Made by a program: the position numbers and the translations under genes
Notes under the pieces: model-generated
Databases searched by the model: none
Seen by the model: the letters and a program-made list of their open reading frames with translations, nothing else
What the model was told of the DNA's origin: nothing
In this document: piece after piece, positions 1 through 64,000 of the stretch
Layout: each line of letters starts with the position of its first letter
Numbering within the stretch: the first letter of the stretch is position 1
DNA from: Pedococcus sp. 5OH_020
Lineage (GTDB): Bacteria; Actinomycetota; Actinomycetes; Actinomycetales; Dermatophilaceae
Length of the DNA stretch: 64,000 bases
Direction of reading: 5' to 3'
NCBI RefSeq assembly: GCF_027812955.1
Contig: NZ_JAPYZV010000005.1
Location: 248,001-312,000 of the forward strand

Positions 1-1
1 C

Positions 2-553
2 GACTGGCCGGGGACCTTCGGTCTGCGCCGTGACCTCGTCCTGCGCGCCGACGGCTGGAGCACGGAGGCGCTGTTCGAGAACCTGGAGATGGTGCGGACC
101 GTCCAGGCGGCGGGTGGCCGGTACCAACGGCGGCCCGACATCCTGGTCCGACGCGAGCCCCCGTCACTGGACCACTTCCTCCGCCAACGGGTCCGCCAGG
201 CGTACGAGGACCAGGCGCAGCCTCTGCGTTGCCTGGTCGCCCTCAGCGTCGTGCCCGCCGTCCTGCTCGGCCGACGTCGGCCGGTGCGCCTGGTGGGCGG
301 GGCGGCCGCGACGGCCGCGCTGGCGGAGGTGGGACGCCGGCGGGCGGGGGGTACGGCGGCCTTCCCGGCGAGCACCTCTCTGTTCGCGCCGTTGTGGGCG
401 CTGGAGCGAGGGGTCTGCGCGTGGGCCGCCGTGGTGGTCCGGCTCCGAGGCGGGGTGGTCTACCACGGCCGCCGGGTCCCGCTGGCGGCCAGCTCACGGC
501 GCCGCCTGCGCCGTGAGCTGGCCGAGCGCGAGCTTCGGCTCAGCGGGCGGTGA
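2..553 (+). CDS. Family 2 glycosyltransferase, C-terminal part (5' end outside window)
   Basis: The frame is open from the first bases and ends at TGA 551-553, so only about 183 C-terminal residues are present. The segment GTFGLRRD followed by GW and ENLEM resembles the acceptor-side end of GT2 enzymes, where an (E/D)D-type motif follows the second aspartate. An Arg-rich stretch (FLRQRVRQAYED) and two hydrophobic stretches follow, so the C-terminus is probably membrane-associated. The catalytic DxD region lies outside the window. Its last 14 bases overlap the convergent DUF4383 gene. The family call is from a partial sequence, and the acceptor is unknown. Confidence 0.6.
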   Translation, partial: DWPGTFGLRRDLVLRADGWSTEALFENLEMVRTVQAAGGRYQRRPDILVRREPPSLDHFLRQRVRQAYEDQAQPLRCLVALSVVPAVLLGRRRPVRLVGGAAATAALAEVGRRRAGGTAAFPASTSLFAPLWALERGVCAWAAVVVRLRGGVVYHGRRVPLAASSRRRLRRELAERELRLSGR

Positions 554-1016
554 CGCTCCCGTCCCGCAGCGCGCGGTCCCGGCGCCCCAGAACCACGCCG
601 AGGGCGATCATGCCCGCGCCCAGCAGGAAGTGCAGCCAGTCGTCGGCCGAGTTCACCGGCACGAAGTTCGCCGAGGAGCTCTTGTCGATGAGCAGGCCGT
701 AGAGCCACAGCACGAGGTAGATCGCACCGCCGACGACGAGGTAGCTCGCCGCGGTCCGCGCCTGCCTCGAGAGGGCGAGCCCCGCGACGCCGAACAGGAC
801 GTGGACGATGTTGTGCAGCACCGAGACCTGGAACGCTCCGAGCAGCATGGCACCGGAGCCGTGGCCGGCGCCCCCTAGCTGGTCGTAGTGCGTCGTGATG
901 CCCGGGACGAAGCCCAGGATGCCGACGAGGAGGAACACCGCACCCACAGCCGCGGCGGCCTTCTGCACGGGCGTCCTGGTGGACATATCGGTCGTGGTGT
1001 TTCGGGTGTTGGCCAT
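540..1016 (-). CDS. DUF4383 family four-helix membrane protein
   Basis: This 158-residue protein has four hydrophobic segments, at about residues 19-38, 58-78, 87-108 and 128-146. The HNIVHVLFGVAGL motif near residue 68 is the hallmark of DUF4383, an actinobacterial membrane family of unknown function. The ATG at 1016 is preceded by GAAAGG. The gene lies 5 bases after the upstream membrane-protein gene, so the two form a probable operon. A short Thr/Arg-rich cytoplasmic N-terminus is visible. The function is unknown. Confidence 0.8.
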   Translation of the reverse strand: MANTRNTTTDMSTRTPVQKAAAAVGAVFLLVGILGFVPGITTHYDQLGGAGHGSGAMLLGAFQVSVLHNIVHVLFGVAGLALSRQARTAASYLVVGGAIYLVLWLYGLLIDKSSSANFVPVNSADDWLHFLLGAGMIALGVVLGRRDRALRDGSVTAR

Positions 1017-1021
1017 TGTCG

Positions 1022-1684
1022 TCAGTACCTTTCGTTGGTGAGATCGGCGCGGTCGACCCTGCGGTGGAACCGCATGCCGGCCAGCCCCCCGAGGACGGCG
1101 CCGATGAGGCTCGTCAGGGCGGCGAGCACCAGGGCGATGATCCCCAGGGTGGTCAGGTTGCCTTCCGAGACGGGGATCCTCGGGAAGGTGTTGAGCTGGG
1201 AGAGCACGTCGTACTTGCTGCCGACGGCGGCCGTGACGACAGCCGCCACGATGGCGATGACGAGGGCCCAGACCCAGACGGCGACGCCCTGGCGGGCACC
1301 GTTGAAGCGCGCCATCCGACCCGCGACGTACCCACCGCAGTAGTAGCTGACGAAGAGCACGACGGCGACGACCACAGCTCCCACGGCGCTGATCGTCGTG
1401 ACGTTGTCGGCAGCGTCCGCGGTGGCCTTCTGGGCGTCGGTCCCCTTCGAGAGACCGACGGCCGTGCCCGCCGCCGCGAGCAGCGCTGTCAGCAGGACCG
1501 CCATCCCCATGGCTGTCAGCCAGCCGAAGAAGGCCGAACCGGCCTTCACGCCCCCGAACCGCTCGCGTTCCGCGACGGTGTCGTGGGTTCCGACCACTAC
1601 CCGCTCGCGTTCCGCCGCGGTGTCGTGGGCTCCGCCTACCACCCGCTCGTCGGCGGGCTCGTCGGTCCGTCGTCTGTTGTCCAT
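1022..1684 (-). CDS. YrzE/TIGR04086-like multi-pass membrane protein
   Basis: The protein has about 220 residues: a charged cytoplasmic head, then four hydrophobic segments separated by short loops. The last two flank a loop containing SKYDVLSQLNTFPR. The segment YYCGGYVAGRMARF and the second-half GxxGG motifs resemble the TIGR04086/YrzE membrane family. The head holds two tandem 14-residue repeats (VVGG/TxHDTxAERER) encoded by a 42-bp DNA repeat. I chose ATG 1684; an in-frame GTG at 1714 would add ten residues. It lies upstream of, and probably with, the DUF4383 gene. The function is unknown. Confidence 0.6.
   Translation of the reverse strand: MDNRRRTDEPADERVVGGAHDTAAERERVVVGTHDTVAERERFGGVKAGSAFFGWLTAMGMAVLLTALLAAAGTAVGLSKGTDAQKATADAADNVTTISAVGAVVVAVVLFVSYYCGGYVAGRMARFNGARQGVAVWVWALVIAIVAAVVTAAVGSKYDVLSQLNTFPRIPVSEGNLTTLGIIALVLAALTSLIGAVLGGLAGMRFHRRVDRADLTNERY
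1559..1642 (-). repeat. Tandem 42-bp coding repeat (two copies)
   Basis: Two consecutive 42-bp units at 1559-1600 and 1601-1642 share CCGCTCGCGTTCCGC and GGTGTCGTGGG, and the start of a third unit follows. They encode the AERER/HDT repeat in the cytoplasmic head of the membrane protein. The length is a multiple of three, so copy-number change would keep the frame. Confidence 0.8.
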
Positions 1685-1824
1685 TTCCAGTGTCCGTTTC
1701 CCTGAGAGCGACACGACTCGAATCGAGTCAATGCAGCCCGTACCCCCTGCTCACCAGCGCAAACGCGTGCGACGACAGGGTGCGGAGAAGGTCCGGACAC
1801 GGTGCGGAAACGAAGGCGCGGCCC

Positions 1825-2241
1825 TCAGTGGCGGCTCCCAGGCGCTTCGGTGCGCCTCTTGAGCACCCGCCAGCCGCCGGCCCGGTTGTCGGCGATGATC
1901 CGGCTCACCATCGCCGAGAGGGCGGGCGCGTTCAGCGTCTGCCCTTCGTAGACCGCAACGGTCCGGGCCGTCTTGTTGTCGTGGCCCGCCGTGATGATCC
2001 CCTCGGGGTCCGGGACGATGCCGCCGTCGTAGAGGAACACGTTGACGTGGTCTCGCGCGGCCAGCAGGGCGCAGATGTTGCCGTCCAGCACGAAGTACGG
2101 CTGCACGGTCCTCTTGACCGTCTCCTCGACCTCCGGGTCGGCAGCGTGCACCAGGTCGCGGACCTGGCGGCAGACCTCCTGCTGCCACGGCGGCAGCGCG
2201 TCGATGTAGGCATCGACGCGAGGGTCGGCGACGTAGGTCAT
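1825..2241 (-). CDS. DUF1801 (YdhG-like) domain protein
   Basis: This is a 138-residue soluble protein. The motif YIDALPPWQQEVCRQVR, then EETVKRTVQPYFVLDG and the later NVFLYDGG, matches the DUF1801 fold, a small alpha/beta domain found in YdhG and frataxin-like 'iron chaperone' proteins. No signal peptide or membrane segment is present. It is transcribed divergently from the sensor kinase gene. The function is unproven; the family name rests on the fold motif. A second DUF1801 protein is encoded at 60487-60858. Confidence 0.7.
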   Translation of the reverse strand: MTYVADPRVDAYIDALPPWQQEVCRQVRDLVHAADPEVEETVKRTVQPYFVLDGNICALLAARDHVNVFLYDGGIVPDPEGIITAGHDNKTARTVAVYEGQTLNAPALSAMVSRIIADNRAGGWRVLKRRTEAPGSRH

Positions 2242-2353
2242 GACCAGAACCTACTGCGGCTGCCGGCTTCGCGCGGGCCGAGCGTGCGGCGGCACCGAAG
2301 GGGCCTCGGCGATCGGCGAGAATGAGTCGGCCCGGAGGAAGGAGGACGGCCTC

Positions 2354-3730
2354 GTGAGACGGTGGGAACGGTGGTCGCTGCGACGGCGCGTCGTCGCCGT
2401 CTCCGCCGCTGCCGTGACGCTGGCCATCGTCATGGGGATCTCGGCCTACGCGGTCACCCTCGACCGCATCCTGTACGCCGCGGCCCGCGATGCCGCCACG
2501 CTGCAGGCGAGCGACATCTCGGCGACGGTGACCTCGGGGCAGTCCGCGGTGGCGGGGGCCGTGCAGGAGGTGCCGAGCAGGGGCTCGCTGCTCCAGGTGC
2601 TCGACGCGGGCCACCGGGTGCTGGCGGCGTCGGACCCGGCCGCCAGCCACGCGCCGCTGACCAGGCTGTCCCCGTCACCGGGGTCCGTGGCCACCGACCA
2701 GGTCACGGGTCTGCCCGGCGAGGTGGGAGAGCCGTACGCCGTCGTGGCCGAGGGCGTCCGCGACCGGCGAGGGGTGAGCTACGTCGTGGTGGTGGCCAGC
2801 CCCCTGCGCGTCGAGACGGCCACGGTCCGCACGGCCACCCTGCTGCTCGTCCTGGGCGGGGCTGTCCTGCTCCTCCTGCTGCTGGTCCTGGTGGGCCGAG
2901 TGATGCGCCGGGCCCTGGAGCCGGTGGAGCGCATCCGCAGCGAGGTGGACCGGATCACCCAGGTGCGCGACCGGGGGCACCTCACGGTGCCGCCGTCCGG
3001 CGACGAGATCTCCAAGCTGGCCGAGACGATGAACCGGATGCTGGACCGGCTGGACCGTGCCGACGCCAGCACCCGCCGCTTCGTGTCCGACGCCTCCCAC
3101 GAGCTCCGCAGCCCGCTGGCCACGATCCGGGCGGTCATCGAGGTGTCGCAGGCGAGCGGCCAGCCACCGGACCCGACGCGGGACGAGCTCGTCCTCGCGG
3201 AGACGATGCGGATGCAGCGCCTGGTGGACGACCTGCTCACCCTGGCCAAGGTGGACGACGGCCTCCCGATGAAGCGCGAGGAGGTCGACCTCGACGACAT
3301 CGTCGACGCCGAGGTCCGGCGCCTGCGAGGCACCGGTGAGCAGGCTGTCCGTGCCTCCATCGGGGCGGCCCGCGTCATGGGGGACCACGGCCGGCTCGAG
3401 CAGGTGGTGCGCAACCTCGTCGACAACGCGGCCCGCCACACCACCGGCCCGATCAGCTTGGCTGTGCGCACCGTGGACGACGAGGTGCTGCTGACCGTGG
3501 ACAACGCGGGGAGCCCGGTGCCCGAGGCGGACCGGGACGCCGTCTTCGAACGGTTCACGCGCCTGGAGGAGGCCAGGGAGCGCGACCGTGGCGGCAGCGG
3601 GCTGGGACTGGCCATCGCCCGCACCCTGGTCGAGGCGCATCACGGGCGGATCCGTGCCACGCAGACCCCAGGCGGGGACTGCCGTTTCGAGGTGCGACTG
3701 CCCGCCAGTGCCGCGTCGGGACCCGCCTGA
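2354..3730 (+). CDS. HAMP-domain sensor histidine kinase
   Basis: The protein has 458 residues. TM1 is near residues 12-33, an extracytoplasmic sensor of about 125 residues follows, TM2 is near 165-187, then HAMP. The HisKA H-box (DASHELRSP) has its phospho-accepting His at about residue 249. The N-box (NLVDNAARH) is near 355 and the G2 box is GSGLGLAIA. I chose GTG 2354 because AAGGAGGA sits 8 bases upstream; the ATG at 2240 would precede that site. The nearest regulator gene converges on it, 31 bases away. It probably phosphorylates that OmpR-type regulator; the signal is unknown. Confidence 0.9.
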   Translation: MRRWERWSLRRRVVAVSAAAVTLAIVMGISAYAVTLDRILYAAARDAATLQASDISATVTSGQSAVAGAVQEVPSRGSLLQVLDAGHRVLAASDPAASHAPLTRLSPSPGSVATDQVTGLPGEVGEPYAVVAEGVRDRRGVSYVVVVASPLRVETATVRTATLLLVLGGAVLLLLLLVLVGRVMRRALEPVERIRSEVDRITQVRDRGHLTVPPSGDEISKLAETMNRMLDRLDRADASTRRFVSDASHELRSPLATIRAVIEVSQASGQPPDPTRDELVLAETMRMQRLVDDLLTLAKVDDGLPMKREEVDLDDIVDAEVRRLRGTGEQAVRASIGAARVMGDHGRLEQVVRNLVDNAARHTTGPISLAVRTVDDEVLLTVDNAGSPVPEADRDAVFERFTRLEEARERDRGGSGLGLAIARTLVEAHHGRIRATQTPGGDCRFEVRLPASAASGPA

Positions 3731-3761
3731 GGCGCTCAGGTCGCCAGACCTGCTGCGGCGG

Positions 3762-4463
3762 TCAGGTCGTCGGCGCCCCGGTCGCAGCGACCGTCGCAGG
3801 TACGAGGCGGTAGCCCATCCCGCGCACCGTCTCGAGGGACCGGACGCCGAAGGCGGCGTCGATCTTGCGTCGCAGGTACCCGATGTAGACCTCGACGATG
3901 TTGTCGCTGCCGTCGAACGCCCGGTCCCAGACGTTCTCCAGGATCTCGCCCTTGGACAGCACGTCGCCCGGGTGCCGCATGAGGAACTGGAGGACGGCGA
4001 ACTCCTTGGCGGTCACCGAGACCCGCCGACCGCCCCGGCTCACCTGCCTGGTGTTGGGGTCCAGCACGAGGTCTCCCACGGTCAGGGTGACCGGGCGCTG
4101 TGGGGCGCCACGCCGGACGAGCGCGCGCAGCCTGGCTACGAGGACGATGAAGCTGAACGGCTTGGTCAGGTAGTCGTCGGCCCCCAGCTCGAACGCGTCG
4201 GTCTGGTCGTACTCGCCGTCCTTGGCCGTCAGCATCAGCGCCGGTGCCCAGACGAGCAGCTCGCGCAGGTTGCGCAGCACGTCGTAGCCGTTGCGCCCGG
4301 GCAGCATGATGTCGAGGACGATGACGTCGTACGGGTTCTCGGTCGCCATCCACTGGCCCGTGACCCCGTCGTGGGCCAAATCGACGACGAAGCCCTCGTT
4401 CGTCAGACCCCGCCGAAGGGTCTCGGCCAACGCCCGCTCGTCCTCGACAAGCAGCACCCGCAC
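3762..4463 (-). CDS. OmpR/PhoB-family response regulator
   Basis: This 233-residue protein has a receiver domain (acidic pair E7-D8, phospho-acceptor D51 in VLDIMLPG, K101 in LTKPF) and a C-terminal winged helix ending YIGYLRRKID...GMGYRL. GTG 4463 was chosen because GGAGG lies 6 bases upstream and the protein then begins directly with the receiver (VRVLLVEDE). It faces the kinase tail to tail rather than sharing its operon. It is divergent from the YbhN/GT4 pair, and direct repeats in that intergenic region suggest autoregulation and control of the pair. It is closely similar in layout to the regulator at 38580-39236. Confidence 0.9.
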   Translation of the reverse strand: MRVLLVEDERALAETLRRGLTNEGFVVDLAHDGVTGQWMATENPYDVIVLDIMLPGRNGYDVLRNLRELLVWAPALMLTAKDGEYDQTDAFELGADDYLTKPFSFIVLVARLRALVRRGAPQRPVTLTVGDLVLDPNTRQVSRGGRRVSVTAKEFAVLQFLMRHPGDVLSKGEILENVWDRAFDGSDNIVEVYIGYLRRKIDAAFGVRSLETVRGMGYRLVPATVAATGAPTT

Positions 4464-4604
4464 GTTCGTCCTCCGCTCCCGTCGCCTCAACCCTAGGGCG
4501 AGTCCTGGGCCGACGTCGCGGGACGGCGGCCGTGGCGCCCGCTACCCTGACGTACCGTCTCGGCAGGCGGGACGTCCGTCCACGATGCCCTCCGCCGGCT
4601 GAGT

Positions 4605-4654
4605 GGTTCCTGAACGCGCCGCAAGGGGCCACACTGGCTCAGGAACCGTTCAGG
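4605..4654. promoter_or_regulatory. Candidate OmpR-type operator upstream of YbhN/GT4
   Basis: TCAGG occurs at 4639-4643 and again at 4650-4654, an 11-bp period typical of PhoB/OmpR direct-repeat boxes. A further inverted copy, GGTTCCTGA (4605-4613), pairs with TCAGGAACC (4639-4647). The site lies in the 243-bp region between the regulator and the YbhN gene. Binding by the adjacent regulator is inference. Confidence 0.4.
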
Positions 4655-4706
4655 TGCGCTGCGGGAGGGTCACAGGAGCGCGAAGGGTGGAGATCGGAGG
4701 TCCGTG

Positions 4707-5735
4707 ATGCGCACCGTGCGAGTCGCGGGGCTGGTCACCAGGGGGATGCTGGCCGCAAGTCTGGCGGTGGTGCTGCTGTGGTGGACCATCCCGCGCGTCA
4801 GCGGGACGTCCTGGAGCGAGGTGGTAGCAGCCCTGGCCGGCGTGACGCTCTCGCAGCTGATGGTCCTTACCGCGCTCTGGGCTCTCGGTGTCGTCGCACA
4901 CTCCATCGTGCTGACCGGTGCCATGCCGGGGCTCAGCCGCCGACGGGCCCTGACCCTGAACCTCACCGGCAGCGCGGTGGCCAACGTGGTGCCGATGGGC
5001 GGTCCACTGGCGGTGGCGACGAACCTCGCCATGACGCGCGTGTGGCACGTCCGCCGGTCGGCGTTCGCCGCCTACACCGTCGTGACGAACATCTGGGACG
5101 TCATCGGCAAGCTCGTGCTGCCGCTGGTCGCCCTGGTCTGTCTTCTCGTGGCGGGCGGGCTGAGCAGTCCCACACTCGTCGTCGGCGCCGAGCTCGCCGT
5201 CGTGGCGCTGGCGCTGGTCGTCTCGCTCGTCCTCGCCGCGCTGGTCAGCGACCGGGCGTCGTCGCTCGTGGCGAGAGGGGCGGGCACTGTGGCGCACCGG
5301 CTGCTCCCCAGCCGGTTCCGCGACGGTGAAGCCCTCGTGGCCGTGATCCTGCACACGCGCGCGGTGGCTCGCGACCTGATCGTTCGCGGGTGGCTGCAGC
5401 TCACCACCGGGATGAGCGCCTACCTGGTCCTGCAGGCCCTGCTCCTCGGCGGGTGCCTGCACGTCGCCGGTGCCGACCTGCCGTGGCCTGCCGTCCTGGC
5501 CGGTTTCGCCGTGGAGCGGCTGCTCACCGTGGTGGTGATCACTCCCGGTGGGACAGGCCTGGCCGAGGGCGGCGCTGTGGCCGTGCTCTGTGCCGTGGGC
5601 GGTGACCCTACGGCGGTGGCTGTGGGCGTGCTGCTCTACCGCGGCTTCATCTTCCTGCTCGAGATTCCGGTCGGGGGGCTGTGGCTGGGTGGGTGGGCCC
5701 TGACCCGGTGGTGCGCTCAGGCCCGCGCCACATGA
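4707..5735 (+). CDS. YbhN/UPF0104-type multi-pass membrane protein (lysylphosphatidylglycerol synthetase TM-like)
   Basis: The protein has about 342 residues and roughly eight hydrophobic segments. The motif GSAVANVVPMGGP near residue 90, the later PGGTGLAEGG, and a final TM hairpin with LYRGFIFLLEIP match the UPF0104/LPG-synthetase-TM family, in which such motifs line a lipid-transport-like core. GGAGG precedes ATG 4707; a GTG one codon earlier is possible. Its stop overlaps the next start (ATGA), so it is translated with a GT4 glycosyltransferase. This suggests a role in making or moving a lipid-linked sugar, which is inference. Confidence 0.75.
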   Translation: MRTVRVAGLVTRGMLAASLAVVLLWWTIPRVSGTSWSEVVAALAGVTLSQLMVLTALWALGVVAHSIVLTGAMPGLSRRRALTLNLTGSAVANVVPMGGPLAVATNLAMTRVWHVRRSAFAAYTVVTNIWDVIGKLVLPLVALVCLLVAGGLSSPTLVVGAELAVVALALVVSLVLAALVSDRASSLVARGAGTVAHRLLPSRFRDGEALVAVILHTRAVARDLIVRGWLQLTTGMSAYLVLQALLLGGCLHVAGADLPWPAVLAGFAVERLLTVVVITPGGTGLAEGGAVAVLCAVGGDPTAVAVGVLLYRGFIFLLEIPVGGLWLGGWALTRWCAQARAT

Positions 5736-6892
5736 GACTCCTCCACGTCACGGACACGTACTCCCCCACCGTCGGTGGCATCGAGGTACTCGTCTCCTCC
5801 CTGGCCCACCACCAGCGCGCAGCCGGCCACCAGGTCACCGTCCTGACCCGTGCCTCCCCGGGAGTCGCCGCCGACCCTGCGGGCAGCGAGCCTGCGTACC
5901 TCGACCCAGCCTTCCAGCAGGCTGAGCCGCGCGGGCGCACCGGCGCCGGCCCGACCGTCTGCCGCGACCCCCGCCGGCTCGCCGAGCTGGTGCGCTGGGC
6001 CGACTGCGTTCATGCGCACGTGTCGGCGATCTCGCCGCTGGCCCTGCGGGGCGCCGAGGTGGCCGCGCAGGCAGACGTCCCCGTCGTCGCCACCGTCCAC
6101 TCCATGTGGGGAGCCGCGTGGCCCGTCGTCAGGGCGGTGGCGCTCGCTCGGCGGTGGCCGGACCTGCCGATCCAGTGGGCCGCGGTGAGCGAGGCCGCCG
6201 CCGGTGCAGTGCGTGCCGCGGTGACGCGGGGGCCGGTCCTCGTCCTGCCCAACGCCATCGACGTGGCCACCTGGGCTCCGCAGCCCCGCCTCGCACCCCT
6301 CGAAGGGATCACCGTCGTCGCAGTGCAGCGCATGGTGCGCCGCAAGCGGCCGCTGCGTCTGGTGTCCATCCTGCAACGGGCGCGGGCAGGGGTGCCGGAC
6401 CACGTGAGGGTGCGGGTCGTCGTCGTCGGCGACGGCGAGCAGCTGGCGACGCTGCGCTCCCGGGTCCGCCGTGCGGGGATGGAGTCCTGGGTCCGGACGC
6501 CGGGGGCGCTGAGCCACGACGACCTCCGCTCGCTCTACCACGACGCCGACATCTTCGTCGCACCCGCCGCCGCCGAGTCCTTCGGCATCGCGGCGCTGGA
6601 GGCCCGTGCCAGCGGTCTGGTCGTCCTGGCGCGGGAGGGCACCGGAGTCGGCGACTTCGTCAGCCACGGACATACCGGCCTGCTGGCTCCTGACGACGCG
6701 CGGATGGCCGATCACCTGGCCCTCCTGTGCCGCGACCCCTTGCTGCTGGACCGGATGCGAACCGCCAGCCGTGCGGTCCGGCCGCCGTTCGACTGGTCCG
6801 ACGTCCTGTGGCGCAACGAGGAGGCGTACGCGGTGGCGGCCGGTGCGCGGGTCCGCGCGGTGCCCGTCGTCACCGGGTCACAGCCGGCGTGA
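5732..6892 (+). CDS. Family 4 glycosyltransferase
   Basis: This is a 386-residue GT-B enzyme. The N-terminal domain begins MRLLHVTDTYSP and has the glycine loop TVGGIEVLV, which binds phosphate of the acceptor or donor in GT4 enzymes. The C-terminal domain has the donor-site motif AAESFGIAALEARASG (E-x7-E type) near residue 275. ATG 5732 overlaps the preceding stop and puts the Rossmann strand at the very N-terminus; an upstream start would add 17 residues of no homology. No signal peptide is seen, so it is cytosolic. Sugar and acceptor are unknown. Confidence 0.85.
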   Translation: MRLLHVTDTYSPTVGGIEVLVSSLAHHQRAAGHQVTVLTRASPGVAADPAGSEPAYLDPAFQQAEPRGRTGAGPTVCRDPRRLAELVRWADCVHAHVSAISPLALRGAEVAAQADVPVVATVHSMWGAAWPVVRAVALARRWPDLPIQWAAVSEAAAGAVRAAVTRGPVLVLPNAIDVATWAPQPRLAPLEGITVVAVQRMVRRKRPLRLVSILQRARAGVPDHVRVRVVVVGDGEQLATLRSRVRRAGMESWVRTPGALSHDDLRSLYHDADIFVAPAAAESFGIAALEARASGLVVLAREGTGVGDFVSHGHTGLLAPDDARMADHLALLCRDPLLLDRMRTASRAVRPPFDWSDVLWRNEEAYAVAAGARVRAVPVVTGSQPA

Positions 6893-6932
6893 CCCGCAGC
6901 CCTCGGCTCGCGTCTGCACGCCGATGGCGTGG

Positions 6933-8201
6933 CTAGCGCATGTTGCCGGTGTGGCCGAGGCTGAAGCGCCCTGGCTGCGGCCAGACGCACAGGCCGTGCG
7001 GCCCGGCATCCACCGCAATGGTGTGGGTGACCTTCCCGGTCCGGGTGTCGAAGACGTAGACCTTCTTGTCGTAGCGACCGGAGAGCCACAGCTCCTTCCC
7101 GTCCGCTGTGACGCCGCCCATGTCGGGCGAACCGCCGCCGGGAACGCGCCAGAGCGCCACCGGACGCAGAGTCCTGGCATCGAGGACGCTGACGGTGCCC
7201 GCGTCGCGGTTCGAGACGTACAGCCGGGTGGCGTCGCGAGACGGGTAGATGCCGTGCGCTCCGAGGCCCGTGTGGACGAAGCCGGTGCACCGCATCGTCC
7301 GCGCGTCGATCACCCACACACCGTTGCGGAGCATGTCTGCGACGACGAAGTGCCGCCCGTCGGGGGTCAGGCGCACGTCCTGCGGCATCGCGCTGGACCC
7401 GGGAAGCAGCTCGCTCTTCGGGCTGCCGGGCAGCTGCATGGCCTCGTGCGGAGAGGTGGCGCCCGGAGTGCTGACCTTGTTCAGGTCGATGACCTTGCGT
7501 ACCGACCTGGCATCCCTGTCGGTCACGACGAGCTTCCCGTCGAACTCGCAGCTGGCCAGCAGGAACCGGAGGTCTGCGGTGTAGTCGGCGTGGTTCACGC
7601 CGTGACAGGGCACCCGCAGCGACCGCTGGAGCCGCATGGTGTGCGGGTCCCTCACGTCGATGCGCCGCAGGCGCTCCGCCATCACGAGCGCGTGTTTGCC
7701 GTCCGGGGTGAAGTACAGGTTGTACGGGTCGGCGACGGGCACCGGCCGTCCCGCCCGTCCGGTCCGCGGGTCCACCGGGGTCAAGGTGTTCGCACGGTCC
7801 GCGTTGACCCACAGGGTTCGCAGGTCCCAGGCCGGGACCACGTGCTGCGGCTCCCGGCCGGTGCGGAAACGCCCGACCACCGCATACGTCTTGGGGTCGA
7901 TGAGCTGGACGGTGTCGTCGAGCGTGTTGGGGACGTACACCATGGACCGCGCCGACGATGCAACAGCGCTGAGGGCGCCTGGTGTCGCCGCGGCGTACAC
8001 GTCGTTGGCGGCCGCCGTCGTGGGCCTCGAGATGCCGCTTGTCGTGGCCGTCGCAGTCGCACCCACCGACGAGACGCCAGCCGAGGCGGTCGGGCCCGTG
8101 GGGTCGGCCGAGCAGCCAGCCAGAGCCATGACGGCTCCGAGGACTCCCACGACCCGGCCGCGGCCGCGGCCGCGAGTGAGACTCTGCCCTTGGCGGGTCA
8201 T
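6933..8201 (-). CDS. YVTN-type seven-bladed beta-propeller lipoprotein
   Basis: This 422-residue protein starts with an Arg-rich signal peptide and the lipobox LAGC (Cys about residue 30), so it should be a membrane-anchored extracellular lipoprotein. A Thr/Ala/Ser-rich linker leads into a propeller. Repeats such as VYVPNTLDDTVQLIDP, LYVSNRDAGTVSVLD and VYVFDTRTGKV match YVTN/lactonase-like blades. The start overlaps the deacetylase stop (ATGA), so the two are translationally coupled. In the family such propellers serve as binding or electron-transfer modules; no catalytic residues are evident here. Confidence 0.8.
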   Translation of the reverse strand: MTRQGQSLTRGRGRGRVVGVLGAVMALAGCSADPTGPTASAGVSSVGATATATTSGISRPTTAAANDVYAAATPGALSAVASSARSMVYVPNTLDDTVQLIDPKTYAVVGRFRTGREPQHVVPAWDLRTLWVNADRANTLTPVDPRTGRAGRPVPVADPYNLYFTPDGKHALVMAERLRRIDVRDPHTMRLQRSLRVPCHGVNHADYTADLRFLLASCEFDGKLVVTDRDARSVRKVIDLNKVSTPGATSPHEAMQLPGSPKSELLPGSSAMPQDVRLTPDGRHFVVADMLRNGVWVIDARTMRCTGFVHTGLGAHGIYPSRDATRLYVSNRDAGTVSVLDARTLRPVALWRVPGGGSPDMGGVTADGKELWLSGRYDKKVYVFDTRTGKVTHTIAVDAGPHGLCVWPQPGRFSLGHTGNMR

Positions 8202-9073
8202 CGCGGCGTCACCAGCTGCGACAGCGTCACTGGGACAAGCCCTCGCCTGCTCAGCCCGGCGAGGATCTCCGGAAGCGCCGCGACGGTCCCGGGATGTCCG
8301 AGGTGCAGGCTCACGATGGACCCGGGCCGGACCGCGGCGAGGGTCCGGTCGCGAACCGCTCCCGCTCCCGGGTCGAGGAAGTCCTCGGGGTCGACGTCGT
8401 ACGACACGCAGCGCTGGTACCCGGCGGCCTTCGCGGCCGCCCGGATGGTGGAGGTGCTGTGCCGGGTCCCGGACGGCCGGAACCACCAGCCCGCCGTCCC
8501 GACGACGCTGCGCAGCGCCTCCGCTCCCTTGACCGCCTCGTGGACGGCCTGGGCGGCCGACAGCTCCTTCATCTGCTGATGGCTCCAGGTGTGGTTGCCC
8601 AGCTCGTGACCCGAGGCCAGGAGCTGGCGGCCGAGCGCGGGGACCGTCACGAGCCAGGAGCCTACGGCGAACACGGTGACGCGAGCGCCGGCCGCCGAAC
8701 AGGTCTGCAGAACGTCCTGCGCGAGGTGTGCGGGACCCTGCCCGTGGAAGGTCAGAGCGACCGCTCTCACGGTGCGGGGGCCATGGGTGAGGTCCGGGCC
8801 TGCGACCTGCGCCAGAGTCGGTGGCCTCGTCGGTCGACCGGTCTCGGCTGGGCGCCCCGTCGTCGTGGCGGGCGGCCGGCGCCCCGTCGAGCGGGTGGGC
8901 GAGCTGGTGCGCGGGCCCGACGACGGCTCTCCCTCTGCGCCTACGCCCGAGGTGGTGCTGACGGGTGGCGCTCCCTGCTGCTTCGCGCCCGAGCAGCCAT
9001 CCAGCGCGATGGCCGCCAGGCCGGCGGCGAGGACGGCCCGCCGCGCCGGGGCGCCCGGCGGTGGAGAGGTCAC
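8198..9073 (-). CDS. Polysaccharide deacetylase (NodB-fold)-like lipoprotein with altered catalytic motif 1
   Basis: The protein has 291 residues from GTG 9073. RR (11-12), a hydrophobic run and a Cys at 27 suggest Tat/lipoprotein export, though the lipobox (LDGC) is atypical. After a Thr/Pro-rich linker comes a NodB-like domain with motif 2 HTWSH (161-165), motif 3 FRPSG (198-202), motif 4 DVDPEDF (226-232) and motif 5 LHLGH (256-260). Motif 1 reads LTFHGQGP (107-114) where the family has TFDDGP, so the catalytic and one metal-binding Asp are absent. It may be a pseudoenzyme or a divergent subfamily. It is coupled to the beta-propeller gene. The start is uncertain. Confidence 0.75.
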   Translation of the reverse strand: MTSPPPGAPARRAVLAAGLAAIALDGCSGAKQQGAPPVSTTSGVGAEGEPSSGPRTSSPTRSTGRRPPATTTGRPAETGRPTRPPTLAQVAGPDLTHGPRTVRAVALTFHGQGPAHLAQDVLQTCSAAGARVTVFAVGSWLVTVPALGRQLLASGHELGNHTWSHQQMKELSAAQAVHEAVKGAEALRSVVGTAGWWFRPSGTRHSTSTIRAAAKAAGYQRCVSYDVDPEDFLDPGAGAVRDRTLAAVRPGSIVSLHLGHPGTVAALPEILAGLSRRGLVPVTLSQLVTPR

Positions 9074-9149
9074 CGGACCACTCTGCTGGCCGCTGTCTGA
9101 GAGCCACCTGAGGGGCGGCACCCGTCCGGTCCGACGCTGCTGACACGGA

Positions 9150-10316
9150 TCATGCTTCACCGTCGTCCCACAGCGCCAGGAGGGCCGCGACGCCCCCGGA
9201 CGCCACCGCGCGACGCTGACGCTGGGCGCCGTCACCCCGCTCGAGGACCGCGTGCACGCCCGCGAGCACAGTCTCCGCCTCCGCCTCGGGGACAGCGGTG
9301 CAGGCCTGGGACGCCACCCCGAGCACGACCTCTCGCGCGGGTCTGAGCTCCGGCGCCTTCCAGGGCGAGCCGGCCAGGTCGACCAGCGCTCCGCCGAGCC
9401 CGTCGCGGGCCGCCTGCCACGACGCGGCGCGCAGCACCTCGTAGGGGGTGCGCGGCGCGGCCATGCCTGCCGCCCGGTCACGCATGGCCTTCATCACCAT
9501 GGCGCGCACCAGACCCGCATGCGCGGACGCCGTGGCGGCGTCGACCGCCACGTCGGCCACCCGGACCTCGACCGTGGGGTACTGGTCGGAGAGCCGGACG
9601 TGCCAGTAGAGCATGGCCCTGTCCATGATGACCCGCGTGTCGAGGAGCGTCTGCACCCGTCGCTCGTAGTCCTCCGCGCCCGTGAAGAACGGCGGCGGTC
9701 CCTCCACCGGCCACCGCTGCCACTGAACCGCGCGCCAGCTCGCGAACCCGCTCTCCGCGCCGCGCCAGAACGGTGAGTTGGCCGAAAGGGCCAGCAGGAC
9801 GTGTAGCTGGGGACGCAGCCGGTTGATGACGTCCACGCCGACGGCGCGGCTCGGCACCTCGACGTGGACGTGCATGCCGCAGATCAGCTGCTCGCTCAGG
9901 AGCGCGGGGGCCGCCTTGCGCATCGCGAGGTACCGGTCGGTGGGCGTGATCTGCGGATCCGGCTCGCCCCAGGGGGCGGCGCCGACGGCGGCCAGCACGG
10001 CTCCGTGCCTCCTGGCCGCGGCGCTCAGCCGCGCCCGTGAGCACCTCAGGTGTTCCTCGAGCTCGGCCAGGTCGTGACAGATGGGGCTGGCCGTCTCGAC
10101 CTGGCAGCGCAGCACCTCCGCCTGGAACGTGGTGTCTTCGTCCCCCGCCTCTTCCCCGCGGGCAGCGCTGAGGACCTGGGCGGCGATCGGGACGGGCGCG
10201 GCGCTGCGCGGGTCGAGGAGGAAGAACTCCTCCTCGACGCCGACGGTGGGGAGGGCTCCCGATGTCGTGGGCGAGGCGCGCTTCGTCCACCGGTGCCCGA
10301 GGTGGCTCAACGTCAT
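9150..10316 (-). CDS. GCS2/YbdK-type carboxylate-amine (glutamate-cysteine) ligase
   Basis: This is a 388-residue soluble enzyme. The N-terminal VGVEEEFFLLD is the signature of the GCS2 family, and GMHVHVEVP near residue 145, then NSPFWRG and the VEVRVAD segment follow in family order. The family catalyses ATP-dependent gamma-glutamyl-cysteine formation or a related ligation. ATG 10316 has AGGAG 5 bases upstream. The gene lies 76 bases before the deacetylase on the same strand, so a three-gene transcript is possible. Actinobacteria usually make mycothiol, so the true substrate is open. Confidence 0.85.
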   Translation of the reverse strand: MTLSHLGHRWTKRASPTTSGALPTVGVEEEFFLLDPRSAAPVPIAAQVLSAARGEEAGDEDTTFQAEVLRCQVETASPICHDLAELEEHLRCSRARLSAAARRHGAVLAAVGAAPWGEPDPQITPTDRYLAMRKAAPALLSEQLICGMHVHVEVPSRAVGVDVINRLRPQLHVLLALSANSPFWRGAESGFASWRAVQWQRWPVEGPPPFFTGAEDYERRVQTLLDTRVIMDRAMLYWHVRLSDQYPTVEVRVADVAVDAATASAHAGLVRAMVMKAMRDRAAGMAAPRTPYEVLRAASWQAARDGLGGALVDLAGSPWKAPELRPAREVVLGVASQACTAVPEAEAETVLAGVHAVLERGDGAQRQRRAVASGGVAALLALWDDGEA

Positions 10317-10505
10317 GGCGCTCCTGCCGTCCGGCCCGGGACACCGGTGCGGGTGCAGCCGGGGCCCGGGGTCGAGGGGACATTCCAGGGTATGGGAGGA
10401 CCTCGGGTGCGTGGGCGCCCGTCAGCCTCGAGATACCCGTGGTCGCTTCGGCCAAACGCGACCGACCTGGACGCCCGGCACTGCCAGGGCAGTACACAAT
10501 GAACC

Positions 10506-11059
10506 ATGACCGACGACCCGGGCGGCGTCCCTCCCGCGGGACCCTGGCAGGAGGCGGAGCTGCTCCGTGGGCTCGACTATCTCGCCGAGCTGGCGTCCTC
10601 GATGGTGGACCGCGGCCCGAGCGACACCACCCCGCAGCGGGTCGTGGAGCTGGTCGTCCAGGCGGTCGACGGCTGTGACGTGGCCACCGTGTCGGCCCGC
10701 GAGGGGCAGCGAGAACCCCGGACCCCGGCCTTCACCGACGTCGTATGAGCGCCTCCCTCAACCTGTACTCCCACAGGCCGGGGGCTTTCGACCCGCAGGA
10801 CGTGGGGATCGCGCACATGTACGCCGCGCAGGCCAGCATCGCGCTCGCCGCGGCGGACGAGGTCGACAACCTCCCAGCGGCGCTCAAGACCCGGCACACC
10901 ATCGGTGTCGCGCAAGGCATCCTGAGGGCTCACTTGAGCCTCGAGGCAGACTCCGCGTTCGAGGTGCTCCGACGGTTCTCCCAGGACTACAACCTGAAGC
11001 TCCGCGACGTCGTCGACGACATAGTCTCCGGGACCTACGCACCGCTGCTCAGCCGCTGA
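10506..11059 (+). pseudogene. GAF-ANTAR regulator, internally deleted and frameshifted
   Basis: Two frames carry pieces of one family. Frame A (10506-10748, 80 aa) has the helical N-terminus and the first GAF strand (DVATVSAREG), ending TPAFTDVV. Frame B (10745-11059, 104 aa) starts SASLNLYSHRPGAFD, the last GAF strands, then a complete ANTAR domain (TRHTIGVAQGILRAHLS...). Roughly 60 GAF residues expected between them are missing, and the frame changes. The second ATG overlaps the first stop (ATGA), so a coupled, ANTAR-only product could still be made. ANTAR domains bind RNA antiterminator hairpins. Confidence 0.7.
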
Positions 11060-11124
11060 GGCGCGAGGTCGCAGCAGCGAGCGCTGGTCGGTTACGCCCG
11101 CGGCTGGCCGGGTAGTCCCCGCTC

Positions 11125-12510
11125 ATGCGAACCGGCCTCATGGAGCTCTCGGTCCCCCTCCTGTCCCGGGGGTACGACTTGTCGCGGCACGTGCGGGCCC
11201 GCCAGGTGCCTGGCGGGGACGAGGATGCCATCCCGGTGCGGATGATGGGGCGCCCAGCCGTCCTCGTGCGTGGCCCCGAGGCGGTGCGGCTGTTCACCGA
11301 CACCTCCGCCGTGCGGCGGCGGGACGCGATGCCACCCTTCGTGGCCAACGTCCTGTTCGGTGAGGGTGCGGTCCACGGCCTCGACGACGCCACTCACCTA
11401 CACCGCAAGGCGATGTTCGTCCAGGTGCTCGGGCCCCGCTCGGTCGTCGCCCTCGTCGACGAGGTCTCCGCGGAGTGGGCGCGCCGGGCGCAGACCTGGA
11501 CCACCGAGCAGGAGGTGTCCGTCTACGACGAAGCCGTGACGGTCATCGGTCGGGCGGTGCTGGCCTGGGCGGGCGTGCAGGTCTCCGCCTCCGAGGCGGA
11601 TCGGGTGGCTCGCCGGCTCGCCCTCATCGTCGACGGTTTCGGCGTCCCAGGCCCGGCGTACGTCCGAGCGCGGCGGGCGCGACACGAGAGCGACCAGTGG
11701 GCGGAGTCCACCGTGACGAACGCCCGGCAGGGGCGCCCCGCCGCGCCCCAGGGCTCCCCCTTGGACGTCGTGGCGTCCTGGACCGAGCAGGACGGGACGC
11801 CGCTGCACGTCCACACCGCGGCGGTGGAGCTGTTGAACCTGCTCCGGCCGACCGTCGCGGTCGCGCGCTTCGCGGCCTTCACCGCCCTGGCGCTGGCTCA
11901 GCATCCGTCGTGGCGGGACCGCCTTCGCGAGGAGCAGCACCACGTCGCCGGATCACGACCCGTACCGGGATCGGCGGCGTACGCCTTCGCCCACGAGGTG
12001 CGCCGGCTCGCCCCCTTCGTGCCGATGTTGGTCGGCATCGCGCGACGCGACCTGCGCTTCCGTGACACGGTGGTCCCGCGCGGCTCCCGGGTGGTGCTGG
12101 ACGTCGTCGGGACGCTGCGGGACGGACGCTACTGGCCAGAGCCGCTCCGGTTCCGGCCGGACCGCTTCCTCGGTGCCCATGATGTGGAGCCAGATGCGCT
12201 CGTGCCCCAGGGTGGCGGCCTCGTGGCCGCCGGCCATCGTTGCCCTGGAGAGGACCCCGCCCTGGGCATCCTCGCGACGAGCGCCGGGTTCCTGGCCGCG
12301 CTGGACTGGACGGTGCCTGCCCAGGACCTGACGGTGAGCGAGCGGCGGATGCCCACCATGCCTCGCAGCGGCGTCCGCCTCAGGCTCTCGACGCCGGCGA
12401 GCAGGACCTTCCCGTCACCGGACGCTCCTGGCGCCGTGGCGCCGGAGGCGCCGGAAAGGGTGGCGCCGGAAAGGGTCCAGACGGCCGACGCCCCCCACCC
12501 GATGGCTTAG
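11125..12510 (+). CDS. CYP152-type cytochrome P450 (H2O2-dependent fatty acid hydroxylase/decarboxylase)
   Basis: The protein has 461 residues. Family landmarks are LLNLLRPTVA (R241-P242), matching the Arg-Pro pair that binds the fatty-acid carboxylate in P450-BSbeta and OleT; EVRRLAPF (K-helix region); and the heme loop PQGGG...GHRCPGE with Cys373. The residue matching BSbeta Gln85/OleT His85 is His84 in AVHGLD. These enzymes use H2O2 without redox partners and hydroxylate or decarboxylate fatty acids. A Pro/Ala-rich tail of about 50 residues with APER repeats follows the P450 fold. ATG 11125 has no clear RBS; ATG 11140 is an alternative. Confidence 0.88.
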   Translation: MRTGLMELSVPLLSRGYDLSRHVRARQVPGGDEDAIPVRMMGRPAVLVRGPEAVRLFTDTSAVRRRDAMPPFVANVLFGEGAVHGLDDATHLHRKAMFVQVLGPRSVVALVDEVSAEWARRAQTWTTEQEVSVYDEAVTVIGRAVLAWAGVQVSASEADRVARRLALIVDGFGVPGPAYVRARRARHESDQWAESTVTNARQGRPAAPQGSPLDVVASWTEQDGTPLHVHTAAVELLNLLRPTVAVARFAAFTALALAQHPSWRDRLREEQHHVAGSRPVPGSAAYAFAHEVRRLAPFVPMLVGIARRDLRFRDTVVPRGSRVVLDVVGTLRDGRYWPEPLRFRPDRFLGAHDVEPDALVPQGGGLVAAGHRCPGEDPALGILATSAGFLAALDWTVPAQDLTVSERRMPTMPRSGVRLRLSTPASRTFPSPDAPGAVAPEAPERVAPERVQTADAPHPMA

Positions 12511-12513
12511 CGT

Positions 12514-12629
12514 GCCGGCTCTTCCGGCCTAGCCTGCCGGCTCCTCCGCGCTGCCCTTTCGGCGCCCCGCTCCCACGACGTTCGTCGCAGCCGGGAAGAG
12601 CAGCGTCGTCGCAGTCGGGAAGAGCCGGC
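12514..12629. repeat. Inverted and direct repeats between P450 and CBS genes
   Basis: GCCGGCTCTTCC (12514-12525) is the exact inverse of GGAAGAGCCGGC (12618-12629). A 20-bp unit, TCGTCGCAG(C/T)CGGGAAGAGC, occurs at 12582-12601 and 12606-12625 with one difference. The intergenic stretch lies between converging genes, so a role in termination is possible; the loop is long. Confidence 0.5.
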
Positions 12630-12656
12630 AGAGGTGGCCTCCGGACCGCGGACGAG

Positions 12657-13088
12657 TCAGAGCGTCGGTCCTCCGCTGGAGATGGCCTGGACGAGGTCCC
12701 CGGCGGCCTCCTCCGGCAGCGCCTTCGACAGGTCTGCCAGGCTCAGCATCCCAACCAGGTCATGCCCGTCGATCACCGGGAGCCGGCGGACCTGGTACTG
12801 CGACATGGTGCGCAGGGCCTCCTGGAGCGAGTCGTCCGCCCCGATCGTCACCGGCTTGCCCTCGGCCAGGGACCCGGCGGTCGTGGACTGGGGGTCCTGC
12901 CCCGCGGCGACGACCTTCACGACGATGTCGCGGTCCGTGACCATACCCTTCAACCGGTTGTCCTCGCCGCAGATGGGCAGCGAGCCGACGCCGAGGTCCT
13001 TCATCTTCTGAGCCGCCGCCGCCACGGTCTCCTGTTCGCCGATGCACTCCGCACCGGCGGTCATCGCGTCTCGAACGGTGTCTGCCAT
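12657..13088 (-). CDS. CBS-pair domain protein
   Basis: This 143-residue protein consists of two CBS motifs. The first contains GVGSLPICGEDNRLKGMVTDRDIV and the second VRRLPVIDGHDLVGMLSLADL. CBS pairs bind adenosine nucleotides or related ligands; stand-alone proteins of this form are common in actinobacteria and are often stress- or hypoxia-induced. ATG 13088 has AGGAGG 5 bases upstream, which decides the start. No membrane segment is seen. The target is unknown. Another CBS protein is encoded at 56307-56948. Confidence 0.88.
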   Translation of the reverse strand: MADTVRDAMTAGAECIGEQETVAAAAQKMKDLGVGSLPICGEDNRLKGMVTDRDIVVKVVAAGQDPQSTTAGSLAEGKPVTIGADDSLQEALRTMSQYQVRRLPVIDGHDLVGMLSLADLSKALPEEAAGDLVQAISSGGPTL

Positions 13089-13221
13089 GTCTCCTCCTGG
13101 CTGGTGAGTGGGTGGTACCTGCGGTATGTCGGTACCTACCCCGGTCACCCCTCGGCATGCGGACCACCGCTCAGCGGGACGCCGCCAGGGTCCGCCAAGG
13201 CTCAGGCAGTGACCGGAAGGC

Positions 13222-14118
13222 TCAGGCAGCCACCTGGACGGCCTGCCCCGAGCGGCCTTCGAGCAGGGCCTTGGAGTGCTCCACCTCGAGTGGCACGGGA
13301 CGGCGGCGTGCCAGCGCCAGGGGCGAGCGGAGCGCTGCCTGCGCAAGGCCTGCCCGGCCCTCCGGCCCCTGACGTACGACGTCCCGCGTCACCTGCGCCA
13401 CTGTCCGCCAGCGGCGGCGCATGAGCGCGGTCAGCACCCGGTTGCGGGCGGCGAGGGTCTCCCGGGCGCGACGGTGGCCCGCGTCGCGGTCCGGCGAAGG
13501 GTGGTGGTGCGCGACCACCGCCTCGACGTACGACAGGCCCCAGCCGAGTCCCGCCAGGTCCAGGGCGAGCCGTTCCTCCTCTCCCATGAAGAACACCACG
13601 GGGTCGAAGCCGCCCGCCTGCAGGAACGCCTTCCGGCGAACCACCGCAGCGCATGCGACGAAACCCAGGATCGACGGACCCGGGAGGTCCGGCGCCGTTC
13701 CCAGCGGGGACCGGGCCAGCTCCTGCGACACCGGGTCGAGACGCTCCTGCGGGCCTACGAGGGTGCGGCCGGCCAGCAGTCCCAGGCGAGGGTGGTCGCG
13801 GAACACCGTCGCAGCGAGGTCCAGGGCTTCGGGCGCCCACCACGAGTCGTCGTCGGCGAAGGCGACGAACGGCGTGGTGGCGCACTGCACCCCCACGTTG
13901 CGGGCCACGGCTCCGCGGTTGCGCCGCAGCTCGACGACCCGTACGTCGGGGAACTCGTCGCGAACCCGCTCCGGGGTCCCGTCGCTGGAGTGGTTGTCGA
14001 CCAGGACGACCGGACCCTCGTGGTGACGCAGAGACTCACGCAGCTGGGGCCACCGGTCCCGGGTGGCCACCACGGTCGTCACCGCAGCGGCCGACTGCTG
14101 TCCGGGCGTGTTACCCAT
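13222..14118 (-). CDS. Family 2 glycosyltransferase
   Basis: This is a 298-residue GT-A enzyme. The N-terminal strand TTVVATRDRWPQL, the acidic DNHSSDGT turn, the metal-binding AFADDDSWW near residue 92 and the later FFMGEEERLALDLA are in GT2 order. The C-terminus is helical and basic, with no clear membrane segment. It overlaps the upstream aldehyde dehydrogenase by 8 bases, so the two are co-transcribed. The pair diverges from the heptose operon, placing it in the same glycan locus. Donor and acceptor are unknown. A 13-bp direct repeat (AAGGCTCAGGCAG) with 20-bp period flanks its stop codon. Confidence 0.88.
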   Translation of the reverse strand: MGNTPGQQSAAAVTTVVATRDRWPQLRESLRHHEGPVVLVDNHSSDGTPERVRDEFPDVRVVELRRNRGAVARNVGVQCATTPFVAFADDDSWWAPEALDLAATVFRDHPRLGLLAGRTLVGPQERLDPVSQELARSPLGTAPDLPGPSILGFVACAAVVRRKAFLQAGGFDPVVFFMGEEERLALDLAGLGWGLSYVEAVVAHHHPSPDRDAGHRRARETLAARNRVLTALMRRRWRTVAQVTRDVVRQGPEGRAGLAQAALRSPLALARRRPVPLEVEHSKALLEGRSGQAVQVAA

Positions 14119-15526
14119 CGCGGAGCTCCGAACTCACCGGCTCCCAGTGCACGGCCTTGAGCTGGGTCAGCTCCCCGAGCAGGTCCGGCCCGTAGCCGCG
14201 CCCCTGGCCGCTGGCGCGCCGTGGGTCGGCAGAACCTCCGGGGGCCCCGCCGAAGACCGCGTTGACCTTGACGGTGCCGACGTCCAGCACCTCGACGGCC
14301 TCCATCGCATGCTGGGGGTCTGCGGTCAGGACGGTGGCGGCCAGCCCGTAGCGCCCGCTGTCCGCCTCCCACAGCGCCTCCTGCCAGCTCGGGACGCGCA
14401 TGACGGGTGCGACCGGGCCGAAGGTCTCCTCGTCCATGACCGCCATCCCGGGCCTGCAGCCGGTCAGCACCGTCGGGGCGTACCACGCTCCCGGCAGGTC
14501 CAGCCGCCGAGCTCCCGTCAGGGCGGAGGCACCGGCCTCGAGGGCCGACTCGACCTGCTGCTCCACCACGTGTAGCTGGCGCTCGTCCACCAGCCGGCAC
14601 AGCGTCGTCTCGGGTGCGCGAGGGTCCCCCGGGCGCAGCTCCTCTGCCACCCGGACCAGCTCTTCCAGCACCGCGTCCGCCACCGCCTCGTGCAGGTAGA
14701 CCCTCTCGACCGAGGTGCACAGCTGTCCTGCGTTGGTGAAGGCGCCGATGGCGATCTGCTCGGCAGCCCACCGCGGATCCACCCCGGCGTCCACCAGGAG
14801 CGCGTCCTTGCCGCCGTTCTCGACGATCGCCTTGGCGCCCCTGGCCGCGCACTGCTGCCTGATCCACGCGCCCGTGGCGCTGCTACCGACATGCGCGACG
14901 ACGTCGACGCGCGGGTCCTGCACGAGCAGGGCACCCACCGCGCCGTCTCCCGACAGCAGCTGCAGCACGCCGTCCGGCAGGCAGCCGGCGACCAGCCGCG
15001 CGAGCTGGAGCCCTGGCTCCAGGCTGCGCTCGGAGGGCTTGTGGACCACCGTGTTGCCGGTGACGAGCGCCGCAGCGAGCAAGCCCGCGGCAGCGGGGTA
15101 GGGGTCGTTCCAGGGGGTCAGCACAGCGACGACGCCGCGGGGCTCGGCTCTCACCCAGTCCAGCGCGCCGCTCCCGCCCGCAAGCGTCCGCCCGGTGGCA
15201 CCCAGACCGGTGACGGCCGCCTCGTCGAGCAGCTCGGCGGCGACGAGGGCGGAGCCGCGCGCGTCGCGCAGCAGCTTGCCGGTGGTGTCGCACAGCGCGC
15301 CGGCGAGGTCGTCGGCGTGCGCGCGGACCTGTGCTGCCGCCTCGCGCAAGGCAGCGGCGCGGTCGCCCGGGGAGGTCCGGCGCCAGCCGCGCGCGGCATC
15401 GGCGGCGCCCTCGACGGCCGCCGCGACCTGCGCTGCGCCTGCCGCCTCGGCGGCGTCTGGTGCATCCGCGGCGTCAAGGGCAGGTGAAGGGACGGGGGTG
15501 TCCTGGGGCGTCAGGGTAGTGGTCAC
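14111..15526 (-). CDS. NAD(P)+-dependent aldehyde dehydrogenase
   Basis: The protein has 471 residues from GTG 15526 (an ATG 21 codons upstream would read into the candidate operator region). The cofactor-loop segment TPWNDPYP and HKPSERS, the general base Glu in VENGGKDALL (usually ELGGK) and the catalytic Cys in NAGQLCTS are present in order, followed by MDEETFGPV. An Ala/Asp-rich N-terminal extension of about 30 residues precedes the fold. It overlaps the GT2 start and diverges from the carbamoyltransferase. It may oxidise a sugar aldehyde for the glycan; the substrate is unknown. Confidence 0.88.
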   Translation of the reverse strand: MTTTLTPQDTPVPSPALDAADAPDAAEAAGAAQVAAAVEGAADAARGWRRTSPGDRAAALREAAAQVRAHADDLAGALCDTTGKLLRDARGSALVAAELLDEAAVTGLGATGRTLAGGSGALDWVRAEPRGVVAVLTPWNDPYPAAAGLLAAALVTGNTVVHKPSERSLEPGLQLARLVAGCLPDGVLQLLSGDGAVGALLVQDPRVDVVAHVGSSATGAWIRQQCAARGAKAIVENGGKDALLVDAGVDPRWAAEQIAIGAFTNAGQLCTSVERVYLHEAVADAVLEELVRVAEELRPGDPRAPETTLCRLVDERQLHVVEQQVESALEAGASALTGARRLDLPGAWYAPTVLTGCRPGMAVMDEETFGPVAPVMRVPSWQEALWEADSGRYGLAATVLTADPQHAMEAVEVLDVGTVKVNAVFGGAPGGSADPRRASGQGRGYGPDLLGELTQLKAVHWEPVSSELRDG

Positions 15527-15588
15527 GCGTGCACCCTGCCCCAGGAACCGCTGGTCAAAACGTCCAGCCACGACCGTCGCCAGGGGCA

Positions 15589-15632
15589 CGGAGAAGCGTT
15601 TCTCCGCAGGACCGAATAGAAGCGGTTCTCCC
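15589..15632. promoter_or_regulatory. Tandem palindromic operator candidates in a divergent promoter region
   Basis: CGGAGAAGCGTTTCTCCG (15589-15606) is an inverted repeat of seven base pairs around GCGT. A second copy, TAGAAGCGGTTCTCCC (15617-15632), keeps the AGAA-N4-TTCT core. Core centres lie 26 bp apart. They sit 17 bases or more upstream of the carbamoyltransferase ATG and 63 bases upstream of the aldehyde dehydrogenase GTG, so one regulator could control both operons. No regulator gene for this site is identified. Confidence 0.55.
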
Positions 15633-15648
15633 CGGGTAGTCAGGCGGC

Positions 15649-17334
15649 ATGCGAGTTCTGGGAGTCAACGCGCTGTTTCACGACCCCTCCGCCGCCCTCG
15701 TGGTGGACGGTCGGATCGTCGCGGCCGCCGAGGAGGAACGGTTCAGCAGGCGCAAGCACGGCAAGCGCCCGGTGCCCTTCTCCGCGTGGGAGCTGCCCGA
15801 GCAGGCCATGAGGTGGTGCCTGGCCGAGGCCGGGCTCCGCCCACAGGATCTCGACGTCGTCGCCTACTCCTTCGACCCGTCACTCGCCAAACCTGCCGAG
15901 GACATGGGCCTGGACGACCCCTGGGACCACCTGCGGCGGGTGTACGCCGAGTCCGCCCCGGGCTTCCTGTGCACCGCGCTGCCGGGGCTCGACCGGGACC
16001 GGGTGCGGTTCGTCCCGCACCACGTCGCCCACGCCGCGTCCGCCGCGCTGGCGACCCCCGTGACCGGGCCCGGGCGCAGCACGAGCGTGCTCGTCCTCGA
16101 CGGGCGAGGCGAACAGGCGTCGCACCTGGCCGGCCGGTACCACGACGGCCGCCTGGACACGCTTGCGGCGCAGGCTCTGCCGCACTCCCTGGGCCTGCTC
16201 TACGAGTCGCTCACCGACCACCTCGGGTTCCTGCGGTCCAGTGACGAGTTCAAGGTCATGGCGCTGGCGTCCTACGGCAAGCCCGTCCACGCGGAGCAGC
16301 TGCGCGGCATGATCCGAGCCACGGGCGACGGCGGGTTCACCGCACCGGTGCCCGACTGGACGGCCTTCGCGCCGCGACGTCACGGCGGCGAGACCGACTG
16401 GCCGCCGCTGTACGCCGACCTCGCCTGCTCGGTGCAGGTGGTGCTCGAGGAGGTGCTGGTCAACCTGGCGCGATGGCTGCACGACCAGACCGGAGACCGG
16501 GTGCTCACGATGGCCGGGGGCACCGCGCTCAACTGCGTGGCGAACAGCCGGATCTGGCGGGAGACGCCCTTCGAGGAGGTCTGGGTCCAGCCCGCCGCCG
16601 GTGACGCCGGGACGTCCCTCGGCGCGGCCCTGCAGGCAACGCTGGAGGGCGACGCCGGCCTGGGTGACGACGGCCGTCTGCCCGAGCCCATGACGACCGC
16701 CGCGCTGGGACGGCAGTGGAGTGACGACGACCTGGCCGCGTGGCTGCACTCCGCCGCCGTACCGTTCACGACGCCGGAGGACCTCGCCGGCGAGGCGGCG
16801 GACATTCTCGCCGGCGACGGGGTGCTGGCCTGGTTCGACGGCCGCAGCGAGTTCGGCCCGCGCGCACTCGGTCACCGGTCCCTGATGGCGCACCCGGGGC
16901 GCGCGTCGAACCTCGAGCGGCTCAACGACGTCAAGGGCCGCGAGCAGTTTCGCCCCGTCGCGCCGATGGTGCTAGCGGACCGGGCGGCCGAGATCTTCGG
17001 GGACGGCCCGCTCCCAAGCCCGTACATGCTGTTCGTCCACTCGGTCTCACCGCAGTGGCGCGACCGCATCCCCGCAGTCGTGCACGTGGACGGCACCGCA
17101 CGCATCCAGACCATCGACGACGAGACCACCCCACACGTCGCGGCCCTCCTGCGGGCCTTCGAGGAGCGCACGGGACTCCCCGTGGTGGTCAACACGAGCC
17201 TCAACACGGCGGGGCGGCCCATGGTCGACGACCCCCGCGACGCGCTGGAGCTCTTCGGATCGGCCCCCGTGGACGCGATGGTGGTGGGTCCTCATCTCGT
17301 GCGCCGGTCGGCGCTCTTCGGCGGTGGTCGGTGA
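15649..17334 (+). CDS. NodU/CmcH-family carbamoyltransferase
   Basis: The protein has 561 residues. The N-terminal YrdC/Kae1-like half starts MRVLGVNALFHDPSAAL and contains HHVAHAASA near residue 124, which provides metal-binding histidines in this family, and LDGRGEQ near 152. The C-terminal half has WFDGRSEFGPRALGHRS, NDVKGREQFRPVAPM and VNTSLNTAGRPMV, all family blocks. These enzymes transfer a carbamoyl group from carbamoyl phosphate (via carbamoyl-AMP) to a hydroxyl, often on a sugar. It leads the eight-gene heptose operon, and its stop overlaps the next GTG. It probably decorates the glycan; the acceptor is inference. Confidence 0.92.
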   Translation: MRVLGVNALFHDPSAALVVDGRIVAAAEEERFSRRKHGKRPVPFSAWELPEQAMRWCLAEAGLRPQDLDVVAYSFDPSLAKPAEDMGLDDPWDHLRRVYAESAPGFLCTALPGLDRDRVRFVPHHVAHAASAALATPVTGPGRSTSVLVLDGRGEQASHLAGRYHDGRLDTLAAQALPHSLGLLYESLTDHLGFLRSSDEFKVMALASYGKPVHAEQLRGMIRATGDGGFTAPVPDWTAFAPRRHGGETDWPPLYADLACSVQVVLEEVLVNLARWLHDQTGDRVLTMAGGTALNCVANSRIWRETPFEEVWVQPAAGDAGTSLGAALQATLEGDAGLGDDGRLPEPMTTAALGRQWSDDDLAAWLHSAAVPFTTPEDLAGEAADILAGDGVLAWFDGRSEFGPRALGHRSLMAHPGRASNLERLNDVKGREQFRPVAPMVLADRAAEIFGDGPLPSPYMLFVHSVSPQWRDRIPAVVHVDGTARIQTIDDETTPHVAALLRAFEERTGLPVVVNTSLNTAGRPMVDDPRDALELFGSAPVDAMVVGPHLVRRSALFGGGR

Positions 17335-18884
17335 GCGCCCCGACCCGCCCGGAGGACACCTATGCCGTCGTCGTGCCGAGCCTCGCGCGGCCGAGCCTGG
17401 AGGTGATGCTCCGCTCGCTGGCCGGCCAGGACGGGCCGCTGCCCGAGGAGGTCGTCGTCGTCGACGACCGCCCGAACCCCGAGCCCGCTGCGGCCGTGCC
17501 GGAGACGCTGCTCGAGCGGTTGCCGGTGCGGGTCGTCCAGGGACTGGGGCGGGGGCCGGCGGCAGCCCGGAACCTCGGATGGCACGTGGTGAAGGCGCCA
17601 TGGGTGGTCTTTCTGGACGACGACATCGTCCTGCCACCGACCTGGGCCGACGAGCTGGCCGGCGACCTCCGTGTGGCCGGACCCACGGTGGCCGGGAGCT
17701 CCGGGCGCATCGTCGTACCCCTTCCGGCCGAGCGCCCGCCGACCGACTGGGAACGCTCCACAGCCGGTCTGCAGGACGCCCGCTGGGCCACCGCCGACAT
17801 GGCCTACCGGCGCCAGGCCCTGCAGGACGTCCACGGTTTCGACGAGCGGTTCCCGCGGGCCTACCGGGAGGACGCTGACCTTGCCCTGCGCGTCAGGAGG
17901 GCAGGCTGGACCCTGGTACGGGGCTCGAGAAGCATCCGCCACCCTGTACGGCCGGCAAGCGCCGGCGTCAGCCTGGCGGTGCAGCGGGGAAACTCCGACG
18001 ACGCGCTGATGCGCCGGCTGCACGGGCCGCACTGGCGGCTGCTGGCAGAGACCGGCCGGGGGCGCCTGCCCTGGCACGTCGCCACCCTGGCCGCGGCTGC
18101 GGCTGGAGTCTCGGGACTCGCGGCCTCGGAAGCCTCGCTGGCCCGGCGACGCTCGGGTTCCCTACGCCGCACAGGGTATGCCGGGATCCTGGGCTGGCTG
18201 GTACTCACCGCTGACTTCACCTGGCGACGTACCAAGGCCGGTCCCCGTGACCGGAGCGAGCTCACGCGCATGCTCTGGACGAGCGCCGCCATCCCGCCGG
18301 CGGCCGTCTGGCACCGGCTTCGCGGATGGTGGCGCCACCGGGGGGCCCCGCCGTGGCCCCCAGCGCCCAGAGCCGTGCTCTTCGACCGTGACGGGACCCT
18401 GGTCCACGACGTGCCGTACAACGGTGAGCCGGCGAGGGTACGGCCGGTCGCCGGTGCGGCGGACTCGGTGCGCAGGCTGCGTGCCCACGGGTTGCGGCTG
18501 GGGGTCGTCAGCAACCAGTCGGGGGTGGCCCGGGGTCTGCTCACGGCCTCGCAGGTCGCGGAGGTCAACGCCGAGGTCCAGGCCCAGGTCGGCGTCTTCG
18601 ACACCTGGCAGGTCTGCGTCCACGGCCCGGCCGACGACTGCGACTGCCGCAAGCCACGCCCGGGCATGATCCACGCCGCGGCGCGAGAGCTGCGGCTGCG
18701 GCCGCAGGACTGCGTGGTCGTCGGTGACATCGAGGCGGACGTCCTGGCCGCCCGCGCGGCCGGGGCCCGTTCGGTCCTCGTGCCCACCGGGGCGACGCGA
18801 GCAGAGGAGGTGGCGGCGGCGCCCCATGTGGCAGCCGACCTCACCGAAGCGGTCGACCTGATCCTGGGGTGGACCCGTGGCTAG
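17331..18884 (+). CDS. Fusion: GT2 glycosyltransferase + GmhB-like heptose bisphosphate phosphatase (HAD-IIIA)
   Basis: This 517-residue protein has two domains. Residues 1 to about 250 are a GT2 with VVFLDDDIVLP and a REDADLALRVRRAGW acceptor-site block. Residues about 348-510 are a HAD-IIIA phosphatase: LFDRDGT (nucleophile D352, D354), SNQSGVARG, and the zinc-binding C429-x-H431...C437-x-C439 followed by RKPRPGM, all diagnostic of GmhB/HisB-N enzymes. GmhB removes the 7-phosphate from D-glycero-D-manno-heptose 1,7-bisphosphate. GTG 17331 overlaps the previous stop. A mixed Ala/Arg-rich helical linker joins the domains. Confidence 0.88.
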   Translation: MSAPTRPEDTYAVVVPSLARPSLEVMLRSLAGQDGPLPEEVVVVDDRPNPEPAAAVPETLLERLPVRVVQGLGRGPAAARNLGWHVVKAPWVVFLDDDIVLPPTWADELAGDLRVAGPTVAGSSGRIVVPLPAERPPTDWERSTAGLQDARWATADMAYRRQALQDVHGFDERFPRAYREDADLALRVRRAGWTLVRGSRSIRHPVRPASAGVSLAVQRGNSDDALMRRLHGPHWRLLAETGRGRLPWHVATLAAAAAGVSGLAASEASLARRRSGSLRRTGYAGILGWLVLTADFTWRRTKAGPRDRSELTRMLWTSAAIPPAAVWHRLRGWWRHRGAPPWPPAPRAVLFDRDGTLVHDVPYNGEPARVRPVAGAADSVRRLRAHGLRLGVVSNQSGVARGLLTASQVAEVNAEVQAQVGVFDTWQVCVHGPADDCDCRKPRPGMIHAAARELRLRPQDCVVVGDIEADVLAARAAGARSVLVPTGATRAEEVAAAPHVAADLTEAVDLILGWTRG

Positions 18885-20031
18885 GCCGCCGGGAGGGACC
18901 ACCACCGGTGCACAGACCTCCGCACCGACCGCCAGGCGGGGCAGGACCCTGGCGGTGCGGCTCGACAGCGACGGCGACGTCCTGCTGACCGGGCCTGCCC
19001 TGCGCGCCCTGGCTGCGGGAAGCGACGGCGTCGACCTCCTGGTCTCGCCCGCTGGTGTCGCCGCGGCCCGACTGCTCCCCGGCGTCCGAGACGTGCTGGT
19101 CTTCGACGCGCCGTGGAGCGGGCACACGCCTCCTCCCGTGGACGCCGTCGCCCTCGGCGGGCTCGTGCAGACCCTCGCGGACCGGCGCTACGCCGACGCG
19201 GTGATCTTCACGTCGTACCACCAGAGCCCCTTGCCCATGGCCCTCCTCGCACGGATGGCGGGGGTGCCTCGCGTCAGCGCGATGAGCGAGGACTACCCGG
19301 GCTCTCTGCTGGACCTTCGGGAGCGTCGTCTTCCTCAGGGCGACGATGACGGCGGTCCCGGGGGCGGCCACGAGGTCCTGGCGGCCCTGCGGCTCGCCGA
19401 ACGCGCCGGTTTCCCCCGCCCGCAGCACGACGACGGACGGCTGAGGGTGCACGTCCCCTCCGCAGATCCGGACCTGCGACTACCCGGCCCGTACGTGGTC
19501 CTGCATCCGGTGGCCAGCGTGCCGAGCCGCTCGATCGACCCCCGGCATGCCGCGGAGATCGCGCATGCGCTCTCGCGGGAGGGCTGGCGGGTGGTGCTCA
19601 CCGGCACCGCTGACCAGCGGGCGGAGACCCGCGCGATCTCCGGTCCGGGGGTGCGCGACCTGGTGGGCCGCACCACCTTCGGCCAGCTCGCCCGGGTCCT
19701 GGCCGACGCTGCGTGCGTCGTGGTGGGCAACACGGGGCCGGCGCATCTGGCGGCGGCCGTGGGCACACCGGTGGTGAGCCTCTTCTCCCCCGTCGTCCCC
19801 GTCGAGCGCTGGGGTCCCTGGGGGGTGCCCGCGCTCGTCCTGGGCGACCAGCAGGCCGCCTGTCGCGGCACGCGGGCGCGGGAGTGCCCGCTGCCGGGTC
19901 ATCCCTGCCTCGGCACCGTGACGGCGGGAGAGGTGGTGGGTGCGGTGCGCCAGCTCGCCGGGACACCGGGGGGCTCAGGCAGCACGCAGGCCACGGGCCT
20001 TCCCGCACGGGTGGCGGGAGGTGTCCGGTGA
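18877..20031 (+). CDS. Family 9 glycosyltransferase (heptosyltransferase-like)
   Basis: The protein has 384 residues from GTG 18877, overlapping the previous gene by 8 bases. The N-terminal AVRLDSDGDVLLTGPALRAL is the GT9 variant of the 'R-x-D-x-(I/V)-GD' start seen in ADP-heptose:LPS heptosyltransferases. The C-terminal domain has VVLHPVASVPSR, VVLTGTADQ and VVGNTGPAHLAAAVGTPVVSLF, the donor-binding block of GT9. Gram-positive cells lack LPS, so the acceptor must be another glycan, lipid or protein. Its place among NDP-heptose genes supports heptose as donor sugar, which is inference. Confidence 0.87.
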   Translation: MARPPGGTTTGAQTSAPTARRGRTLAVRLDSDGDVLLTGPALRALAAGSDGVDLLVSPAGVAAARLLPGVRDVLVFDAPWSGHTPPPVDAVALGGLVQTLADRRYADAVIFTSYHQSPLPMALLARMAGVPRVSAMSEDYPGSLLDLRERRLPQGDDDGGPGGGHEVLAALRLAERAGFPRPQHDDGRLRVHVPSADPDLRLPGPYVVLHPVASVPSRSIDPRHAAEIAHALSREGWRVVLTGTADQRAETRAISGPGVRDLVGRTTFGQLARVLADAACVVVGNTGPAHLAAAVGTPVVSLFSPVVPVERWGPWGVPALVLGDQQAACRGTRARECPLPGHPCLGTVTAGEVVGAVRQLAGTPGGSGSTQATGLPARVAGGVR

Positions 20032-21008
20032 AGGTCCTGCTCTGGCATGTGCACGGCTCCTGGACGACCAGCTTCGTCTCCGGCTCCCACGAGTACGTGC
20101 TGCCCGTCGTCGCGGACCGCGGGCCGGACGGACGTGGGCGGGCGCGGACGTGGGACTGGCCTGCGGCGGCCCGTGAGGTGCCTCTGGAGCGCCTGGGCGA
20201 GGAGGAGATCGACGTCGTGGTGCTGCAGCGGCCTCACGAGGCCCAGCTGCTTGCGCGGCATACCGGGCTTCGCGCGGGCCAGGACGTCCCCGCGGTGTAC
20301 CTGGAGCACAACGCCCCCACCGAGCACGCCGTCCGGAGTGTGCACCCTGTGGTGCAGGACAGCGCGCTGGCGGGGCTGCCGGTCGTGCACGTCACTCGGT
20401 TCAACGCCATGGCCTGGGACTGCGGTGAGGCGCGCACCGTGGTGGTCGACCACGGCATCCCCGACCCGGGCCCTCTGTACACCGGCGACGACCCGAGCGT
20501 CGCCGTGGTCGTCAACGAGCCGGTCCGACGCTGGCGGGTGGCCGGGACGGACCTCGTCCTGGACCTTGCGCGGCACGCGCCGCTGCACGTCTACGGCATG
20601 GGCACCGACCAGCTGGCCGAGGTGGCCGCGGAGCACGGAGCCCCGTCGCTGGTGGGAGCGGTCCACGACCTGCCGCAGCACGAGCTGCACGGCGCCATGG
20701 CGCGGCACCGCTGCTACTTCCACCCCTACCGCTGGACCAGCCTGGGCCTCTCGCTCCTGGAGGCCATGACGCTCGGGATGCCGGTGCTCGCCCTTTCCAC
20801 CACCGAGGCGCCGGCGGCCGTCCCGGCGGAGGCCGGTGTGGTGAGCAACGACCTCGACCTGCTGCGTCGCACCGCGCTGCGGTGGCTGGCCGACCCCCAA
20901 GAAGCGCGAGACCGTGGCCTCGCCGGCCGCGCCCATGCCCTCGCCCACTACGGGCTCGAGAGGTTCCTGACCGACTGGGACCTCATCCTGAAGGAGGTAG
21001 CACGATGA
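20028..21008 (+). CDS. GT4-like (GT-B) glycosyltransferase
   Basis: This is a 326-residue protein starting VKVLLWHVHGSWTTSF at GTG 20028, which overlaps the preceding stop (GTGA). Visible blocks are VYLEHNAP, VVVDHGIPDP and the C-terminal SLGLSLLEAMTLGMPVLAL, the donor-site E-x7-E region of GT4 enzymes. The N-terminal domain is shorter than in typical GT4 enzymes. It overlaps the next gene by 4 bases. It is probably a cytosolic transferase adding one residue of the operon's glycan. Specificity cannot be read from sequence. Confidence 0.75.
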   Translation: MKVLLWHVHGSWTTSFVSGSHEYVLPVVADRGPDGRGRARTWDWPAAAREVPLERLGEEEIDVVVLQRPHEAQLLARHTGLRAGQDVPAVYLEHNAPTEHAVRSVHPVVQDSALAGLPVVHVTRFNAMAWDCGEARTVVVDHGIPDPGPLYTGDDPSVAVVVNEPVRRWRVAGTDLVLDLARHAPLHVYGMGTDQLAEVAAEHGAPSLVGAVHDLPQHELHGAMARHRCYFHPYRWTSLGLSLLEAMTLGMPVLALSTTEAPAAVPAEAGVVSNDLDLLRRTALRWLADPQEARDRGLAGRAHALAHYGLERFLTDWDLILKEVAR

Positions 21009-22831
21009 AGATCGCGATGATCTCCGAGCACGCCAGCCCGCTCGCGGCGCTGGGCGGAGTGGACGCCGGCGGGCAGAACGTGCACGTCGACGCCCTCGCC
21101 CGCGGCCTCGCTCGGCGGGGCCACCAGGTCGAGGTCTACACACGCCATGAGTCCGCGGACCAGCCCGAGCGGGTCACGCTCGAGCCAGGAGCCACGGTCG
21201 TCCACGTCCCGGTGGGACCCGCGCATCCAGTACCCAAGGACGAGCTGCTCCCCCTGATGGACGACTTCGGCCGGTGGGTCGAGGCGGACTGGGAGCGCCA
21301 CGGCGACCCGGCCGTCGTCCATGCCCACTTCTGGATGTCGGGCCTCGCCGCCCTGCAGGCCGGCCGCGCCCGCGGGGTGGCGGTGGTCCAGACGTTCCAC
21401 GCGCTCGGCAGCGTCAAGCGCCGGTTCCAGGGAGCGGCAGACACCAGCCCGCGGCAGCGGCTGCACCTCGAGCGCACCATCGCCCGGGACGTCGACCTGG
21501 TAGTCGCGACGTGCGCCGACGAGGTGGCAGAGCTGGAGCACATGCAGGTCGCCACGCGGCACGTCCGCGTGATCCCCTGTGGCGTCGACACGGCGCACTT
21601 CACGCCCGACGGCGCCGCGTCCCCGCACGCCCGGACCCGCCTGCTGCTGGTCGGCAGGATGGTGGAGCGCAAGGGCTTCGACGTCGCCATCAGGGCTCTG
21701 GCGGAGCTGCCTGGCACCGTGGAGCTCGTCATCGCCGGCGGTCCCCCTGCCGACCTCCTCGACGAGGACCCCGAGGCGCGGCGGCTCCGCGCCGTGGCCC
21801 GCGAGGCGGGGGTCGAGGACCGGGTGCTCATGACGGGGCAGCTCGACCACGCCCAGATGCCGGCGGTCTACCGGTCCGCGGACATCGTGCTCGCCACACC
21901 CTGGTACGAGCCCTTCGGCATCACGCCCCTGGAAGCCGCCGCCTCCGGCCGCCCCGTGGTCGGCAGTGCGGTCGGTGGCCTGCTCGACTCGGTCGTCGAC
22001 GGGGAGACCGGCCGGCTGGTGCGGCCCAAGGACCCCCAGGCCCTGGCCGACGGCATCCGGGAGCTCCTGGCTGACCCTGCCCTGGCACGCCAATGGGGCC
22101 GCAGCGCGCGGGCGCGCGCCGTCGCGCGGTACGACTGGTCGGTCGTCACCGCGCAGACCGAACGCGCGCTCGTGGAGGCGGTGTCGAGAGCCGGCAGCCA
22201 GCCCCAGCCCAGCCTGGACCGGACGAGGAGCTGGCTGGAGGCGCACGCGCGCGAGTTCCAGGACGGGATGCAGAGCCTGCTCGCCCAGCACGCGCTGGTC
22301 CGCCAGTGGGGGGAGCAGCTCGCGACCTGCCTGGTGGGAGGCGCCAAGCTGCTCGCCGCGGGGAACGGTGGAAGCGCGGCCGAGGCGCAGCACCTCACCG
22401 CCGAGCTGGTCGGGCGCTTCTGCGGGGAGCGGCGACCGCTCTCGGCGCTTTCCCTGTGCGCCGAGACCTCCAGCCTGACCGCGATCCTCAACGACTACGG
22501 AGCCGAGGAGATCTTCGCGCGTCAGGTCGAGGCGCACGGGCGGCCGGGCGACATCCTGGTGCTGCTCTCCACGAGTGGGACCAGCGGCAACGTGGTGCAC
22601 GCAGCCAAGCGCGGCCACGAGCTGGGTCTGCAGGTGTGGGCCCTGACCGGGCCGGCACCCAACCCCCTGGCCGCGCTCGCCGACGAGGCTCTGACGATCA
22701 CCGCCGGCTCGACCGCTGCGGTGCAGGAGGTGCACCTGGCGGCCGTCCACGCGATCTGTGCGGCCATGGATGCCACCCTGCAGGCCCGAGGTGAGCTGCT
22801 GTCGCCGAGCGCCCGGGAGGCGAGCGCGTGA
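21005..22831 (+). CDS. Fusion: GT4 glycosyltransferase + GmhA-like sedoheptulose-7-phosphate isomerase (SIS)
   Basis: This 608-residue protein has two domains. Residues 1 to about 400 form a GT4 with the glycine loop LGGVDAGGQNVHV, the donor loop GRMVERKGFD and YEPFGITPLEAAASG. Residues from about 415 form a SIS domain: GNGGSAAEAQHL (near 454-465), LLSTSGTSGNVVHA and the helix QEVHLAAVHAICAAMD. These are the GmhA blocks, including the Glu and His proposed for isomerisation of sedoheptulose 7-phosphate. AAGGAGG sits 8 bases before ATG 21005, which overlaps the previous stop. The fusion joins the first heptose step to a transferase. Confidence 0.9.
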   Translation: MKIAMISEHASPLAALGGVDAGGQNVHVDALARGLARRGHQVEVYTRHESADQPERVTLEPGATVVHVPVGPAHPVPKDELLPLMDDFGRWVEADWERHGDPAVVHAHFWMSGLAALQAGRARGVAVVQTFHALGSVKRRFQGAADTSPRQRLHLERTIARDVDLVVATCADEVAELEHMQVATRHVRVIPCGVDTAHFTPDGAASPHARTRLLLVGRMVERKGFDVAIRALAELPGTVELVIAGGPPADLLDEDPEARRLRAVAREAGVEDRVLMTGQLDHAQMPAVYRSADIVLATPWYEPFGITPLEAAASGRPVVGSAVGGLLDSVVDGETGRLVRPKDPQALADGIRELLADPALARQWGRSARARAVARYDWSVVTAQTERALVEAVSRAGSQPQPSLDRTRSWLEAHAREFQDGMQSLLAQHALVRQWGEQLATCLVGGAKLLAAGNGGSAAEAQHLTAELVGRFCGERRPLSALSLCAETSSLTAILNDYGAEEIFARQVEAHGRPGDILVLLSTSGTSGNVVHAAKRGHELGLQVWALTGPAPNPLAALADEALTITAGSTAAVQEVHLAAVHAICAAMDATLQARGELLSPSAREASA

Positions 22832-24282
22832 GCCGCCGAGGCAGGGTCGTCGTCGTCGGCGACGTGGTGGTGGACCGCGACCTCGTGGGTCGGGTGGAGC
22901 GCCTCTGCCCGGATGCGCCCGTGCCGGTCGTCGACGTGGACTCCGAGTCGGCCGGTCCAGGCGGGGCGGGGCTGAGCGCGCTGCTGTGCGTGCAGCCCGG
23001 CGTCGAGGTCACCCTCGTCGCGCCGTTCGCGGACGACGCGCCCGCCCGGCTGCTGCGGGACGCGTTCGAGCAGGCCGGCGTGCGCGTGCTGGGCCTGGCT
23101 CAGGACGGCGCAACCCGGTGCAAGACCCGGGTCCGCAGCGGCGGGCAGTCGCTGCTGCGCGTCGACGAGGGCGGCCCCGCGCGCCCTCTCGGCCCTCTCC
23201 CGGCCGAGGCGGTGAGGGCGCTGGAGTCGGCCGACGTAGTACTCGTCTCCTGTTACGGCGCGGGTATGTCGGCTCACGAGCAGCTTCGCGAGGTGCTCAC
23301 CGCCCGCGCGGGCCACCACCCGGTCGTCTGGGACCCCCACCCCCGCGGTCCCCGCCCCATCCCTGGGTGCGCCCTCGTCACGCCGAACCTCGACGAGGCC
23401 AGGGCCGCGGCCGGTCTGCCGACCGCGCCGCCCGACGAGGTCGCCCGCGAGCTGGTCCGGCTGTGGTCGGCGAAGGCGGTCTGCGTGACCACCGGAGCCA
23501 CCGGGGCCTGGCTCGCCACGACCGCCGGAGAGCCGGTGTATGCGCCCACCACGGCCGTGGACGGCGATGTCTGCGGGGCCGGCGACGCCTTCGTCGCGGC
23601 GGCCGTCACCGCCCTCGCAGGCGCCAGCACGACGAGTGAGGCCGTCAGCGCCGCCGTACTTCAGGCCCGTGGCTGGGTCCAGGCCGGTGGCACGTCAGGT
23701 TTCCGAGAGCGCCGCGCCCGGCACGACGACCGCACGCCGGTCTCCCACCCTGACGGGTCCGCTGCGGGTTCCGCTGGTCGCTCGACAGGCCGTTCCGCTG
23801 CGTTCTCCCGTGCCGCGTCCGCCGGCGCTGGACAGCCGGAGTCCGCCATGGACCTCGTACGACGCGTCCGGGCGGAGGGAGGAACTGTAGTGGCGACCGG
23901 TGGCTGCTACGACATCCTGCACGCCGGCCACGTCTCGTGCCTGGAGGCAGCCCGCCGCCTCGGGGACGCCCTGGTCGTGCTCATCAACTCCGACGACAGC
24001 GTCCGACGGCTCAAGGGCGAGGGGCGCCCGGCGCAGCCGGCGGAGGACCGTGCCACCGTTCTACGCGGACTGGCCTGCGTCGATGCCGTCGTGGTGTTCG
24101 ACGAGGACAGCCCGGCGGAGGCTCTGGACGCACTGCGCCCCGACCTCTGGGTGAAGGGCGGCGACTACGAGGGAGCGGACCTTCCCGAGGCCGCGCAGGT
24201 CCGCAGCTGGGGCGGCAGGGTCGTCCTGGTCCCCTACCTGTCAGGCCATTCGACGACGGCCATCCTGGCCGCCGCACCGTGA
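22828..24282 (+). CDS. hldE: Bifunctional heptose kinase/nucleotidyltransferase (HldE/RfaE-like)
   Basis: The protein has 484 residues. The PfkB-type kinase half has DAPVPVVDVD near residue 30 and CGAGDAF near 250 (catalytic Asp); HldE kinases phosphorylate heptose 7-phosphate at C1. A Ser/Ala/Gly-rich linker of about 50 residues follows. The nucleotidyltransferase half has YDILHAGHVSCLEAA near 362 (HxGH), INSDDSVRRLKGEGRP and WVKGGDY, matching HldE adenylyltransferases. Both active sites look intact. GTG 22828 overlaps the GmhA-fusion stop. With GmhA and GmhB alongside, the product should be an NDP-heptose; ADP is likely by homology. Confidence 0.9.
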   Translation: MSRRGRVVVVGDVVVDRDLVGRVERLCPDAPVPVVDVDSESAGPGGAGLSALLCVQPGVEVTLVAPFADDAPARLLRDAFEQAGVRVLGLAQDGATRCKTRVRSGGQSLLRVDEGGPARPLGPLPAEAVRALESADVVLVSCYGAGMSAHEQLREVLTARAGHHPVVWDPHPRGPRPIPGCALVTPNLDEARAAAGLPTAPPDEVARELVRLWSAKAVCVTTGATGAWLATTAGEPVYAPTTAVDGDVCGAGDAFVAAAVTALAGASTTSEAVSAAVLQARGWVQAGGTSGFRERRARHDDRTPVSHPDGSAAGSAGRSTGRSAAFSRAASAGAGQPESAMDLVRRVRAEGGTVVATGGCYDILHAGHVSCLEAARRLGDALVVLINSDDSVRRLKGEGRPAQPAEDRATVLRGLACVDAVVVFDEDSPAEALDALRPDLWVKGGDYEGADLPEAAQVRSWGGRVVLVPYLSGHSTTAILAAAP

Positions 24283-24295
24283 GCGAGGAGACAGC

Positions 24296-24994
24296 ATGAG
24301 TGAGCAGCGTGACCTGGGAGTCGTCTACATCACGGGAGGTTCCAGTGGCCTGGGGGCGGCGCTCGTCGCGGCCGTCGAGAAGGCCGGCGGAGTCCCCGCG
24401 GTTATCGACCGGGTCGCCCCGGAGGACGCCACCATCGCCCACGCCGTGGCGGACCTGGCGGACACCGAGGCGGCACACCAGGCCGTCGCGGAGCTGGTGT
24501 CGACCGTCGGACCACCCCAGGCTGTCGTGACCGCGGCCGGCACGGACGCCTGCGGCCCGCTCGCCGAGATCGACGCGCAGACGTGGGAACGCGTTGTCCG
24601 CGTCAACCTCTTCGGCACGGCCGCCGTCATCCGGGCCTGCCTGCCGCACCTCGAGCGCACTCGGGGCACCGTCGTGACGGTGGCCTCCACGCTGGGCCTT
24701 CGGCCGGCAGGTGACGCCACGGCATACTGCGCCTCGAAGTTCGGCGTGGTCGGGTTCACGCGCGCCCTGGCCATGGAGCTCGCCGGCCGGGTCGGCGTCA
24801 CCCTCCTTGTCCCGGGAGGGATGCGGACGCACTTCTTCGACGGTCGCACGGAGCAGTACCGGCCTGGGCCCGACGCGCAGCTGAGCGACCCGGCGGACGT
24901 CGCCCACGCGGTGCTCTCGGCGCTCCAGATGCCCGTGGGCTGCGAGGTCCGTGAGCTGGTGGTGGCCACCTCCACCGAGCCCTCCTGGCCGTGA
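24296..24994 (+). CDS. Short-chain dehydrogenase/reductase
   Basis: This is a 232-residue classical SDR. TGGSSGLGAALV (TGxxxGxG) is near residue 14, AAGTDACGPL replaces the usual NNAG, and the catalytic Ser in VASTLGL and YCASK (Y-x3-K) are present. GAGGAG precedes ATG 24296. It is the only operon member not overlapping its predecessor (13-bp gap), but it overlaps the following GT9 gene (GTGA). It is not an extended SDR of the HldD type, so it is unlikely to be the ADP-heptose 6-epimerase. It may reduce or oxidise a sugar intermediate. Confidence 0.85.
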   Translation: MSEQRDLGVVYITGGSSGLGAALVAAVEKAGGVPAVIDRVAPEDATIAHAVADLADTEAAHQAVAELVSTVGPPQAVVTAAGTDACGPLAEIDAQTWERVVRVNLFGTAAVIRACLPHLERTRGTVVTVASTLGLRPAGDATAYCASKFGVVGFTRALAMELAGRVGVTLLVPGGMRTHFFDGRTEQYRPGPDAQLSDPADVAHAVLSALQMPVGCEVRELVVATSTEPSWP

Positions 24995-25965
24995 GCACCC
25001 CGGCGGGCACCGTCCTCGCGCTGCGCGCGCTGGGCCTGGGGGACGCACTCACCGGCGTGCCCGCGTTGCGCGGGCTACGCCGGGCGTTCCCCCGGGCCCG
25101 CCTGGTGCTGGCCGGCCCGGCGACCCTCTCCACGTGGCTGCGAGACCTCGGCGTCGTGGACGCGGTGCTACCCACCGAGGGGCTGACGGCCCTCGCCTGG
25201 ACCGGCCCACCGCCGGACGTCGCCGTCAACCTGCACGGGCGAGGTCCGCAGAGCCACAACCTCTTGCGCGCCCTGCGCCCAGGGCGGCTCATCGCCTTCA
25301 GGCCACCCGAGGCCTCCCCCGCGGACGGTCCGCCGTGGCCCGAGAACGACCACGAGGTCGAACGCTGGTGTGCGTTGGCCCGCTGGGCTGGTGGATGGTG
25401 TGACGCCGAGGACCTCCGCCTACCCCCGCTGCCGCGCGCCCCGCATGTCGTCGTCCATCCCGGTGCTGCGTCGCCCTCGCGGCGCTGGGCAGCCGAGCGG
25501 TGGGCCGCCGTCGTCGCCGCGCTCGCAGCAGACGGTCACGACGTGGTCGTGACCGGCACGCCCTCGGAAGCCGAGCTCTGCGCGCAGGTGGCCGCTGCGG
25601 ACCCCCGGGCCGTCGACGGCTGCGGTCGCTACGACGTGGCGGCCCTCGCGCAGCTCGTGGGCTCCGCCGCACTGGCGCTCTGCGGGGACACCGGGGTCGC
25701 GCACCTCGCCACCGCCTACGGGACGCCGTCGGTGCTGCTCTTCGGGCCGACCCCTGCGAGGACCTGGGGGCCGCTGGTCGACCCGCAGCTGCACAAGGTG
25801 CTGTGGCACCCGCGACCGGGAGACCCGCCCGGGGACCCGCACGGCGCCACGACGGACGTCCGGCTGGCCCGAACCACGGTATCCGAGGTCCTGGCCGCCG
25901 CATCCGAGCTACTGGCCAGCCTGCTGGACCCAGTCGTCAGCCGGCCTCGAGCTCCACTCCCCTGA
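24991..25965 (+). CDS. Second family 9 glycosyltransferase (heptosyltransferase-like)
   Basis: This 324-residue GT9 begins TVLALRALGLGDALTGVPALRGLR, the classical start that includes the catalytic-region Asp of heptosyltransferases. Later blocks are VVVHPGAASPSRRW (phosphate/nucleotide binding) and LCGDTGVAHLATAYGTPSVLLFGPT. It matches WaaC/WaaF-type enzymes more closely than the first GT9 of the operon. GTG 24991 overlaps the SDR stop. Its last 29 bases overlap the convergent UDP-xylose synthase-like gene, marking the operon's end. Confidence 0.9.
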   Translation: MSTPAGTVLALRALGLGDALTGVPALRGLRRAFPRARLVLAGPATLSTWLRDLGVVDAVLPTEGLTALAWTGPPPDVAVNLHGRGPQSHNLLRALRPGRLIAFRPPEASPADGPPWPENDHEVERWCALARWAGGWCDAEDLRLPPLPRAPHVVVHPGAASPSRRWAAERWAAVVAALAADGHDVVVTGTPSEAELCAQVAAADPRAVDGCGRYDVAALAQLVGSAALALCGDTGVAHLATAYGTPSVLLFGPTPARTWGPLVDPQLHKVLWHPRPGDPPGDPHGATTDVRLARTTVSEVLAAASELLASLLDPVVSRPRAPLP

Positions 25966-26878
25966 ACCACTCGACCGTGTGGGCCAGGCCCTGCTCCCAG
26001 GGGACGACCGGCTCCCACCCGAGCAGCCGACGGGCGAGGGTGGTGTCGGGTCGGCGGACCTTCGGGTCGTCGGTCGGCAGGTCGACGAGCTTGATCTCCG
26101 AGTCCGACCTGGTGGCGGCCAGGACGTCCTCGGCGATACGAAGGACTGACATCTCCTGGGGGTTGCCGATGTTCACCGGACCCGGATGGCCGGACTCCGC
26201 GAACGCCACGACGCCCGTGACGAGGTCGTCGACATAGCAGACGGAGCGGGTCTGCGAGCCGTCGCCGGCCACGGTGAGCGGCTGGTTGAGCAGCGCCTGG
26301 CGGATGAACGTCGGGATGGCGCGACCGTCGTACGGCCGCATGCGCGGCCCGTAGGTGTTGAAGATGCGGACGATGCCCGCGTCGACGCCCTCGCTGGTGC
26401 GGTACGCCGTCACCAGCGCCTCCCCGTACCGCTTGCCCTCGTCGTAGACCCCTCGCGGACCGATCGGGTTCACGTGCCCCCAGTAGTCCTCCGGCTGGGG
26501 GTGCACCTGGGGGTCGCCGTACACCTCGGAGGTGGACGCGAGCACCAGCCGGGCGCCCTTCTCCTTCGCCAGACCCAGGGCGTGCCAGGTGCCGACCGCA
26601 CCCACCTTGAGCGTGTCGATGGGCAGCTTGAGGTAGTCGACCGGCGAGGCCGGCGAGGCGAAGTGCAGGACCAGGTCGACCTTGCCGGGCACGTGCACGA
26701 AGTTCGTCACGTCACAGTGCACGAGCCGGAAACCTGGATGTGCCATGAGGTGCGCGACGTTGTCGGCACTACCCGTGACGAAGTTGTCCAGGCAGAGCAC
26801 CTCCGACCCGTTCTCCAGCAGCCTCTGGCACAGGTGGCTTCCCAGGAACCCTGCGCCACCGGTCACGACAACGCGCAC
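25937..26878 (-). CDS. UDP-glucuronate decarboxylase-like (UDP-xylose synthase) extended SDR
   Basis: The protein has 313 residues from GTG 26878, which has GGAGG 5 bases upstream. The NAD-binding GGAGFLGSHL (7-16), HFASPASPVDYL (72-83), STSEVYGDP, RGVYDEGKRYGE with Y145 and K149, and RMRPYDGRAIPTFI are diagnostic of UXS enzymes. They oxidise and decarboxylate UDP-glucuronate to UDP-xylose. It converges on the heptose operon with a 29-bp overlap, so a pentose may join the same glycan. It could instead act in a general nucleotide-sugar pool. Confidence 0.9.
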   Translation of the reverse strand: MRVVVTGGAGFLGSHLCQRLLENGSEVLCLDNFVTGSADNVAHLMAHPGFRLVHCDVTNFVHVPGKVDLVLHFASPASPVDYLKLPIDTLKVGAVGTWHALGLAKEKGARLVLASTSEVYGDPQVHPQPEDYWGHVNPIGPRGVYDEGKRYGEALVTAYRTSEGVDAGIVRIFNTYGPRMRPYDGRAIPTFIRQALLNQPLTVAGDGSQTRSVCYVDDLVTGVVAFAESGHPGPVNIGNPQEMSVLRIAEDVLAATRSDSEIKLVDLPTDDPKVRRPDTTLARRLLGWEPVVPWEQGLAHTVEWFRGVELEAG

Positions 26879-26955
26879 GACATCCTCCTCGCAAACCTCG
26901 GTCGGCGGTGGTCTACCCGAAGTCGAGTGCGGCAAAACGGCCGTGGCAGATGCGA

Positions 26956-26986
26956 GCGCCCCCGCTCTCGATGAGAACGGGGGCGC
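26956..26986. terminator. Strong GC hairpin upstream of the UDP-xylose synthase gene
   Basis: GCGCCCCCGCTCTC (26956-26969) pairs with GAGAACGGGGGCGC (26973-26986) with one mismatch and a 3-base loop. It lies between two divergently transcribed genes, so it may be a leader structure or the end of an unseen short transcript rather than a gene terminator. Confidence 0.45.
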
Positions 26987-27035
26987 CGGGTCGGTCAGCG
27001 CAGTCCGGTGGGCCGGCTGTTTGACCCGTCGACGG

Positions 27036-27052
27036 CTGAACGTCGCGTTCAG
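27036..27052. promoter_or_regulatory. Palindrome, candidate operator
   Basis: CTGAACG (27036-27042), TCG, CGTTCAG (27046-27052) is a perfect 7-bp inverted repeat in the divergent intergenic region between the UDP-xylose synthase gene and the small ORF at 27178. The remaining roughly 300 bases of this region hold no gene that I can support. Confidence 0.3.
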
Positions 27053-27177
27053 TCTGCCCGCCGAACGTAGGGCTGGCATCACCCGTTCGGGCCATTTCGC
27101 GGGTGGGGCCCGCGCCGGGGCAGGACGACCTGCCACCGCGGGTTACCGTCGACCCTCATCACTCGAGAAAGCGCACC

Positions 27178-27333
27178 ATGGTTCCCAGCGATCCCGCCCG
27201 ACTGCTCAGCGACACCGCCCTCGAGCAGGAGATCACCTTGCTCGCAGACGTCATGGATACCGTCACCGCGGTCGGCCGGCCCCTTCACCAGTCCGAGGTG
27301 GACCGCGCCCTGGGGCTGGACTCCGCCTGCTAG
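27178..27333 (+). CDS. Small hypothetical protein (51 aa)
   Basis: This is a 51-residue acidic helical protein starting MVPSDPARLLSDTALEQE and ending in Cys. It has two predicted helices around ALEQEITLLADVMDTV and LHQSEVDRALG. Only a weak GAGAAAG RBS precedes ATG 27178. It resembles short actinobacterial proteins in general form, but I do not recognise a family. A strong terminator hairpin about 95 bases downstream supports a real transcript ending there. Confidence 0.45.
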   Translation: MVPSDPARLLSDTALEQEITLLADVMDTVTAVGRPLHQSEVDRALGLDSAC

Positions 27334-27425
27334 GTGTGATGTCCAGCAGCAGCCACCGTGGCGCCAGGTGTCCAAGGCAGCGGCAACCATGGCGCTGCCT
27401 GCGACCTTGCGTGGCCGGGCACGAC

Positions 27426-27461
27426 GAAAGGAGGCCGGAGCGGTCGCTCCGGCCTCCGTTC
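27426..27461. terminator. Bidirectional intrinsic-type hairpin
   Basis: GGAGGCCGGAGC (27430-27441) pairs perfectly with GCTCCGGCCTCC (27446-27457) across the loop GGTC; flanking CGAA/TTCG extend the stem past one mismatch. It lies between the small plus-strand ORF and the convergent protease gene. Confidence 0.75.
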
Positions 27462-27516
27462 GTGCTTCTGCAGTCCCGGGCCTCGTCGTGACGGTTGTCC
27501 CAGGCCTTCGGCCCTG

Positions 27517-29094
27517 TCAGTTCGGGTGGTTGGTGAACAGGTCCGAGCTGCCCGCGCCGCTGTAGTTCAGGATCCGGAAGCGGTAGTAGCTCGCGCCGGC
27601 TCCGTTGTAGACGACCCGCTCCTTGTTCGACAGGGAGGTCGAGGCGGCGACCAGCACCCAGCTGCTGCCGTTCCACCGGTCGAGGAGGAGGTCGGTGTCC
27701 GTGCCGGCCGTGCCCTGGACCCAGCCCTGGATGTAGCCGGGGTTGGCCTGGTACCAGTACGAGCCGTCAGGCTGGACCGACTGCTGCCCGGAGAGCAGGT
27801 TGGAGTTCCACTTGCGGGCGAACAGGTTCGGCGACCCCGTGCCGGCCGAGTAGACCACGTTGCGGGCCGACGTCGACTTCAGCGCGTCGCTGACCAGCGC
27901 CGGGGTGGCGTACGGGTTCTGCTGGAGGTAGAGCGCCGCGAGGCCGGCCACGTGAGGTGACGCCATCGACGTGCCGCTGATGGTGTTGATGGCGGTGGTG
28001 CTGCCGATCCACGACGACGTGATGCTCTGACCGGGGGCGAAGATGTCCACGCATGGGCCGTAGTTGGAGAACCCGGCCTTGTAGTCGTACCCGCCCGAGT
28101 ACAGGGTCGCACCGACGGTGATCGCCGACGGGCTGGAGCCCGGCGACTGCGTGCAGGCGTCGGTCGCGGAGTTGCCCGCCGCGATGGCCCACGTGACGCC
28201 CTGTGCGGTCGAGCGTGCGACGGCGTCGTTGACGGCCGCGTTGTAGCCGCCACCGAGGCTGGCGTTCGCGACGGACGGACCGTTGTGGGTGTACGTCACG
28301 TAGTCCGCGCCGGCGATGAAGCCGGACCAGGACCCGCTGCCGCTGCAGTCCAGGACCCGCACCGCGGTGAGGGAGACCTGCTTGGCCACACCGTACGTGG
28401 CGCCACCGATGGTGCCCGCGACGTGCGTCCCGTGGCCGTTGCAGTCCTGGCCGTTGCCGCCCAGCGCGTCGAACCCGACAGTGGCCCGGCCACCGAACTG
28501 GCTGTGCGCGGTGTAGATGCCGGTGTCCACGACGTAGGCGCGGACGCCCAGACCGGTCGTGGTGTAGAGGTACTGGCCGTTGAGCCCGGTGCGCTGGTCG
28601 ATGCGGTCGATGCCCCACGTGGCGCCACCCTGGACCACCTGGGACGAGGGACCGGAGCTCTGCCGGACGCTGCCAGGGGCGACCCGGGCACTCGTCATCG
28701 GCGGTGTCGGCTTCGTGGCGACCGCGGTCACCTGGCCGTCCTGGGACACGTACTTGACCGACGCGTCGTGGCGGACCTTGGACAGCTGCGCCTTGGTCAG
28801 GGTCGCGGAGAAGCCGTCGATCGTGGCCGAGTACACGTGGCTCGTCTTGACGCCGAGGCGCTTCGCCGTCGCGGCGCCGCTGGCCCCGTCGTTGAGCACC
28901 ACGATGTACTTGTCGGCCAGCAGCTTTCCGCTGCTCGCCTTGAGCGGTGCCGTGTGGTCGGCCTGGGCCGGCCCCGCCGCACAGAGTGAGACGGCGGACA
29001 CCGTTGCAGCGAGGGCGAGAGCCCACGCGGTGCCACTGCGGTGACGAGCGGAACGAGGCGTCGCCTCGTCGGTGGGTGATGCTGTGACAGACAT
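27517..29094 (-). CDS. Secreted S8 subtilisin/proteinase K-like protease
   Basis: This 525-residue pre-pro-enzyme has a signal peptide (residues 1 to about 45, ending AQA), an I9-type inhibitor propeptide from about 60 to 127 (KYIVVLNDG...), and a catalytic domain with D190 (VVDTGI), H221 (GHGTHVAG), N308 (AAGN) and S376 (GTSMASPHVAG). Several Cys in the catalytic domain fit the disulfide-bonded proteinase K subfamily. A C-terminal beta-rich domain of about 110 residues (DTDLLLDRWNGSSW, YYRFRILNYSG) resembles PPC/bacterial prepeptidase domains. AGGAAAGG precedes the ATG. It is extracellular after self-processing. Confidence 0.93.
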   Translation of the reverse strand: MSVTASPTDEATPRSARHRSGTAWALALAATVSAVSLCAAGPAQADHTAPLKASSGKLLADKYIVVLNDGASGAATAKRLGVKTSHVYSATIDGFSATLTKAQLSKVRHDASVKYVSQDGQVTAVATKPTPPMTSARVAPGSVRQSSGPSSQVVQGGATWGIDRIDQRTGLNGQYLYTTTGLGVRAYVVDTGIYTAHSQFGGRATVGFDALGGNGQDCNGHGTHVAGTIGGATYGVAKQVSLTAVRVLDCSGSGSWSGFIAGADYVTYTHNGPSVANASLGGGYNAAVNDAVARSTAQGVTWAIAAGNSATDACTQSPGSSPSAITVGATLYSGGYDYKAGFSNYGPCVDIFAPGQSITSSWIGSTTAINTISGTSMASPHVAGLAALYLQQNPYATPALVSDALKSTSARNVVYSAGTGSPNLFARKWNSNLLSGQQSVQPDGSYWYQANPGYIQGWVQGTAGTDTDLLLDRWNGSSWVLVAASTSLSNKERVVYNGAGASYYRFRILNYSGAGSSDLFTNHPN

Positions 29095-29371
29095 GACTGA
29101 CCTTTCCTGATGGCGTCCCGGCGGAAGCCACCCGATGGGATGAGTTGTGACGGTCGGCGAGCCGCCGTCCTCCGCAGGCGTCCCCCGTCGGTCGCCGCGG
29201 CTGCCAGCACCGCGTGGCCCCTGCCCGTGGTGCTGTCGATGTGTACTGAAGTCCCGGAACCCGGTCCTTCCGGATCCCTTCGGACCCACACCACAAGAGG
29301 GGCGGGCGGGGTGGCTGATACCGCCGGAGAGAAAAAAGTCGAAGCGCGCCGCAGCAGAGCCCGGCCCGTAG

Positions 29372-30130
29372 TCAGGACAGCTCGACGCTCAAGGCCCTGT
29401 GGTCCGAGATGGGCAGCGCATGCGCCTGCCCGTGGGAGGCGACCAGGCCGTCGGACAGCAGGATGTGGTCGAGCTGCTCCCTCGGGCCGTCCACCGGGAA
29501 GGTGGGGTGCGAGGCCGCGGCTCGCATCCGGGTCAGACGCCCGGCCTGCTTGGGCCCCATGTTGAGGTCGCCGACGAGGACCGTGGGCCCTGGCCGGCCG
29601 GCCAGGCTACGGACCAGATGGCGCAGCTGTCGGGCGTTCCACCCCGGGATGAAGGACAGGTGTGTGTTGACGAAGGTCACGAGCCCGCGCGGTGTCTCGA
29701 CCGTCGCCACGACCGCCACCCGCGGCTCGTCGTGGACGAGGTACGGCAGCTTGCGACCCTTGAACCAGAACGGGACCCGGGTCCGCAGCGGCGCCAGCCG
29801 GATGACCTCCCAGCCATGCACTGGGAAGCGCGAGACGAGTGCGATGCCGTACGCCGCGGCGTCGGGCTGCTCCTCCCCCGTCGCGGCGATCCACGTCGTC
29901 CCCGCCGTACCGGCCAGGGCCGCCACGAACCGATGCTCGGGGGCAGCCATCGCCTCGGCGGCGATGGCGGTGAGGTCCGCGTCGTTGGACCGGTGCTGGT
30001 TGCGGTCGACCTCCTGAAGGGCCAGCACGTCCGCGTCGAGCAGTCGCACCGACTCCTCGAGCCCCCGGAGGTCGACGTGCTGGTCCGTCGGGACGCGGCC
30101 GTTGAGGATGTTGAACGTCGCTACGCGCAC
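29372..30130 (-). CDS. Endonuclease/exonuclease/phosphatase (EEP) family hydrolase
   Basis: The protein has 252 residues from GTG 30130, which has GGGGG upstream; a longer frame has no homology before it. The EEP blocks are ATFNILNG, LALQEVDRNQ (metal-binding Glu), NTHLSF, VGDLNMGP (Asp/Asn pair) and the terminal ISDHRALSVEL with the catalytic His. No signal peptide is seen, so it is cytosolic. Members cleave phosphodiester bonds in nucleic acids, sphingomyelin or inositides; the substrate cannot be told here. It is divergent from the nucleotidyltransferase gene. Confidence 0.85.
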   Translation of the reverse strand: MRVATFNILNGRVPTDQHVDLRGLEESVRLLDADVLALQEVDRNQHRSNDADLTAIAAEAMAAPEHRFVAALAGTAGTTWIAATGEEQPDAAAYGIALVSRFPVHGWEVIRLAPLRTRVPFWFKGRKLPYLVHDEPRVAVVATVETPRGLVTFVNTHLSFIPGWNARQLRHLVRSLAGRPGPTVLVGDLNMGPKQAGRLTRMRAAASHPTFPVDGPREQLDHILLSDGLVASHGQAHALPISDHRALSVELS

Positions 30131-30218
30131 GAGACCCCCATACCCGGCTCGAGCAGTCCCGAAGCCGCCGTCGTGGACGCCCTGCTTGGCCCGCACCCCA
30201 GGGGGTATCACCCCCCGC

Positions 30219-30797
30219 ATGGAAGGACAGGACCAGGAGAACCTTCGTACGGCACTGAAGGCGGTGGCGGTCGCCCTCAAGGAGTCGGGGCTCCCCTTCG
30301 CGCTGACCGGGGGGTACGCGGTCTGGGCCCTCGGCGGCCCGGAGCCGGACCACGACGTCGACTTCATCGTGGCCGAGCAGGACGCGGCCGAGGCCGTGCG
30401 GGTGCTGGCCGACAAGGACTTCGACGTGGTGCAGCCGCCGGAGGACTGGCTCTTCAAGGTGTACCTCGACGGCGCCCTGGTCGACGTGATCTTCCGGGCG
30501 GCCGGGCGCAGTGCGGTCCGCGAGGACCTGGAGCGGGCCGTCCCGCTGGAGGTACTGTCGGTCCAGATGCCCGTGCTGCCGGCGACCGACCTCATCGTCG
30601 GGAAGCTGAGCGTCCTACGGGAGCAGTACTGCGACTTCTCGCGGCTACTGCCGGTCGCCCGAGCGTTGCGCGAACAGGTCGACTGGGAGCACGTCGCCAG
30701 GGAGACCAAGGACAACGACTTCGCGGCAGCCTTGCTGTTCCTGCTGCGGCGGCTCGACGTCGTCCCGGGAGCCGCTGGCCCCGACCAAGACCTCTGA
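30219..30797 (+). CDS. Nucleotidyltransferase-fold protein (MNT/DUF6036-like)
   Basis: This is a 192-residue protein. FALTGGYAVWALGG (GG motif) followed by PDHDVDFIV (D-x-D metal site) and LVDVIFR (third Asp) is the pol-beta nucleotidyltransferase signature. A helical C-terminus (REQYCDFSRLLPVARALREQVDW) follows. ATG 30219 was chosen because residues upstream are unrelated and the motif then begins about 28 residues in. Members modify proteins or RNAs with NMP groups or act as toxins/antitoxins; no partner toxin gene lies next to it. Imperfect CCACTCT repeats (30799-30845) follow the gene. Confidence 0.75.
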   Translation: MEGQDQENLRTALKAVAVALKESGLPFALTGGYAVWALGGPEPDHDVDFIVAEQDAAEAVRVLADKDFDVVQPPEDWLFKVYLDGALVDVIFRAAGRSAVREDLERAVPLEVLSVQMPVLPATDLIVGKLSVLREQYCDFSRLLPVARALREQVDWEHVARETKDNDFAAALLFLLRRLDVVPGAAGPDQDL

Positions 30798-30977
30798 GCC
30801 ACTCTCCTGGCCCACCACTCTGCTGGCGACCACTCTGGTCGGCCCCTCTGTGCACGGTCACGCGTTTCGGAGGAGCACGACGCCCGTGCCCGGGGGCCCG
30901 GGCCGGGGAACGGGGGTTGCGCCCACGCCGCGCGGGTACACGTCTCGCACACCAGCCGTCGCAAGAGAGGAAGAGAC

Positions 30978-32195
30978 ATGAGCACGAAGGTGCAGAAGTC
31001 GGTCGAGGTCGACGTGCCCGTCCGGACGGCGTACAACCAGTGGACCCAGTTCGAGGAGTTCCCCCAGTTCATGAACGGGGTCCAGGAGGTCACCCAGCTG
31101 GACGAGACCACCCTGCACTGGGTGGCCGAGATCGCCGGGGTACGCCGCGAGTGGGACGCCGCGATCCTGGAGCAGGTCCCGGACACCAAGGTCGCGTGGG
31201 CCGCCCTGGCGGGTGCCACCAACGCCGGAGCCGTCTACTTCTCCCCGCTCGATGACGGCCGCACCCAGGTGACCTTGGAGCTGGAGTACGAGCCCGAGGG
31301 CATGGTGGAGAAGGCCGGCGACGCGCTCGGTGTCGTGGGACGTCAGGCGGAGGCCGACCTCGAGCGGTTCAAGTCCTTCATCGAGGGGCGGTCCGGCGAG
31401 ACCGGCGGCTGGCGAGGTGGGGTGAACGAGGACCTCGATATCGGCACGCCGTCGGTCGACGCGGCCGACCTCTCCCGTGGCGACGACGGGAAGAGCGGGA
31501 TCTCCGGAAAGGCCGTCGCTGCCGGGGCGGTCGGCGCCGCCGCCCTCGCCGCCGGTGCGGTCGCGGCCAAGGCGATGAGCGGGTCAGCCGACACCTCAGC
31601 CGGGGAAGGCGTCGACGTGGCGCCCGCAACCGGTGTGGACCTGCCGCCGCTCGATGTGGTGGACGTGCTGACGCTCGACCATCAGGAGGCCACCGAGCTG
31701 CTCACCCAGATCCTGGGGACGACCGACCTGGGCGAGGCGCGCGAGCTGACCGACGTGCTCATCACCGAGGTCGTGCGGCACGCCGTCGCCGAGGAGATGT
31801 ACGTCTACCCGGCGATGCGCAAGCATCTTCCGGACGGGGAGGCGGCCGTGGAGCACGACATCGCCGAGCACAAGGAGATCGAGAAGACGATGAAGGAGCT
31901 GGAGGCTCTGAACCCGGAGGACCCCCGGTTCACCGAGGTGGTCACCCATCTGGACTCCGTCCTGGCGGACCACGTGGCTGACGAGGAGAGCGAGCAGTTC
32001 CCGCAGCTGCGTGCCAGCGTCCCACGCGAGGAGCTGGTGGAGATCGCCGGCAAGGTGGAGACGGCGAAGAAGCTCGCGCCGACTCGCCCGCACCCCTCCG
32101 CGCCGAACTCCGAGCTCTTCCACAAGGCGGTGGGTCCGGGCGTCGGGCTCGTCGACCGGCTCCGGGACAGGCTCTCCGGCCGAACGGTCGCCTGA
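30978..32195 (+). CDS. Fusion: SRPBCC (cyclase/dehydrase-type) + hemerythrin HHE domain
   Basis: This 405-residue protein has residues 1 to about 140 as an SRPBCC fold (VEVDVPVRTAYNQWTQFEEFPQFM, typical of the COQ10/YndB-like lipid-binding family), an Ala/Gly-rich hydrophobic stretch near 175-200, and a C-terminal HHE domain. Iron ligands are proposed at DHQEA (about 235), RHAVAEEMYVYPA, EHDIAEHKEIE, and DHVADEESEQFP. The ATG has AGAGGAAGAG upstream. The hydrophobic segment could be a linker or a membrane anchor. HHE domains bind O2, NO or iron. I know of no standard role for this pairing. Confidence 0.85.
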   Translation: MSTKVQKSVEVDVPVRTAYNQWTQFEEFPQFMNGVQEVTQLDETTLHWVAEIAGVRREWDAAILEQVPDTKVAWAALAGATNAGAVYFSPLDDGRTQVTLELEYEPEGMVEKAGDALGVVGRQAEADLERFKSFIEGRSGETGGWRGGVNEDLDIGTPSVDAADLSRGDDGKSGISGKAVAAGAVGAAALAAGAVAAKAMSGSADTSAGEGVDVAPATGVDLPPLDVVDVLTLDHQEATELLTQILGTTDLGEARELTDVLITEVVRHAVAEEMYVYPAMRKHLPDGEAAVEHDIAEHKEIEKTMKELEALNPEDPRFTEVVTHLDSVLADHVADEESEQFPQLRASVPREELVEIAGKVETAKKLAPTRPHPSAPNSELFHKAVGPGVGLVDRLRDRLSGRTVA

Positions 32196-32200
32196 CTGCA

Positions 32201-32232
32201 TGCTGGTCCCCGCCGCCTGCCGGGGACCAGCA
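32201..32232. terminator. Hairpin after the SRPBCC-hemerythrin gene
   Basis: TGCTGGTCCCCG (32201-32212) and CGGGGACCAGCA (32221-32232) form a perfect 12-bp stem with an 8-base loop, 5 bases after the stop codon at 32195. Confidence 0.75.
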
Positions 32233-32289
32233 CTCAGGCTTCTGACTGCCCTGGTGTCGGCGTCGCGGCGGCGGACGTAGATTCAGGTC

Positions 32290-33681
32290 ATGACGCCCAC
32301 TCCTGTGCAGCGCACCCTCGGCGAGCTCGTGGCCACCGGCTACGCGCACCGCTCGGTGAAGCAAGAGCTCCGCGAGAACCTCCTCGCCCGTCTACGCACC
32401 GGCGCGGAGGCCTTTCCGGGGATCGTCGGGTTCGACGACACGGTGCTGCCAGAGCTGGAGGCGGCACTGCTGGCCGGCCACGACCTGGTGCTCCTCGGGG
32501 AACGGGGCCAGGGCAAGTCGAGGCTGATGCGGACCCTGGGACAGCTGCTCGACGAGTGGACGCCCGCCGTCGAAGGCTGCGAGGTGAACGACGACCCCGT
32601 CCGGCCGGTGTGCGTCCGGTGCCGGCGGCTCGAGGCCGAGCTCGGCGACGACCTGCCCGTGGTATGGCGGCACCGGACGGAGCGCTACACCGAGAAGCTG
32701 GCGACGCCCGACACGAGCGTCGGCGACCTCGTCGGGGACGTGGACCCCGTCAAGGTGGCGGAAGGGCGGACCCTCGGCGACCCCGAGACCGTCCACTACG
32801 GGCTGGTACCGCGCTCGAACCGCGGGGTCTTCGGTCTGAACGAGCTGCCGGACCTGGCCGAGCGGATCCAGGTGGCGCTGTTCAACGTGCTGGAGGAGCG
32901 CGACATCCAGATCCGCGGCTACTCGCTGCGGCTGCCGCTGGACCTGCTCCTCGTGGCGACCGCCAACCCCGAGGACTACACCAACCGCGGCCGCATCATC
33001 ACCCCGCTCAAGGACCGCTTCGGCGCGGAGATCCGCACGCATTACCAGCAGGACGTGGAGGACGAGGTCAGGCTCATCACCCAGGAGGCCGACCTGGTGG
33101 CGCAGGTACCCGAGCACCTGGTCGAGGTGGTTGCCCGGTTCACCCGGGGTCTTCGTGAGTCCTCCGCGGTCGACCAGCGTTCTGGGGTGTCGGCCCGGTT
33201 CTCCATCGCCGGCGCCGAGAGCGTTGCCGCTTCCGCCCTGCGGCGCGCCGCCCGGGTCGGCGAGCAGGAGGCCGTGGCGAGGATCTGTGACGTCCCCACC
33301 GTGGTGCCTACGCTGCTGGGCAAGGTGGAGTTCGAGATGGGAGAGGAGGGTCGTGAGCGCGACGTCCTGGACCACCTGCTCCGGGTCGCCACGGCCGAGA
33401 CCTTCCGCGCCAGGCTCGGCGGCCTGGACCTGTCGGGGTTCACCGACCTGTTCGCGAACGGCGAGGTCGTCGAGACGGGCGAGCTCGTCCCGGCTGCGGA
33501 CCTGCTGGCCCAGCTGGGGCCGACCCCCGGGCTCTCCAAGGTCCTGGACCGGCTGGGGCACGGCGACGACGCGGCGCCGGGTGTCGTCGCCGCCGCTGTC
33601 GAGCTCGTCCTGGAGGGGCTGCACCTGACCCGCCGGCTCGACAAGGACACCGTGGCCGGTCGCACCGTCTACGGGGCGTAG
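32290..33681 (+). CDS. ChlI/MoxR-like AAA+ ATPase
   Basis: The protein has 463 residues. Walker A is GERGQGKS (70-77). A C-x2-C pair lies near 112-115 (VCVRC). The Walker B-region block is VFGLNELPDLAERIQVALFNVLEER, with Asn-Glu where many AAA+ proteins have Asp-Glu; this form appears usual in this subfamily. TANPEDYTNRGRIITPLKDRFG holds sensor 1 and the pre-sensor insertion. It is related to magnesium-chelatase subunit I. The VWA partner gene starts 2 bases after the stop, so the two probably work as a chelatase-like or MoxR-VWA chaperone pair. The target is unknown. Confidence 0.88.
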   Translation: MTPTPVQRTLGELVATGYAHRSVKQELRENLLARLRTGAEAFPGIVGFDDTVLPELEAALLAGHDLVLLGERGQGKSRLMRTLGQLLDEWTPAVEGCEVNDDPVRPVCVRCRRLEAELGDDLPVVWRHRTERYTEKLATPDTSVGDLVGDVDPVKVAEGRTLGDPETVHYGLVPRSNRGVFGLNELPDLAERIQVALFNVLEERDIQIRGYSLRLPLDLLLVATANPEDYTNRGRIITPLKDRFGAEIRTHYQQDVEDEVRLITQEADLVAQVPEHLVEVVARFTRGLRESSAVDQRSGVSARFSIAGAESVAASALRRAARVGEQEAVARICDVPTVVPTLLGKVEFEMGEEGRERDVLDHLLRVATAETFRARLGGLDLSGFTDLFANGEVVETGELVPAADLLAQLGPTPGLSKVLDRLGHGDDAAPGVVAAAVELVLEGLHLTRRLDKDTVAGRTVYGA

Positions 33682-33683
33682 CC

Positions 33684-35681
33684 ATGGCCGCCGACCGGGG
33701 ACCCCGACCTCACCCCTCGCACGGCGACCGGTTCCGCTACGGGCCCTGGCACGGCGGAGCCGACCCGCTCGCGCCGCCCTTCGACGTGCGCGGCGCCCTC
33801 GACCGGATAGGCCGTGACGTCCTGGCCGGTGGCTCCGCCCGCGAGGCGCTCCGCGACCTCCTGCGCACCGGGCCGGACGGGCACGCGGGGCTGGACGACC
33901 TGGCACAGCGGCTGCGCCGCGCCCGCGAGGCCGCTCGCCGCCGCGGCGACCTGTCGGGCACCCTCGACCAGATCCGCGCAGCCCTCGACCAGGCGCTGGC
34001 GGCGGAACGGGACACGCTGGCCGCGGAGGAGAGCGACGCCGCGCGGCTCGCCGAGCTCGACCTGGCCACGCTTCCCGACGACGTGGCCGGTCAGGTCCGG
34101 GCGCTCGCCTCCCACGACTGGCACTCAGCCGAGGCCAAGGCGATCTACGACCAGATCGCCAGCCTGCTCCAGCGCGAGGTGCTCGACGCGCAGTTCGCCG
34201 GGATGGCGCGCGCGCTGTCCGGTCAGGACCCCGAGGTGATGGCCGCTGTCCGGGACATGCTCGCCGACCTCAACCGTCTGCTCGCCGCCCATGCTCGGGG
34301 CGAGGACACCTCCGACCTCTTCCGCGAGTTCATGGACAAGCACGGCGAGCTCTTCCCAGAGGACCCGCAGACGGTGGACGAGCTGGTCGACGCCCTGGCG
34401 CGTCGCCAGGCCGCGGCCGCGCGGATGATGGCCTCGCTCACTCCGGAGCAGCGGGAGCAGCTGGCGCAGCTGATGAGCGACGCCCTCGCCGACGCGGACC
34501 TCGCCTCCGAGATGGCGCAGCTGTCCGACAACCTGCGGGCCCTGCGTCCGGGCCTGGACCGGGGTAGCCCGGTGGGCATGCGGCAGGGGGGTGATCCGCT
34601 GAGCTACAGCGCGGCGGTGGAGGCGGTGGCCGAGCTCGCGGACCTCGAGGACCTCAGCCGCCAGCTCGGCCAGTCGTACGCCGGTTCGACTCTCGACGAC
34701 GTCGACGTGGAGCGGCTGGAGCAGTACCTCGGCGGCGACGCGGCCCGGGACTTCGAGGAGCTGCGCAGACTCGAGCGCGAGCTCGAGCGGCAGGGCTATC
34801 TGAGCCAGGGGGACGACGGTCCCAGGCTGACGCCGCGAGCGATCCGGAGGCTGGGCGAGACCGCCCTGAAGCGGGTGTTCGAGGGCCTGTCCTCGCAGGG
34901 ACGCGGCGACCACGACGAGCACCGGACCGGGCACGCCGACGAGCCGACCGGTCTCACGCGCGCGTGGGAGTTCGGCGACGAGCAACCGATCGACGTGGTG
35001 CGCACCGTCTCGAACGCCTTGCATCGCAGGGCGGCAGACGGCCATGGTGTGGCGCTGGAGGTCGGCGACTTCGAGGTCGTGGAGACCGAGCGGCGGACGA
35101 CGGCCGCCGTGGCCCTCTGTGTCGACATGTCGTTCTCGATGGTCAACGAGGGGCGCTGGGGTCCGATGAAGCAGACCGCCCTGGCCCTGTCGCACCTCGT
35201 GCAGACCCGCTTCCGTCAGGACGCCCTGGAGATCATCGGGTTCACCATCGCCGCCCGGCGCCTCACCCCGGTCCAGCTCGCCGAGGCGGAGCCAGAGTGG
35301 GTGCAGGGCACCAATCTGCAACACGCGCTGATGCTGGCCTCGAGGCACCTGCGGCGTCACCCGCAGGCACAGCCTGTGGTGCTCGTGGTGACCGACGGCG
35401 AGCCGACCGCCCACCTGACCGCTGACGGCACCCCGGTCTTCCAGTGGCCCACGACGACTGCGACGCTGCGGGCGACCGTCGCGCAGGTCGACGAGCTGCG
35501 CCGGTCTGGAGCCGCCCTCAACATCTTCATGCTCGGCGACGACTCAGGCCTCGCCCGGTTCGTCGACGGTGTGGCCCGGCGCGCCGGTGGACGGGTCTTC
35601 ACCCCCAGCGTCGACCGGCTCGGCGAGTACGTCGTCAGCGACTACCTTCTTGCCCGGCAGGGACGCCGCCGGGCAGGGTGA
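33684..35681 (+). CDS. VWA domain protein, partner of the MoxR/ChlI-like ATPase
   Basis: This 665-residue cytosolic protein has a long helical, charged N-terminal region (residues 30 to about 450), partly coiled-coil-like, and a C-terminal VWA domain. The MIDAS motif DMSFS begins at D481, with VVTDGEPT completing the metal site. The pair AAA+ ATPase/VWA protein resembles ChlI/ChlD and MoxR/VWA systems, which remodel or metallate partner proteins. It starts 2 bases after the ATPase gene. The operon has no other obvious member; the next gene starts 51 bases later. Confidence 0.88.
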   Translation: MAADRGPRPHPSHGDRFRYGPWHGGADPLAPPFDVRGALDRIGRDVLAGGSAREALRDLLRTGPDGHAGLDDLAQRLRRAREAARRRGDLSGTLDQIRAALDQALAAERDTLAAEESDAARLAELDLATLPDDVAGQVRALASHDWHSAEAKAIYDQIASLLQREVLDAQFAGMARALSGQDPEVMAAVRDMLADLNRLLAAHARGEDTSDLFREFMDKHGELFPEDPQTVDELVDALARRQAAAARMMASLTPEQREQLAQLMSDALADADLASEMAQLSDNLRALRPGLDRGSPVGMRQGGDPLSYSAAVEAVAELADLEDLSRQLGQSYAGSTLDDVDVERLEQYLGGDAARDFEELRRLERELERQGYLSQGDDGPRLTPRAIRRLGETALKRVFEGLSSQGRGDHDEHRTGHADEPTGLTRAWEFGDEQPIDVVRTVSNALHRRAADGHGVALEVGDFEVVETERRTTAAVALCVDMSFSMVNEGRWGPMKQTALALSHLVQTRFRQDALEIIGFTIAARRLTPVQLAEAEPEWVQGTNLQHALMLASRHLRRHPQAQPVVLVVTDGEPTAHLTADGTPVFQWPTTTATLRATVAQVDELRRSGAALNIFMLGDDSGLARFVDGVARRAGGRVFTPSVDRLGEYVVSDYLLARQGRRRAG

Positions 35682-35732
35682 CTGCGGCTCTTCGGCTTCG
35701 GGTTCACGCTGGTGGCGCGGTAGAACGGTCCC

Positions 35733-36668
35733 GTGCCTCCCGTCCGCTCCGTGACCCTGCGCTTCCTGGCTGCACCGACCGACGCCGGCTACTCCGGCAG
35801 CGTGAGCGCGGGCCGCGTCCTCGAGTGGATCGACAAGGCCGGGTATGCCGCCGCCGTCGGCTGGGGCGGCACCTACTGCGTCACGGCGTACGTGGGCAAC
35901 GTCCGGTTCGCCCGCCCCGTGGTGGTCGGTCACCTCGTGGAGGCGACGGCCTCGCTGGTGCACACCGGCCGGAGCAGCATGCACATCCTCGTCTCGGTCA
36001 GGTCCGGCGACCCGCGCCACAGCGAGCGCGCCCCCGCGACCGAGTGCCTGATGGTCTTCGTGGCCGTCGACGCCGACGGTAGACCGGTGGCCGTCCCGGC
36101 GTGGCAGCCGGCCGACGACACGGACCGCGAGCGGCAGGCGAGCGCGGTTCGCCGGATCGGCCTGCGGGCCCGCATCGAGGAGGCGATGGCGGCACAGACG
36201 TACTCCGCGGCCGGCACAGCCCCTCGGGCCACGCTGAGGTTCCTTGCGGCGCCGACCGACGTCAACTGGGGCGGCAAGGTCCACGGGGGCATCGTCATGC
36301 GCTGGGTCGACGAGGCTGCTCATGTGCTCGCCACCCAGTGGACCCGTAGCGCCTCCAACGTCGCCGTGTTCGTCGGCGGGGTGCGGTTCTACCGGCCACT
36401 GCAGATCGGCCATCTCGTCGAGGTGGAGGCCAGGCTCCTGCATACCGGGACGACGAGCATGCACATCAGCGTGCACGTGCGCTCAGGCGACCCGACCGTC
36501 GGAGAGCTCGAGGAGACGACGCACTGCCTGACCGTGTTCGTGCCCCTCGATGCCGACGACCGGGCGGTTCCGGCGCCGCCCTGGGTGCCTCACAGTGCGG
36601 AGGACAGGGCTCTGGACGACCATGCGAGGCATCTGATCGACCTGCGCGCCGGCATCGACGTCGGCTGA
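35733..36668 (+). CDS. Double-hotdog acyl-CoA thioesterase
   Basis: The protein has 311 residues from GTG 35733. Two tandem hotdog domains of about 140 residues share LRFLAAPTD. Domain 2 keeps the family residues (TDVNWGGKVHGGIVMRWVD, then VRFYRPLQIGHLVEVEA). Domain 1 reads TDAGYSGSVSAGRVLEWID, so the Asn and HGG are replaced. Acyl-CoA hydrolases of the ACOT7/YciA family use these residues to cleave CoA thioesters. A tandem protein can fold as an intramolecular dimer with one active site, which fits the sequence. The substrate is unknown. Confidence 0.85.
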   Translation: MPPVRSVTLRFLAAPTDAGYSGSVSAGRVLEWIDKAGYAAAVGWGGTYCVTAYVGNVRFARPVVVGHLVEATASLVHTGRSSMHILVSVRSGDPRHSERAPATECLMVFVAVDADGRPVAVPAWQPADDTDRERQASAVRRIGLRARIEEAMAAQTYSAAGTAPRATLRFLAAPTDVNWGGKVHGGIVMRWVDEAAHVLATQWTRSASNVAVFVGGVRFYRPLQIGHLVEVEARLLHTGTTSMHISVHVRSGDPTVGELEETTHCLTVFVPLDADDRAVPAPPWVPHSAEDRALDDHARHLIDLRAGIDVG

Positions 36669-36753
36669 CGGCAGGTCGGCGCGGAAGCCCGCTCTCCGGG
36701 CCCGGACGTGACTGTGGCTGCGGTGCCGTTGGGCTGTCCTGCTGGGCTGGTTC

Positions 36754-37176
36754 TCAGTCGAGCCAGTCGCGGGCGCGCCAGCCGTGCCAGCGGTCGACCC
36801 CGACCGCGACGACGGGGCCCGCGGGCGGCTGGTCGGCGTACTGCGGGTACCGGTCCACGAGCAGCCGCAAGCCGGCCTCCTCGTCCGCGCTCCCCTGCTC
36901 GACCACCCGTGCGCCGCCGTCCGCTCGCACCCACCACAGCGACGTCCAGTCGTCGTCGTAGTGGTCCACGATCAAGCTCACCTGGGGGTTGGCCGCGATG
37001 TTGTGGAGTCGCTGCAAGGCCCGAGACCGCTTCGGCTTGCCGTCCACCGCCATCCACACGACGTCGTTCTGCACCGCGAAGACGACGGGTACGACGTGCG
37101 GGCGGCCAGCCGGGGTGACCGTGGCCAGACGGGCCACCGGCGACGCGGCGAACCACTCCCGTTCCCACCCGCTCAC
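36754..37176 (-). CDS. PPOX-class FMN/F420-dependent split-barrel oxidoreductase
   Basis: This 140-residue protein is of the TIGR03668-like type. ARLATVTPAGRPHVVPVVFAV is the first strand block of the PNPOx-like split barrel, KPKRSRALQRLHNIAANPQVSLIVDHY carries the flavin/F420 phosphate-binding residues, and it ends YPQY...VDRWHGW. Family members bind F420 or FMN and reduce unknown substrates. It begins 9 bases after the sensor kinase stop, so it is probably the last gene of that two-component operon. Confidence 0.85.
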   Translation of the reverse strand: MSGWEREWFAASPVARLATVTPAGRPHVVPVVFAVQNDVVWMAVDGKPKRSRALQRLHNIAANPQVSLIVDHYDDDWTSLWWVRADGGARVVEQGSADEEAGLRLLVDRYPQYADQPPAGPVVAVGVDRWHGWRARDWLD

Positions 37177-37185
37177 GGCTGAACG

Positions 37186-38583
37186 CTACTGCGACAGTCG
37201 GCGCTCAGCGGTCTCGAACTCCACCACGGCCACGACGCCCGGACGCGCGTCCTCCAGACGGATGTGAGCACCGTTGCGCCGCAAGAGCTCCCGGGTGATC
37301 GGCAGGCCGAGCCCGCTGCCTCCGGAGTCACGGTCGCGAGCCTCGCCCAACCGGGCGAAGCGGTCGAACACCCGCTCCACCTCCTGCGCAGGTATGCCGT
37401 GGCCGTCGTCCCGGACCGCCAGAACGGGGCCTGAGGACCGCTTGGCGACCGAGACGAGGACCTCCGTACGCGCATGTCGAACGGCGTTGTCCAGCAGGTT
37501 GGCGAGCGCACGGTCGAGGTCCACCTCGGCGGCCAGGACGGTGATCGCCTCGGTTTCCGGCGACAGGCGGTTCCCCTCGCACGGCCGGGCCTCCAGCCGC
37601 ACGGGAACCCGCGCGTCGCCATACCGTCGCACGACCCGTCCGGCGAGCTGGACGAGGTCGACCTCCCGGGCCGCACCCCGTTGCCCTGTCTCGCTCCTGG
37701 CCAGCTCCAGCAGGTCCTCCACGATGGCCGCGAGCCTTCGCACCTCCGGCAGGAGCTCGGCGGGCAGCCCTTCTCCTTGACCCATCCGCTGGGCGACCTC
37801 GAGCTGGGTGCGCATCGTCGCCAAGGGACTGCGCAGCTCGTGCGCCGCGTCGGCGACGAACGCTCGCTGCTTCGCGTCCGCCGACCACAGCCGTTCCAGC
37901 ATCTCGTTGAGGGTCTGCGCCAGCGCGCTGATCTCGTCGCGGGCCGGCAGGACCGGCAGACGCTCGGTGGGGTCCTCCTCCCGGCCGATCCTGGCAGCGC
38001 CCCTCCTCAGCTGCTCGACCGGCGCCAGGGCCATCCCGATGACGCGCCAGGCGATGAGGGCGAGCACCAGCAGGAACAGCGGCAGCAGGACGATGAGCAG
38101 GCTCCTCAACAGTCGCCTGCTCGTCTCGAGGTCCGCCGTGGGCACGCCGGCGACCACGAGGACCCGTGCGGACGCCGGGCCGGCCTCGACTCCCACCACG
38201 CGAAGCGAGCCGTCCACGCCCGCCCGAGCGCCCGGCACCGTCAGGCTCTGCCCCTCCGCCAGCTCGCGTCGCTCCTGGGGACTCACCAGGGAGGTCAGCC
38301 GGTCCGCTGTGACCGACCCCCCGGTGACCCGGTTCTGCGGGTCGAGCACCTGGACGACCAGCGCGCCGCCGACCGGCACAGGAGCCGGCAGCCTGCCGTC
38401 GTTGACCAGGGCCGCCACGTCGGAGGCACTGGCGCGGGCCGCGGTCACGGTCCCTCGCTCCAGGGTCTCGCTCATGGCGGCGTACAGGAGGAGGCCGCCG
38501 ACCAGCAGAGCCCCTGTCACACCCGCCAGCCCCAGCGCCATCAGCCGCCAACGCAGGCTCAGCCGAGCGAATCGGCCTGTCAC
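37186..38583 (-). CDS. HAMP-domain sensor histidine kinase
   Basis: This is a 465-residue kinase. TM1 lies at about residues 13-35, the extracytoplasmic part is about 120 residues with no recognised fold, TM2 is near 160-180, then HAMP (APVEQLRRGAARIG). His248 sits in DAAHELRSP; NLLDNAVRHAR is the N-box, and DDGHGIPA and GSGLGLPI are the G boxes. GTG 38583 overlaps the regulator stop (GTGA), so kinase and regulator are made together. It is a paralogue of the kinase at 2354-3730. Confidence 0.92.
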   Translation of the reverse strand: MTGRFARLSLRWRLMALGLAGVTGALLVGGLLLYAAMSETLERGTVTAARASASDVAALVNDGRLPAPVPVGGALVVQVLDPQNRVTGGSVTADRLTSLVSPQERRELAEGQSLTVPGARAGVDGSLRVVGVEAGPASARVLVVAGVPTADLETSRRLLRSLLIVLLPLFLLVLALIAWRVIGMALAPVEQLRRGAARIGREEDPTERLPVLPARDEISALAQTLNEMLERLWSADAKQRAFVADAAHELRSPLATMRTQLEVAQRMGQGEGLPAELLPEVRRLAAIVEDLLELARSETGQRGAAREVDLVQLAGRVVRRYGDARVPVRLEARPCEGNRLSPETEAITVLAAEVDLDRALANLLDNAVRHARTEVLVSVAKRSSGPVLAVRDDGHGIPAQEVERVFDRFARLGEARDRDSGGSGLGLPITRELLRRNGAHIRLEDARPGVVAVVEFETAERRLSQ

Positions 38584-39236
38584 GCGCGCATGCGGTAGCC
38601 GAGACCGCGTACCGTCTCGATGCGCTCGCGGCCGAGCTTGCGACGCAGGTACCCGACGTACACGTCCACGACGTTGGTGGCGGCTTCGTCTGGTACCCCC
38701 CAGACGTCGTCCAGCAGGGACTCGCGGCTCACGGCGGCGGGGTGTGCGCGCAGGAGGTGCTCGAGGACGAGGAACTCCCGCTGGGACAACGCCACCACGG
38801 AGCCGTCCGCCTCGACCCGCCTCGAGGCCGGGTCCAGGCGGACGCCGGCCGCTTCCAGCACCGGCGCACGCGGTCCGGGGTCGCGACGGAGCAACGCCCT
38901 GAGCCTGGCGAGCAGGACGACGAAGGAGAACGGTTTGGTGAGGTAGTCGTCGGCCCCGTAGTCGAGGCCGTCCGCCTGGTCGTACTCGCCGTCCTTGGCG
39001 GACAGGATCAGCACCGGAACCCAGTTCTGCTCCTGCCTCAGGGTCCGGACCACCGTGTAGCCCGAGAGCCCCGGCAGCATGAGGTCGAGGATCATGGCGT
39101 CGTACCGCCCGTACCGCGCGGCCTCGAGGCCGCCTGGCCCGTCGTGCGCCACGTCGACGACGAAGCCCTCCGCGACGAGGCCCTTGGCCAGAGCTGCCGC
39201 CATCCCCTTCTCGTCCTCGACCACCAGGAGCCTCAC
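38580..39236 (-). CDS. OmpR/PhoB-family response regulator
   Basis: This is a 218-residue receiver plus winged helix. D51 in ILDLMLPG, K101 in LTKPF and a C-terminal wing ending YVGYLRRKLGRERIETVRGLGYRM are visible. The start is GTG 39236. It is first in the operon regulator-kinase-oxidoreductase and diverges from the LolA-like/ABC exporter genes. Direct repeats in the 80-bp gap suggest it binds there and controls both sides. The identical placement of key residues in the other OmpR regulator in this window points to a shared origin. Confidence 0.92.
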   Translation of the reverse strand: MRLLVVEDEKGMAAALAKGLVAEGFVVDVAHDGPGGLEAARYGRYDAMILDLMLPGLSGYTVVRTLRQEQNWVPVLILSAKDGEYDQADGLDYGADDYLTKPFSFVVLLARLRALLRRDPGPRAPVLEAAGVRLDPASRRVEADGSVVALSQREFLVLEHLLRAHPAAVSRESLLDDVWGVPDEAATNVVDVYVGYLRRKLGRERIETVRGLGYRMRA

Positions 39237-39276
39237 GGCAACACCCTCGCATGCCCCCGTCCGGCTCCGGGACGGT

Positions 39277-39292
39277 TCTCATCAGAGTCTCA
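39277..39292. promoter_or_regulatory. Candidate OmpR-type direct-repeat operator
   Basis: TCTCA at 39277-39281 recurs at 39288-39292, an 11-bp period. It lies between the regulator start (39236) and the LolA-like ATG (39317). The spacing is that of PhoB/OmpR-class boxes. It is probably bound by the adjacent regulator; this is inference. Confidence 0.45.
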
Positions 39293-39316
39293 CCGGCGGA
39301 TTGCCATGATTGCCCT

Positions 39317-40453
39317 ATGAACGTCTTCACCGAGCACCCTGTAGCCCGCTGGGCTGTGCCCACCCTGGCCGTGGCTCTCCTGGGGACGGGGGCGGCAGTC
39401 GCGAACCACAGCGCCAGTGCCGACCCCAGCCTCCCCCACCGTACGGCGGCGCAGCTGCTGGTGGACGTCCAGCAGGCGCGGCTGGCGGGACTGTCCGGAA
39501 CGGTCGTCCAGACGTCCAACCTCGGGCTCCCGGAGCTCCCCGGAGTCGGGGGCGGCGCAGGCCCCGGCGGCGGTTCGTCCTCGCTGACCTCGATGGTGAG
39601 CGGGACGCACACGTGGCGCCTGTGGAGCGCAGGTCCCCAGCAGACCCGGCTGGCCCTCATCGGCAGCCTGGGCGAGTCGGACGTGGTCCGCAACGGCAAG
39701 GACGTGTGGGTCTGGTCGAGCAAGGACAAGACCGCAACCCACCTGACCCTGCCCGCAGACGAGGCCCCGAAGACGCGGTCGGCGCCACGGCCCACCGACG
39801 TCCCTCGCACGCCTCAGGAGGCGGCCGACCAAGCGCTGTCGGCACTGTCGCGGACCACGTCGGTGACCACCTCGGGGACCGCCGTCGTCGCCGGACGCAG
39901 CGCCTACGAGCTGGTCCTTCGTCCAAAGGACAAGGACACCCTCGTCGCGCAGGTGCGCATCTCCGTCGACGCGCGCCGCCACGTGCCGCTCCGGGTGCAG
40001 GTGTTCTCGACCAAGGCCGCCAACCCCGCCTTCCAGGTGGGCTTCAGCCAGGTCTCGTTCGCCAAGCCCGACGCCAGCCGGTTCACCTTCAACCCGCCAC
40101 CGGGGACCAAGGTCACCCAGTCCCAGCTTGGCGACCACACGCCCAGCCCGAAGGACAGCAAGGAGGCCCAGAAGGCGGCGCAAGGGGTGAGGACCGTGGG
40201 GTCGGGCTGGTCCACCGTCGTGCTCGCGTCCCTGCCCGCGCAGGCCACCGCCGGAGGAGCCGGCGGGTCCTCGGCCGGTCCGGCCAGCAGCCTCCAAGGC
40301 GTCCTGCGCGCCCTTCCCCGTGCCAGCGGCAGCTGGGGGTCGGGCCACGTCCTCAAGGGAACGCTGTTCTCAGCGGTGGTGACCGACGACGGCCACGTGG
40401 CCATCGGTGCCGTACGGCCGCAGGCCCTGTACGCCGCCCTGGCGGCGAGGTGA
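39317..40453 (+). CDS. LolA-like/DUF2092-type exported protein
   Basis: The 378-residue protein has an N-terminal hydrophobic signal segment (VPTLAVALLGTGAAVA). The body has a LolA/RseB-like pattern: AAQLLVDVQQARLAGLSGTVVQT, LIGSLGESDVVRNGKDVWVWSS, then RSAYELVLRPKD and VPLRVQVFSTKA, as in actinobacterial outer-layer LolA-like proteins. A C-terminal extension of about 110 residues follows. It overlaps the ABC ATPase gene (GTGA). I infer an exported lipid- or signal-binding protein acting with the exporter and regulated by the divergent two-component system. ATG 39317 was chosen by the signal peptide. Confidence 0.75.
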   Translation: MNVFTEHPVARWAVPTLAVALLGTGAAVANHSASADPSLPHRTAAQLLVDVQQARLAGLSGTVVQTSNLGLPELPGVGGGAGPGGGSSSLTSMVSGTHTWRLWSAGPQQTRLALIGSLGESDVVRNGKDVWVWSSKDKTATHLTLPADEAPKTRSAPRPTDVPRTPQEAADQALSALSRTTSVTTSGTAVVAGRSAYELVLRPKDKDTLVAQVRISVDARRHVPLRVQVFSTKAANPAFQVGFSQVSFAKPDASRFTFNPPPGTKVTQSQLGDHTPSPKDSKEAQKAAQGVRTVGSGWSTVVLASLPAQATAGGAGGSSAGPASSLQGVLRALPRASGSWGSGHVLKGTLFSAVVTDDGHVAIGAVRPQALYAALAAR

Positions 40454-41478
40454 CCCAGGTCGCGGCCCGCGGTGCGCGTACGCCGGACGGTGCCGGCGCC
40501 GCCCAGGCCGCCGACGCGGCGCACGCCGTTCCGGACCGCCAGGCGCACCCCGCTCTGGCTCTGCAGACCCAGGGGCTGAGCAAGCGGTTCGGCGACCAGT
40601 TCGCCGTCGACTCCTTGGACCTCGCCGTACCGCGCGGCGCGGTCTACGGGTTCCTGGGGCCGAACGGCTCCGGCAAGACGACGACCATCCGGATGGTGCT
40701 CGGGCTCGTCACCCCGACTTCCGGTAGCCGGACGCTCCTCGGCCTGCCGATGCCCGACCGCGCCACGGAGGTCCTGCACCGCGTGGGCGCGCTGGTCGAG
40801 GGTCCAGCGTTCCACCCCTACCTCTCCGGACGGGCCAACCTCAGGCGCCTGGACGCCGCGGACCTGCTCTCGGACGCCCGTTCCGCGCCGAGCCGGGTCG
40901 ACGCTGCGCTGGACCGGGTCGGGCTGCTCGCCGCCGCCGGCAAGAAGTACCGCGCGTACTCGTTGGGCATGCGCCAGCGCCTCGCCATCGCAGCCTCGCT
41001 CCTGGCGCCGCGCGACCTCCTCGTCCTCGACGAGCCGACGAACGGCCTGGACCCCCAGGGCACGCGGGAGGTACGCAGTCTCATCGGGTCGCTCGCCTCG
41101 GACGGCACCACGGTGTTCGTCTCCAGCCACCTCCTCACCGAGGTCGAGCAGATCTGCAGCCATCTCGGTGTCATGCGAGAGGGCAGGCTGGTCGCACAGG
41201 GCAGCGTCAAGGAGGTCCGTGGCACCGGCGCCGCGACGCTGACGCTGCGGACGGCGCAACCGCAGGAGGCGGTGCGCGTGCTGGAGGGTCTCGGGGTCAG
41301 CGAGGTCACCGCGCACGGTGACCTCGTCCGTGGCCTACCAGGGTCCTTGGAGGCCGAGCGGATCGTGGCGACCCTCGTGCGGGCCGAGGTCGGCGTCAAA
41401 GGCTTCTCGGTGGACTCGCCCAGCCTCGAGGACCTGTTCGTGTCGCTGACCGGGGAGGGTTTCGATGTCAGCCGCTGA
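40450..41478 (+). CDS. ABC transporter ATP-binding protein
   Basis: The protein has 342 residues from GTG 40450. After an Ala-rich extension of about 38 residues come Walker A (GPNGSGKT), the Q-loop region, signature SLGMRQRLAIA (an ABC-2 exporter variant of LSGGQ), Walker B (LLVLDEPT) and the H-loop SSHLL. A C-terminal domain of about 100 residues is typical of CcmA/NatA-type exporter ATPases. It overlaps both neighbours, so LolA-like protein, ATPase and permease are translated as a unit. The substrate is unknown. Confidence 0.92.
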   Translation: MTQVAARGARTPDGAGAAQAADAAHAVPDRQAHPALALQTQGLSKRFGDQFAVDSLDLAVPRGAVYGFLGPNGSGKTTTIRMVLGLVTPTSGSRTLLGLPMPDRATEVLHRVGALVEGPAFHPYLSGRANLRRLDAADLLSDARSAPSRVDAALDRVGLLAAAGKKYRAYSLGMRQRLAIAASLLAPRDLLVLDEPTNGLDPQGTREVRSLIGSLASDGTTVFVSSHLLTEVEQICSHLGVMREGRLVAQGSVKEVRGTGAATLTLRTAQPQEAVRVLEGLGVSEVTAHGDLVRGLPGSLEAERIVATLVRAEVGVKGFSVDSPSLEDLFVSLTGEGFDVSR

Positions 41479-42343
41479 CGTGACGACCCCCAGCCGCCGT
41501 GACGGGGTCCCGCGCCCCCGCCGAGCCCTGCCCTCCACGCGCCTCCTGCGCTCGGAGCTGCGGCTCATCGGTGGCCGTCGCCGTAATCAGGCCGGTCTCG
41601 CGGTCCTCGCCGTCGTGCCCGTCATCATGGCGGTGGCCGTCAAGCTCTCCGACCCCACGCCCGCGGGCGACGGGCCGGACTTCTTCTCCTCCATCACCGC
41701 CAACGGACTCTTCGTGCCGCTCGCCGCCCTCAGCGTGGAGATCGCGATGTTCCTCCCGCTGGCCATGTCGATGCTGGCCGGCGACTCCATCGCGGGCGAG
41801 GCGAACATCGGCACCCTGCGTTACCTGCTCACGGTCCCCGTCCACCGGACCCGGCTCCTGGCCGTCAAGTACTTCTCCCTATGCCTCGGCGCCATCTGGG
41901 GCGTGTGCGCGGTCGCCATCCCGGGGGCTGTCGTCGGGGTGGCACTCTTCGGCACCGGTCCCATGGTCACGCTCTCCGGTGACCAGATCGGGTTCGCGTC
42001 TGCCCTCTGGCGCGTGGTCCTCGTCATGCTGTACCTCAGTGCGGGGCTGGCCGCGCTCGGCGCGGTGGGGCTGTTCATCTCCACGCTGACCGAACAGCCC
42101 ATCGCCGCCGCCATCGCGCTCATGATCTTCACCATCGTGTCCTGGATCGCCGACAGCGTGCCGCAGCTCGGATGGCTCCACCCTTGGCTTGTCGTGGACC
42201 ACTGGCTGGCCTTCGGCGACCTGCTCCGCAACCCGATGGCGTGGGGCAACGTCGTCCAGGGGCTGCTCGTCGACGGAGGGTACGCAGCGGTGTTCTGCCT
42301 GGCGGCATGGGCGAGGTTCTCAGCCAAGGACATCACCAGCTGA
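41465..42343 (+). CDS. ABC-2 type permease
   Basis: The 292-residue protein has six hydrophobic segments: near residues 44-58, 82-106, 125-160 (two), 178-220 (two) and a final segment. The GEANIGTLRYLLTVPVHRTRLLAVKY block is the EGT-type coupling motif of ABC-2 permeases. GGGGAGGG precedes ATG 41465; the gene overlaps the ATPase by 14 bases. A cytoplasmic Arg-rich N-terminus comes first. With the ATPase it forms an exporter, probably of a lipid, peptide or toxic compound. Confidence 0.9.
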   Translation: MSAADVTTPSRRDGVPRPRRALPSTRLLRSELRLIGGRRRNQAGLAVLAVVPVIMAVAVKLSDPTPAGDGPDFFSSITANGLFVPLAALSVEIAMFLPLAMSMLAGDSIAGEANIGTLRYLLTVPVHRTRLLAVKYFSLCLGAIWGVCAVAIPGAVVGVALFGTGPMVTLSGDQIGFASALWRVVLVMLYLSAGLAALGAVGLFISTLTEQPIAAAIALMIFTIVSWIADSVPQLGWLHPWLVVDHWLAFGDLLRNPMAWGNVVQGLLVDGGYAAVFCLAAWARFSAKDITS

Positions 42344-42390
42344 GAACCGACGACAGCCTCAAGCCCGGCGCCGGCTCATAGGGTGACCCC

Positions 42391-43083
42391 ATGCGGATCG
42401 AGGACGTTGCACGGGTCGACCTCGGCACCTTCGTGCGGCCGGCGGAGGAGACCGGGACGGGCAGCCCACGCGTCGAGGCCGTCTACGGGTATCTCGTGCG
42501 GACCAGCGCCGGGCTCCTCCTGCTCGACACGGGGCTCGGCGCGGCGGACGAGGAGACCGAGGCGTGGTACCGGCCCCGGCGCGTGCCGGTGGAGGTCGCG
42601 CTGGCCGCCGTGGGGGTGGCCGTGGAGGGCATCGCCCTCGTGGTGAACTGCCACCTCCACTTCGACCACATCGGTGCCAACCCCCGGTTCGCCGGCACGC
42701 CGATCCACTGCCAGCGGCGCGAGCTGGACACGGCACGAGGCGGGGAGTACACCGTCCCGGAGCTGGTCGACTTCCCCGGCGCCCGGTACGAGCTCCTCGA
42801 CGGCGAGGCAGAGATCGCCCGCGGCGTTCACGTCATTCCCACGCCCGGGCATGTGGACGGGCACCAGTCGCTCGTCGTCGAGTGCGACGACGGGTCGGTC
42901 GTGCTGGCCGGACAGGCACACGACACGGCCTCCGCCTGGTCCGGCGATGTCCTGGCGGCCCGTGCGCCGGAGCTGGGTCACGAGGCGCCCCTGCCCAGCC
43001 CGAGCCCTTGGATGCGGCGCGTTCTCGAGTTCGACCCCAGGCGCGTGGTCTTCGCTCACGACTCCGCCGTCTGGCAGCCCTGA
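42391..43083 (+). CDS. Metallo-beta-lactamase-fold hydrolase (AHL lactonase-like)
   Basis: The protein has 230 residues. LLLLDTGLG precedes the zinc motif HLHFDH (residues 88-93), the HxHxDH of this fold; TPGHVDGHQSLVVE gives the next His and AGQAHDTA the bridging Asp. Layout and length match the N-acyl homoserine lactonase branch. AGGG lies 7 bases before the ATG. The YfcE-like gene starts 4 bases after its stop. The substrate could be a lactone or another ester; it cannot be told here. Confidence 0.85.
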   Translation: MRIEDVARVDLGTFVRPAEETGTGSPRVEAVYGYLVRTSAGLLLLDTGLGAADEETEAWYRPRRVPVEVALAAVGVAVEGIALVVNCHLHFDHIGANPRFAGTPIHCQRRELDTARGGEYTVPELVDFPGARYELLDGEAEIARGVHVIPTPGHVDGHQSLVVECDDGSVVLAGQAHDTASAWSGDVLAARAPELGHEAPLPSPSPWMRRVLEFDPRRVVFAHDSAVWQP

Positions 43084-43087
43084 CGCC

Positions 43088-43591
43088 ATGACCGCACGGC
43101 TGCTGCTCCTCGCCGACACGCACGTGCCGAAAAGGGCACGAGACCTTCCCGCCGCCGTCTGGCGGGAGGTGGACGACGCGGACGTCGTCATCCATGCCGG
43201 TGACTGGGTGGAGGTCCCCCTCCTCGACTCGCTGGTCGAACGGTCGCGGCGCCTCGTCGGGGTGTACGGCAACAACGACCATGGCGTCCTGACCGAGCGC
43301 CTTCCGGAGGTCGCCCGGGTCGAGCTGGAGGGCGTCCGCCTCGGCGTCGTGCACGAGACCGGTCAGGCCAAGGGCCGGGAGGAGCGGTGCAGCGCGCAGT
43401 TCCCCGACCTCGACGTGCTGGTGTTCGGGCACAGCCACATCCCGTGGGACACGACGACGTCCACCGGGCTGCGCCTGCTCAACCCCGGCTCCCCGACCGA
43501 CCGTCGCCGTCAGCCGTTCTGCACCTTCATGACGGCGAGGGCGCAGGACGGCCGGCTCGACGACGTAACCCTCCGCCGGGTCGCCCGCTGA
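43088..43591 (+). CDS. YfcE/MJ0936-type metallophosphoesterase
   Basis: The protein has 167 residues. LLADTHVPKRA (D-x-H), HAGDW (GD), YGNND (GNxD) and FGHSHIP (GHxH) are the four metal-site blocks of the calcineurin-like superfamily, in the compact YfcE form. ATG 43088 lies 4 bases after the metallo-beta-lactamase-fold gene, so the pair is co-transcribed. It is a phosphodiesterase with unknown substrate. A perfect terminator hairpin follows. Confidence 0.88.
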   Translation: MTARLLLLADTHVPKRARDLPAAVWREVDDADVVIHAGDWVEVPLLDSLVERSRRLVGVYGNNDHGVLTERLPEVARVELEGVRLGVVHETGQAKGREERCSAQFPDLDVLVFGHSHIPWDTTTSTGLRLLNPGSPTDRRRQPFCTFMTARAQDGRLDDVTLRRVAR

Positions 43592-43618
43592 GGACGCGCC
43601 CTCCAGGCACGAGAAGAA

Positions 43619-43655
43619 GCGGGTATGCCGGATCCTGACAATCCGGCATACCCGC
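43619..43655. terminator. Perfect 15-bp hairpin terminator
   Basis: GCGGGTATGCCGGAT (43619-43633) pairs exactly with ATCCGGCATACCCGC (43641-43655), loop CCTGACA, 28 bases after the phosphoesterase stop. It ends the transcript that may begin at the LolA-like gene. Confidence 0.85.
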
Positions 43656-43781
43656 CCCGCGTGGGACGGACCACGACAGCGTGCCACCGCCCCGAGCCCG
43701 GCACAAGATCAGTGGGCGCCGCCCCAGGCCCCTTGCTACGGTTCGCTTCTGACCACCCCACTCGCCGGCGAAGGGGCCGCG

Positions 43782-45824
43782 ATGCGCCAGGACGACGTCG
43801 ACCTCGCGGCGCAGGCCGGCGGCTCCGCGGCACTGCTTCCTCGGTGGTCGCCTCGGTCGAACAGTCGGTCCCGGCTGGTCTTGGCCAGCTTCCTCATGCT
43901 CTTCGTCGAGCTCGCGCTGATCCGGTGGACGTCCTCCAACAACCTCTACCTCGTGCACCTCACCAACTTCATCCTGCTGGCCAGCTTCCTCGGCATCGGG
44001 CTCGGCTTCCTGCGGGCGCGGGCGGCCCCTGACCTCTTCCCCTTCGCGCCAGTCCTGCTGGCACTCCTCGTGGCCTTCGTGCTCGGGTTCCCGGTGCGGA
44101 CCGGCACGGCACCCGGTGGCGGCTGGGAGCTCGTCGGGCTCTTCGACCTCCCGCCGCTCCCCCGGCCTGCGAGCCTCGCCGTCGTCTTCCTCCTCACTGT
44201 CGGCACGCTCGCCTGTCTGGCGCAGGAGGTCGCGAGGACGTTCGCCTCTTTCCCCCCGCTCGAGGCCTACCGCCTTGACATCCTCGGCAGCCTCAGCGGG
44301 ATCATCGCCTTCGCCGCGCTCTCGTTCCTGCGCCTGCCGCCCCTGGGTTGGGGCCTGGTCGCCGCGGTAACCCTCGCTGCGCTCCTCGCGCGTCGACTGA
44401 GCCGTCTGCCCCTGGTGGCTCTCGCCTGCGTCGTCCTTCTGCTGGGAGCCGAGTCGGTGCTGGGCAGCTTCCAGTGGTCGCCCTACTACAAGATCCACAC
44501 CCAGGACCTCGCCGGCGGCCTGGTCCGTATCGAGGTCAACAACACGCCCTTGCAGACCGCGCTGTCGGTCAAGGAGATCCGCGCGACCTCGCCGTTCTAC
44601 CTCTACCCGTACACCTACGCCGGGTCCCGCGACGACGTACTCGTGATCGGCGCCGGGACGGGCAACGACGTCGCCGTCGCGCTGGCCCAGGGGGCGCAGC
44701 GGGTCGACGCAGTGGAGATCGACCCCGCGCTCCTACAGATCGGTAGGGACCGTCATCCTGACCACCCCTACTCGGACCCCAAGGTCACGACGCATGTCGA
44801 CGACGGCCGCGCGTTCGTCGAACGGACCGAGCGCCGGTATGACCTCATCCTGCTCGCCCTGCCGGACTCGGCCACCATCGTCACCGGGCAGTCCGCGCTA
44901 CGCCTGGAGAACTACCTGTTCACCACGCAGGCACTCCAACAGGCGCGGTCGCTGCTGAAGCCCGGCGGCACGTTCGCGATGTACAACTACTACGAGCCCT
45001 GGCTGCTCGACCGATACGCCAACACGCTGCGTACGGTCTACGGCACCCCGCCCTGCGTCCAGCTCGGACCGAGCTACGGCGCCCGGCAACAGGCGGTGCT
45101 CACGCTGCGCAAGGACGCCAGCACGGGCGGCTGCCGGGCGACCTGGTCCCCCAAGGCTGCGGCACTCGAGCCGTCGATGGACGACCGGCCGTTTCCCTAC
45201 CTGGGCTCCCGGACTGTGCCGTCCTTCTACCTGTGGATGCTGGCCCTCGTCCTGCTGGCGTCGGTGCTGCTCGTGCGCAGCGCCGGTGGGCCGCTGCGCA
45301 CCATGACGCCGTACGTCGACCTCTTCTTCATGGGGGCTGCGTTCCTCTTGCTCGAGACCAAGAACGTCGTGCAGTTCGCGCTGCTCTTCGGTACGACGTG
45401 GGTGGTCAATGCCGCGGTCTTCGCAGGCGTGCTGCTGAGCGTCCTCGCGGCGGTCGAGGTCGCGCGGCGAGTCACCGTCCGGCGGCCGCTGCTGCTGTAT
45501 GCCGGGCTCCTCGCCGCGCTGGCCGTCTCCTGGGTCGTCCCCCCGGCCGCGTTGCTCGAGCTCTCGCTGCTGCCGAGGTTCCTCGCCGGGGTCACCATCG
45601 CATTCCTGCCGATCTTCATGGCGAACCTCATCTTCGCGATCCGGTTCGCCAGCGCCGGTTCCACGACGGCCTTTGCAGCCAACCTGCTCGGCGCGATGGT
45701 GGGAGGGGCGCTGGAGTACCTCGCACTGGTCCTCGGCTTCAACGCGCTGCTCGTGATCGTGGCCGCGCTGTACGGCCTGGCGCTGCTGACCGGACGCCGC
45801 CACCTGGCGGCCGTGCGCCCGTGA
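43782..45824 (+). CDS. Membrane-embedded spermidine synthase-like methyltransferase-fold protein
   Basis: The 680-residue protein has about seven N-terminal TM segments (residues 30-225), a soluble domain with the nucleotide motif VLVIGAGTGNDVAVAL near residue 290, VEIDPALLQIG and LPDSAT, like spermine/spermidine synthases, then six TM segments near 480-675. The glycine motif and acidic loop suggest SAM or decarboxylated-SAM binding. Similar large membrane proteins occur in many bacteria with no settled function. AAGGGGC precedes the ATG. It is monocistronic, with a tandem repeat at its stop. Confidence 0.8.
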   Translation: MRQDDVDLAAQAGGSAALLPRWSPRSNSRSRLVLASFLMLFVELALIRWTSSNNLYLVHLTNFILLASFLGIGLGFLRARAAPDLFPFAPVLLALLVAFVLGFPVRTGTAPGGGWELVGLFDLPPLPRPASLAVVFLLTVGTLACLAQEVARTFASFPPLEAYRLDILGSLSGIIAFAALSFLRLPPLGWGLVAAVTLAALLARRLSRLPLVALACVVLLLGAESVLGSFQWSPYYKIHTQDLAGGLVRIEVNNTPLQTALSVKEIRATSPFYLYPYTYAGSRDDVLVIGAGTGNDVAVALAQGAQRVDAVEIDPALLQIGRDRHPDHPYSDPKVTTHVDDGRAFVERTERRYDLILLALPDSATIVTGQSALRLENYLFTTQALQQARSLLKPGGTFAMYNYYEPWLLDRYANTLRTVYGTPPCVQLGPSYGARQQAVLTLRKDASTGGCRATWSPKAAALEPSMDDRPFPYLGSRTVPSFYLWMLALVLLASVLLVRSAGGPLRTMTPYVDLFFMGAAFLLLETKNVVQFALLFGTTWVVNAAVFAGVLLSVLAAVEVARRVTVRRPLLLYAGLLAALAVSWVVPPAALLELSLLPRFLAGVTIAFLPIFMANLIFAIRFASAGSTTAFAANLLGAMVGGALEYLALVLGFNALLVIVAALYGLALLTGRRHLAAVRP

Positions 45825-45853
45825 CCGCCACGCACCCTGACCGCCACGCACCC
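45822..45853. repeat. 16-bp tandem duplication at a stop codon
   Basis: TGACCGCCACGCACCC occurs twice, at 45822-45837 and 45838-45853. The first copy includes the TGA stop of the membrane protein gene. It is a recent slippage-like duplication and does not change the protein. Confidence 0.8.
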
Positions 45854-46005
45854 TGACCATCGGCGCAGGGGTGACCCTGGCCGCAGACGCCGTCCTTCAG
45901 GGTCGGACCAGGGCGACGCCCGATACTCCCTGTGGCCGGCACGGCGCACAGTGGAGGTACCGGGGAAACGCCCCGGACAACGACAGCGAGGAAGTGCGCA
46001 GAACC

Positions 46006-46248
46006 ATGAACACCATCCACCAGACCTTCGCCCAGGAGGGCCTCGTCCGGCCGAGTGACGGAAGGGTCCTGGGTGGCGTGTGCGCCGGACTCGGCCGGCG
46101 CTTCGGCATCGCACCGTGGCCGGCACGGATCCTGTTCGTGCTGCTGCTCATGGTCGTGCCGGGCACGCAGATCCTCGTCTACCCCATCCTGTGGGTCCTC
46201 ATGCCGGCCGAGCACACGATGCCGGTCCCGCAGCACACCGTCGTCTAG
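46006..46248 (+). CDS. PspC-domain membrane protein
   Basis: This 80-residue protein carries a PspC domain: LVRPSDGRVLGGVCAGLGRRFGI followed by two adjoining hydrophobic segments (ARILFVLLLMVVPG, ILVYPILWVLMPAE). PspC domains occur in phage-shock membrane-stress systems, and in actinobacteria also as sensor fragments. ATG 46006 was chosen because the PspC motif starts about 15 residues in and GAGGAAG lies 11 bases upstream; residues before it in the open frame have no homology. No other psp gene is nearby. Confidence 0.88.
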   Translation: MNTIHQTFAQEGLVRPSDGRVLGGVCAGLGRRFGIAPWPARILFVLLLMVVPGTQILVYPILWVLMPAEHTMPVPQHTVV

Positions 46249-46279
46249 GGTGCACGCCGGCCTCGAGCCATGCCAGGCT

Positions 46280-47344
46280 TCAGAGCGGCGGCAGCCCGAT
46301 GGAGCCGCGGACAGCGTTCTCCAGCTGTGCCGACCGGTCGTGGGAGTCGAGGTACGCCGTGACGAACGCCAGGGCGTAGCCCCCCTCCTCGCTCCACCAG
46401 CCAAGGCTGCCGCCGAGACCGCCCATACCCCACCCGTCGGGCTCGATCGCCACCCCGAGGCCCCACTGCGCCGGCGAGCCCGTCACGGCGTCCACGCCGG
46501 AGGCTTGGACGGTGGACAGCTCGTCGACGAGTCCGCGCGGCAGTATGTCGCCACGGGCCAGCCCCCAGTACAGCTGCGCTACCGCCCGGGCAGTCACGTG
46601 GGCGTTGACGGCGGGCACCTCTGCGGCCCGCCACGCTCGGGAGTTGACCAGCCCGGGGTCGGCCACGCCGGGCGGGTTGCCGAGAGCTGCGGCGCGCAGT
46701 GGTCCGCCCCCATCGCCGGGAAAGCCGGGTGCCGGGACGAGGTCTGCCACCCGTGACTGGTCCTCTGGTCGCACCCCGACGTGAAGGTCCAGGCGGCGGG
46801 GCAGGCACACCTCGTCGCGCAGGAACTGTCCGAGGCTTCGCCCATCGACCCGGCGCACGAGCTCGCCGAGCAGGTGCCCGTAGAACAGGGGGGACTCCCC
46901 GACGGCGGAGCCTGCCGCCCACGCGGGCTCCTGCTCCGCCAGACGGCCGCACAGCTCCTCCCAGTCCAGGAACGCCGATGCGGGGGCTGGCCGCTCCAGG
47001 GCGACGAGCCCGGCCGAGTGGTCGAGGAGCTGGCGCACGGTGGCCTCGCAGCGCAGCTCCGGCCAGTAGGTGGAGGCCCGCGCGTCGAGGCCCAGGCGGC
47101 CACGGGCCACGAGGAGCAGCACGCACACCGCCGTCAAGGGCTTGGACACGGAGTACGGCATGACGAGAGTGTCGCGGTCCCAGGACCGCGTACCGGCGGC
47201 AGCCCCGCCCCAGAGGTCGACGACCAGCCTGCTCTGGTGCCAGACCGCGACCGCGGCCCCGGCCGGGTCCCGTCCCTGGATCTCCGCGAAAGCCTCGCCG
47301 ACGCTACGGAAGGCCGGGTCGCAGGTGCCGTCGGTGGGTGACAC
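46280..47344 (-). CDS. Serine hydrolase (beta-lactamase class C/EstB-like)
   Basis: The protein has 354 residues. The nucleophile motif S-V-S-K lies near residue 66 (MPYSVSKPLT), with FYGHLLGEL as a probable Tyr-x-(N/S)-like second motif and GGLGGSLGWWSEEGG at the third. The layout matches EstB-like esterases/penicillin-binding-fold hydrolases. There is no signal peptide, so it is probably a cytosolic esterase. It is divergent from the small metal-rich protein at 47598. The ATG-proximal region has the family's FAEIQGRDPAGAAVAV start. Confidence 0.82.
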   Translation of the reverse strand: MSPTDGTCDPAFRSVGEAFAEIQGRDPAGAAVAVWHQSRLVVDLWGGAAAGTRSWDRDTLVMPYSVSKPLTAVCVLLLVARGRLGLDARASTYWPELRCEATVRQLLDHSAGLVALERPAPASAFLDWEELCGRLAEQEPAWAAGSAVGESPLFYGHLLGELVRRVDGRSLGQFLRDEVCLPRRLDLHVGVRPEDQSRVADLVPAPGFPGDGGGPLRAAALGNPPGVADPGLVNSRAWRAAEVPAVNAHVTARAVAQLYWGLARGDILPRGLVDELSTVQASGVDAVTGSPAQWGLGVAIEPDGWGMGGLGGSLGWWSEEGGYALAFVTAYLDSHDRSAQLENAVRGSIGLPPL

Positions 47345-47597
47345 GGAGGGTCCTTTCGGTCTCGAGTCGCCGCCATACCGGCGTACGCAGCACCGTACGG
47401 CCGGCGGGCTCCCGAGACGCGGTCCTTTCGGCGCATTGGGGTATCAGGCCGCGTCGACGGCTCTCCTCCCGATGACGCGATCAGCCGACCCACCCTCCGC
47501 CGTTCGTCGGGACGGTCCGGCTCATCGCCCGATTAACGGGAGCGCCCGCGAAGGCGTTCCATGGAGGCATCACCACGATCTTCAGAAGGGAAGCCCG

Positions 47598-47882
47598 ATG
47601 TCCGACCACACGCACGAGCAGTCCAGTGACCCGGTGGCGGCGTGCACCGTCGACGCGGTCCACCGACGCGACCACCATCACGGTGGCGAGGAAGCGTGCC
47701 ACCCTCACCTCATCGAGGTCGTGCACCTTGGCCGGCGAGCGGTCGCGGTGTGCCACGACTGTGGTCTGGACTCCGGCTTCGTCGCGCAGCGCGACGCCGA
47801 CCGGCTTGCCACGGCTCACCGTGACGAGACGGTCGCGACCCTGTACAGCGGGTACCGGGTCTTCCTTTCGGACGTCGCCTGA
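47598..47882 (+). CDS. Small His/Cys-rich protein (94 aa)
   Basis: This is a 94-residue protein of no recognised family. The N-terminal half is rich in His (HRRDHHHGGEEACHPH near residues 22-37), and a CHDC pair near 52-55 follows. Such a pattern is suited to zinc or other transition-metal binding, and RRAVAVCHDCGLDSGF resembles half of a zinc ribbon. AGAAGGGA lies about 8 bases before ATG 47598. No signal peptide is seen. A hairpin terminator follows at 47926. Confidence 0.6.
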   Translation: MSDHTHEQSSDPVAACTVDAVHRRDHHHGGEEACHPHLIEVVHLGRRAVAVCHDCGLDSGFVAQRDADRLATAHRDETVATLYSGYRVFLSDVA

Positions 47883-47925
47883 CTCCTGGGCCCTCACGGA
47901 GGCCCCCGATCCGGGTCGGCGCAGC

Positions 47926-47961
47926 CGTATGCCGCCCGCTCGAGCGAGGGGGCGGCATACG
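47926..47961. terminator. Bidirectional hairpin between converging genes
   Basis: CGTATGCCGCCC (47926-47937) and GGGCGGCATACG (47950-47961) form a 12-bp stem with a 12-base loop that contains GCTCGAGC. It lies between the small metal-rich gene and the pseudogene on the other strand. Confidence 0.7.
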
Positions 47962-47979
47962 TCGGTAGGGGTGGCCGGT

Positions 47980-49185
47980 CTACGGCGACGTCGGGTCGGC
48001 GTAGTGCCCGCCGAAGATGTCGCTGTTGCCGAACGTCGCAGGACAGGACGCGAGGACGTCAGGTGCGTGCAGCGGCGAGGCCGTGTACAGCGATGCGCGG
48101 TACGCGTCGATAGCAGGACAGTCAGCCGCCTGCCGGACGTCGTTCCACACCCCCACGACCCCGTTGTCCGTGGCTGCGGCATACACGTAGTCACCGAGGA
48201 ACTCGTCGGTGAGGGCGTTGGCGCTGCTCCCCCGCGGGTCCCCTACCGTCCCGCGGTTCACCGTGCTCCAGCCGGACGGCACTCCGTCGATGACGTCCGC
48301 GTGGAGGACCTCCCCGACCAGGCCACGGGGGCTGGTCGTGTCGTTCCGGTACGGCGTCGTGAACGAGTTGTGCACGACGTACAGGTCCCTGCCGTCCGGT
48401 GACACGGCCGGCGCCGTGTACACGGGTCGGTCGCCAGGCGTGGTCGGGACGGCCTCCGGCGCAGACCACGTGGCACCGCTGTCGCGGGACCGGGTGATCA
48501 GCAGCTGCTCGTGGTTGAGGCCCGCGCGTCCGTCGGACCACGTCATGAAGATCTCGTTCGTGGCGGCGGTGCCGCTGGGCGCACCGTTGGCGATGTCCGT
48601 GCTGGGGCCTACTGCAAGGTCGGTCCGGGCGCCGCCGAGACCGTCCATGACGGGGCGGCCCTGCACGGGGTCGAAGACGCCCGGCGAAACGGCGGGGGCG
48701 ACGGTGGTCGGCCCCGCGAAGTGCGCACCGCCGTCGGTGGAGCGGTACATCATCTGCACCGTCCGGCCGGCCCGCGTGCCGACGCCGAACACGTAGACGG
48801 TGCCGGCGCTGTCCGTGCGCACCGAGCAGCCGTCGGCTTGGGCGTTGTTACGGTTGTCGCTGGCCGGACCCACCTGCCGCACGGTCCACGTCACGCCGCC
48901 GTCACCGGAGCGCGCCAGGGTGAGGGGTGTGGGCAGCGCCTGCCCGCGGGAGTTGCTGCGGAACGACGCCCAGCACACGTAGACGTTGCCGAAGAACCGG
49001 CTCGAGGACGCGTTGTCCGCCCAGATCTGTTCCTTGTCGGAGAACGTCGTCGACGAGTGCTTGGAGATGACCGTCGGGATGCTCCAAGCTGTGGCGTCGC
49101 CCGCCGCGGCCGCCGCGACGTCGTCGACCCGCGAGACGGCGATGGCCTCGAACCCCTTGAAGGCAGCCTGCGGTGCGGGTCCTTC
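47980..49185 (-). pseudogene. BNR/sialidase-like exported protein, 5'-truncated
   Basis: The reading frame is open from a TGA at 49186-49188 to the stop at 47980, and the first usable start is only at GTG 48978. Homology-like sequence runs before it: FEAIAVSR, FSDKEQIWADNASSSRFFGNVYV. Asp-box (SxDxGxxW) motifs occur, such as SGDGGVTWTV, STDGGAHF and SRDSGATWSAPE, and the C-terminal EFLGDYVYAAATDNGVVGVWNDVR block is family-like. The N-terminus and signal peptide are missing, so the gene is probably dead or makes a fragment. No upstream frame supplies a matching N-terminus; 49186-49340 holds no gene. Confidence 0.75.
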
Positions 49186-49340
49186 TCATGATGCCTCCGA
49201 CGGGATCCATGCCCCCCGGGGCAGCCCGGGAGACCCAACTTTCGAAGACAACACCCGCCAGGCTGGTGACACATCCCCCTTGTGGCGTACCGGGTAGGCA
49301 GCGGGACAGAGCCCGCCGCACCGACCCGAGACGCCGTGTC

Positions 49341-49613
49341 CTAGGGCTCTTCCGTCAGGCCCCGCTGGGCACGGTCCGCAGCCTCCGACGATCCTTCCGG
49401 CAGTGGATCCGTCGCCGGGGGTACGTCGTCCGGCGCGTAGTCGATGAGCCCTGCCTCGACGCGCTCGCGGTCGACCACCCTGGCCAGGGCATCGTCATCC
49501 AGACGCTCCGGCATGCCGGCGTGCCCTTGGCGGATGGGTGTGGGGAGGGCGTCGTTGTCGTCCTCCACGACGTCGTCCAGGGTGGGATGTGGCTCGGGCG
49601 ACGGCTGTGTCAT
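49341..49613 (-). CDS. Hypothetical small acidic protein (90 aa)
   Basis: This is a 90-residue protein, acidic and proline-rich, with no membrane segment and probably disordered: LDDVVEDDNDALPTP and LIDYAPDDVPPATDP are typical stretches. GAGAGGA 5 bases before the ATG supports translation. It lies 107 bases after the decarboxylase on the same strand, so it may be read from that transcript. No family is recognised. Confidence 0.5.
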   Translation of the reverse strand: MTQPSPEPHPTLDDVVEDDNDALPTPIRQGHAGMPERLDDDALARVVDRERVEAGLIDYAPDDVPPATDPLPEGSSEAADRAQRGLTEEP

Positions 49614-49720
49614 GGCGTTCCTCTCGGTGGGGTCGGATGAGGTGGGTCGGGCGACCAGGTCGGTTCACGCGGGCCCCTACCCGGGGGTGGCTGCGCTCAT
49701 GCACCGGGGAAGACGTTCGG

Positions 49721-51151
49721 TCAGTCCTTCACGACCCGGAACGTCGCCAGCTCCGGGTCGGAGGCGTCCGGGATCGTCATCCCTGCCGCCAGGCCGGCCC
49801 GCAGGTACTCCACGACGGCCCGGTTGAAGCGCTCCCCGGGCAGGATCGCCGGCACTCCGGGCGGGTAGGGGCTCACCATCTCGGCACTCACCCTCCCCAC
49901 CGGGTCCTCGACCTGCTCCGTCGCAGCGAAGAACGCCTCTCGTGGCCCCATGACCTGCTCGAGGTTGAGCTCCTCCAGCGCAGGCACTGCGGGCGCGGGA
50001 CGCCTCTCGCGGGGAGGCTCCGCGGCCAGCGCCTTCAGCGCCTGGAAGAGGTCCGTGATCGCGGCCTCCTCGTCGGCATACGTCAAGGAGAAGACGACCC
50101 TGCGGGCATCGCCGAGCTGGGCCGCGATCTGTCGCTCCGAAGAGAGCCACTCCTTCGCCTGGTATCCGGTGATCCCCAGCGCAGAGACATCGACGCACAG
50201 CTTGAGAGGGTCCCACTCGGTGACGCCCTCGCACCCCAGGATCGACTCGTCGTCGACCACGAGGCCCTCCACCGACCTCAGCTGGTCCCGAAGCTCGCCC
50301 GCGCGCTGCAGGGCCCCGTCGATGAGCTCCTTCCCGTTGAGAGCCAGGTGACGACGCCAGCCGTCGATCGACCCGTACACCAGGGCCGACGGGCTCGTCG
50401 TAGTGATGAGATCGAGCCGCAGTCGCAGGTCGACAGGGTCGACGAGGTCGCCGCCGACGAGGATCATCGACGCCTGGCACAGGCCACCGTCCGCCTTGTG
50501 GAGGCTCTGCACCGCGATATCGGCGCCGGCCTGAACGGCAGCGGTAGGAGGGTCGGGATGGAAGCCGAAGTGGCCACCCCAGGCTTCGTCGACCATGAGG
50601 GGCACGCCCCGTGCGTGGCACAGGTCAGCGACCTTCTTCACGTCGGCGCCAGTGCCGTACTCGGTCGGCGTGATGAGCAGCACGGCGTCGATCTCGGGGT
50701 GGTCCTCCAGGGCTCGGGCCACTGTCTCTGCGGACGCCGGGTGCGCCACCTCACGCTCATGGTCCCAGGCCGGCCGCAGCCAGACCGGGTTGGCCCCCGC
50801 GAGGATGAGTGAGGCGACGACCGACTTGTGGACGTTGCGGTCCACGAGCACGGTGCTGCCGGGCCCCGCGATCGTCAGCAGCCCTACATGGATGGAGATA
50901 CTGGAACCGCACGTGGTGAAGATGGCCTGACGGGCGCCGACGGCTTCGGCGTAGAGATCCTCGGCCTCTCCCACCGACGACTTCGCCATGATGACATCGG
51001 CCTCGAAGGTGGACCGCGACAGCACCCGCGCAGTGTGGGAGTCGATGCCGCGACCGAACCGGTGACCCGGTAGGGAGAACGAGTACAGGCCTTCGTCGCG
51101 GATCTGCTGGATGGTGTCGAGTACGGGGGTCGCGTCCTGGCGGTTCTCCAT
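49721..51151 (-). CDS. PLP-dependent Orn/Lys/Arg decarboxylase family protein
   Basis: This is a 476-residue fold-type I PLP enzyme. LPGHRFGRG near residue 27 is the family start motif; DRNVHKS (105-111), VDEAWGGH with D188 and H194, and SLHKADGG with the Schiff-base Lys K219 follow in the order found in inducible lysine, ornithine and arginine decarboxylases. The C-terminal domain of about 120 residues ends the protein, but the N-terminal wing domain of the long E. coli enzymes is absent, as in short Gram-positive forms. It decarboxylates a basic amino acid, giving a polyamine precursor or acid resistance. Confidence 0.88.
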   Translation of the reverse strand: MENRQDATPVLDTIQQIRDEGLYSFSLPGHRFGRGIDSHTARVLSRSTFEADVIMAKSSVGEAEDLYAEAVGARQAIFTTCGSSISIHVGLLTIAGPGSTVLVDRNVHKSVVASLILAGANPVWLRPAWDHEREVAHPASAETVARALEDHPEIDAVLLITPTEYGTGADVKKVADLCHARGVPLMVDEAWGGHFGFHPDPPTAAVQAGADIAVQSLHKADGGLCQASMILVGGDLVDPVDLRLRLDLITTTSPSALVYGSIDGWRRHLALNGKELIDGALQRAGELRDQLRSVEGLVVDDESILGCEGVTEWDPLKLCVDVSALGITGYQAKEWLSSERQIAAQLGDARRVVFSLTYADEEAAITDLFQALKALAAEPPRERRPAPAVPALEELNLEQVMGPREAFFAATEQVEDPVGRVSAEMVSPYPPGVPAILPGERFNRAVVEYLRAGLAAGMTIPDASDPELATFRVVKD

Positions 51152-51330
51152 GCCGCTCTCTTACCCAGCGACCGGGCCGCATCACCCCCAGGGTGCCGTT
51201 CCCGTGGAGAAGGCCCGGACCGCGCACAGGTGGTGATCGACAACCGCTCTCAAATGCCGGGCGTTTCAGACGCCGCCTCGGCGGTCTCGTGGTCGGTGGA
51301 GAAGTGGCACAGGTTGCCGGGCAGCGCGAC

Positions 51331-52482
51331 TCACAAGGCCGACGTTGCCAGCAGGTCCGCGCAGGCGCGCGCGATCTCCAGCTCCTCGTCCGCAGGGATG
51401 ACGAAGGCCGCCAGTCGGCTGTCCACGACGGTGAGGCGTCGCTCAGGCTCGGACGCGCGCTCGTTGGCGTCTGCATCCAGCTCCACTCCCAGCGGCTCCA
51501 GCCCACCCAGCACCTCGGCCCGCAGCTCGGGACTGTGCTCACCGATCCCCCCGGTGAAGACGATGGCATCCACGCGGCCCAAGGCGACGGCATACGCCCC
51601 GATGTACTTGCGGATCCGGTAGGCCATGACGTCGAAGGCGAGCGCCGCATGAGCGTCGCCGGTGGCGCGACGTCGCACCACCTCGCGGAAGTCGGTGGTG
51701 CCAGCCAGAGCAGCAAGCCCACTGTCGTGGTTCAGGGCGTCCTCGTACGCAGCGGGACCAAGGCCCGCGACACGAGCCATGAACGCGCCGAGCGACGGGT
51801 CGACGTCCCCGGACCGGCTGCCCATGACGAGCCCCTCCAACGGGGAGAGCCCCATCGAGGTGTCGATGCTGCGTCCGCCGCGGACCGCGCACGCGCTCGC
51901 CCCGTTCCCGAGGTGCAGCAGGATCAGGTTCGCCTCCGTTCCGGCCAGCCCCAGCAGTAGCGCAGCCCGACGAGCGACGTGCGCGAAGGACGAGCCGTGG
52001 AAGCCGTAGCGGCGCACCGCGTGCTCATCACGCCAGGCGGTCGGCACCGCGTACGTGAACGCCCTCGGCGGCAGGTCGGCGTGGAACGCGGTGTCGAACA
52101 CGGCGACCTGGGGTGTTCCGGGGAACGCGTCTCTCGCGGCCGTGATCCCGGCAAGTCCGACCTGGGTGTGCAAGGGGGCCAGCGGCGCCAGCGCCCTGAG
52201 GTCCGCCATCACCGACTCGTCGACGGCAACCGGTGCGTGGAACCGGTTCCCGCCGTGGACGAAGCGGTGTCCCACCGCTGTCGGGGCTCGATGCCGCAGG
52301 CTCGGCCAGCGCTCAGCCAGGTCGCGGAAAGCCTCACGCAGTGCCGAGTCATGGTCGGCGGGGCCTTCGCCACCGATGTCCTCGAGGTGTCCGTGCACGT
52401 CCTGGCCGTCGTCCAAGGCCGCGCCCAGGCGGTAACGCACCGACGACGAGCCGACGTTGAGGACGAGAAACGTCCCCGTCAC
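51331..52482 (-). CDS. ackA: Acetate kinase
   Basis: This 383-residue ASKHA kinase starts at GTG 52482, overlapping the phosphoketolase stop (GTGA). N9 in VLNVGSSS (family NxGSSS), the HRFVHGG segment, the HLGNGASACAVRGGRSIDTSMG block and TGGIGEHSPE are diagnostic. The usual SLK after GSSS reads SVR. It converts acetyl phosphate and ADP to acetate and ATP. With phosphoketolase upstream this gives an ATP-yielding route from xylulose 5-phosphate or fructose 6-phosphate. No phosphotransacetylase is seen. Confidence 0.93.
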   Translation of the reverse strand: MTGTFLVLNVGSSSVRYRLGAALDDGQDVHGHLEDIGGEGPADHDSALREAFRDLAERWPSLRHRAPTAVGHRFVHGGNRFHAPVAVDESVMADLRALAPLAPLHTQVGLAGITAARDAFPGTPQVAVFDTAFHADLPPRAFTYAVPTAWRDEHAVRRYGFHGSSFAHVARRAALLLGLAGTEANLILLHLGNGASACAVRGGRSIDTSMGLSPLEGLVMGSRSGDVDPSLGAFMARVAGLGPAAYEDALNHDSGLAALAGTTDFREVVRRRATGDAHAALAFDVMAYRIRKYIGAYAVALGRVDAIVFTGGIGEHSPELRAEVLGGLEPLGVELDADANERASEPERRLTVVDSRLAAFVIPADEELEIARACADLLATSAL

Positions 52483-54881
52483 GGCTCCAGACCCTGCCAC
52501 GTCCAGCCGGCGATCTCCGGGAGGTCGGCCAGCTCCTGGCGGATGTAGGACTGGTGCGCCGCCAGGCGCTCGTCACACAGCCGGCCGAGGTCGTCCCAGC
52601 CAGCCACCCGCCGGTGAGCGCGGCGCAGGACCTCCTTGGCGAGGTGGAAGCGGCTCATCCGGTTGAGCACGACCATGTCGAACGGTGTCGTCGTCGTGCC
52701 TTGCTCGCTGAAGCCGCGCACGTGGAACCGTCCTGGGTTGCTTCGCCCGTGGATCAGCTGGTGGACGGCCCTCGGGTACCCGTGGAAGGCGAAAACGACG
52801 TGGCGGTCGGCGGTGAAGAGGTCGTCGAACCTGCTGTCCGTGAACCCGTGCGGATGGTCGTTCTCAGGCAGCAGCGCCATGAGGTCGACGACGTTGACGA
52901 ACCGTACGGCGAGCTCGGGGACATGCAGGTGCAGCAGCTCGACAGCCGCCAGCGCCTCTTGGGTCGGCACGTCACCGGCGCAGGCCAGCACGACGTCCGG
53001 GGTCACCTCGGATGGGCAGGTGCTGGCCCAGTCCCAGATCCCGGCGCCGTCGGCGCAGTGCCGGGCCGCGGCCTCGTACGTCAGGTACTGCAGGTGCTGC
53101 TGCTTGTCGACGACGATGAGGTTGACGTGGTCGGTGCTGCGCAGGCAGTGGTCGGTGATGGACAAGGTGGTGTTGGCGTCCGGGGGAAGCCATACCCGGA
53201 CCACTCCGGGCGCGAGGGGGAGCAGGCAGTCGATGAGGCCTGGACCCTGGTGCGAGAAGCCGTTGTGGTCGTTGCGCCAGCAGGTCGAGGTGAGCAGGAC
53301 GTTGAGCGACGAGACCGACGCTCGCCACGGCAGCTCCTGGGCGTGCTGGAGCCACTTCACGTGCTGGACGGCCATGGACGCCGACACCATGGCGAACGCC
53401 TCGTACGTGGCGAAGACGCCGTGCCGACCGCTGAGGAGGTATCCCTCGAGCCAGCCCTGGCACAGGTGCTCGCTCAACACCTCCATGACCCTGCCGTCGG
53501 GTCCGAGCTGTCGGTCAGTGGGCTCCAGAGGCCCCATGAAGCAGCGGTCGGTGACCTCGAAGACCGACTGGAGCCGGTTGCTGGCCGTCTCGTCGGGACA
53601 GAACAGCCTGAAGCTGCCGCCGCCGTCCTCGCGGGTGGTCGCCGAATACACGTCGCGGATCAGCTCCCCGGTGGGCTTCGTGTTCTCGACCCAGACCCGC
53701 CCAGGCGCCGGCACGTCCACCTGGTAGTCGGCGACCTCCGGAAGTGCTAGCTCCACGCGCAGCCGTCCACCGTTCGCATGCGGGGTCGCCGACAGGCGCT
53801 TGTCGCCCTCCGGCGCCAAGGCCCGAAGCTCCCGGACCAGACGGCCCTGCTCGTCGAACAGCTCGCCGGGGCGGTAGGAGCGCATCCAGTCCTCGAGCAT
53901 CGAGAGGTGCTGAGGGTTGTCCGCGAGTCCCGCGAGCGGGACCTGGTGGCTCAGGTTCGTCCCCTCGACCTGTACCCCGTCCACGGTGTGCGGACCGGTC
54001 CAGCCCTTGGGCGTGCGAAGGATGATGGCCGGCCACGCGTGGCGGACGGGTTCGCTGGGTCCAGGCCTTCCACGGGCGTCGTCCTGAAGGTGGCGAATCC
54101 GTTGATGTGCCTCCGACAGGGCCCGATGCAGGCCAGGGAAGACGGCCACGGGGTCGTCACCGGCTACGGTCACCGGGTCCCATCCCTGGCTGCGCAGGTA
54201 CGCCTCGACGTCCTCGTCGTCCGTGCGCCCGAGGACCGTAGGCCCGGAGATCTTGTAGCCGTTCACGTGGAGGATCGGCAGTACCGCACCATCGCGCCGC
54301 GGGTTCAGGAAGCTGGGCAGTCGCCAGGAGGCCGCGAGGGGACCGGTCTCAGCCTCACCGTCACCGATGACGCACGCCACGACGAGGTCCGGGTTGTCGA
54401 AAGCCGCCCCGGCCGCGTGGACCAGCGCATACCCCAGCTCGCCTCCCTCGTGGATGCTGCCGGGGGTCTGCACGCTCACATGGCTCGGGACGCCGCCCGG
54501 GGAGGAGAACTGCCTGAAGAGCGCACGGAGGCCGTCCTCGTCCTCACCGATGTGCGGATAGATCTCGGAGTAGGTGCCGTCGAGCCAGCCGGCCGCCACG
54601 AGCGCGGGTCCGCCGTGCCCCGGACCGGTGATGTAGAGCCAGTCACTGTCGGTCTCGCGGATCACCCTGTTCACCAGGGTGTAGACCATGGAGAGGCCGG
54701 GGCTGGTGCCCCAGTGGCCCAGCAGGCGCGGTTTGACGTGTTCGAGGCGTAACGGCTCACGCAGCAACGGGTTCTCTCGCAGGTAGATCTGTCCCACGGT
54801 GAGGTAGTTGGCGGCCGCCCACCAGCGAAGGTCCAGCTCGAGTGCTTCCGTGTCGTACGACACCGCCGCGGTCTGCGTCAT
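52479..54881 (-). CDS. xfp: Xylulose-5-phosphate/fructose-6-phosphate phosphoketolase
   Basis: This is an 800-residue TPP enzyme. Blocks present are LGHWGTSPGL, YITGPGHGGPA, HEGGELGYAL, CVIGDGEAETGP (TPP/Mg site), NGYKISGPT, TPKGWTGP, TYEAFAMV and HGYPRAVHQL, all characteristic of phosphoketolases. It cleaves xylulose 5-phosphate (and often fructose 6-phosphate) with phosphate to acetyl phosphate plus a sugar phosphate and water. ATG 54881 or ATG 54890 could be the start. Its stop overlaps the acetate kinase start, so the pathway is translationally coupled. Confidence 0.95.
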   Translation of the reverse strand: MTQTAAVSYDTEALELDLRWWAAANYLTVGQIYLRENPLLREPLRLEHVKPRLLGHWGTSPGLSMVYTLVNRVIRETDSDWLYITGPGHGGPALVAAGWLDGTYSEIYPHIGEDEDGLRALFRQFSSPGGVPSHVSVQTPGSIHEGGELGYALVHAAGAAFDNPDLVVACVIGDGEAETGPLAASWRLPSFLNPRRDGAVLPILHVNGYKISGPTVLGRTDDEDVEAYLRSQGWDPVTVAGDDPVAVFPGLHRALSEAHQRIRHLQDDARGRPGPSEPVRHAWPAIILRTPKGWTGPHTVDGVQVEGTNLSHQVPLAGLADNPQHLSMLEDWMRSYRPGELFDEQGRLVRELRALAPEGDKRLSATPHANGGRLRVELALPEVADYQVDVPAPGRVWVENTKPTGELIRDVYSATTREDGGGSFRLFCPDETASNRLQSVFEVTDRCFMGPLEPTDRQLGPDGRVMEVLSEHLCQGWLEGYLLSGRHGVFATYEAFAMVSASMAVQHVKWLQHAQELPWRASVSSLNVLLTSTCWRNDHNGFSHQGPGLIDCLLPLAPGVVRVWLPPDANTTLSITDHCLRSTDHVNLIVVDKQQHLQYLTYEAAARHCADGAGIWDWASTCPSEVTPDVVLACAGDVPTQEALAAVELLHLHVPELAVRFVNVVDLMALLPENDHPHGFTDSRFDDLFTADRHVVFAFHGYPRAVHQLIHGRSNPGRFHVRGFSEQGTTTTPFDMVVLNRMSRFHLAKEVLRRAHRRVAGWDDLGRLCDERLAAHQSYIRQELADLPEIAGWTWQGLEP

Positions 54882-55002
54882 GCGCCCCATCCCAACAGAT
54901 GCAACGGAGGCTGACCAGGGCCTGAGGTCCCGCCATGACGAGGCGCTCGCGGCGGGGACGGTGCTGGTGGCGGGCACGGTTGGAGACGCTGGGGCGACGC
55001 GA

Positions 55003-55034
55003 GATCGACGGGCGGGATCGACGGGCGGGATCGG
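55003..55034. repeat. 13-bp tandem repeat between phosphoketolase and acetyl-CoA hydrolase genes
   Basis: GATCGACGGGCGG occurs at 55003-55015 and 55016-55028, and a partial third copy (GATCGGG) follows. It is a short intergenic minisatellite of no known role. Confidence 0.75.
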
Positions 55035-55074
55035 GACAAGCAAGGGTCCGTCCCGGCCGCTGTTGTCGCGCTGC

Positions 55075-56310
55075 TCAAGGACGGCCCAGTCCCAGGATGC
55101 CGGCCTCCTCCCACAGCTCGTCGCGCACCCGGGGGTGCGCGGCCCTGTCGATGAGGGCGCGGGCCTGGGCCTCCTGGTCGTTGCCGAACAACGGCGCGAT
55201 GCCGTGTTCCGTGACGACGGCGCTGGGTTGGAAGGAGGTGACCGGCTCGTCGAGCAGCGGCACGATCGTGGACACGTCGGCTTTGGGGTGCCAGCTGCGC
55301 AGTGCCAGCAGAGCCTGGCCGCCGCCGGCGTGGAGGGCGCCGACGATGAAGTCCGTCTGCCCGCCGTAGCCCGAGTGGATCCGGCCATTGACACGAGAGG
55401 CGTTGGCCTGGCCGTAGAGGTCCACCTCGAGGGCTGTGTTGATGCTCGTCATCGCAGGGTTGGCGGCGATCAGCGCGGGGCTGTTCGTCTTCTCGGTGCG
55501 CAACATACGGATCCGGGGGTTGCGGTCCACATGGTCGTAGAGCTCCGCGGAACCGAAGCAGAACGATGCCGTGACCGGATGGTCGGCGTCGAGCGAGCCG
55601 GCGCGCTCCAGGGTGAGCAACCCGTCCGAGAACATCTCCGTCCAGATCCGCAGCCCGCGACGGGACGTGAGCCGTCCGATGGCCGCGTCCGGCACCGCGC
55701 CGATGCCCATCTGGAGCGTGGCGCCGTCCTGGACCAGACCTGCGACCTGCTCCCCCACCACGTGGCTGGCGTCGTCCGCGACTGACGCCGCTGGAGGGGA
55801 CGGCAGCGCCTCATCGACCTCGACAGCCACGTCGACGAGGGACGGGTCCAGCAGGGCGTCACCGAAGGTGTACGGCATGCGCTCGTTCACCACCGCCACG
55901 ACGAGCCCGCCGCGGGTGCGACACGCCTCGATCGCTGCAGGCAGCACGTTGACCTCGATGCCGAGACTGAGCATCCCGTCCCGCGCCGGAGCACACTGCA
56001 CCATCACGACATCCGGAGGTCGCAGGGCCGTGAAGAGCAACGGCACCATCGACAGGCGGCAGGGCAGGTACTCCAGCCCGCTGTGCCGGCGCATTCCCAC
56101 ACCGACGAAGGGAGTCTCGGCGACCACGCCTGGGCGGTCCGGGACACCTGGGCCGGCGTTCAGCATCCAGACCCGGTAGGCCGGGAGCGCGCGGTCCAGC
56201 GCGGCGACCGCCTCCCAGGGTGTCGCGGCGTTTCCGGCGACCACGACACGAGGAGCGTCGGGAAGGCTGGAGAGCAGCCGCTGCAGCTGGTCGAGGGTGG
56301 CTCGCCTCAC
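55075..56310 (-). CDS. Acetyl-CoA hydrolase/CoA-transferase family enzyme
   Basis: The protein has 411 residues from GTG 56310, which overlaps the CBS protein stop (GTGA). RIWTEMFSDG carries the family catalytic Glu that forms the gamma-glutamyl-CoA thioester; SGYGGQTDFIVGA, TNSPALIAANP and PSAVVTEHGIA are further family blocks. Members hydrolyse acetyl-CoA or move CoA between acyl groups (for example succinyl-CoA:acetate or 4-hydroxybutyrate). Near phosphoketolase and acetate kinase this suggests acetate/acetyl-CoA balancing, which is inference. Confidence 0.88.
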   Translation of the reverse strand: MRRATLDQLQRLLSSLPDAPRVVVAGNAATPWEAVAALDRALPAYRVWMLNAGPGVPDRPGVVAETPFVGVGMRRHSGLEYLPCRLSMVPLLFTALRPPDVVMVQCAPARDGMLSLGIEVNVLPAAIEACRTRGGLVVAVVNERMPYTFGDALLDPSLVDVAVEVDEALPSPPAASVADDASHVVGEQVAGLVQDGATLQMGIGAVPDAAIGRLTSRRGLRIWTEMFSDGLLTLERAGSLDADHPVTASFCFGSAELYDHVDRNPRIRMLRTEKTNSPALIAANPAMTSINTALEVDLYGQANASRVNGRIHSGYGGQTDFIVGALHAGGGQALLALRSWHPKADVSTIVPLLDEPVTSFQPSAVVTEHGIAPLFGNDQEAQARALIDRAAHPRVRDELWEEAGILGLGRP

Positions 56311-56948
56311 GCGTCAGCCGCGCGTTCGAGAGGGGCACCGGCCACCGCGTCCTCGATGACGACTCCACGGGCTCCCGGAGCGGTAGCCGCGATCGCGGCG
56401 GCCAGTCGCGCCTCCCGTCCGGCCTCCACGCCGCGAACCGTGATCACGCCCCTCACCACGCTGGCTGACCAGCGGGTGCGCTCGAGGTCGGCGAAGTCGC
56501 GCACGACGTGCAACCAGATCTGGGCGTCGTTGGTGGACAAGGCTCGGATGACGTCACTGCGACTCACCATCCCTACGAGCACGCCGTGGTCGTCGACGAC
56601 GGGCACGCTCTTCCAGCCGGTGTCAGCGAGAAGCTGAGCCACGTCCGAGGCGTCGGTGCCCTCCTGGGCCGTGACAGGGTCCGGCGTCATGACGTCGGAC
56701 ACCAGAGCCGGCCAGGGCGCCTCGGCGAGCTCCTGGCCGACAGTCGTACGCAGGTGTGCTCGCGGGTCCGCGGACAGGTACAGGCGCAGGACGTCTGCCT
56801 CGGAGAGGATTCCGACGACATGGCCGGCTGCGTCCACGACCGGCAGTGCGGAAACTCCTCGCTCCGCGAGTATCCGGACGGCGGCGTCGAGAGCGGAGCC
56901 TTCGCGGACGACGGCCACCTCCCGGGTCAACAGCTCACGAACCAGCAT
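56307..56948 (-). CDS. CBS-pair protein with C-terminal BON-like domain
   Basis: This 213-residue protein has two CBS motifs (ERGVSALPVVDAAGHVVGILSEADVL and GWKSVPVVDDHGVLVGMVSRSDVI), separated by a short helix and VSDVMTPDPVTAQ, followed by a BON-like tail (VVRGVITVRGVEAG). ATG 56948 has AGGAGGG 5 bases upstream. CBS domains sense adenine nucleotides; BON domains often bind membranes. It is co-translated with the acetyl-CoA hydrolase gene, so it may sense energy charge for that enzyme. It diverges from the SHOCT protein gene. Confidence 0.85.
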   Translation of the reverse strand: MLVRELLTREVAVVREGSALDAAVRILAERGVSALPVVDAAGHVVGILSEADVLRLYLSADPRAHLRTTVGQELAEAPWPALVSDVMTPDPVTAQEGTDASDVAQLLADTGWKSVPVVDDHGVLVGMVSRSDVIRALSTNDAQIWLHVVRDFADLERTRWSASVVRGVITVRGVEAGREARLAAAIAATAPGARGVVIEDAVAGAPLERAADA

Positions 56949-57119
56949 GGCAGCCCTCCTCCTTACCGCTTGGGTGCTTACCGTGCCAGGTTCTCGCCAG
57001 ACGTCCGCTGGCGGCAGGGTCGAAGGTCCCACCGCTGCACCGTGCGGGCCGGGACTTTCTCCTCTGACGCGCAAAGGCCCCAGCGAGGAGGGTGAAGGCG
57101 ATGGAGAGAGGTGGTCGCG

Positions 57120-57443
57120 ATGATGGGCTGGGGATACATGGGTCCGGCCGGGTGGTTCGTCATGGTGCTGGGGTGGTTGTTCGTGCTCGCGGGCCTGCTC
57201 CTCGGTGCCTGGGCGCTCGTCACGGTGCTCGACCGGGGCGCCGGCTGCGTGCGGTCGGGAGCCAGTCCGCAGGAACCTTCGCCGCACACATTGCCACGGA
57301 CAGTGCCACAGTCAGTGCCACAGTCAGTGCCGCAGTCACCGCTCCAGACGCCGGCGGAGGTGGAGGTACAGCTGCGGTACGCGCGTGGGCAGATCGATGC
57401 GGAGACACTCGCTCGGCAGCTCGCCGTACTCCGAGGCCGCTGA
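57120..57443 (+). CDS. SHOCT-domain membrane protein
   Basis: The protein has about 107 residues: one or two TM segments near residues 8-36 (WFVMVLGWLFVLAGLLLGAWAL), a repeat-rich linker and a terminal SHOCT motif (RYARGQIDAETLARQLAVL). SHOCT tails are short oligomerisation modules at the end of many actinobacterial membrane proteins. The linker has PQSV repeats from a 12-bp DNA repeat. GAGAGAGG lies 9 bases before ATG 57120. The function is unknown. Confidence 0.78.
   Translation: MMGWGYMGPAGWFVMVLGWLFVLAGLLLGAWALVTVLDRGAGCVRSGASPQEPSPHTLPRTVPQSVPQSVPQSPLQTPAEVEVQLRYARGQIDAETLARQLAVLRGR
57302..57337 (+). repeat. 12-bp tandem repeat in the SHOCT protein linker
   Basis: AGTGCC(A/G)CAGTC occurs three times in a row (57302-57313, 57314-57325, 57326-57337), encoding the VPQS repeats. 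The length keeps frame, so copy number could vary without breaking the protein. Confidence 0.85.
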
Positions 57444-57495
57444 CACCCGGTGGCAAAGGCGACCCTCCCCCTAGTGACAGGCCAGAATGGTTGCC

Positions 57496-58173
57496 ATGTA
57501 CGTCCCCCACTTCAACGCCCTAGAGGACGAGCCGGAGATCCGGCGCATGGTCAGGGAGATCGGCTCTGCCCAGCTGGTGAGCGTCGGAGCCGACGGCTAC
57601 CCGCTCGCGACGCTGCTGCCGGTGCTGTGGGAGGGCGACACCGTCATCACGCACATGGCCCGGGCCAACGAGCACTGGACGCACATCGCAGACGGCGAAC
57701 CATGCCTTCTCGTCATCACGGGGCCCCAGTCGTACGTCTCGCCCACCTGGTACCCCAGCAAGGCCGAGCACGGTCGGGTCGTACCGACCTGGAACTACTC
57801 CGTGGTCCAGCTCACCGGACGGGCCAGGGTCCATGAGGACACAGGCTGGCTCCGGCACGCGGTCGACGACCTCGTGGCACGACATGAGGCCCATCGCCCC
57901 GATCCCTGGAGCACCCTTCAGGCGCCGGCGAAGTACATCGACGGGCAGCTTCGGGCGATCGTCGGCGTCGAGGTCACCGTGGAGCAGGTGCAGGCCAAGG
58001 CCAAGCTCAGCCAGAACCGGTCGCCTGCCGACCGTCACGGAGTCGTCGACGGTCTTCGCGAGGAGCCGTACGTCGGCGCTTCCGAGGTCGCCGAGCAGAT
58101 GGCTCGCCAGCTCCCTGACGCCGACGCCTTCGACTCCAAGGCCGCCGACGCGTGGCCTGTCGCCGAGGCGTGA
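57496..58173 (+). CDS. PaiB-type FMN-binding split-barrel protein
   Basis: This 225-residue protein starts MYVPHFNALEDEPEIR, the start pattern of PaiB. QLVSVGADGYPLATLLPVLWEG (first strands of the split barrel), YVSPTWYPSKAEHGRVVPTWNYSVVQLTG (FMN phosphate site) and KAKLSQNRSPADRHGVVDGL near the C-terminus match PaiB-like proteins. In Bacillus, PaiB is a negative regulator of sporulation and protease genes; here a flavin-dependent or polyamine-linked role is equally possible. ATG 57496 was preferred over 57487 by the family start. Confidence 0.85.
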   Translation: MYVPHFNALEDEPEIRRMVREIGSAQLVSVGADGYPLATLLPVLWEGDTVITHMARANEHWTHIADGEPCLLVITGPQSYVSPTWYPSKAEHGRVVPTWNYSVVQLTGRARVHEDTGWLRHAVDDLVARHEAHRPDPWSTLQAPAKYIDGQLRAIVGVEVTVEQVQAKAKLSQNRSPADRHGVVDGLREEPYVGASEVAEQMARQLPDADAFDSKAADAWPVAEA

Positions 58174-58198
58174 GCCGCTGGCCCCGGCCGCTGGGCGC

Positions 58199-59254
58199 CT
58201 ACCAGCCGGGGTGCTGCCGGCACGCCGATGCGAGCGGCTCGTCGATCGTCGCGAGGACCTCCGGCGTCGGGCGGCGCCCAGACACCACTGACGCGGCGCA
58301 GGCCATGGCCAGCGCGCCGGAACGTCGTGGCGAGAGTCCGGCGAGCAGGCCGCGGAGCAGTCCGGCGGTGGCCGCATCCCCGGCTCCGGTGGTCGTCGCC
58401 ACGCGAGTCACCGGGTAGGGCGCCACCCACTCCCGCACATCGGCCCAGGCGTCCGGCGCGACGAACCCCCGTCCGGCCGTTCGCAGGCGGGTGCGGCCGG
58501 CCGTGCGCAGGAACGCTCCGCGTGGCCCCGCTGACAGCAGGACCACGCCGGCGCCCCAGTCGAGCAGCATCTCGGCCGCTCGCTCCACGCTGGCGTCGTC
58601 CTGACGCGCTGGCCCAGTGTGGCCGGGCAGCGCAGAGATCAGGTCGTCGACGCTCGGAGTGATGACGTCCACCTCGCTCAGGGTGGCGCGGAGGATGCTT
58701 GCCCAGTCGAGCTGGCCCGCCAGCGACCCTGGGTCGAGGACCGCCAGGTCGACCGACGTCGTCACCCCGGCCGTGCGCAGCCGGCCGAGCATCCCTCGCC
58801 ACGGCGCGGCGTCGTCCGCCACGAGCGCCGGAAGCAGGTTGGGGTAGCCGACGTGGACCAGGGCCAGGTCCGGCGTGGGCTCCACTTCGCTGCCGTCGAA
58901 GTGGGCATTGCTTCCGACGTGATGCCAGAACGTGCGGTCCGAGTGCGGGGTCTCGAAGACGAGGCTGTACGAGGTGGCGCTTCCCCCGACCCGCCTGAGC
59001 CGGGGTGTCATCCCGGTGCGCGTGGCGATCAGCCGCTGAAGCAGGATTCCGAGGTCGTCGTCCCCCACCGTAGCGACGACGTCCACGGGGACACCCAGCT
59101 CGACGAGGTCACCCCCGGTGTTGCCTGCGCTGCCTCCGAGACGGACCGAGAGGGGACCGACCTCGAAGAGCTGTCCGGGGTCGATCCGCTCGTGGCCACT
59201 GAGCCCGGCAATGAGGTCGACACACAGATGTCCGGTGACGGCGACCCGGGCCAA
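58199..59254 (-). CDS. PfkB-family carbohydrate kinase (TTG start)
   Basis: This is a 351-residue ribokinase-like kinase. VRLGGSAGNTGGDLVELG (substrate glycine pair), VATVGDDDLG, and TTTGAGDAATAGLL with the catalytic Asp are visible. The protein starts at TTG 59254, supported by GGGGAGG 4 bases upstream and the Rossmann-like start ARVAVTGHLCVDLI; no ATG or GTG gives a complete N-terminus. It phosphorylates a sugar or nucleoside; the LacD-like aldolase gene diverges from it across 92 bases, hinting at a sugar phosphate route. Confidence 0.85.
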   Translation of the reverse strand: MARVAVTGHLCVDLIAGLSGHERIDPGQLFEVGPLSVRLGGSAGNTGGDLVELGVPVDVVATVGDDDLGILLQRLIATRTGMTPRLRRVGGSATSYSLVFETPHSDRTFWHHVGSNAHFDGSEVEPTPDLALVHVGYPNLLPALVADDAAPWRGMLGRLRTAGVTTSVDLAVLDPGSLAGQLDWASILRATLSEVDVITPSVDDLISALPGHTGPARQDDASVERAAEMLLDWGAGVVLLSAGPRGAFLRTAGRTRLRTAGRGFVAPDAWADVREWVAPYPVTRVATTTGAGDAATAGLLRGLLAGLSPRRSGALAMACAASVVSGRRPTPEVLATIDEPLASACRQHPGW

Positions 59255-59346
59255 TGCACCTCCCCGACGACGACGACCGACCAGAGTGCCTCATCGTCCC
59301 CGAAGGATGCTCGGTTGTCGACGTTCGTTGTCCTACGCTGCCTGTC

Positions 59347-60369
59347 ATGAGTGACTGGCTGAGCGGTCCCCGGAGCCTGGGGAAGCTGCGGTCGCTGACA
59401 AGGATCGCCACACAGGACGGGTTCATCGCGACGCTTGCCATCGACCATCCCGAGAACTACCTCGCGATGATCGACCCCGACTGGCGGCGGGTCACCTCGG
59501 CCGAGGTGACCCGGAGCAAGCTCGAGCTGGTCGCCGCCCTTGCCCCCCATGCGAGCGCGTTTCTCGTCGACCCGTTGTGGTCGCTGGCGCAGGGCATCGT
59601 GACGGGCGTGATCCCCAGGGACACCGGGATCATCACGGGCATCGAGGCGCTGAGCTACCAGGCCGGCGGCGGCTTCGGGACCACGACGCAGCTTCGGGAT
59701 CGATGGACCGTCGAGAAGATCAAGACGCTCGGGGCCGATGCCGTGAAGCTGGTCGTCTGGTGGCGTCCGGACGCGGACGATGCGGACGAGATCCGGCGGA
59801 TGGTCTCCAGCGTTGTCGGCGACTGCGAGCACCACCAGATCCCGTTGGTCGTCGAACCCCTGTGGTACCCCCGCGACGGCCAGGACCCGACCGGTCAGGG
59901 TGCGCGCGAGGAACGGGTCGACGTGGTCGTCGGTGCCGCGAAGGAGTTCGTCGAGCTGGGCATCGACGTCCTGAAGTCCGAGTTCCCCGGCGACCTCGTG
60001 GACGCTCCCGGCGACACGACCGGCGAGGAGGCGTCCGCCCAGGCGGCGCGCGCCATCGACGCGGCGTGCGCAGGAAGGCCGTGGGTCATGCTGTCGGGTT
60101 CCGGCACGTACGAGGTGTTCCGGCGCCAGCTGGCCATCGTGGCGGAGGCCGGAGCCTGCGGGTTCATGGCGGGCCGGGCCATCTGGACGGGCGCCGTCGG
60201 CGGCCCCGAGGAGCGGCGCCGCGAGGCGGTCCTGCGCTGCCAGGTCCGCCTGGACGAGTGTCAGTCCATCCTGCGTGCCCACGGCCGCCCCTGGCGGCAG
60301 GCTCCGGCGATGGAGGAGGTCGCGGAGACCCTCACGGCTGGCTGGCACGAGCGCTACCTGGAGCCCTGA
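59347..60369 (+). CDS. Class I LacD-like (tagatose 1,6-bisphosphate) aldolase family protein
   Basis: This is a 340-residue TIM barrel. IATLAIDHPENYLAM is the family start, VKLVVWWRPDA has K134 in the position of an active-site lysine, and DVLKSEFPGD holds K210, which matches the Schiff-base lysine region of LacD. GSGTYEVFRRQL and GFMAGRAIWTGAV (phosphate loop) follow. Such enzymes cleave a ketose bisphosphate or related sugar to two trioses. The kinase next to it diverges. Substrates could also be unusual (for example deoxy- or sulfo-sugars); the family call is from motifs only. ATG 59347 was chosen by homology start. Confidence 0.8.
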   Translation: MSDWLSGPRSLGKLRSLTRIATQDGFIATLAIDHPENYLAMIDPDWRRVTSAEVTRSKLELVAALAPHASAFLVDPLWSLAQGIVTGVIPRDTGIITGIEALSYQAGGGFGTTTQLRDRWTVEKIKTLGADAVKLVVWWRPDADDADEIRRMVSSVVGDCEHHQIPLVVEPLWYPRDGQDPTGQGAREERVDVVVGAAKEFVELGIDVLKSEFPGDLVDAPGDTTGEEASAQAARAIDAACAGRPWVMLSGSGTYEVFRRQLAIVAEAGACGFMAGRAIWTGAVGGPEERRREAVLRCQVRLDECQSILRAHGRPWRQAPAMEEVAETLTAGWHERYLEP

Positions 60370-60486
60370 CCCACCCCACCCAGGGGCGCTGCTCGAGCTC
60401 GCCGCCCCTGTCGCGCTCCTCCTGCTCATCGTCGCGATCAGCGTCGTGATGCTTGGCCGGGCGGAGGACCCTGCCACACTCGAGCC

Positions 60487-60858
60487 ATGGCGGCATCTGA
60501 CGTTGACGGTTACCTCGCCACTGTCGAGGAGCCCAGCCGCGACGCGCTCGGCAGACTCCGCCACAGGATCCTGGCCCTGGTGCCCGACGCCGAACAGTGC
60601 CTCTCCTACGGTCTGCCGGCGTTCAAGGTCCAGGGCAGGACAGTGGCCGGGTTCGCTGCCTTCAGGAACCACCTCAGCTATCTGCCCCACAGCGGCACTG
60701 TCCTTCACACCCTTGCCGAGGACCTCAGGCAGTATGTGGTCACCAAGGGCTCGTTGCACTTCACCGCCGACGCGCCACTTACGGACGATCTGGTCCACAG
60801 GTTGGTCACCACGCGGATGCGTGAGCTGGGCTTGTCACTCCGCACCGGGGCTGACTGA
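60487..60858 (+). CDS. DUF1801 (YdhG-like, iron-chaperone type) protein
   Basis: This 123-residue protein begins with SDVDGYLATVEEPSRDALGRLRHRILALVPDAEQCLSYGLPAFKV, the DUF1801 signature; GTVLHTLAEDLRQYVVTKGSLHF and a C-terminal helix complete the fold. It is not close in sequence to the other DUF1801 protein at 1825-2241. The function is unproven, though relatives include the frataxin-like YdhG. A terminator hairpin follows. Between the aldolase and this gene (60370-60486) lies a hydrophobic open stretch without a start codon. Confidence 0.75.
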   Translation: MAASDVDGYLATVEEPSRDALGRLRHRILALVPDAEQCLSYGLPAFKVQGRTVAGFAAFRNHLSYLPHSGTVLHTLAEDLRQYVVTKGSLHFTADAPLTDDLVHRLVTTRMRELGLSLRTGAD

Positions 60859-60889
60859 TCTCGTCCGTGGTCCCGCTCCCCCACCTGCC

Positions 60890-60931
60890 CCACAGCGGCT
60901 CCTGGGGTGGGGGACCCAGGAGCCGCTGTGG
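60890..60931. terminator. Bidirectional 17-bp hairpin terminator
   Basis: CCACAGCGGCTCCTGGG (60890-60906) pairs perfectly with CCCAGGAGCCGCTGTGG (60915-60931), 8-base loop. It lies between the DUF1801 gene and the collagen-like gene, which converge here. Confidence 0.85.
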
Positions 60932-60938
60932 ACGCTGC

Positions 60939-61610
60939 TCAGCCGACCGCAGTCACGACGAAGCTGACGAAGTGGTTGTCGCTTCCATCTGCGCTGCGAA
61001 CGGTCAGCTGGACGCTTCCGTCACCGGTCAGCGGCCCACAGCGGTTCTCGTCGATGATCATCGCGCCGCCCGGGACGAGCGCCTGGACCATCGGGATGGG
61101 GCACCGGTTGCCGACCCCCGCGCCTGATGGGAAGGTCCCGGCAGGGATGTGGATCTGCCACTGCCCGGTGGCCACATGAGTCACCGTGAAGGCAGCCGTT
61201 CCGGACCAGATGGCGAGGGTCGAACCTTGGAACTCCCCGGCGAAGGTCTTGGGAGCATTCACACCCGCCGGGCCCTGAGGTCCGGCCGGACCCGTCGCAC
61301 CCTGTGGGCCTTGGGGTCCCTGAGCCCCAGCCGGACCAGGCTCGCCCTGCGCACCTTGGGGGCCCTGAGGGCCCTGAGGGCCCTGAGGGCCCTGCGGTCC
61401 GGTCTGGCTCCATACGAGGGTCTTCTCGTGGACGCGGCAGGCCTGACCCGCCGCTACAACGCGGACGTTCCCGTTCGTGGTGTTGTAACAGGCGTGGATG
61501 GTGCCGTCCGACCCCGGGATCAGGCCCGCGGCGTACGCCGTCCCGCCGGAGATGCCGAGGGCGACGACCCCGGCCGCGGCAAGCGTGGCTGTCTTCTTCG
61601 TGATGCGCAT
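60939..61610 (-). CDS. Secreted collagen-like (Gly-X-Y) protein
   Basis: This 223-residue protein has a signal peptide (1-28, cleavage after AYA), a short N-terminal domain with two Cys (HACYN, GQACRV), a collagen-like region at residues 71-116 of about 15 Gly-X-Y triplets (mostly GPQ, GPA and GAQ), and a C-terminal domain of about 105 residues that may trimerise. GAGAGGA precedes the ATG. It lacks LPxTG or a lipobox, so it is free or bound by another protein. No other gene of its operon is seen. Confidence 0.88.
61360..61395 (-). repeat. 9-bp repeats coding for Gly-Pro-Gln
   Basis: GGGCCCTGA repeats four times in a row on the plus strand, coding GPQ triplets on the minus strand inside the collagen-like gene. 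Identical units point to recent expansion by slippage. Confidence 0.8.
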
Positions 61611-61942
61611 AGCGGTCCTCTCAGAGGGGGTGCATGAAAGACGCAGGAGTGCGAGCTCGAGCCTGGAATGCTCTGCTCAGAAGGGGATCGCGGGTGGTAG
61701 TCGCGCGATCTGTCGACAAGGCCTTCAGAATGTCTCGCTGGGCACGGATGCGTGCGTTATTTGTCATTCCTTGACGTTTGGGCGTGGCTGATGGTGCGAG
61801 AGTCGGTTTTCGGCGTATTCCGCGCTGTGATGCCGCCGCCGACCTGCGGCTCCGATGACTTCCGGCCCGCTCGCAGGTCTGTTGTGGTGACCGTCGCAGG
61901 GATCCGGGCGACGGCGCGGACACGAGACACTCGGAGGACAGC
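61611..61942. other. Divergent intergenic region, locally lower GC
   Basis: This 332-bp region separates the collagen-like gene and the DUF899 gene, which diverge. The segment 61750-61830 has more A/T (for example GTTATTTGTCATTCCTTGACG) than its neighbours and is the likely promoter area; no complete -35/-10 pair with 17-bp spacing stands out. No ORF with an RBS, RNA gene or repeat was found in it. Confidence 0.5.
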
Positions 61943-62776
61943 ATGAGCACCACCTCGGACGACCCGACCACCTCGGACCACCGGAGCAGCGTGCTCCCCG
62001 GCCGACCGCCGATCGTCGACCGCGCAACGTGGCAGACGGCCAGAGACGAGCTTCTGGTCCGCGAGAAGGCCCACACTCGCGCGGGCGACGCGCTCGCCGC
62101 AGCCCGCCGACGGCTGCCAATGGTGGAGCTCGACGGGACCGTCGAGGTGACCGGACCCGACGGCCCTGTCCCGTTCCTCGACCTGTTCCAGGGCCGCGAC
62201 GAGCTCATCGTCTACAAGCACATGTGGTACGACGGCGCGCCGCACCAGGGGCAGTGTGAGGGCTGCACCACGACGGCCTGGCACCTGAAGGACGCCGTCT
62301 ATCTCAACGCTCGCGGCGTCTCCTTCGCCGTCCTGACTTCAGGCTCCTGGGACGAGGTGGCTGCCTACGTCGAGTTCATGGGCTACACCCAGCCCTGGTA
62401 CTCGGTGCGCGACGTGGAAGCGCCCGTCGGCGAAGAGATGGGCTGCATCGTCAGCTTCCTGCGCGACGGCGAGCGCGTGTTCCTCACCTACTCCACGACG
62501 GGCCGAGGCAACGAGGTGGTCAACGGCTCCCTCGCCCTGCTCGACATGACGCCCTACGGTCGCGGCGAGGCGTGGGAGGACAACCCGGAGGGCTGGCCCG
62601 TGATCGGCAGTGTGCGGGAGGGACATCCCGCCGACGGGGGCCAGGCCTGCTGGTACTGGCGCTCGGACGCCGACGGGGTGGCCACCTGGGGCCCGACAAG
62701 CCGCCCCGTCCCCCAGTGGACCCGCCCCGGGGCGGCCCCCGTCGAGACGCTCGGCCGCCAAGGTCACGACCACTGA
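61943..62776 (+). CDS. DUF899 (thioredoxin-like fold) protein
   Basis: The protein has 277 residues. YKHMWYDGAPHQGQCEGCTTTAWHL, with a C-x2-C pair (C105, C108), the MGYTQPWYSVRD segment and VFLTYSTTGRGNEVV near 175 match the DUF899 family, which adopts a thioredoxin-like fold and is common in soil bacteria. GGAGG precedes ATG 61943. The early region RATWQTARDELLVREKAHTRAGDALAAARRRLPMV is the usual N-terminal helix block of the family. A redox role is possible; function is not established. Confidence 0.85.
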   Translation: MSTTSDDPTTSDHRSSVLPGRPPIVDRATWQTARDELLVREKAHTRAGDALAAARRRLPMVELDGTVEVTGPDGPVPFLDLFQGRDELIVYKHMWYDGAPHQGQCEGCTTTAWHLKDAVYLNARGVSFAVLTSGSWDEVAAYVEFMGYTQPWYSVRDVEAPVGEEMGCIVSFLRDGERVFLTYSTTGRGNEVVNGSLALLDMTPYGRGEAWEDNPEGWPVIGSVREGHPADGGQACWYWRSDADGVATWGPTSRPVPQWTRPGAAPVETLGRQGHDH

Positions 62777-62819
62777 GGCGCTCGCCTGGCCGGCGCAGGG
62801 CTGGGAGGGCGCTCCCCGG

Positions 62820-63497
62820 TCAACCGCGTCGACGCAGGTAGCGGTGTTCGGGGCGACCGGTGGCACCGTACGCGAGGTCCAGGTCGAGCAGCTGCTTCTT
62901 CACCAGCGTCGCGAGGTACCGCTGCGCGGTCGGCCTGCTGGCACCCAGGATCTCGGCCACCTCCGCAGCACCGACCGACCCGTCCGCCGTCGTCACGATC
63001 TCCAGCACCCGAGCCATGGTGGGCTGCAGCGACTGCGTTGCGGAGGCGCGCCGGGAGGGCGTCCCGCGAAGGCTGAACAGCGTGTCGATGGTGGGCTGGT
63101 CCGCCTCCGGTGCCCGGTCCACGCGCTCGGCCCACGTGCGGTACGACTCGAGCTGCTCCCGGAGGGCGGCGAAGCTGAACGGCTTCACCAGGTAGTAGAA
63201 CGCCCCGAGCTGCATCGCCGTCCGGACCGAGTCGATGTCGCGGGCCGCGGTCACGGGGAGGAAGTCGGGCACCGGCTCGCCGGACGCGGCGATCCCGCGC
63301 ATGAGGTCGAGCCCCGAGAAGTCAGGCAGGTACATGTCGAGCAGCAGCAGCTGCGGGCGAGTCGACGCCACGAGCTCCCTGGCCTCGCCACCGGAGTGCG
63401 CCTCACCGACAACCTCGAACCCTGGGAGGCGCCGCACGCTCAGGGCGTGGGCATGTGCGACGTGGTAGTCGTCGTCCACCACCAGGACCCGGATCAT
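62820..63497 (-). CDS. CitB/DcuR-type response regulator
   Basis: This 225-residue protein has a receiver domain (D9-D10, phospho-acceptor D54 in LLLDMYLPD, K105 in LVKPF), a linker, and a C-terminal winged-helix DNA-binding region (VGAAEVAEILGASRPTAQRYLATLVKKQLL). This arrangement is that of the CitB/DctR/DcuR family, which pairs with CitA/DcuS kinases to control transport and use of C4-dicarboxylates or citrate. It starts 10 bases after the kinase stop, with no strong RBS; coupling to the kinase translation is likely. The signal is unknown. Confidence 0.88.
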   Translation of the reverse strand: MIRVLVVDDDYHVAHAHALSVRRLPGFEVVGEAHSGGEARELVASTRPQLLLLDMYLPDFSGLDLMRGIAASGEPVPDFLPVTAARDIDSVRTAMQLGAFYYLVKPFSFAALREQLESYRTWAERVDRAPEADQPTIDTLFSLRGTPSRRASATQSLQPTMARVLEIVTTADGSVGAAEVAEILGASRPTAQRYLATLVKKQLLDLDLAYGATGRPEHRYLRRRG

Positions 63498-63507
63498 GAC
63501 GCCGCCA

Positions 63508-64000
63508 TCATGACGCGACCTCCCGCACCCGCATCGGCAGCACGACGTCGAACCGGGCGCCCCCCGGCGAGCTGGCGGTGATCGTCCCGCCGGCGCGAGA
63601 GACGAGGCGGTGGACCAGGGCAAGGCCCAGCCCACGCCGCATGGCGCCACGCGGCTCCTTGGTGGAGTAGCCGTCGACGAACACGTCCTGGAGACGGTCC
63701 GCGGGTATGCCGGGACCGCTGTCCATGACAGACAGCCGAACCGTTGAGCCGCTGACGCCGAGGCAGACCGTGACGGTCCCCCGCGGGCTCCGTCCGCTGG
63801 TCGCGGGGTCGTCTGCCACCGCATCCACCGCGTTGTCCACGAGGTTGCCGAGGACTGTCACGATCGGCAGGTCCCCGACCTGGTCTGCGGCAAGGCGGCT
63901 GCTGGGGTCGAGCGAGAGCACGACGTCCCGCTCGGCAGCCACGGTCGTCTTGGCCACCAGTAGCGCTGCCACCACAGGGGATCCGACCCGCGCCCGGATC
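63508..64000 (-). CDS. CitA/DcuS-type sensor kinase, C-terminal part (5' end outside window)
   Basis: Only the last 164 residues are in the window. NLVDNAVDAV is the N-box in the form typical of DcuS/CitA kinases, DSGPGIP is the G1 box, YSTKEPRGAMRRGLGLALV holds the F/G2 region, and the protein ends VLPMRVREVAS. The sensor and histidine parts lie beyond 64000. The regulator gene follows at 10 bases. The usual ligand of this family is a dicarboxylate; the extracellular domain is needed to say more. Confidence 0.9.
   Translation of the reverse strand, partial: IRARVGSPVVAALLVAKTTVAAERDVVLSLDPSSRLAADQVGDLPIVTVLGNLVDNAVDAVADDPATSGRSPRGTVTVCLGVSGSTVRLSVMDSGPGIPADRLQDVFVDGYSTKEPRGAMRRGLGLALVHRLVSRAGGTITASSPGGARFDVVLPMRVREVAS

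Follow-up and report, generated by a model that had tools for sequence, protein, structure and literature searches.

Why would an actinobacterium keep genes resembling those that make activated heptose, when this sugar is familiar mainly from the lipopolysaccharide (LPS) of Gram-negative bacteria? The window analysed here, a 64,000-nucleotide stretch of the genome of Pedococcus sp. 5OH_020, carries on its forward strand an eight-gene operon (15649-25965) encoding GmhA-, GmhB- and HldE-like domains, five glycosyltransferase domains, a carbamoyltransferase and an SDR. Judged by gene content and order, this operon corresponds to the cell wall glycan (cwg) operon of Streptomyces coelicolor, SCO6179-6190, whose genes predict heptose in an actinobacterial glycan, and we think it probable that the window operon, too, makes a heptose-bearing glycan of the cell envelope.

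Layout of the operon and its flanks

Six of the seven junctions overlap, with spacings in gene order of -4, -8, -4, -4, -4, +13 and -4 nt (open reading frames and starts as read from the sequence), in keeping with the overlaps at nearly every junction described in an initial annotation of the locus; for each domain named there, Pfam and NCBIfam concur. It had left out the SDR, a convergent UDP-glucuronate decarboxylase gene and a second set of heptose genes, which lies on a different contig. The genes are as follows, with cwg letters for the counterparts in the twelve-gene form described below.

13222..14118, minus: GT2 glycosyltransferase (P0011), homologue of the cwgK/L-like last two genes of the twelve-gene form, by identity to the L160 and L161 genes
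14111..15589, minus: aldehyde dehydrogenase, divergent from the operon (PF00171)
15649..17334, plus: O-carbamoyltransferase of the NodU/TobZ/GdmN type, cwgB-like (Pfam PF02543, PF16861; solved relatives TobZ, GdmN and novobiocin carbamoyltransferase)
17331..18884, plus: GT2 glycosyltransferase fused to a GmhB-like HAD-IIIA phosphatase (P0002), cwgC + cwgD-like (Pfam, NCBIfam)
18877..20031, plus: GT9 family, heptosyltransferase-like, cwgE-like (PF01075, 5e-23; C-terminal half WaaF/WaaC-like)
20028..21008, plus: GT4-like glycosyltransferase, cwgF-like (PF00534 / PF13692, C-terminal half only)
21005..22831, plus: GT4 glycosyltransferase fused to a GmhA-like sedoheptulose-7-phosphate isomerase (SIS), cwgG + cwgH-like (Pfam, NCBIfam; nearest GT4 models and structures MshA, Tll1590)
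22828..24282, plus: HldE-like heptose-7-phosphate kinase + heptose-1-phosphate nucleotidyltransferase (P0006), cwgI-like (TIGR02199 above cut-off, TIGR02198 below; solved relatives 5x9q, 4e84; alignment)
24296..24994, plus: classical SDR oxidoreductase (PF00106)
24991..25965, plus: GT9 family, heptosyltransferase-like, cwgJ-like (PF01075, 3e-23; C-terminal half 3tov / WaaC-like)
25937..26878, minus: UDP-glucuronate decarboxylase (UDP-xylose synthase, UXS; P0009), cwgA-like (vs human UXS1 2b69, E 2e-106)

The start of the cwgA-like gene was placed from a ribosome-site-like stretch and a gene caller; the gene converges on the operon and overlaps its last gene by 29 nt. The aldehyde dehydrogenase probably lies outside the heptose pathway.

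Correspondence with the cwg operon

We compared the window with S. coelicolor through two loci, L160 and L161, which hold a twelve-gene form in the order UXS, carbamoyltransferase, GT2, HAD, GT9, GT4, GT4, SIS, HldE, GT9, GT2, GT2. Its nine middle functions, from carbamoyltransferase to the second GT9, recur in the same order in the window, and a UXS gene and a cwgK/L-like GT2 gene (P0011, with 50-51% and 41-42% identity to the pair of GT2 genes in L160 and L161) lie close by. The differences are that GT2-GmhB and GT4-GmhA are fused in the window, whereas L159, L160 and L161 have GT2 and HAD as separate neighbouring genes; that an SDR, for which L160 and L161 have no match, is inserted; that UXS is convergent rather than first; and that one cwgK/L-like GT2 gene, upstream on the opposite strand, takes the place of the two terminal ones. 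In the accessible portions of the source, cwgE is labelled a putative heptosyl transferase, cwgH a phosphoheptose isomerase and cwgI a bifunctional synthase/transferase; these labels match the gene positions in L160 and L161, which supports the correspondence. Two published labels differ: cwgD appears there as a dehydratase where the gene order puts a phosphatase, and cwgE as GT1 where we find GT9. The glycoconjugate operon of the initial annotation is real in its gene content, yet the cluster is of the cwg type, and we rejected the idea of a new, unreported operon because the gene set corresponds to cwg.

According to the accessible text of Tran et al. (2019; citing Hong, Paget & Buttner 2002), the S. 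coelicolor cwg operon is a vancomycin-induced target of sigma-E, alongside other envelope genes; sigE-cseABC itself is reported, again in partly accessible sources, to be confined to Streptomyces. L160 matches the cwg promoter, as far as its publication is accessible, at 24 of 26 positions, 148 nt ahead of a start picked by its ribosome site (published distance, 147). In contrast to cwg, the window operon has no recognisable sigma-E promoter, a pattern scan finding no site of this type upstream. Across 77 regions the strict pattern, which misses even the L160 site, hit 2 against a shuffle mean of 2.9, and a relaxed pattern, designed after the L160 site had been seen, hit 16 (shuffle mean 7.8, maximum 15 in 200 shuffles).

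Distribution and conservation of the cluster

The cluster is widespread, phylum-wide in actinobacteria. We examined 80 loci, the best 80 of at least 495 relatives; since a GT2-HAD query selected them, fusion of these two domains there is no finding. Among these best 80, the carbamoyltransferase is present in 74, the cwgE-like GT9 in 75, the cwgJ-like GT9 in 67, the cwgF-like GT4 in 68 (some on the opposite strand) and the SDR in 49 (37 of the 54 uncut loci); GT4 and SIS are fused in 7 of the 66 loci with both domains and occupy separate frames in 59. UXS lies nearby in either orientation in 53, homologues of P0011 in 35 and of the aldehyde dehydrogenase in 17, and a UDP-glucose dehydrogenase-type family, assigned from its one scanned member, in 14. 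All four heptose domains fall within 50 of the 54 uncut loci of this set, a count that rises to 53 with L082, L111 and L102, whose missing heptose genes lie in the adjoining stretch; in L067 a SIS match is absent locally. The gene-order search proposed in the initial annotation recovers the window's 11-domain order on the plus strand in 26 of the same 54 loci, and many genera share the order, which excludes a chance arrangement.

Co-occurrence points the same way. HldE accompanies the GT2-GmhB pair in 27 of 28 genomes, against 24 of 368 without the pair (Fisher p 1e-26, kinship not corrected; 396 sampled genomes, the pair and HldE searches being taken as one sample since size and handles agree). 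The pair query matched 86 genomes, and the 58 excluded from the 28 were mostly single-domain matches; the strong ones were G235 (positions 26-498), G305, G245, G309, G131 and G316 (GT2 part, with no full match next to it) and G320, G126 and G395 (HAD part). In G496 the pair sits at a contig end and HldE has no match. G309 keeps UXS, carbamoyltransferase and a GT2 piece with no HldE match, and three of the six genomes fetched from its group (G245, G309, G287) are without most of the cluster, suggesting that the cluster either can exist without heptose genes or decays there. The carbamoyltransferase tree, quickly built and with no outgroup, follows taxonomic orders (14 changes against a shuffled mean of 42.2), so recent horizontal gain is not supported. 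A search for viral relatives of the GT2-HAD protein found none.

Is the sugar heptose, and in which form?

The isomerase, kinase, phosphatase and nucleotidyltransferase domains are all in the window with their active-site motifs, as expected of the complete NDP-heptose enzyme set that the initial annotation had read here. The GmhA-like domain has H463/E467, STSG and Q574/H582 (set against solved relatives only), the GmhB-like domain D352-R-D354, NQSG, C429-H431-C437-C439 and D466, and the HldE-like protein GAGD253, H365-AG-H368 and STT. The motifs described as intact were all found, and their residues are presumably catalytic. Only the nucleotidyltransferase exceeds a heptose-specific NCBIfam cut-off (TIGR02199, 182.9 vs 181.5 bits); the GmhA (149 bits, cut-off 209), HldE kinase (148, cut-off 345) and GmhB (121, cut-off 178) models fall below theirs. 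Because three of the four domains score below these cut-offs, a related substrate may be used instead.

Could the enzymes have shifted to another ketose phosphate, leaving a product that holds no heptose? Beyond the scores, such a shift would fit the variable residue before STT (R 46, H 9, Y 7, L 1 and unread 5 of 68 loci from the best 80 of at least 495 relatives, another pattern reading a few differently). We regard it as improbable, however, since all the activities are kept together with their metal and catalytic motifs, and the heptose domains occur together, alongside GT9 genes.

If heptose is the sugar, its activated form is likely NDP-D-glycero-beta-D-manno-heptose, and an envelope glycan rather than LPS would receive it together with xylose and a carbamoyl group. 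The HldD 6-epimerase scores above cut-off in none of 37 cluster-bearing genomes (controls 2/14), and LpxC in none of the 20 searched (controls 4/14), the window's own genome being included in both sets. These absences bear out the expectation that the cell has no LPS and led us to reject an LPS remnant; with no recognisable HldD, we propose that the heptose keeps its D,D configuration. An unrecognised enzyme might instead epimerise it to L-glycero, either the SDR inside the operon or a sub-threshold epimerase such as the 129.6-bit TIGR02197 match (cut-off 274.6) at G000 C11:125507, which shares a contig region with the second heptose set, itself on another contig of the window's genome. This appears just as improbable as a shifted substrate, given HldD above cut-off in 0/37 genomes and an SDR missing from L160, L161 and 17 of the 54 uncut loci among the best 80 of at least 495 relatives. 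The second set could feed or replace that of the window operon.

Proposed product and its location

Both GT9 proteins pass the Pfam cut-off but none of the NCBIfam heptosyltransferase cut-offs, and they match solved WaaC and WaaF at E 2e-7 to 8e-5, mainly in the C-terminal half. The ADP-heptose-type donor motif DTGxxHl...GP aligns with WaaC in P0008 and more loosely in P0003 (NTGPAH). The family assignment of the two heptosyltransferase-like genes (PF01075) stands, although the heptosyltransferase label itself rests on partial, C-terminal matches.

In the path we propose, the SIS domain would convert sedoheptulose 7-phosphate to heptose 7-phosphate, the HldE kinase would form the 1,7-bisphosphate, the HAD domain would reduce this to the 1-phosphate, and the HldE nucleotidyltransferase would yield NDP-D-glycero-beta-D-manno-heptose, while the convergent UXS would supply UDP-xylose. 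A short oligosaccharide would be built in the cytoplasm by the GT2, GT9, GT4, GT4 and GT9 domains, presumably in this order, and the nearby GT2, with both GT9 enzymes adding heptose. The carbamoyltransferase would cap a hydroxyl group, which might belong to heptose, as with WapO of Pseudomonas; the fusions would tie a heptose-making enzyme to a transferase; and the glycan would be linked to the cell envelope. A carbamoylated glycoconjugate, as first suggested, is probable on sequence grounds. Its possible secretion is unsupported: we found no exporter, flippase, polymerase or lipid-carrier enzyme in the cluster. A crude hydropathy scan found no clear membrane span in any window protein (three proteins pass, each in only one scan window). 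We also considered membrane anchoring of the GT2-HAD protein, which is unseen in the window protein; the linker passes the crude threshold in 13 of 80 orthologues (best 80 of at least 495 relatives).

Alternatively, the operon, in which no envelope-export gene was seen, might make a small molecule that bears heptose and is either antibiotic-like or intracellular. Streptomyces NDP-heptose feeds such metabolites, namely septacidin and hygromycin B, in the accessible parts of the papers (PMC10221265, PMC11461863), and carbamoyltransferases of this type decorate antibiotics. This is unlikely: none of the eight genes encodes an antibiotic scaffold function, the wide distribution and order-following tree are unlike a typical antibiotic cluster, and the Streptomyces counterpart is, in its partly accessible source, vancomycin-induced under sigma-E with other envelope genes. 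For an envelope glycan, the putative supply of NDP-heptose and UDP-xylose with a carbamoyltransferase predicts specific residues. More tentatively, we suggest that the cwg product might be a phylum-wide actinobacterial envelope oligosaccharide that combines D-glycero-D-manno-heptose and xylose with a carbamoyl group and that Streptomyces makes when its wall is stressed. In the texts accessible to us, we found no cwg-heptose link beyond gene-level annotation.

Comparison with known systems

Actinomycete NDP-heptose has precedent in the septacidin and hygromycin B pathways of Streptomyces, as described in the accessible parts of the papers (PMC10221265, PMC11461863), so NDP-heptose in an actinomycete would be no novelty. 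Those pathways, likened to the window from the papers, share the use of NDP-heptose predicted here but yield secondary metabolites. WapO (PA5005) of Pseudomonas aeruginosa, which carbamoylates the LPS core heptose according to the accessible text (PMC8005017), likewise acts beside heptosyltransferases; the likeness is one of description, and WapO serves Gram-negative LPS. With the ADP-L-glycero-D-manno-heptose pathway of Gram-negative bacteria (GmhA, HldE, GmhB, HldD; WaaC/WaaF), the window shares the first three enzymes and GT9 transferases, but its pathway domains are fused to GT2 and GT4 and its genome has neither LpxC nor HldD over cut-off. If our reading is true, an LPS-core-like sugar set would lie in the envelope of bacteria that have no LPS, and many soil actinobacteria would build into their envelope a sugar sensed by innate immunity via ALPK1.

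The operon and its neighbors

All eight genes were confirmed and lie close together, with junction gaps of -4, -8, -4, -4, -4, +13 and -4 nt (six of seven negative), as expected for the operon with overlaps at nearly every junction that the initial annotation had described. Pfam and NCBIfam returned the same domain names as that annotation, and additionally an SDR gene preceding the last operon gene, absent from its list.

Features of the window
15649-25965 (+), operon, in order: carbamoyltransferase (CARB) / GT2 + HAD-IIIA / GT9 (GT9a) / GT4-like / GT4 + SIS / PfkB + nucleotidyltransferase (HldE-like) / SDR / GT9 (GT9b)
25937-26878 (-), UDP-glucuronate decarboxylase (UXS), 2e-106 against human UXS1
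13222-14118 (-), GT2 gene resembling the last two genes of a twelve-gene form of the cluster
27517-29289 (-), subtilase-family protease adjoining the cluster (Pfam S8)
32305-35678 (+), two big genes in succession (458 and 665 aa), neither of which matches Pfam at 1e-10

Solved relatives of the HAD domain are D,D-heptose 1,7-bisphosphate phosphatases and those of the SIS domain phosphoheptose isomerases. Of the two HldE-like halves, one has a heptose 7-phosphate kinase as its solved relative and the other a putative cytidylyltransferase; the first gene's are TobZ, GdmN and novobiocin carbamoyltransferase. The HAD and HldE active-site motifs, earlier called intact, are invariant across 9 and 10 aligned sequences, respectively, except for the last NQSG residues and the third STT residue. 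Among the operon's domains, only the nucleotidyltransferase passed the cut-off of heptose-specific NCBIfam models.

Conservation of the cluster

Within the family, 119 genomes were searched, and for 12 of them the neighborhood was retrieved, as 14 stretches. The cluster occurs in 11 of the 14, with L031 and L032 cut by contig ends; SDR is absent from L033, L035 and L036, SIS and UXS from L036, and GT9b from L035, and the GT4-like gene is displaced in L034 and L038. The other three stretches hold an HldE locus of a different kind: those in L039 and L040 resemble one on C11, another contig of the window's own genome (G000), and L037 has a further one. The window's genome carries a second heptose set there (C11:77914-79386 and 155796-156860; L023, L024). 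Its HldE-like nucleotidyltransferase outscores the operon's (207.5 vs 184.6 bits) and has GT2 and GT9 genes as neighbors. About 76 kb from it, GT4 and epimerase genes accompany a fusion of HAD and SIS domains (GmhB-GmhA-like).

More broadly, the best 80 of at least 495 relatives, picked by a GT2-HAD query, are Actinomycetota loci ranging from Micrococcales to Acidimicrobiales and Thermoleophilia. All four heptose domains occur in 66 of these 80 loci and in 50 of the 54 uncut ones, and the exact window gene order, on the + strand, occurs in 26 of the 54. Four uncut loci fall short: L082 and L111, where the missing HldE sits in the adjoining genome stretch with GT9a, GT4 and SDR; L102, whose CARB-SIS-HldE-SDR-GT9b likewise lies in the adjoining stretch; and L067, where SIS alone of the four lacks a match in the fetched locus. 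A quick 80-row CARB tree groups by order; in it the window joins, with support 100, two genomes of its own family and a sequence from Tetrasphaera (Intrasporangiaceae).

Fusions vary: GT4-SIS are fused in 7 of 66 loci with both domains, and SIS-HldE in 10 of 66 (L042, L043, L045, L048, L055, L058, L071, L075, L086, L120), the latter placing a GmhA-like domain and an HldE-like protein in one open frame, possibly a three-activity fusion.

The window's UXS gene is convergent with the operon and overlaps its last gene by 29 nt. A UXS homologue lies near the cluster, in either orientation, in 53 of the 80 best relatives, and 14 have nearby a gene from another family, of which the single member scanned is a UDP-glucose dehydrogenase; together these predict a UDP-xylose supply. 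Homologues of a polysaccharide pyruvyl transferase family gene (L047:7307-8287; one member scanned) occur in 15 of the 80, which suggests a further modification in some genera.

Association with heptose

Does heptose belong to the cluster? Among 396 sampled genomes of the phylum, 28 carry the GT2-GmhB pair, nearly full-length in 23 and split into adjacent pieces in 5. An HldE nucleotidyltransferase was found in 27 of these 28 vs 24 of 368 others (Fisher p 1e-26, genomes treated as unrelated). It lies within 7 kb of the pair in 26 of the 27 genomes, and on another contig in G432. Two genomes count against the association: G496, where the pair is at a contig end and HldE has no match, and G309, with UXS, CARB and a GT2 piece and no HldE match.

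HldD exceeded its cut-off in 0 of 37 genomes, with E. coli and Caulobacter controls giving matches, and LpxC was found in 0 of 20 drawn from those 37. These results rule out LPS as the product, in line with the earlier expectation that this cell lacks it. The sugar is likely the D,D form of heptose. A 2024 study summarized in PMC11461863 ties an arginine before STT to nucleotide promiscuity; this residue is R in 46 of 68 orthologues from the best 80 of at least 495 relatives, and the window enzyme, with H instead, may accept fewer nucleotides.

Correspondence with the cwg operon

The cell wall glycan (cwg) operon of Streptomyces coelicolor includes SCO6180-6183 (cwgB-E) and SCO6185-6188 (cwgG-J), with SCO6186 listed as a phosphoheptose isomerase and SCO6187 as bifunctional in PMC5839063, where cwgD's printed label, "dehydratase", mismatches a phosphatase by name. 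Other papers describe cwgE as a putative GT1 heptosyl transferase (PMC5882110) and cwg as a 12-gene, class II sigma-E target with a promoter 147 nt upstream of the first gene (PMC6767563).

Comparison loci L160 (G449) and L161 (G484) carry twelve homologous genes in the order UXS, CARB, GT2, HAD, GT9, GT4, GT4, SIS, HldE, GT9, GT2, GT2, and L159 (G362) the first nine before a contig end. Upstream of its likely first start codon, at 148 nt, L160 matches the published promoter at 24 of 26 positions; the best match upstream of UXS has six differences in L161, and L159 has none there. From gene order, number and promoter we infer that these genomes are Streptomyces and that letters A to L fit single genes. 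In three genomes of the same group (G309, G245, G287), most of the cluster is absent from the fetched stretch.

Of 77 upstream regions, 2 matched a strict sigma-E pattern that misses even the L160 site, against a mean of 2.9 in shuffled sequence; a relaxed one, built after that site was seen, matched 16 of 77 (mean 7.8, maximum 15 in 200 shuffles) and had no match in the window operon's upstream region. According to PMC6767563, sigE-cseABC is apparently absent outside Streptomyces.

Proposed pathway and relation to known systems

A plausible chemistry, read from sequence, is that heptose would be supplied by three proteins, of which two also carry a fused transferase, with the GT9 enzymes natural candidates for adding it. 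Domain search recognized no exporter or carrier-lipid enzyme among the operon genes. Pseudomonas WapO is described in PMC8005017 as a carbamoyltransferase that caps heptose, and CARB may play the same role here.

The suggestion that the operon is something new does not hold, since it corresponds to the known cwg gene set: it is a further member of an uncharacterized set that carries a specific, testable prediction. Judged by the gene order and number in L160 and L161 and the promoter match in L160, the window operon is cwg-type, differing from the twelve-gene form in its two fusions, an added SDR gene and a cwgA turned round.
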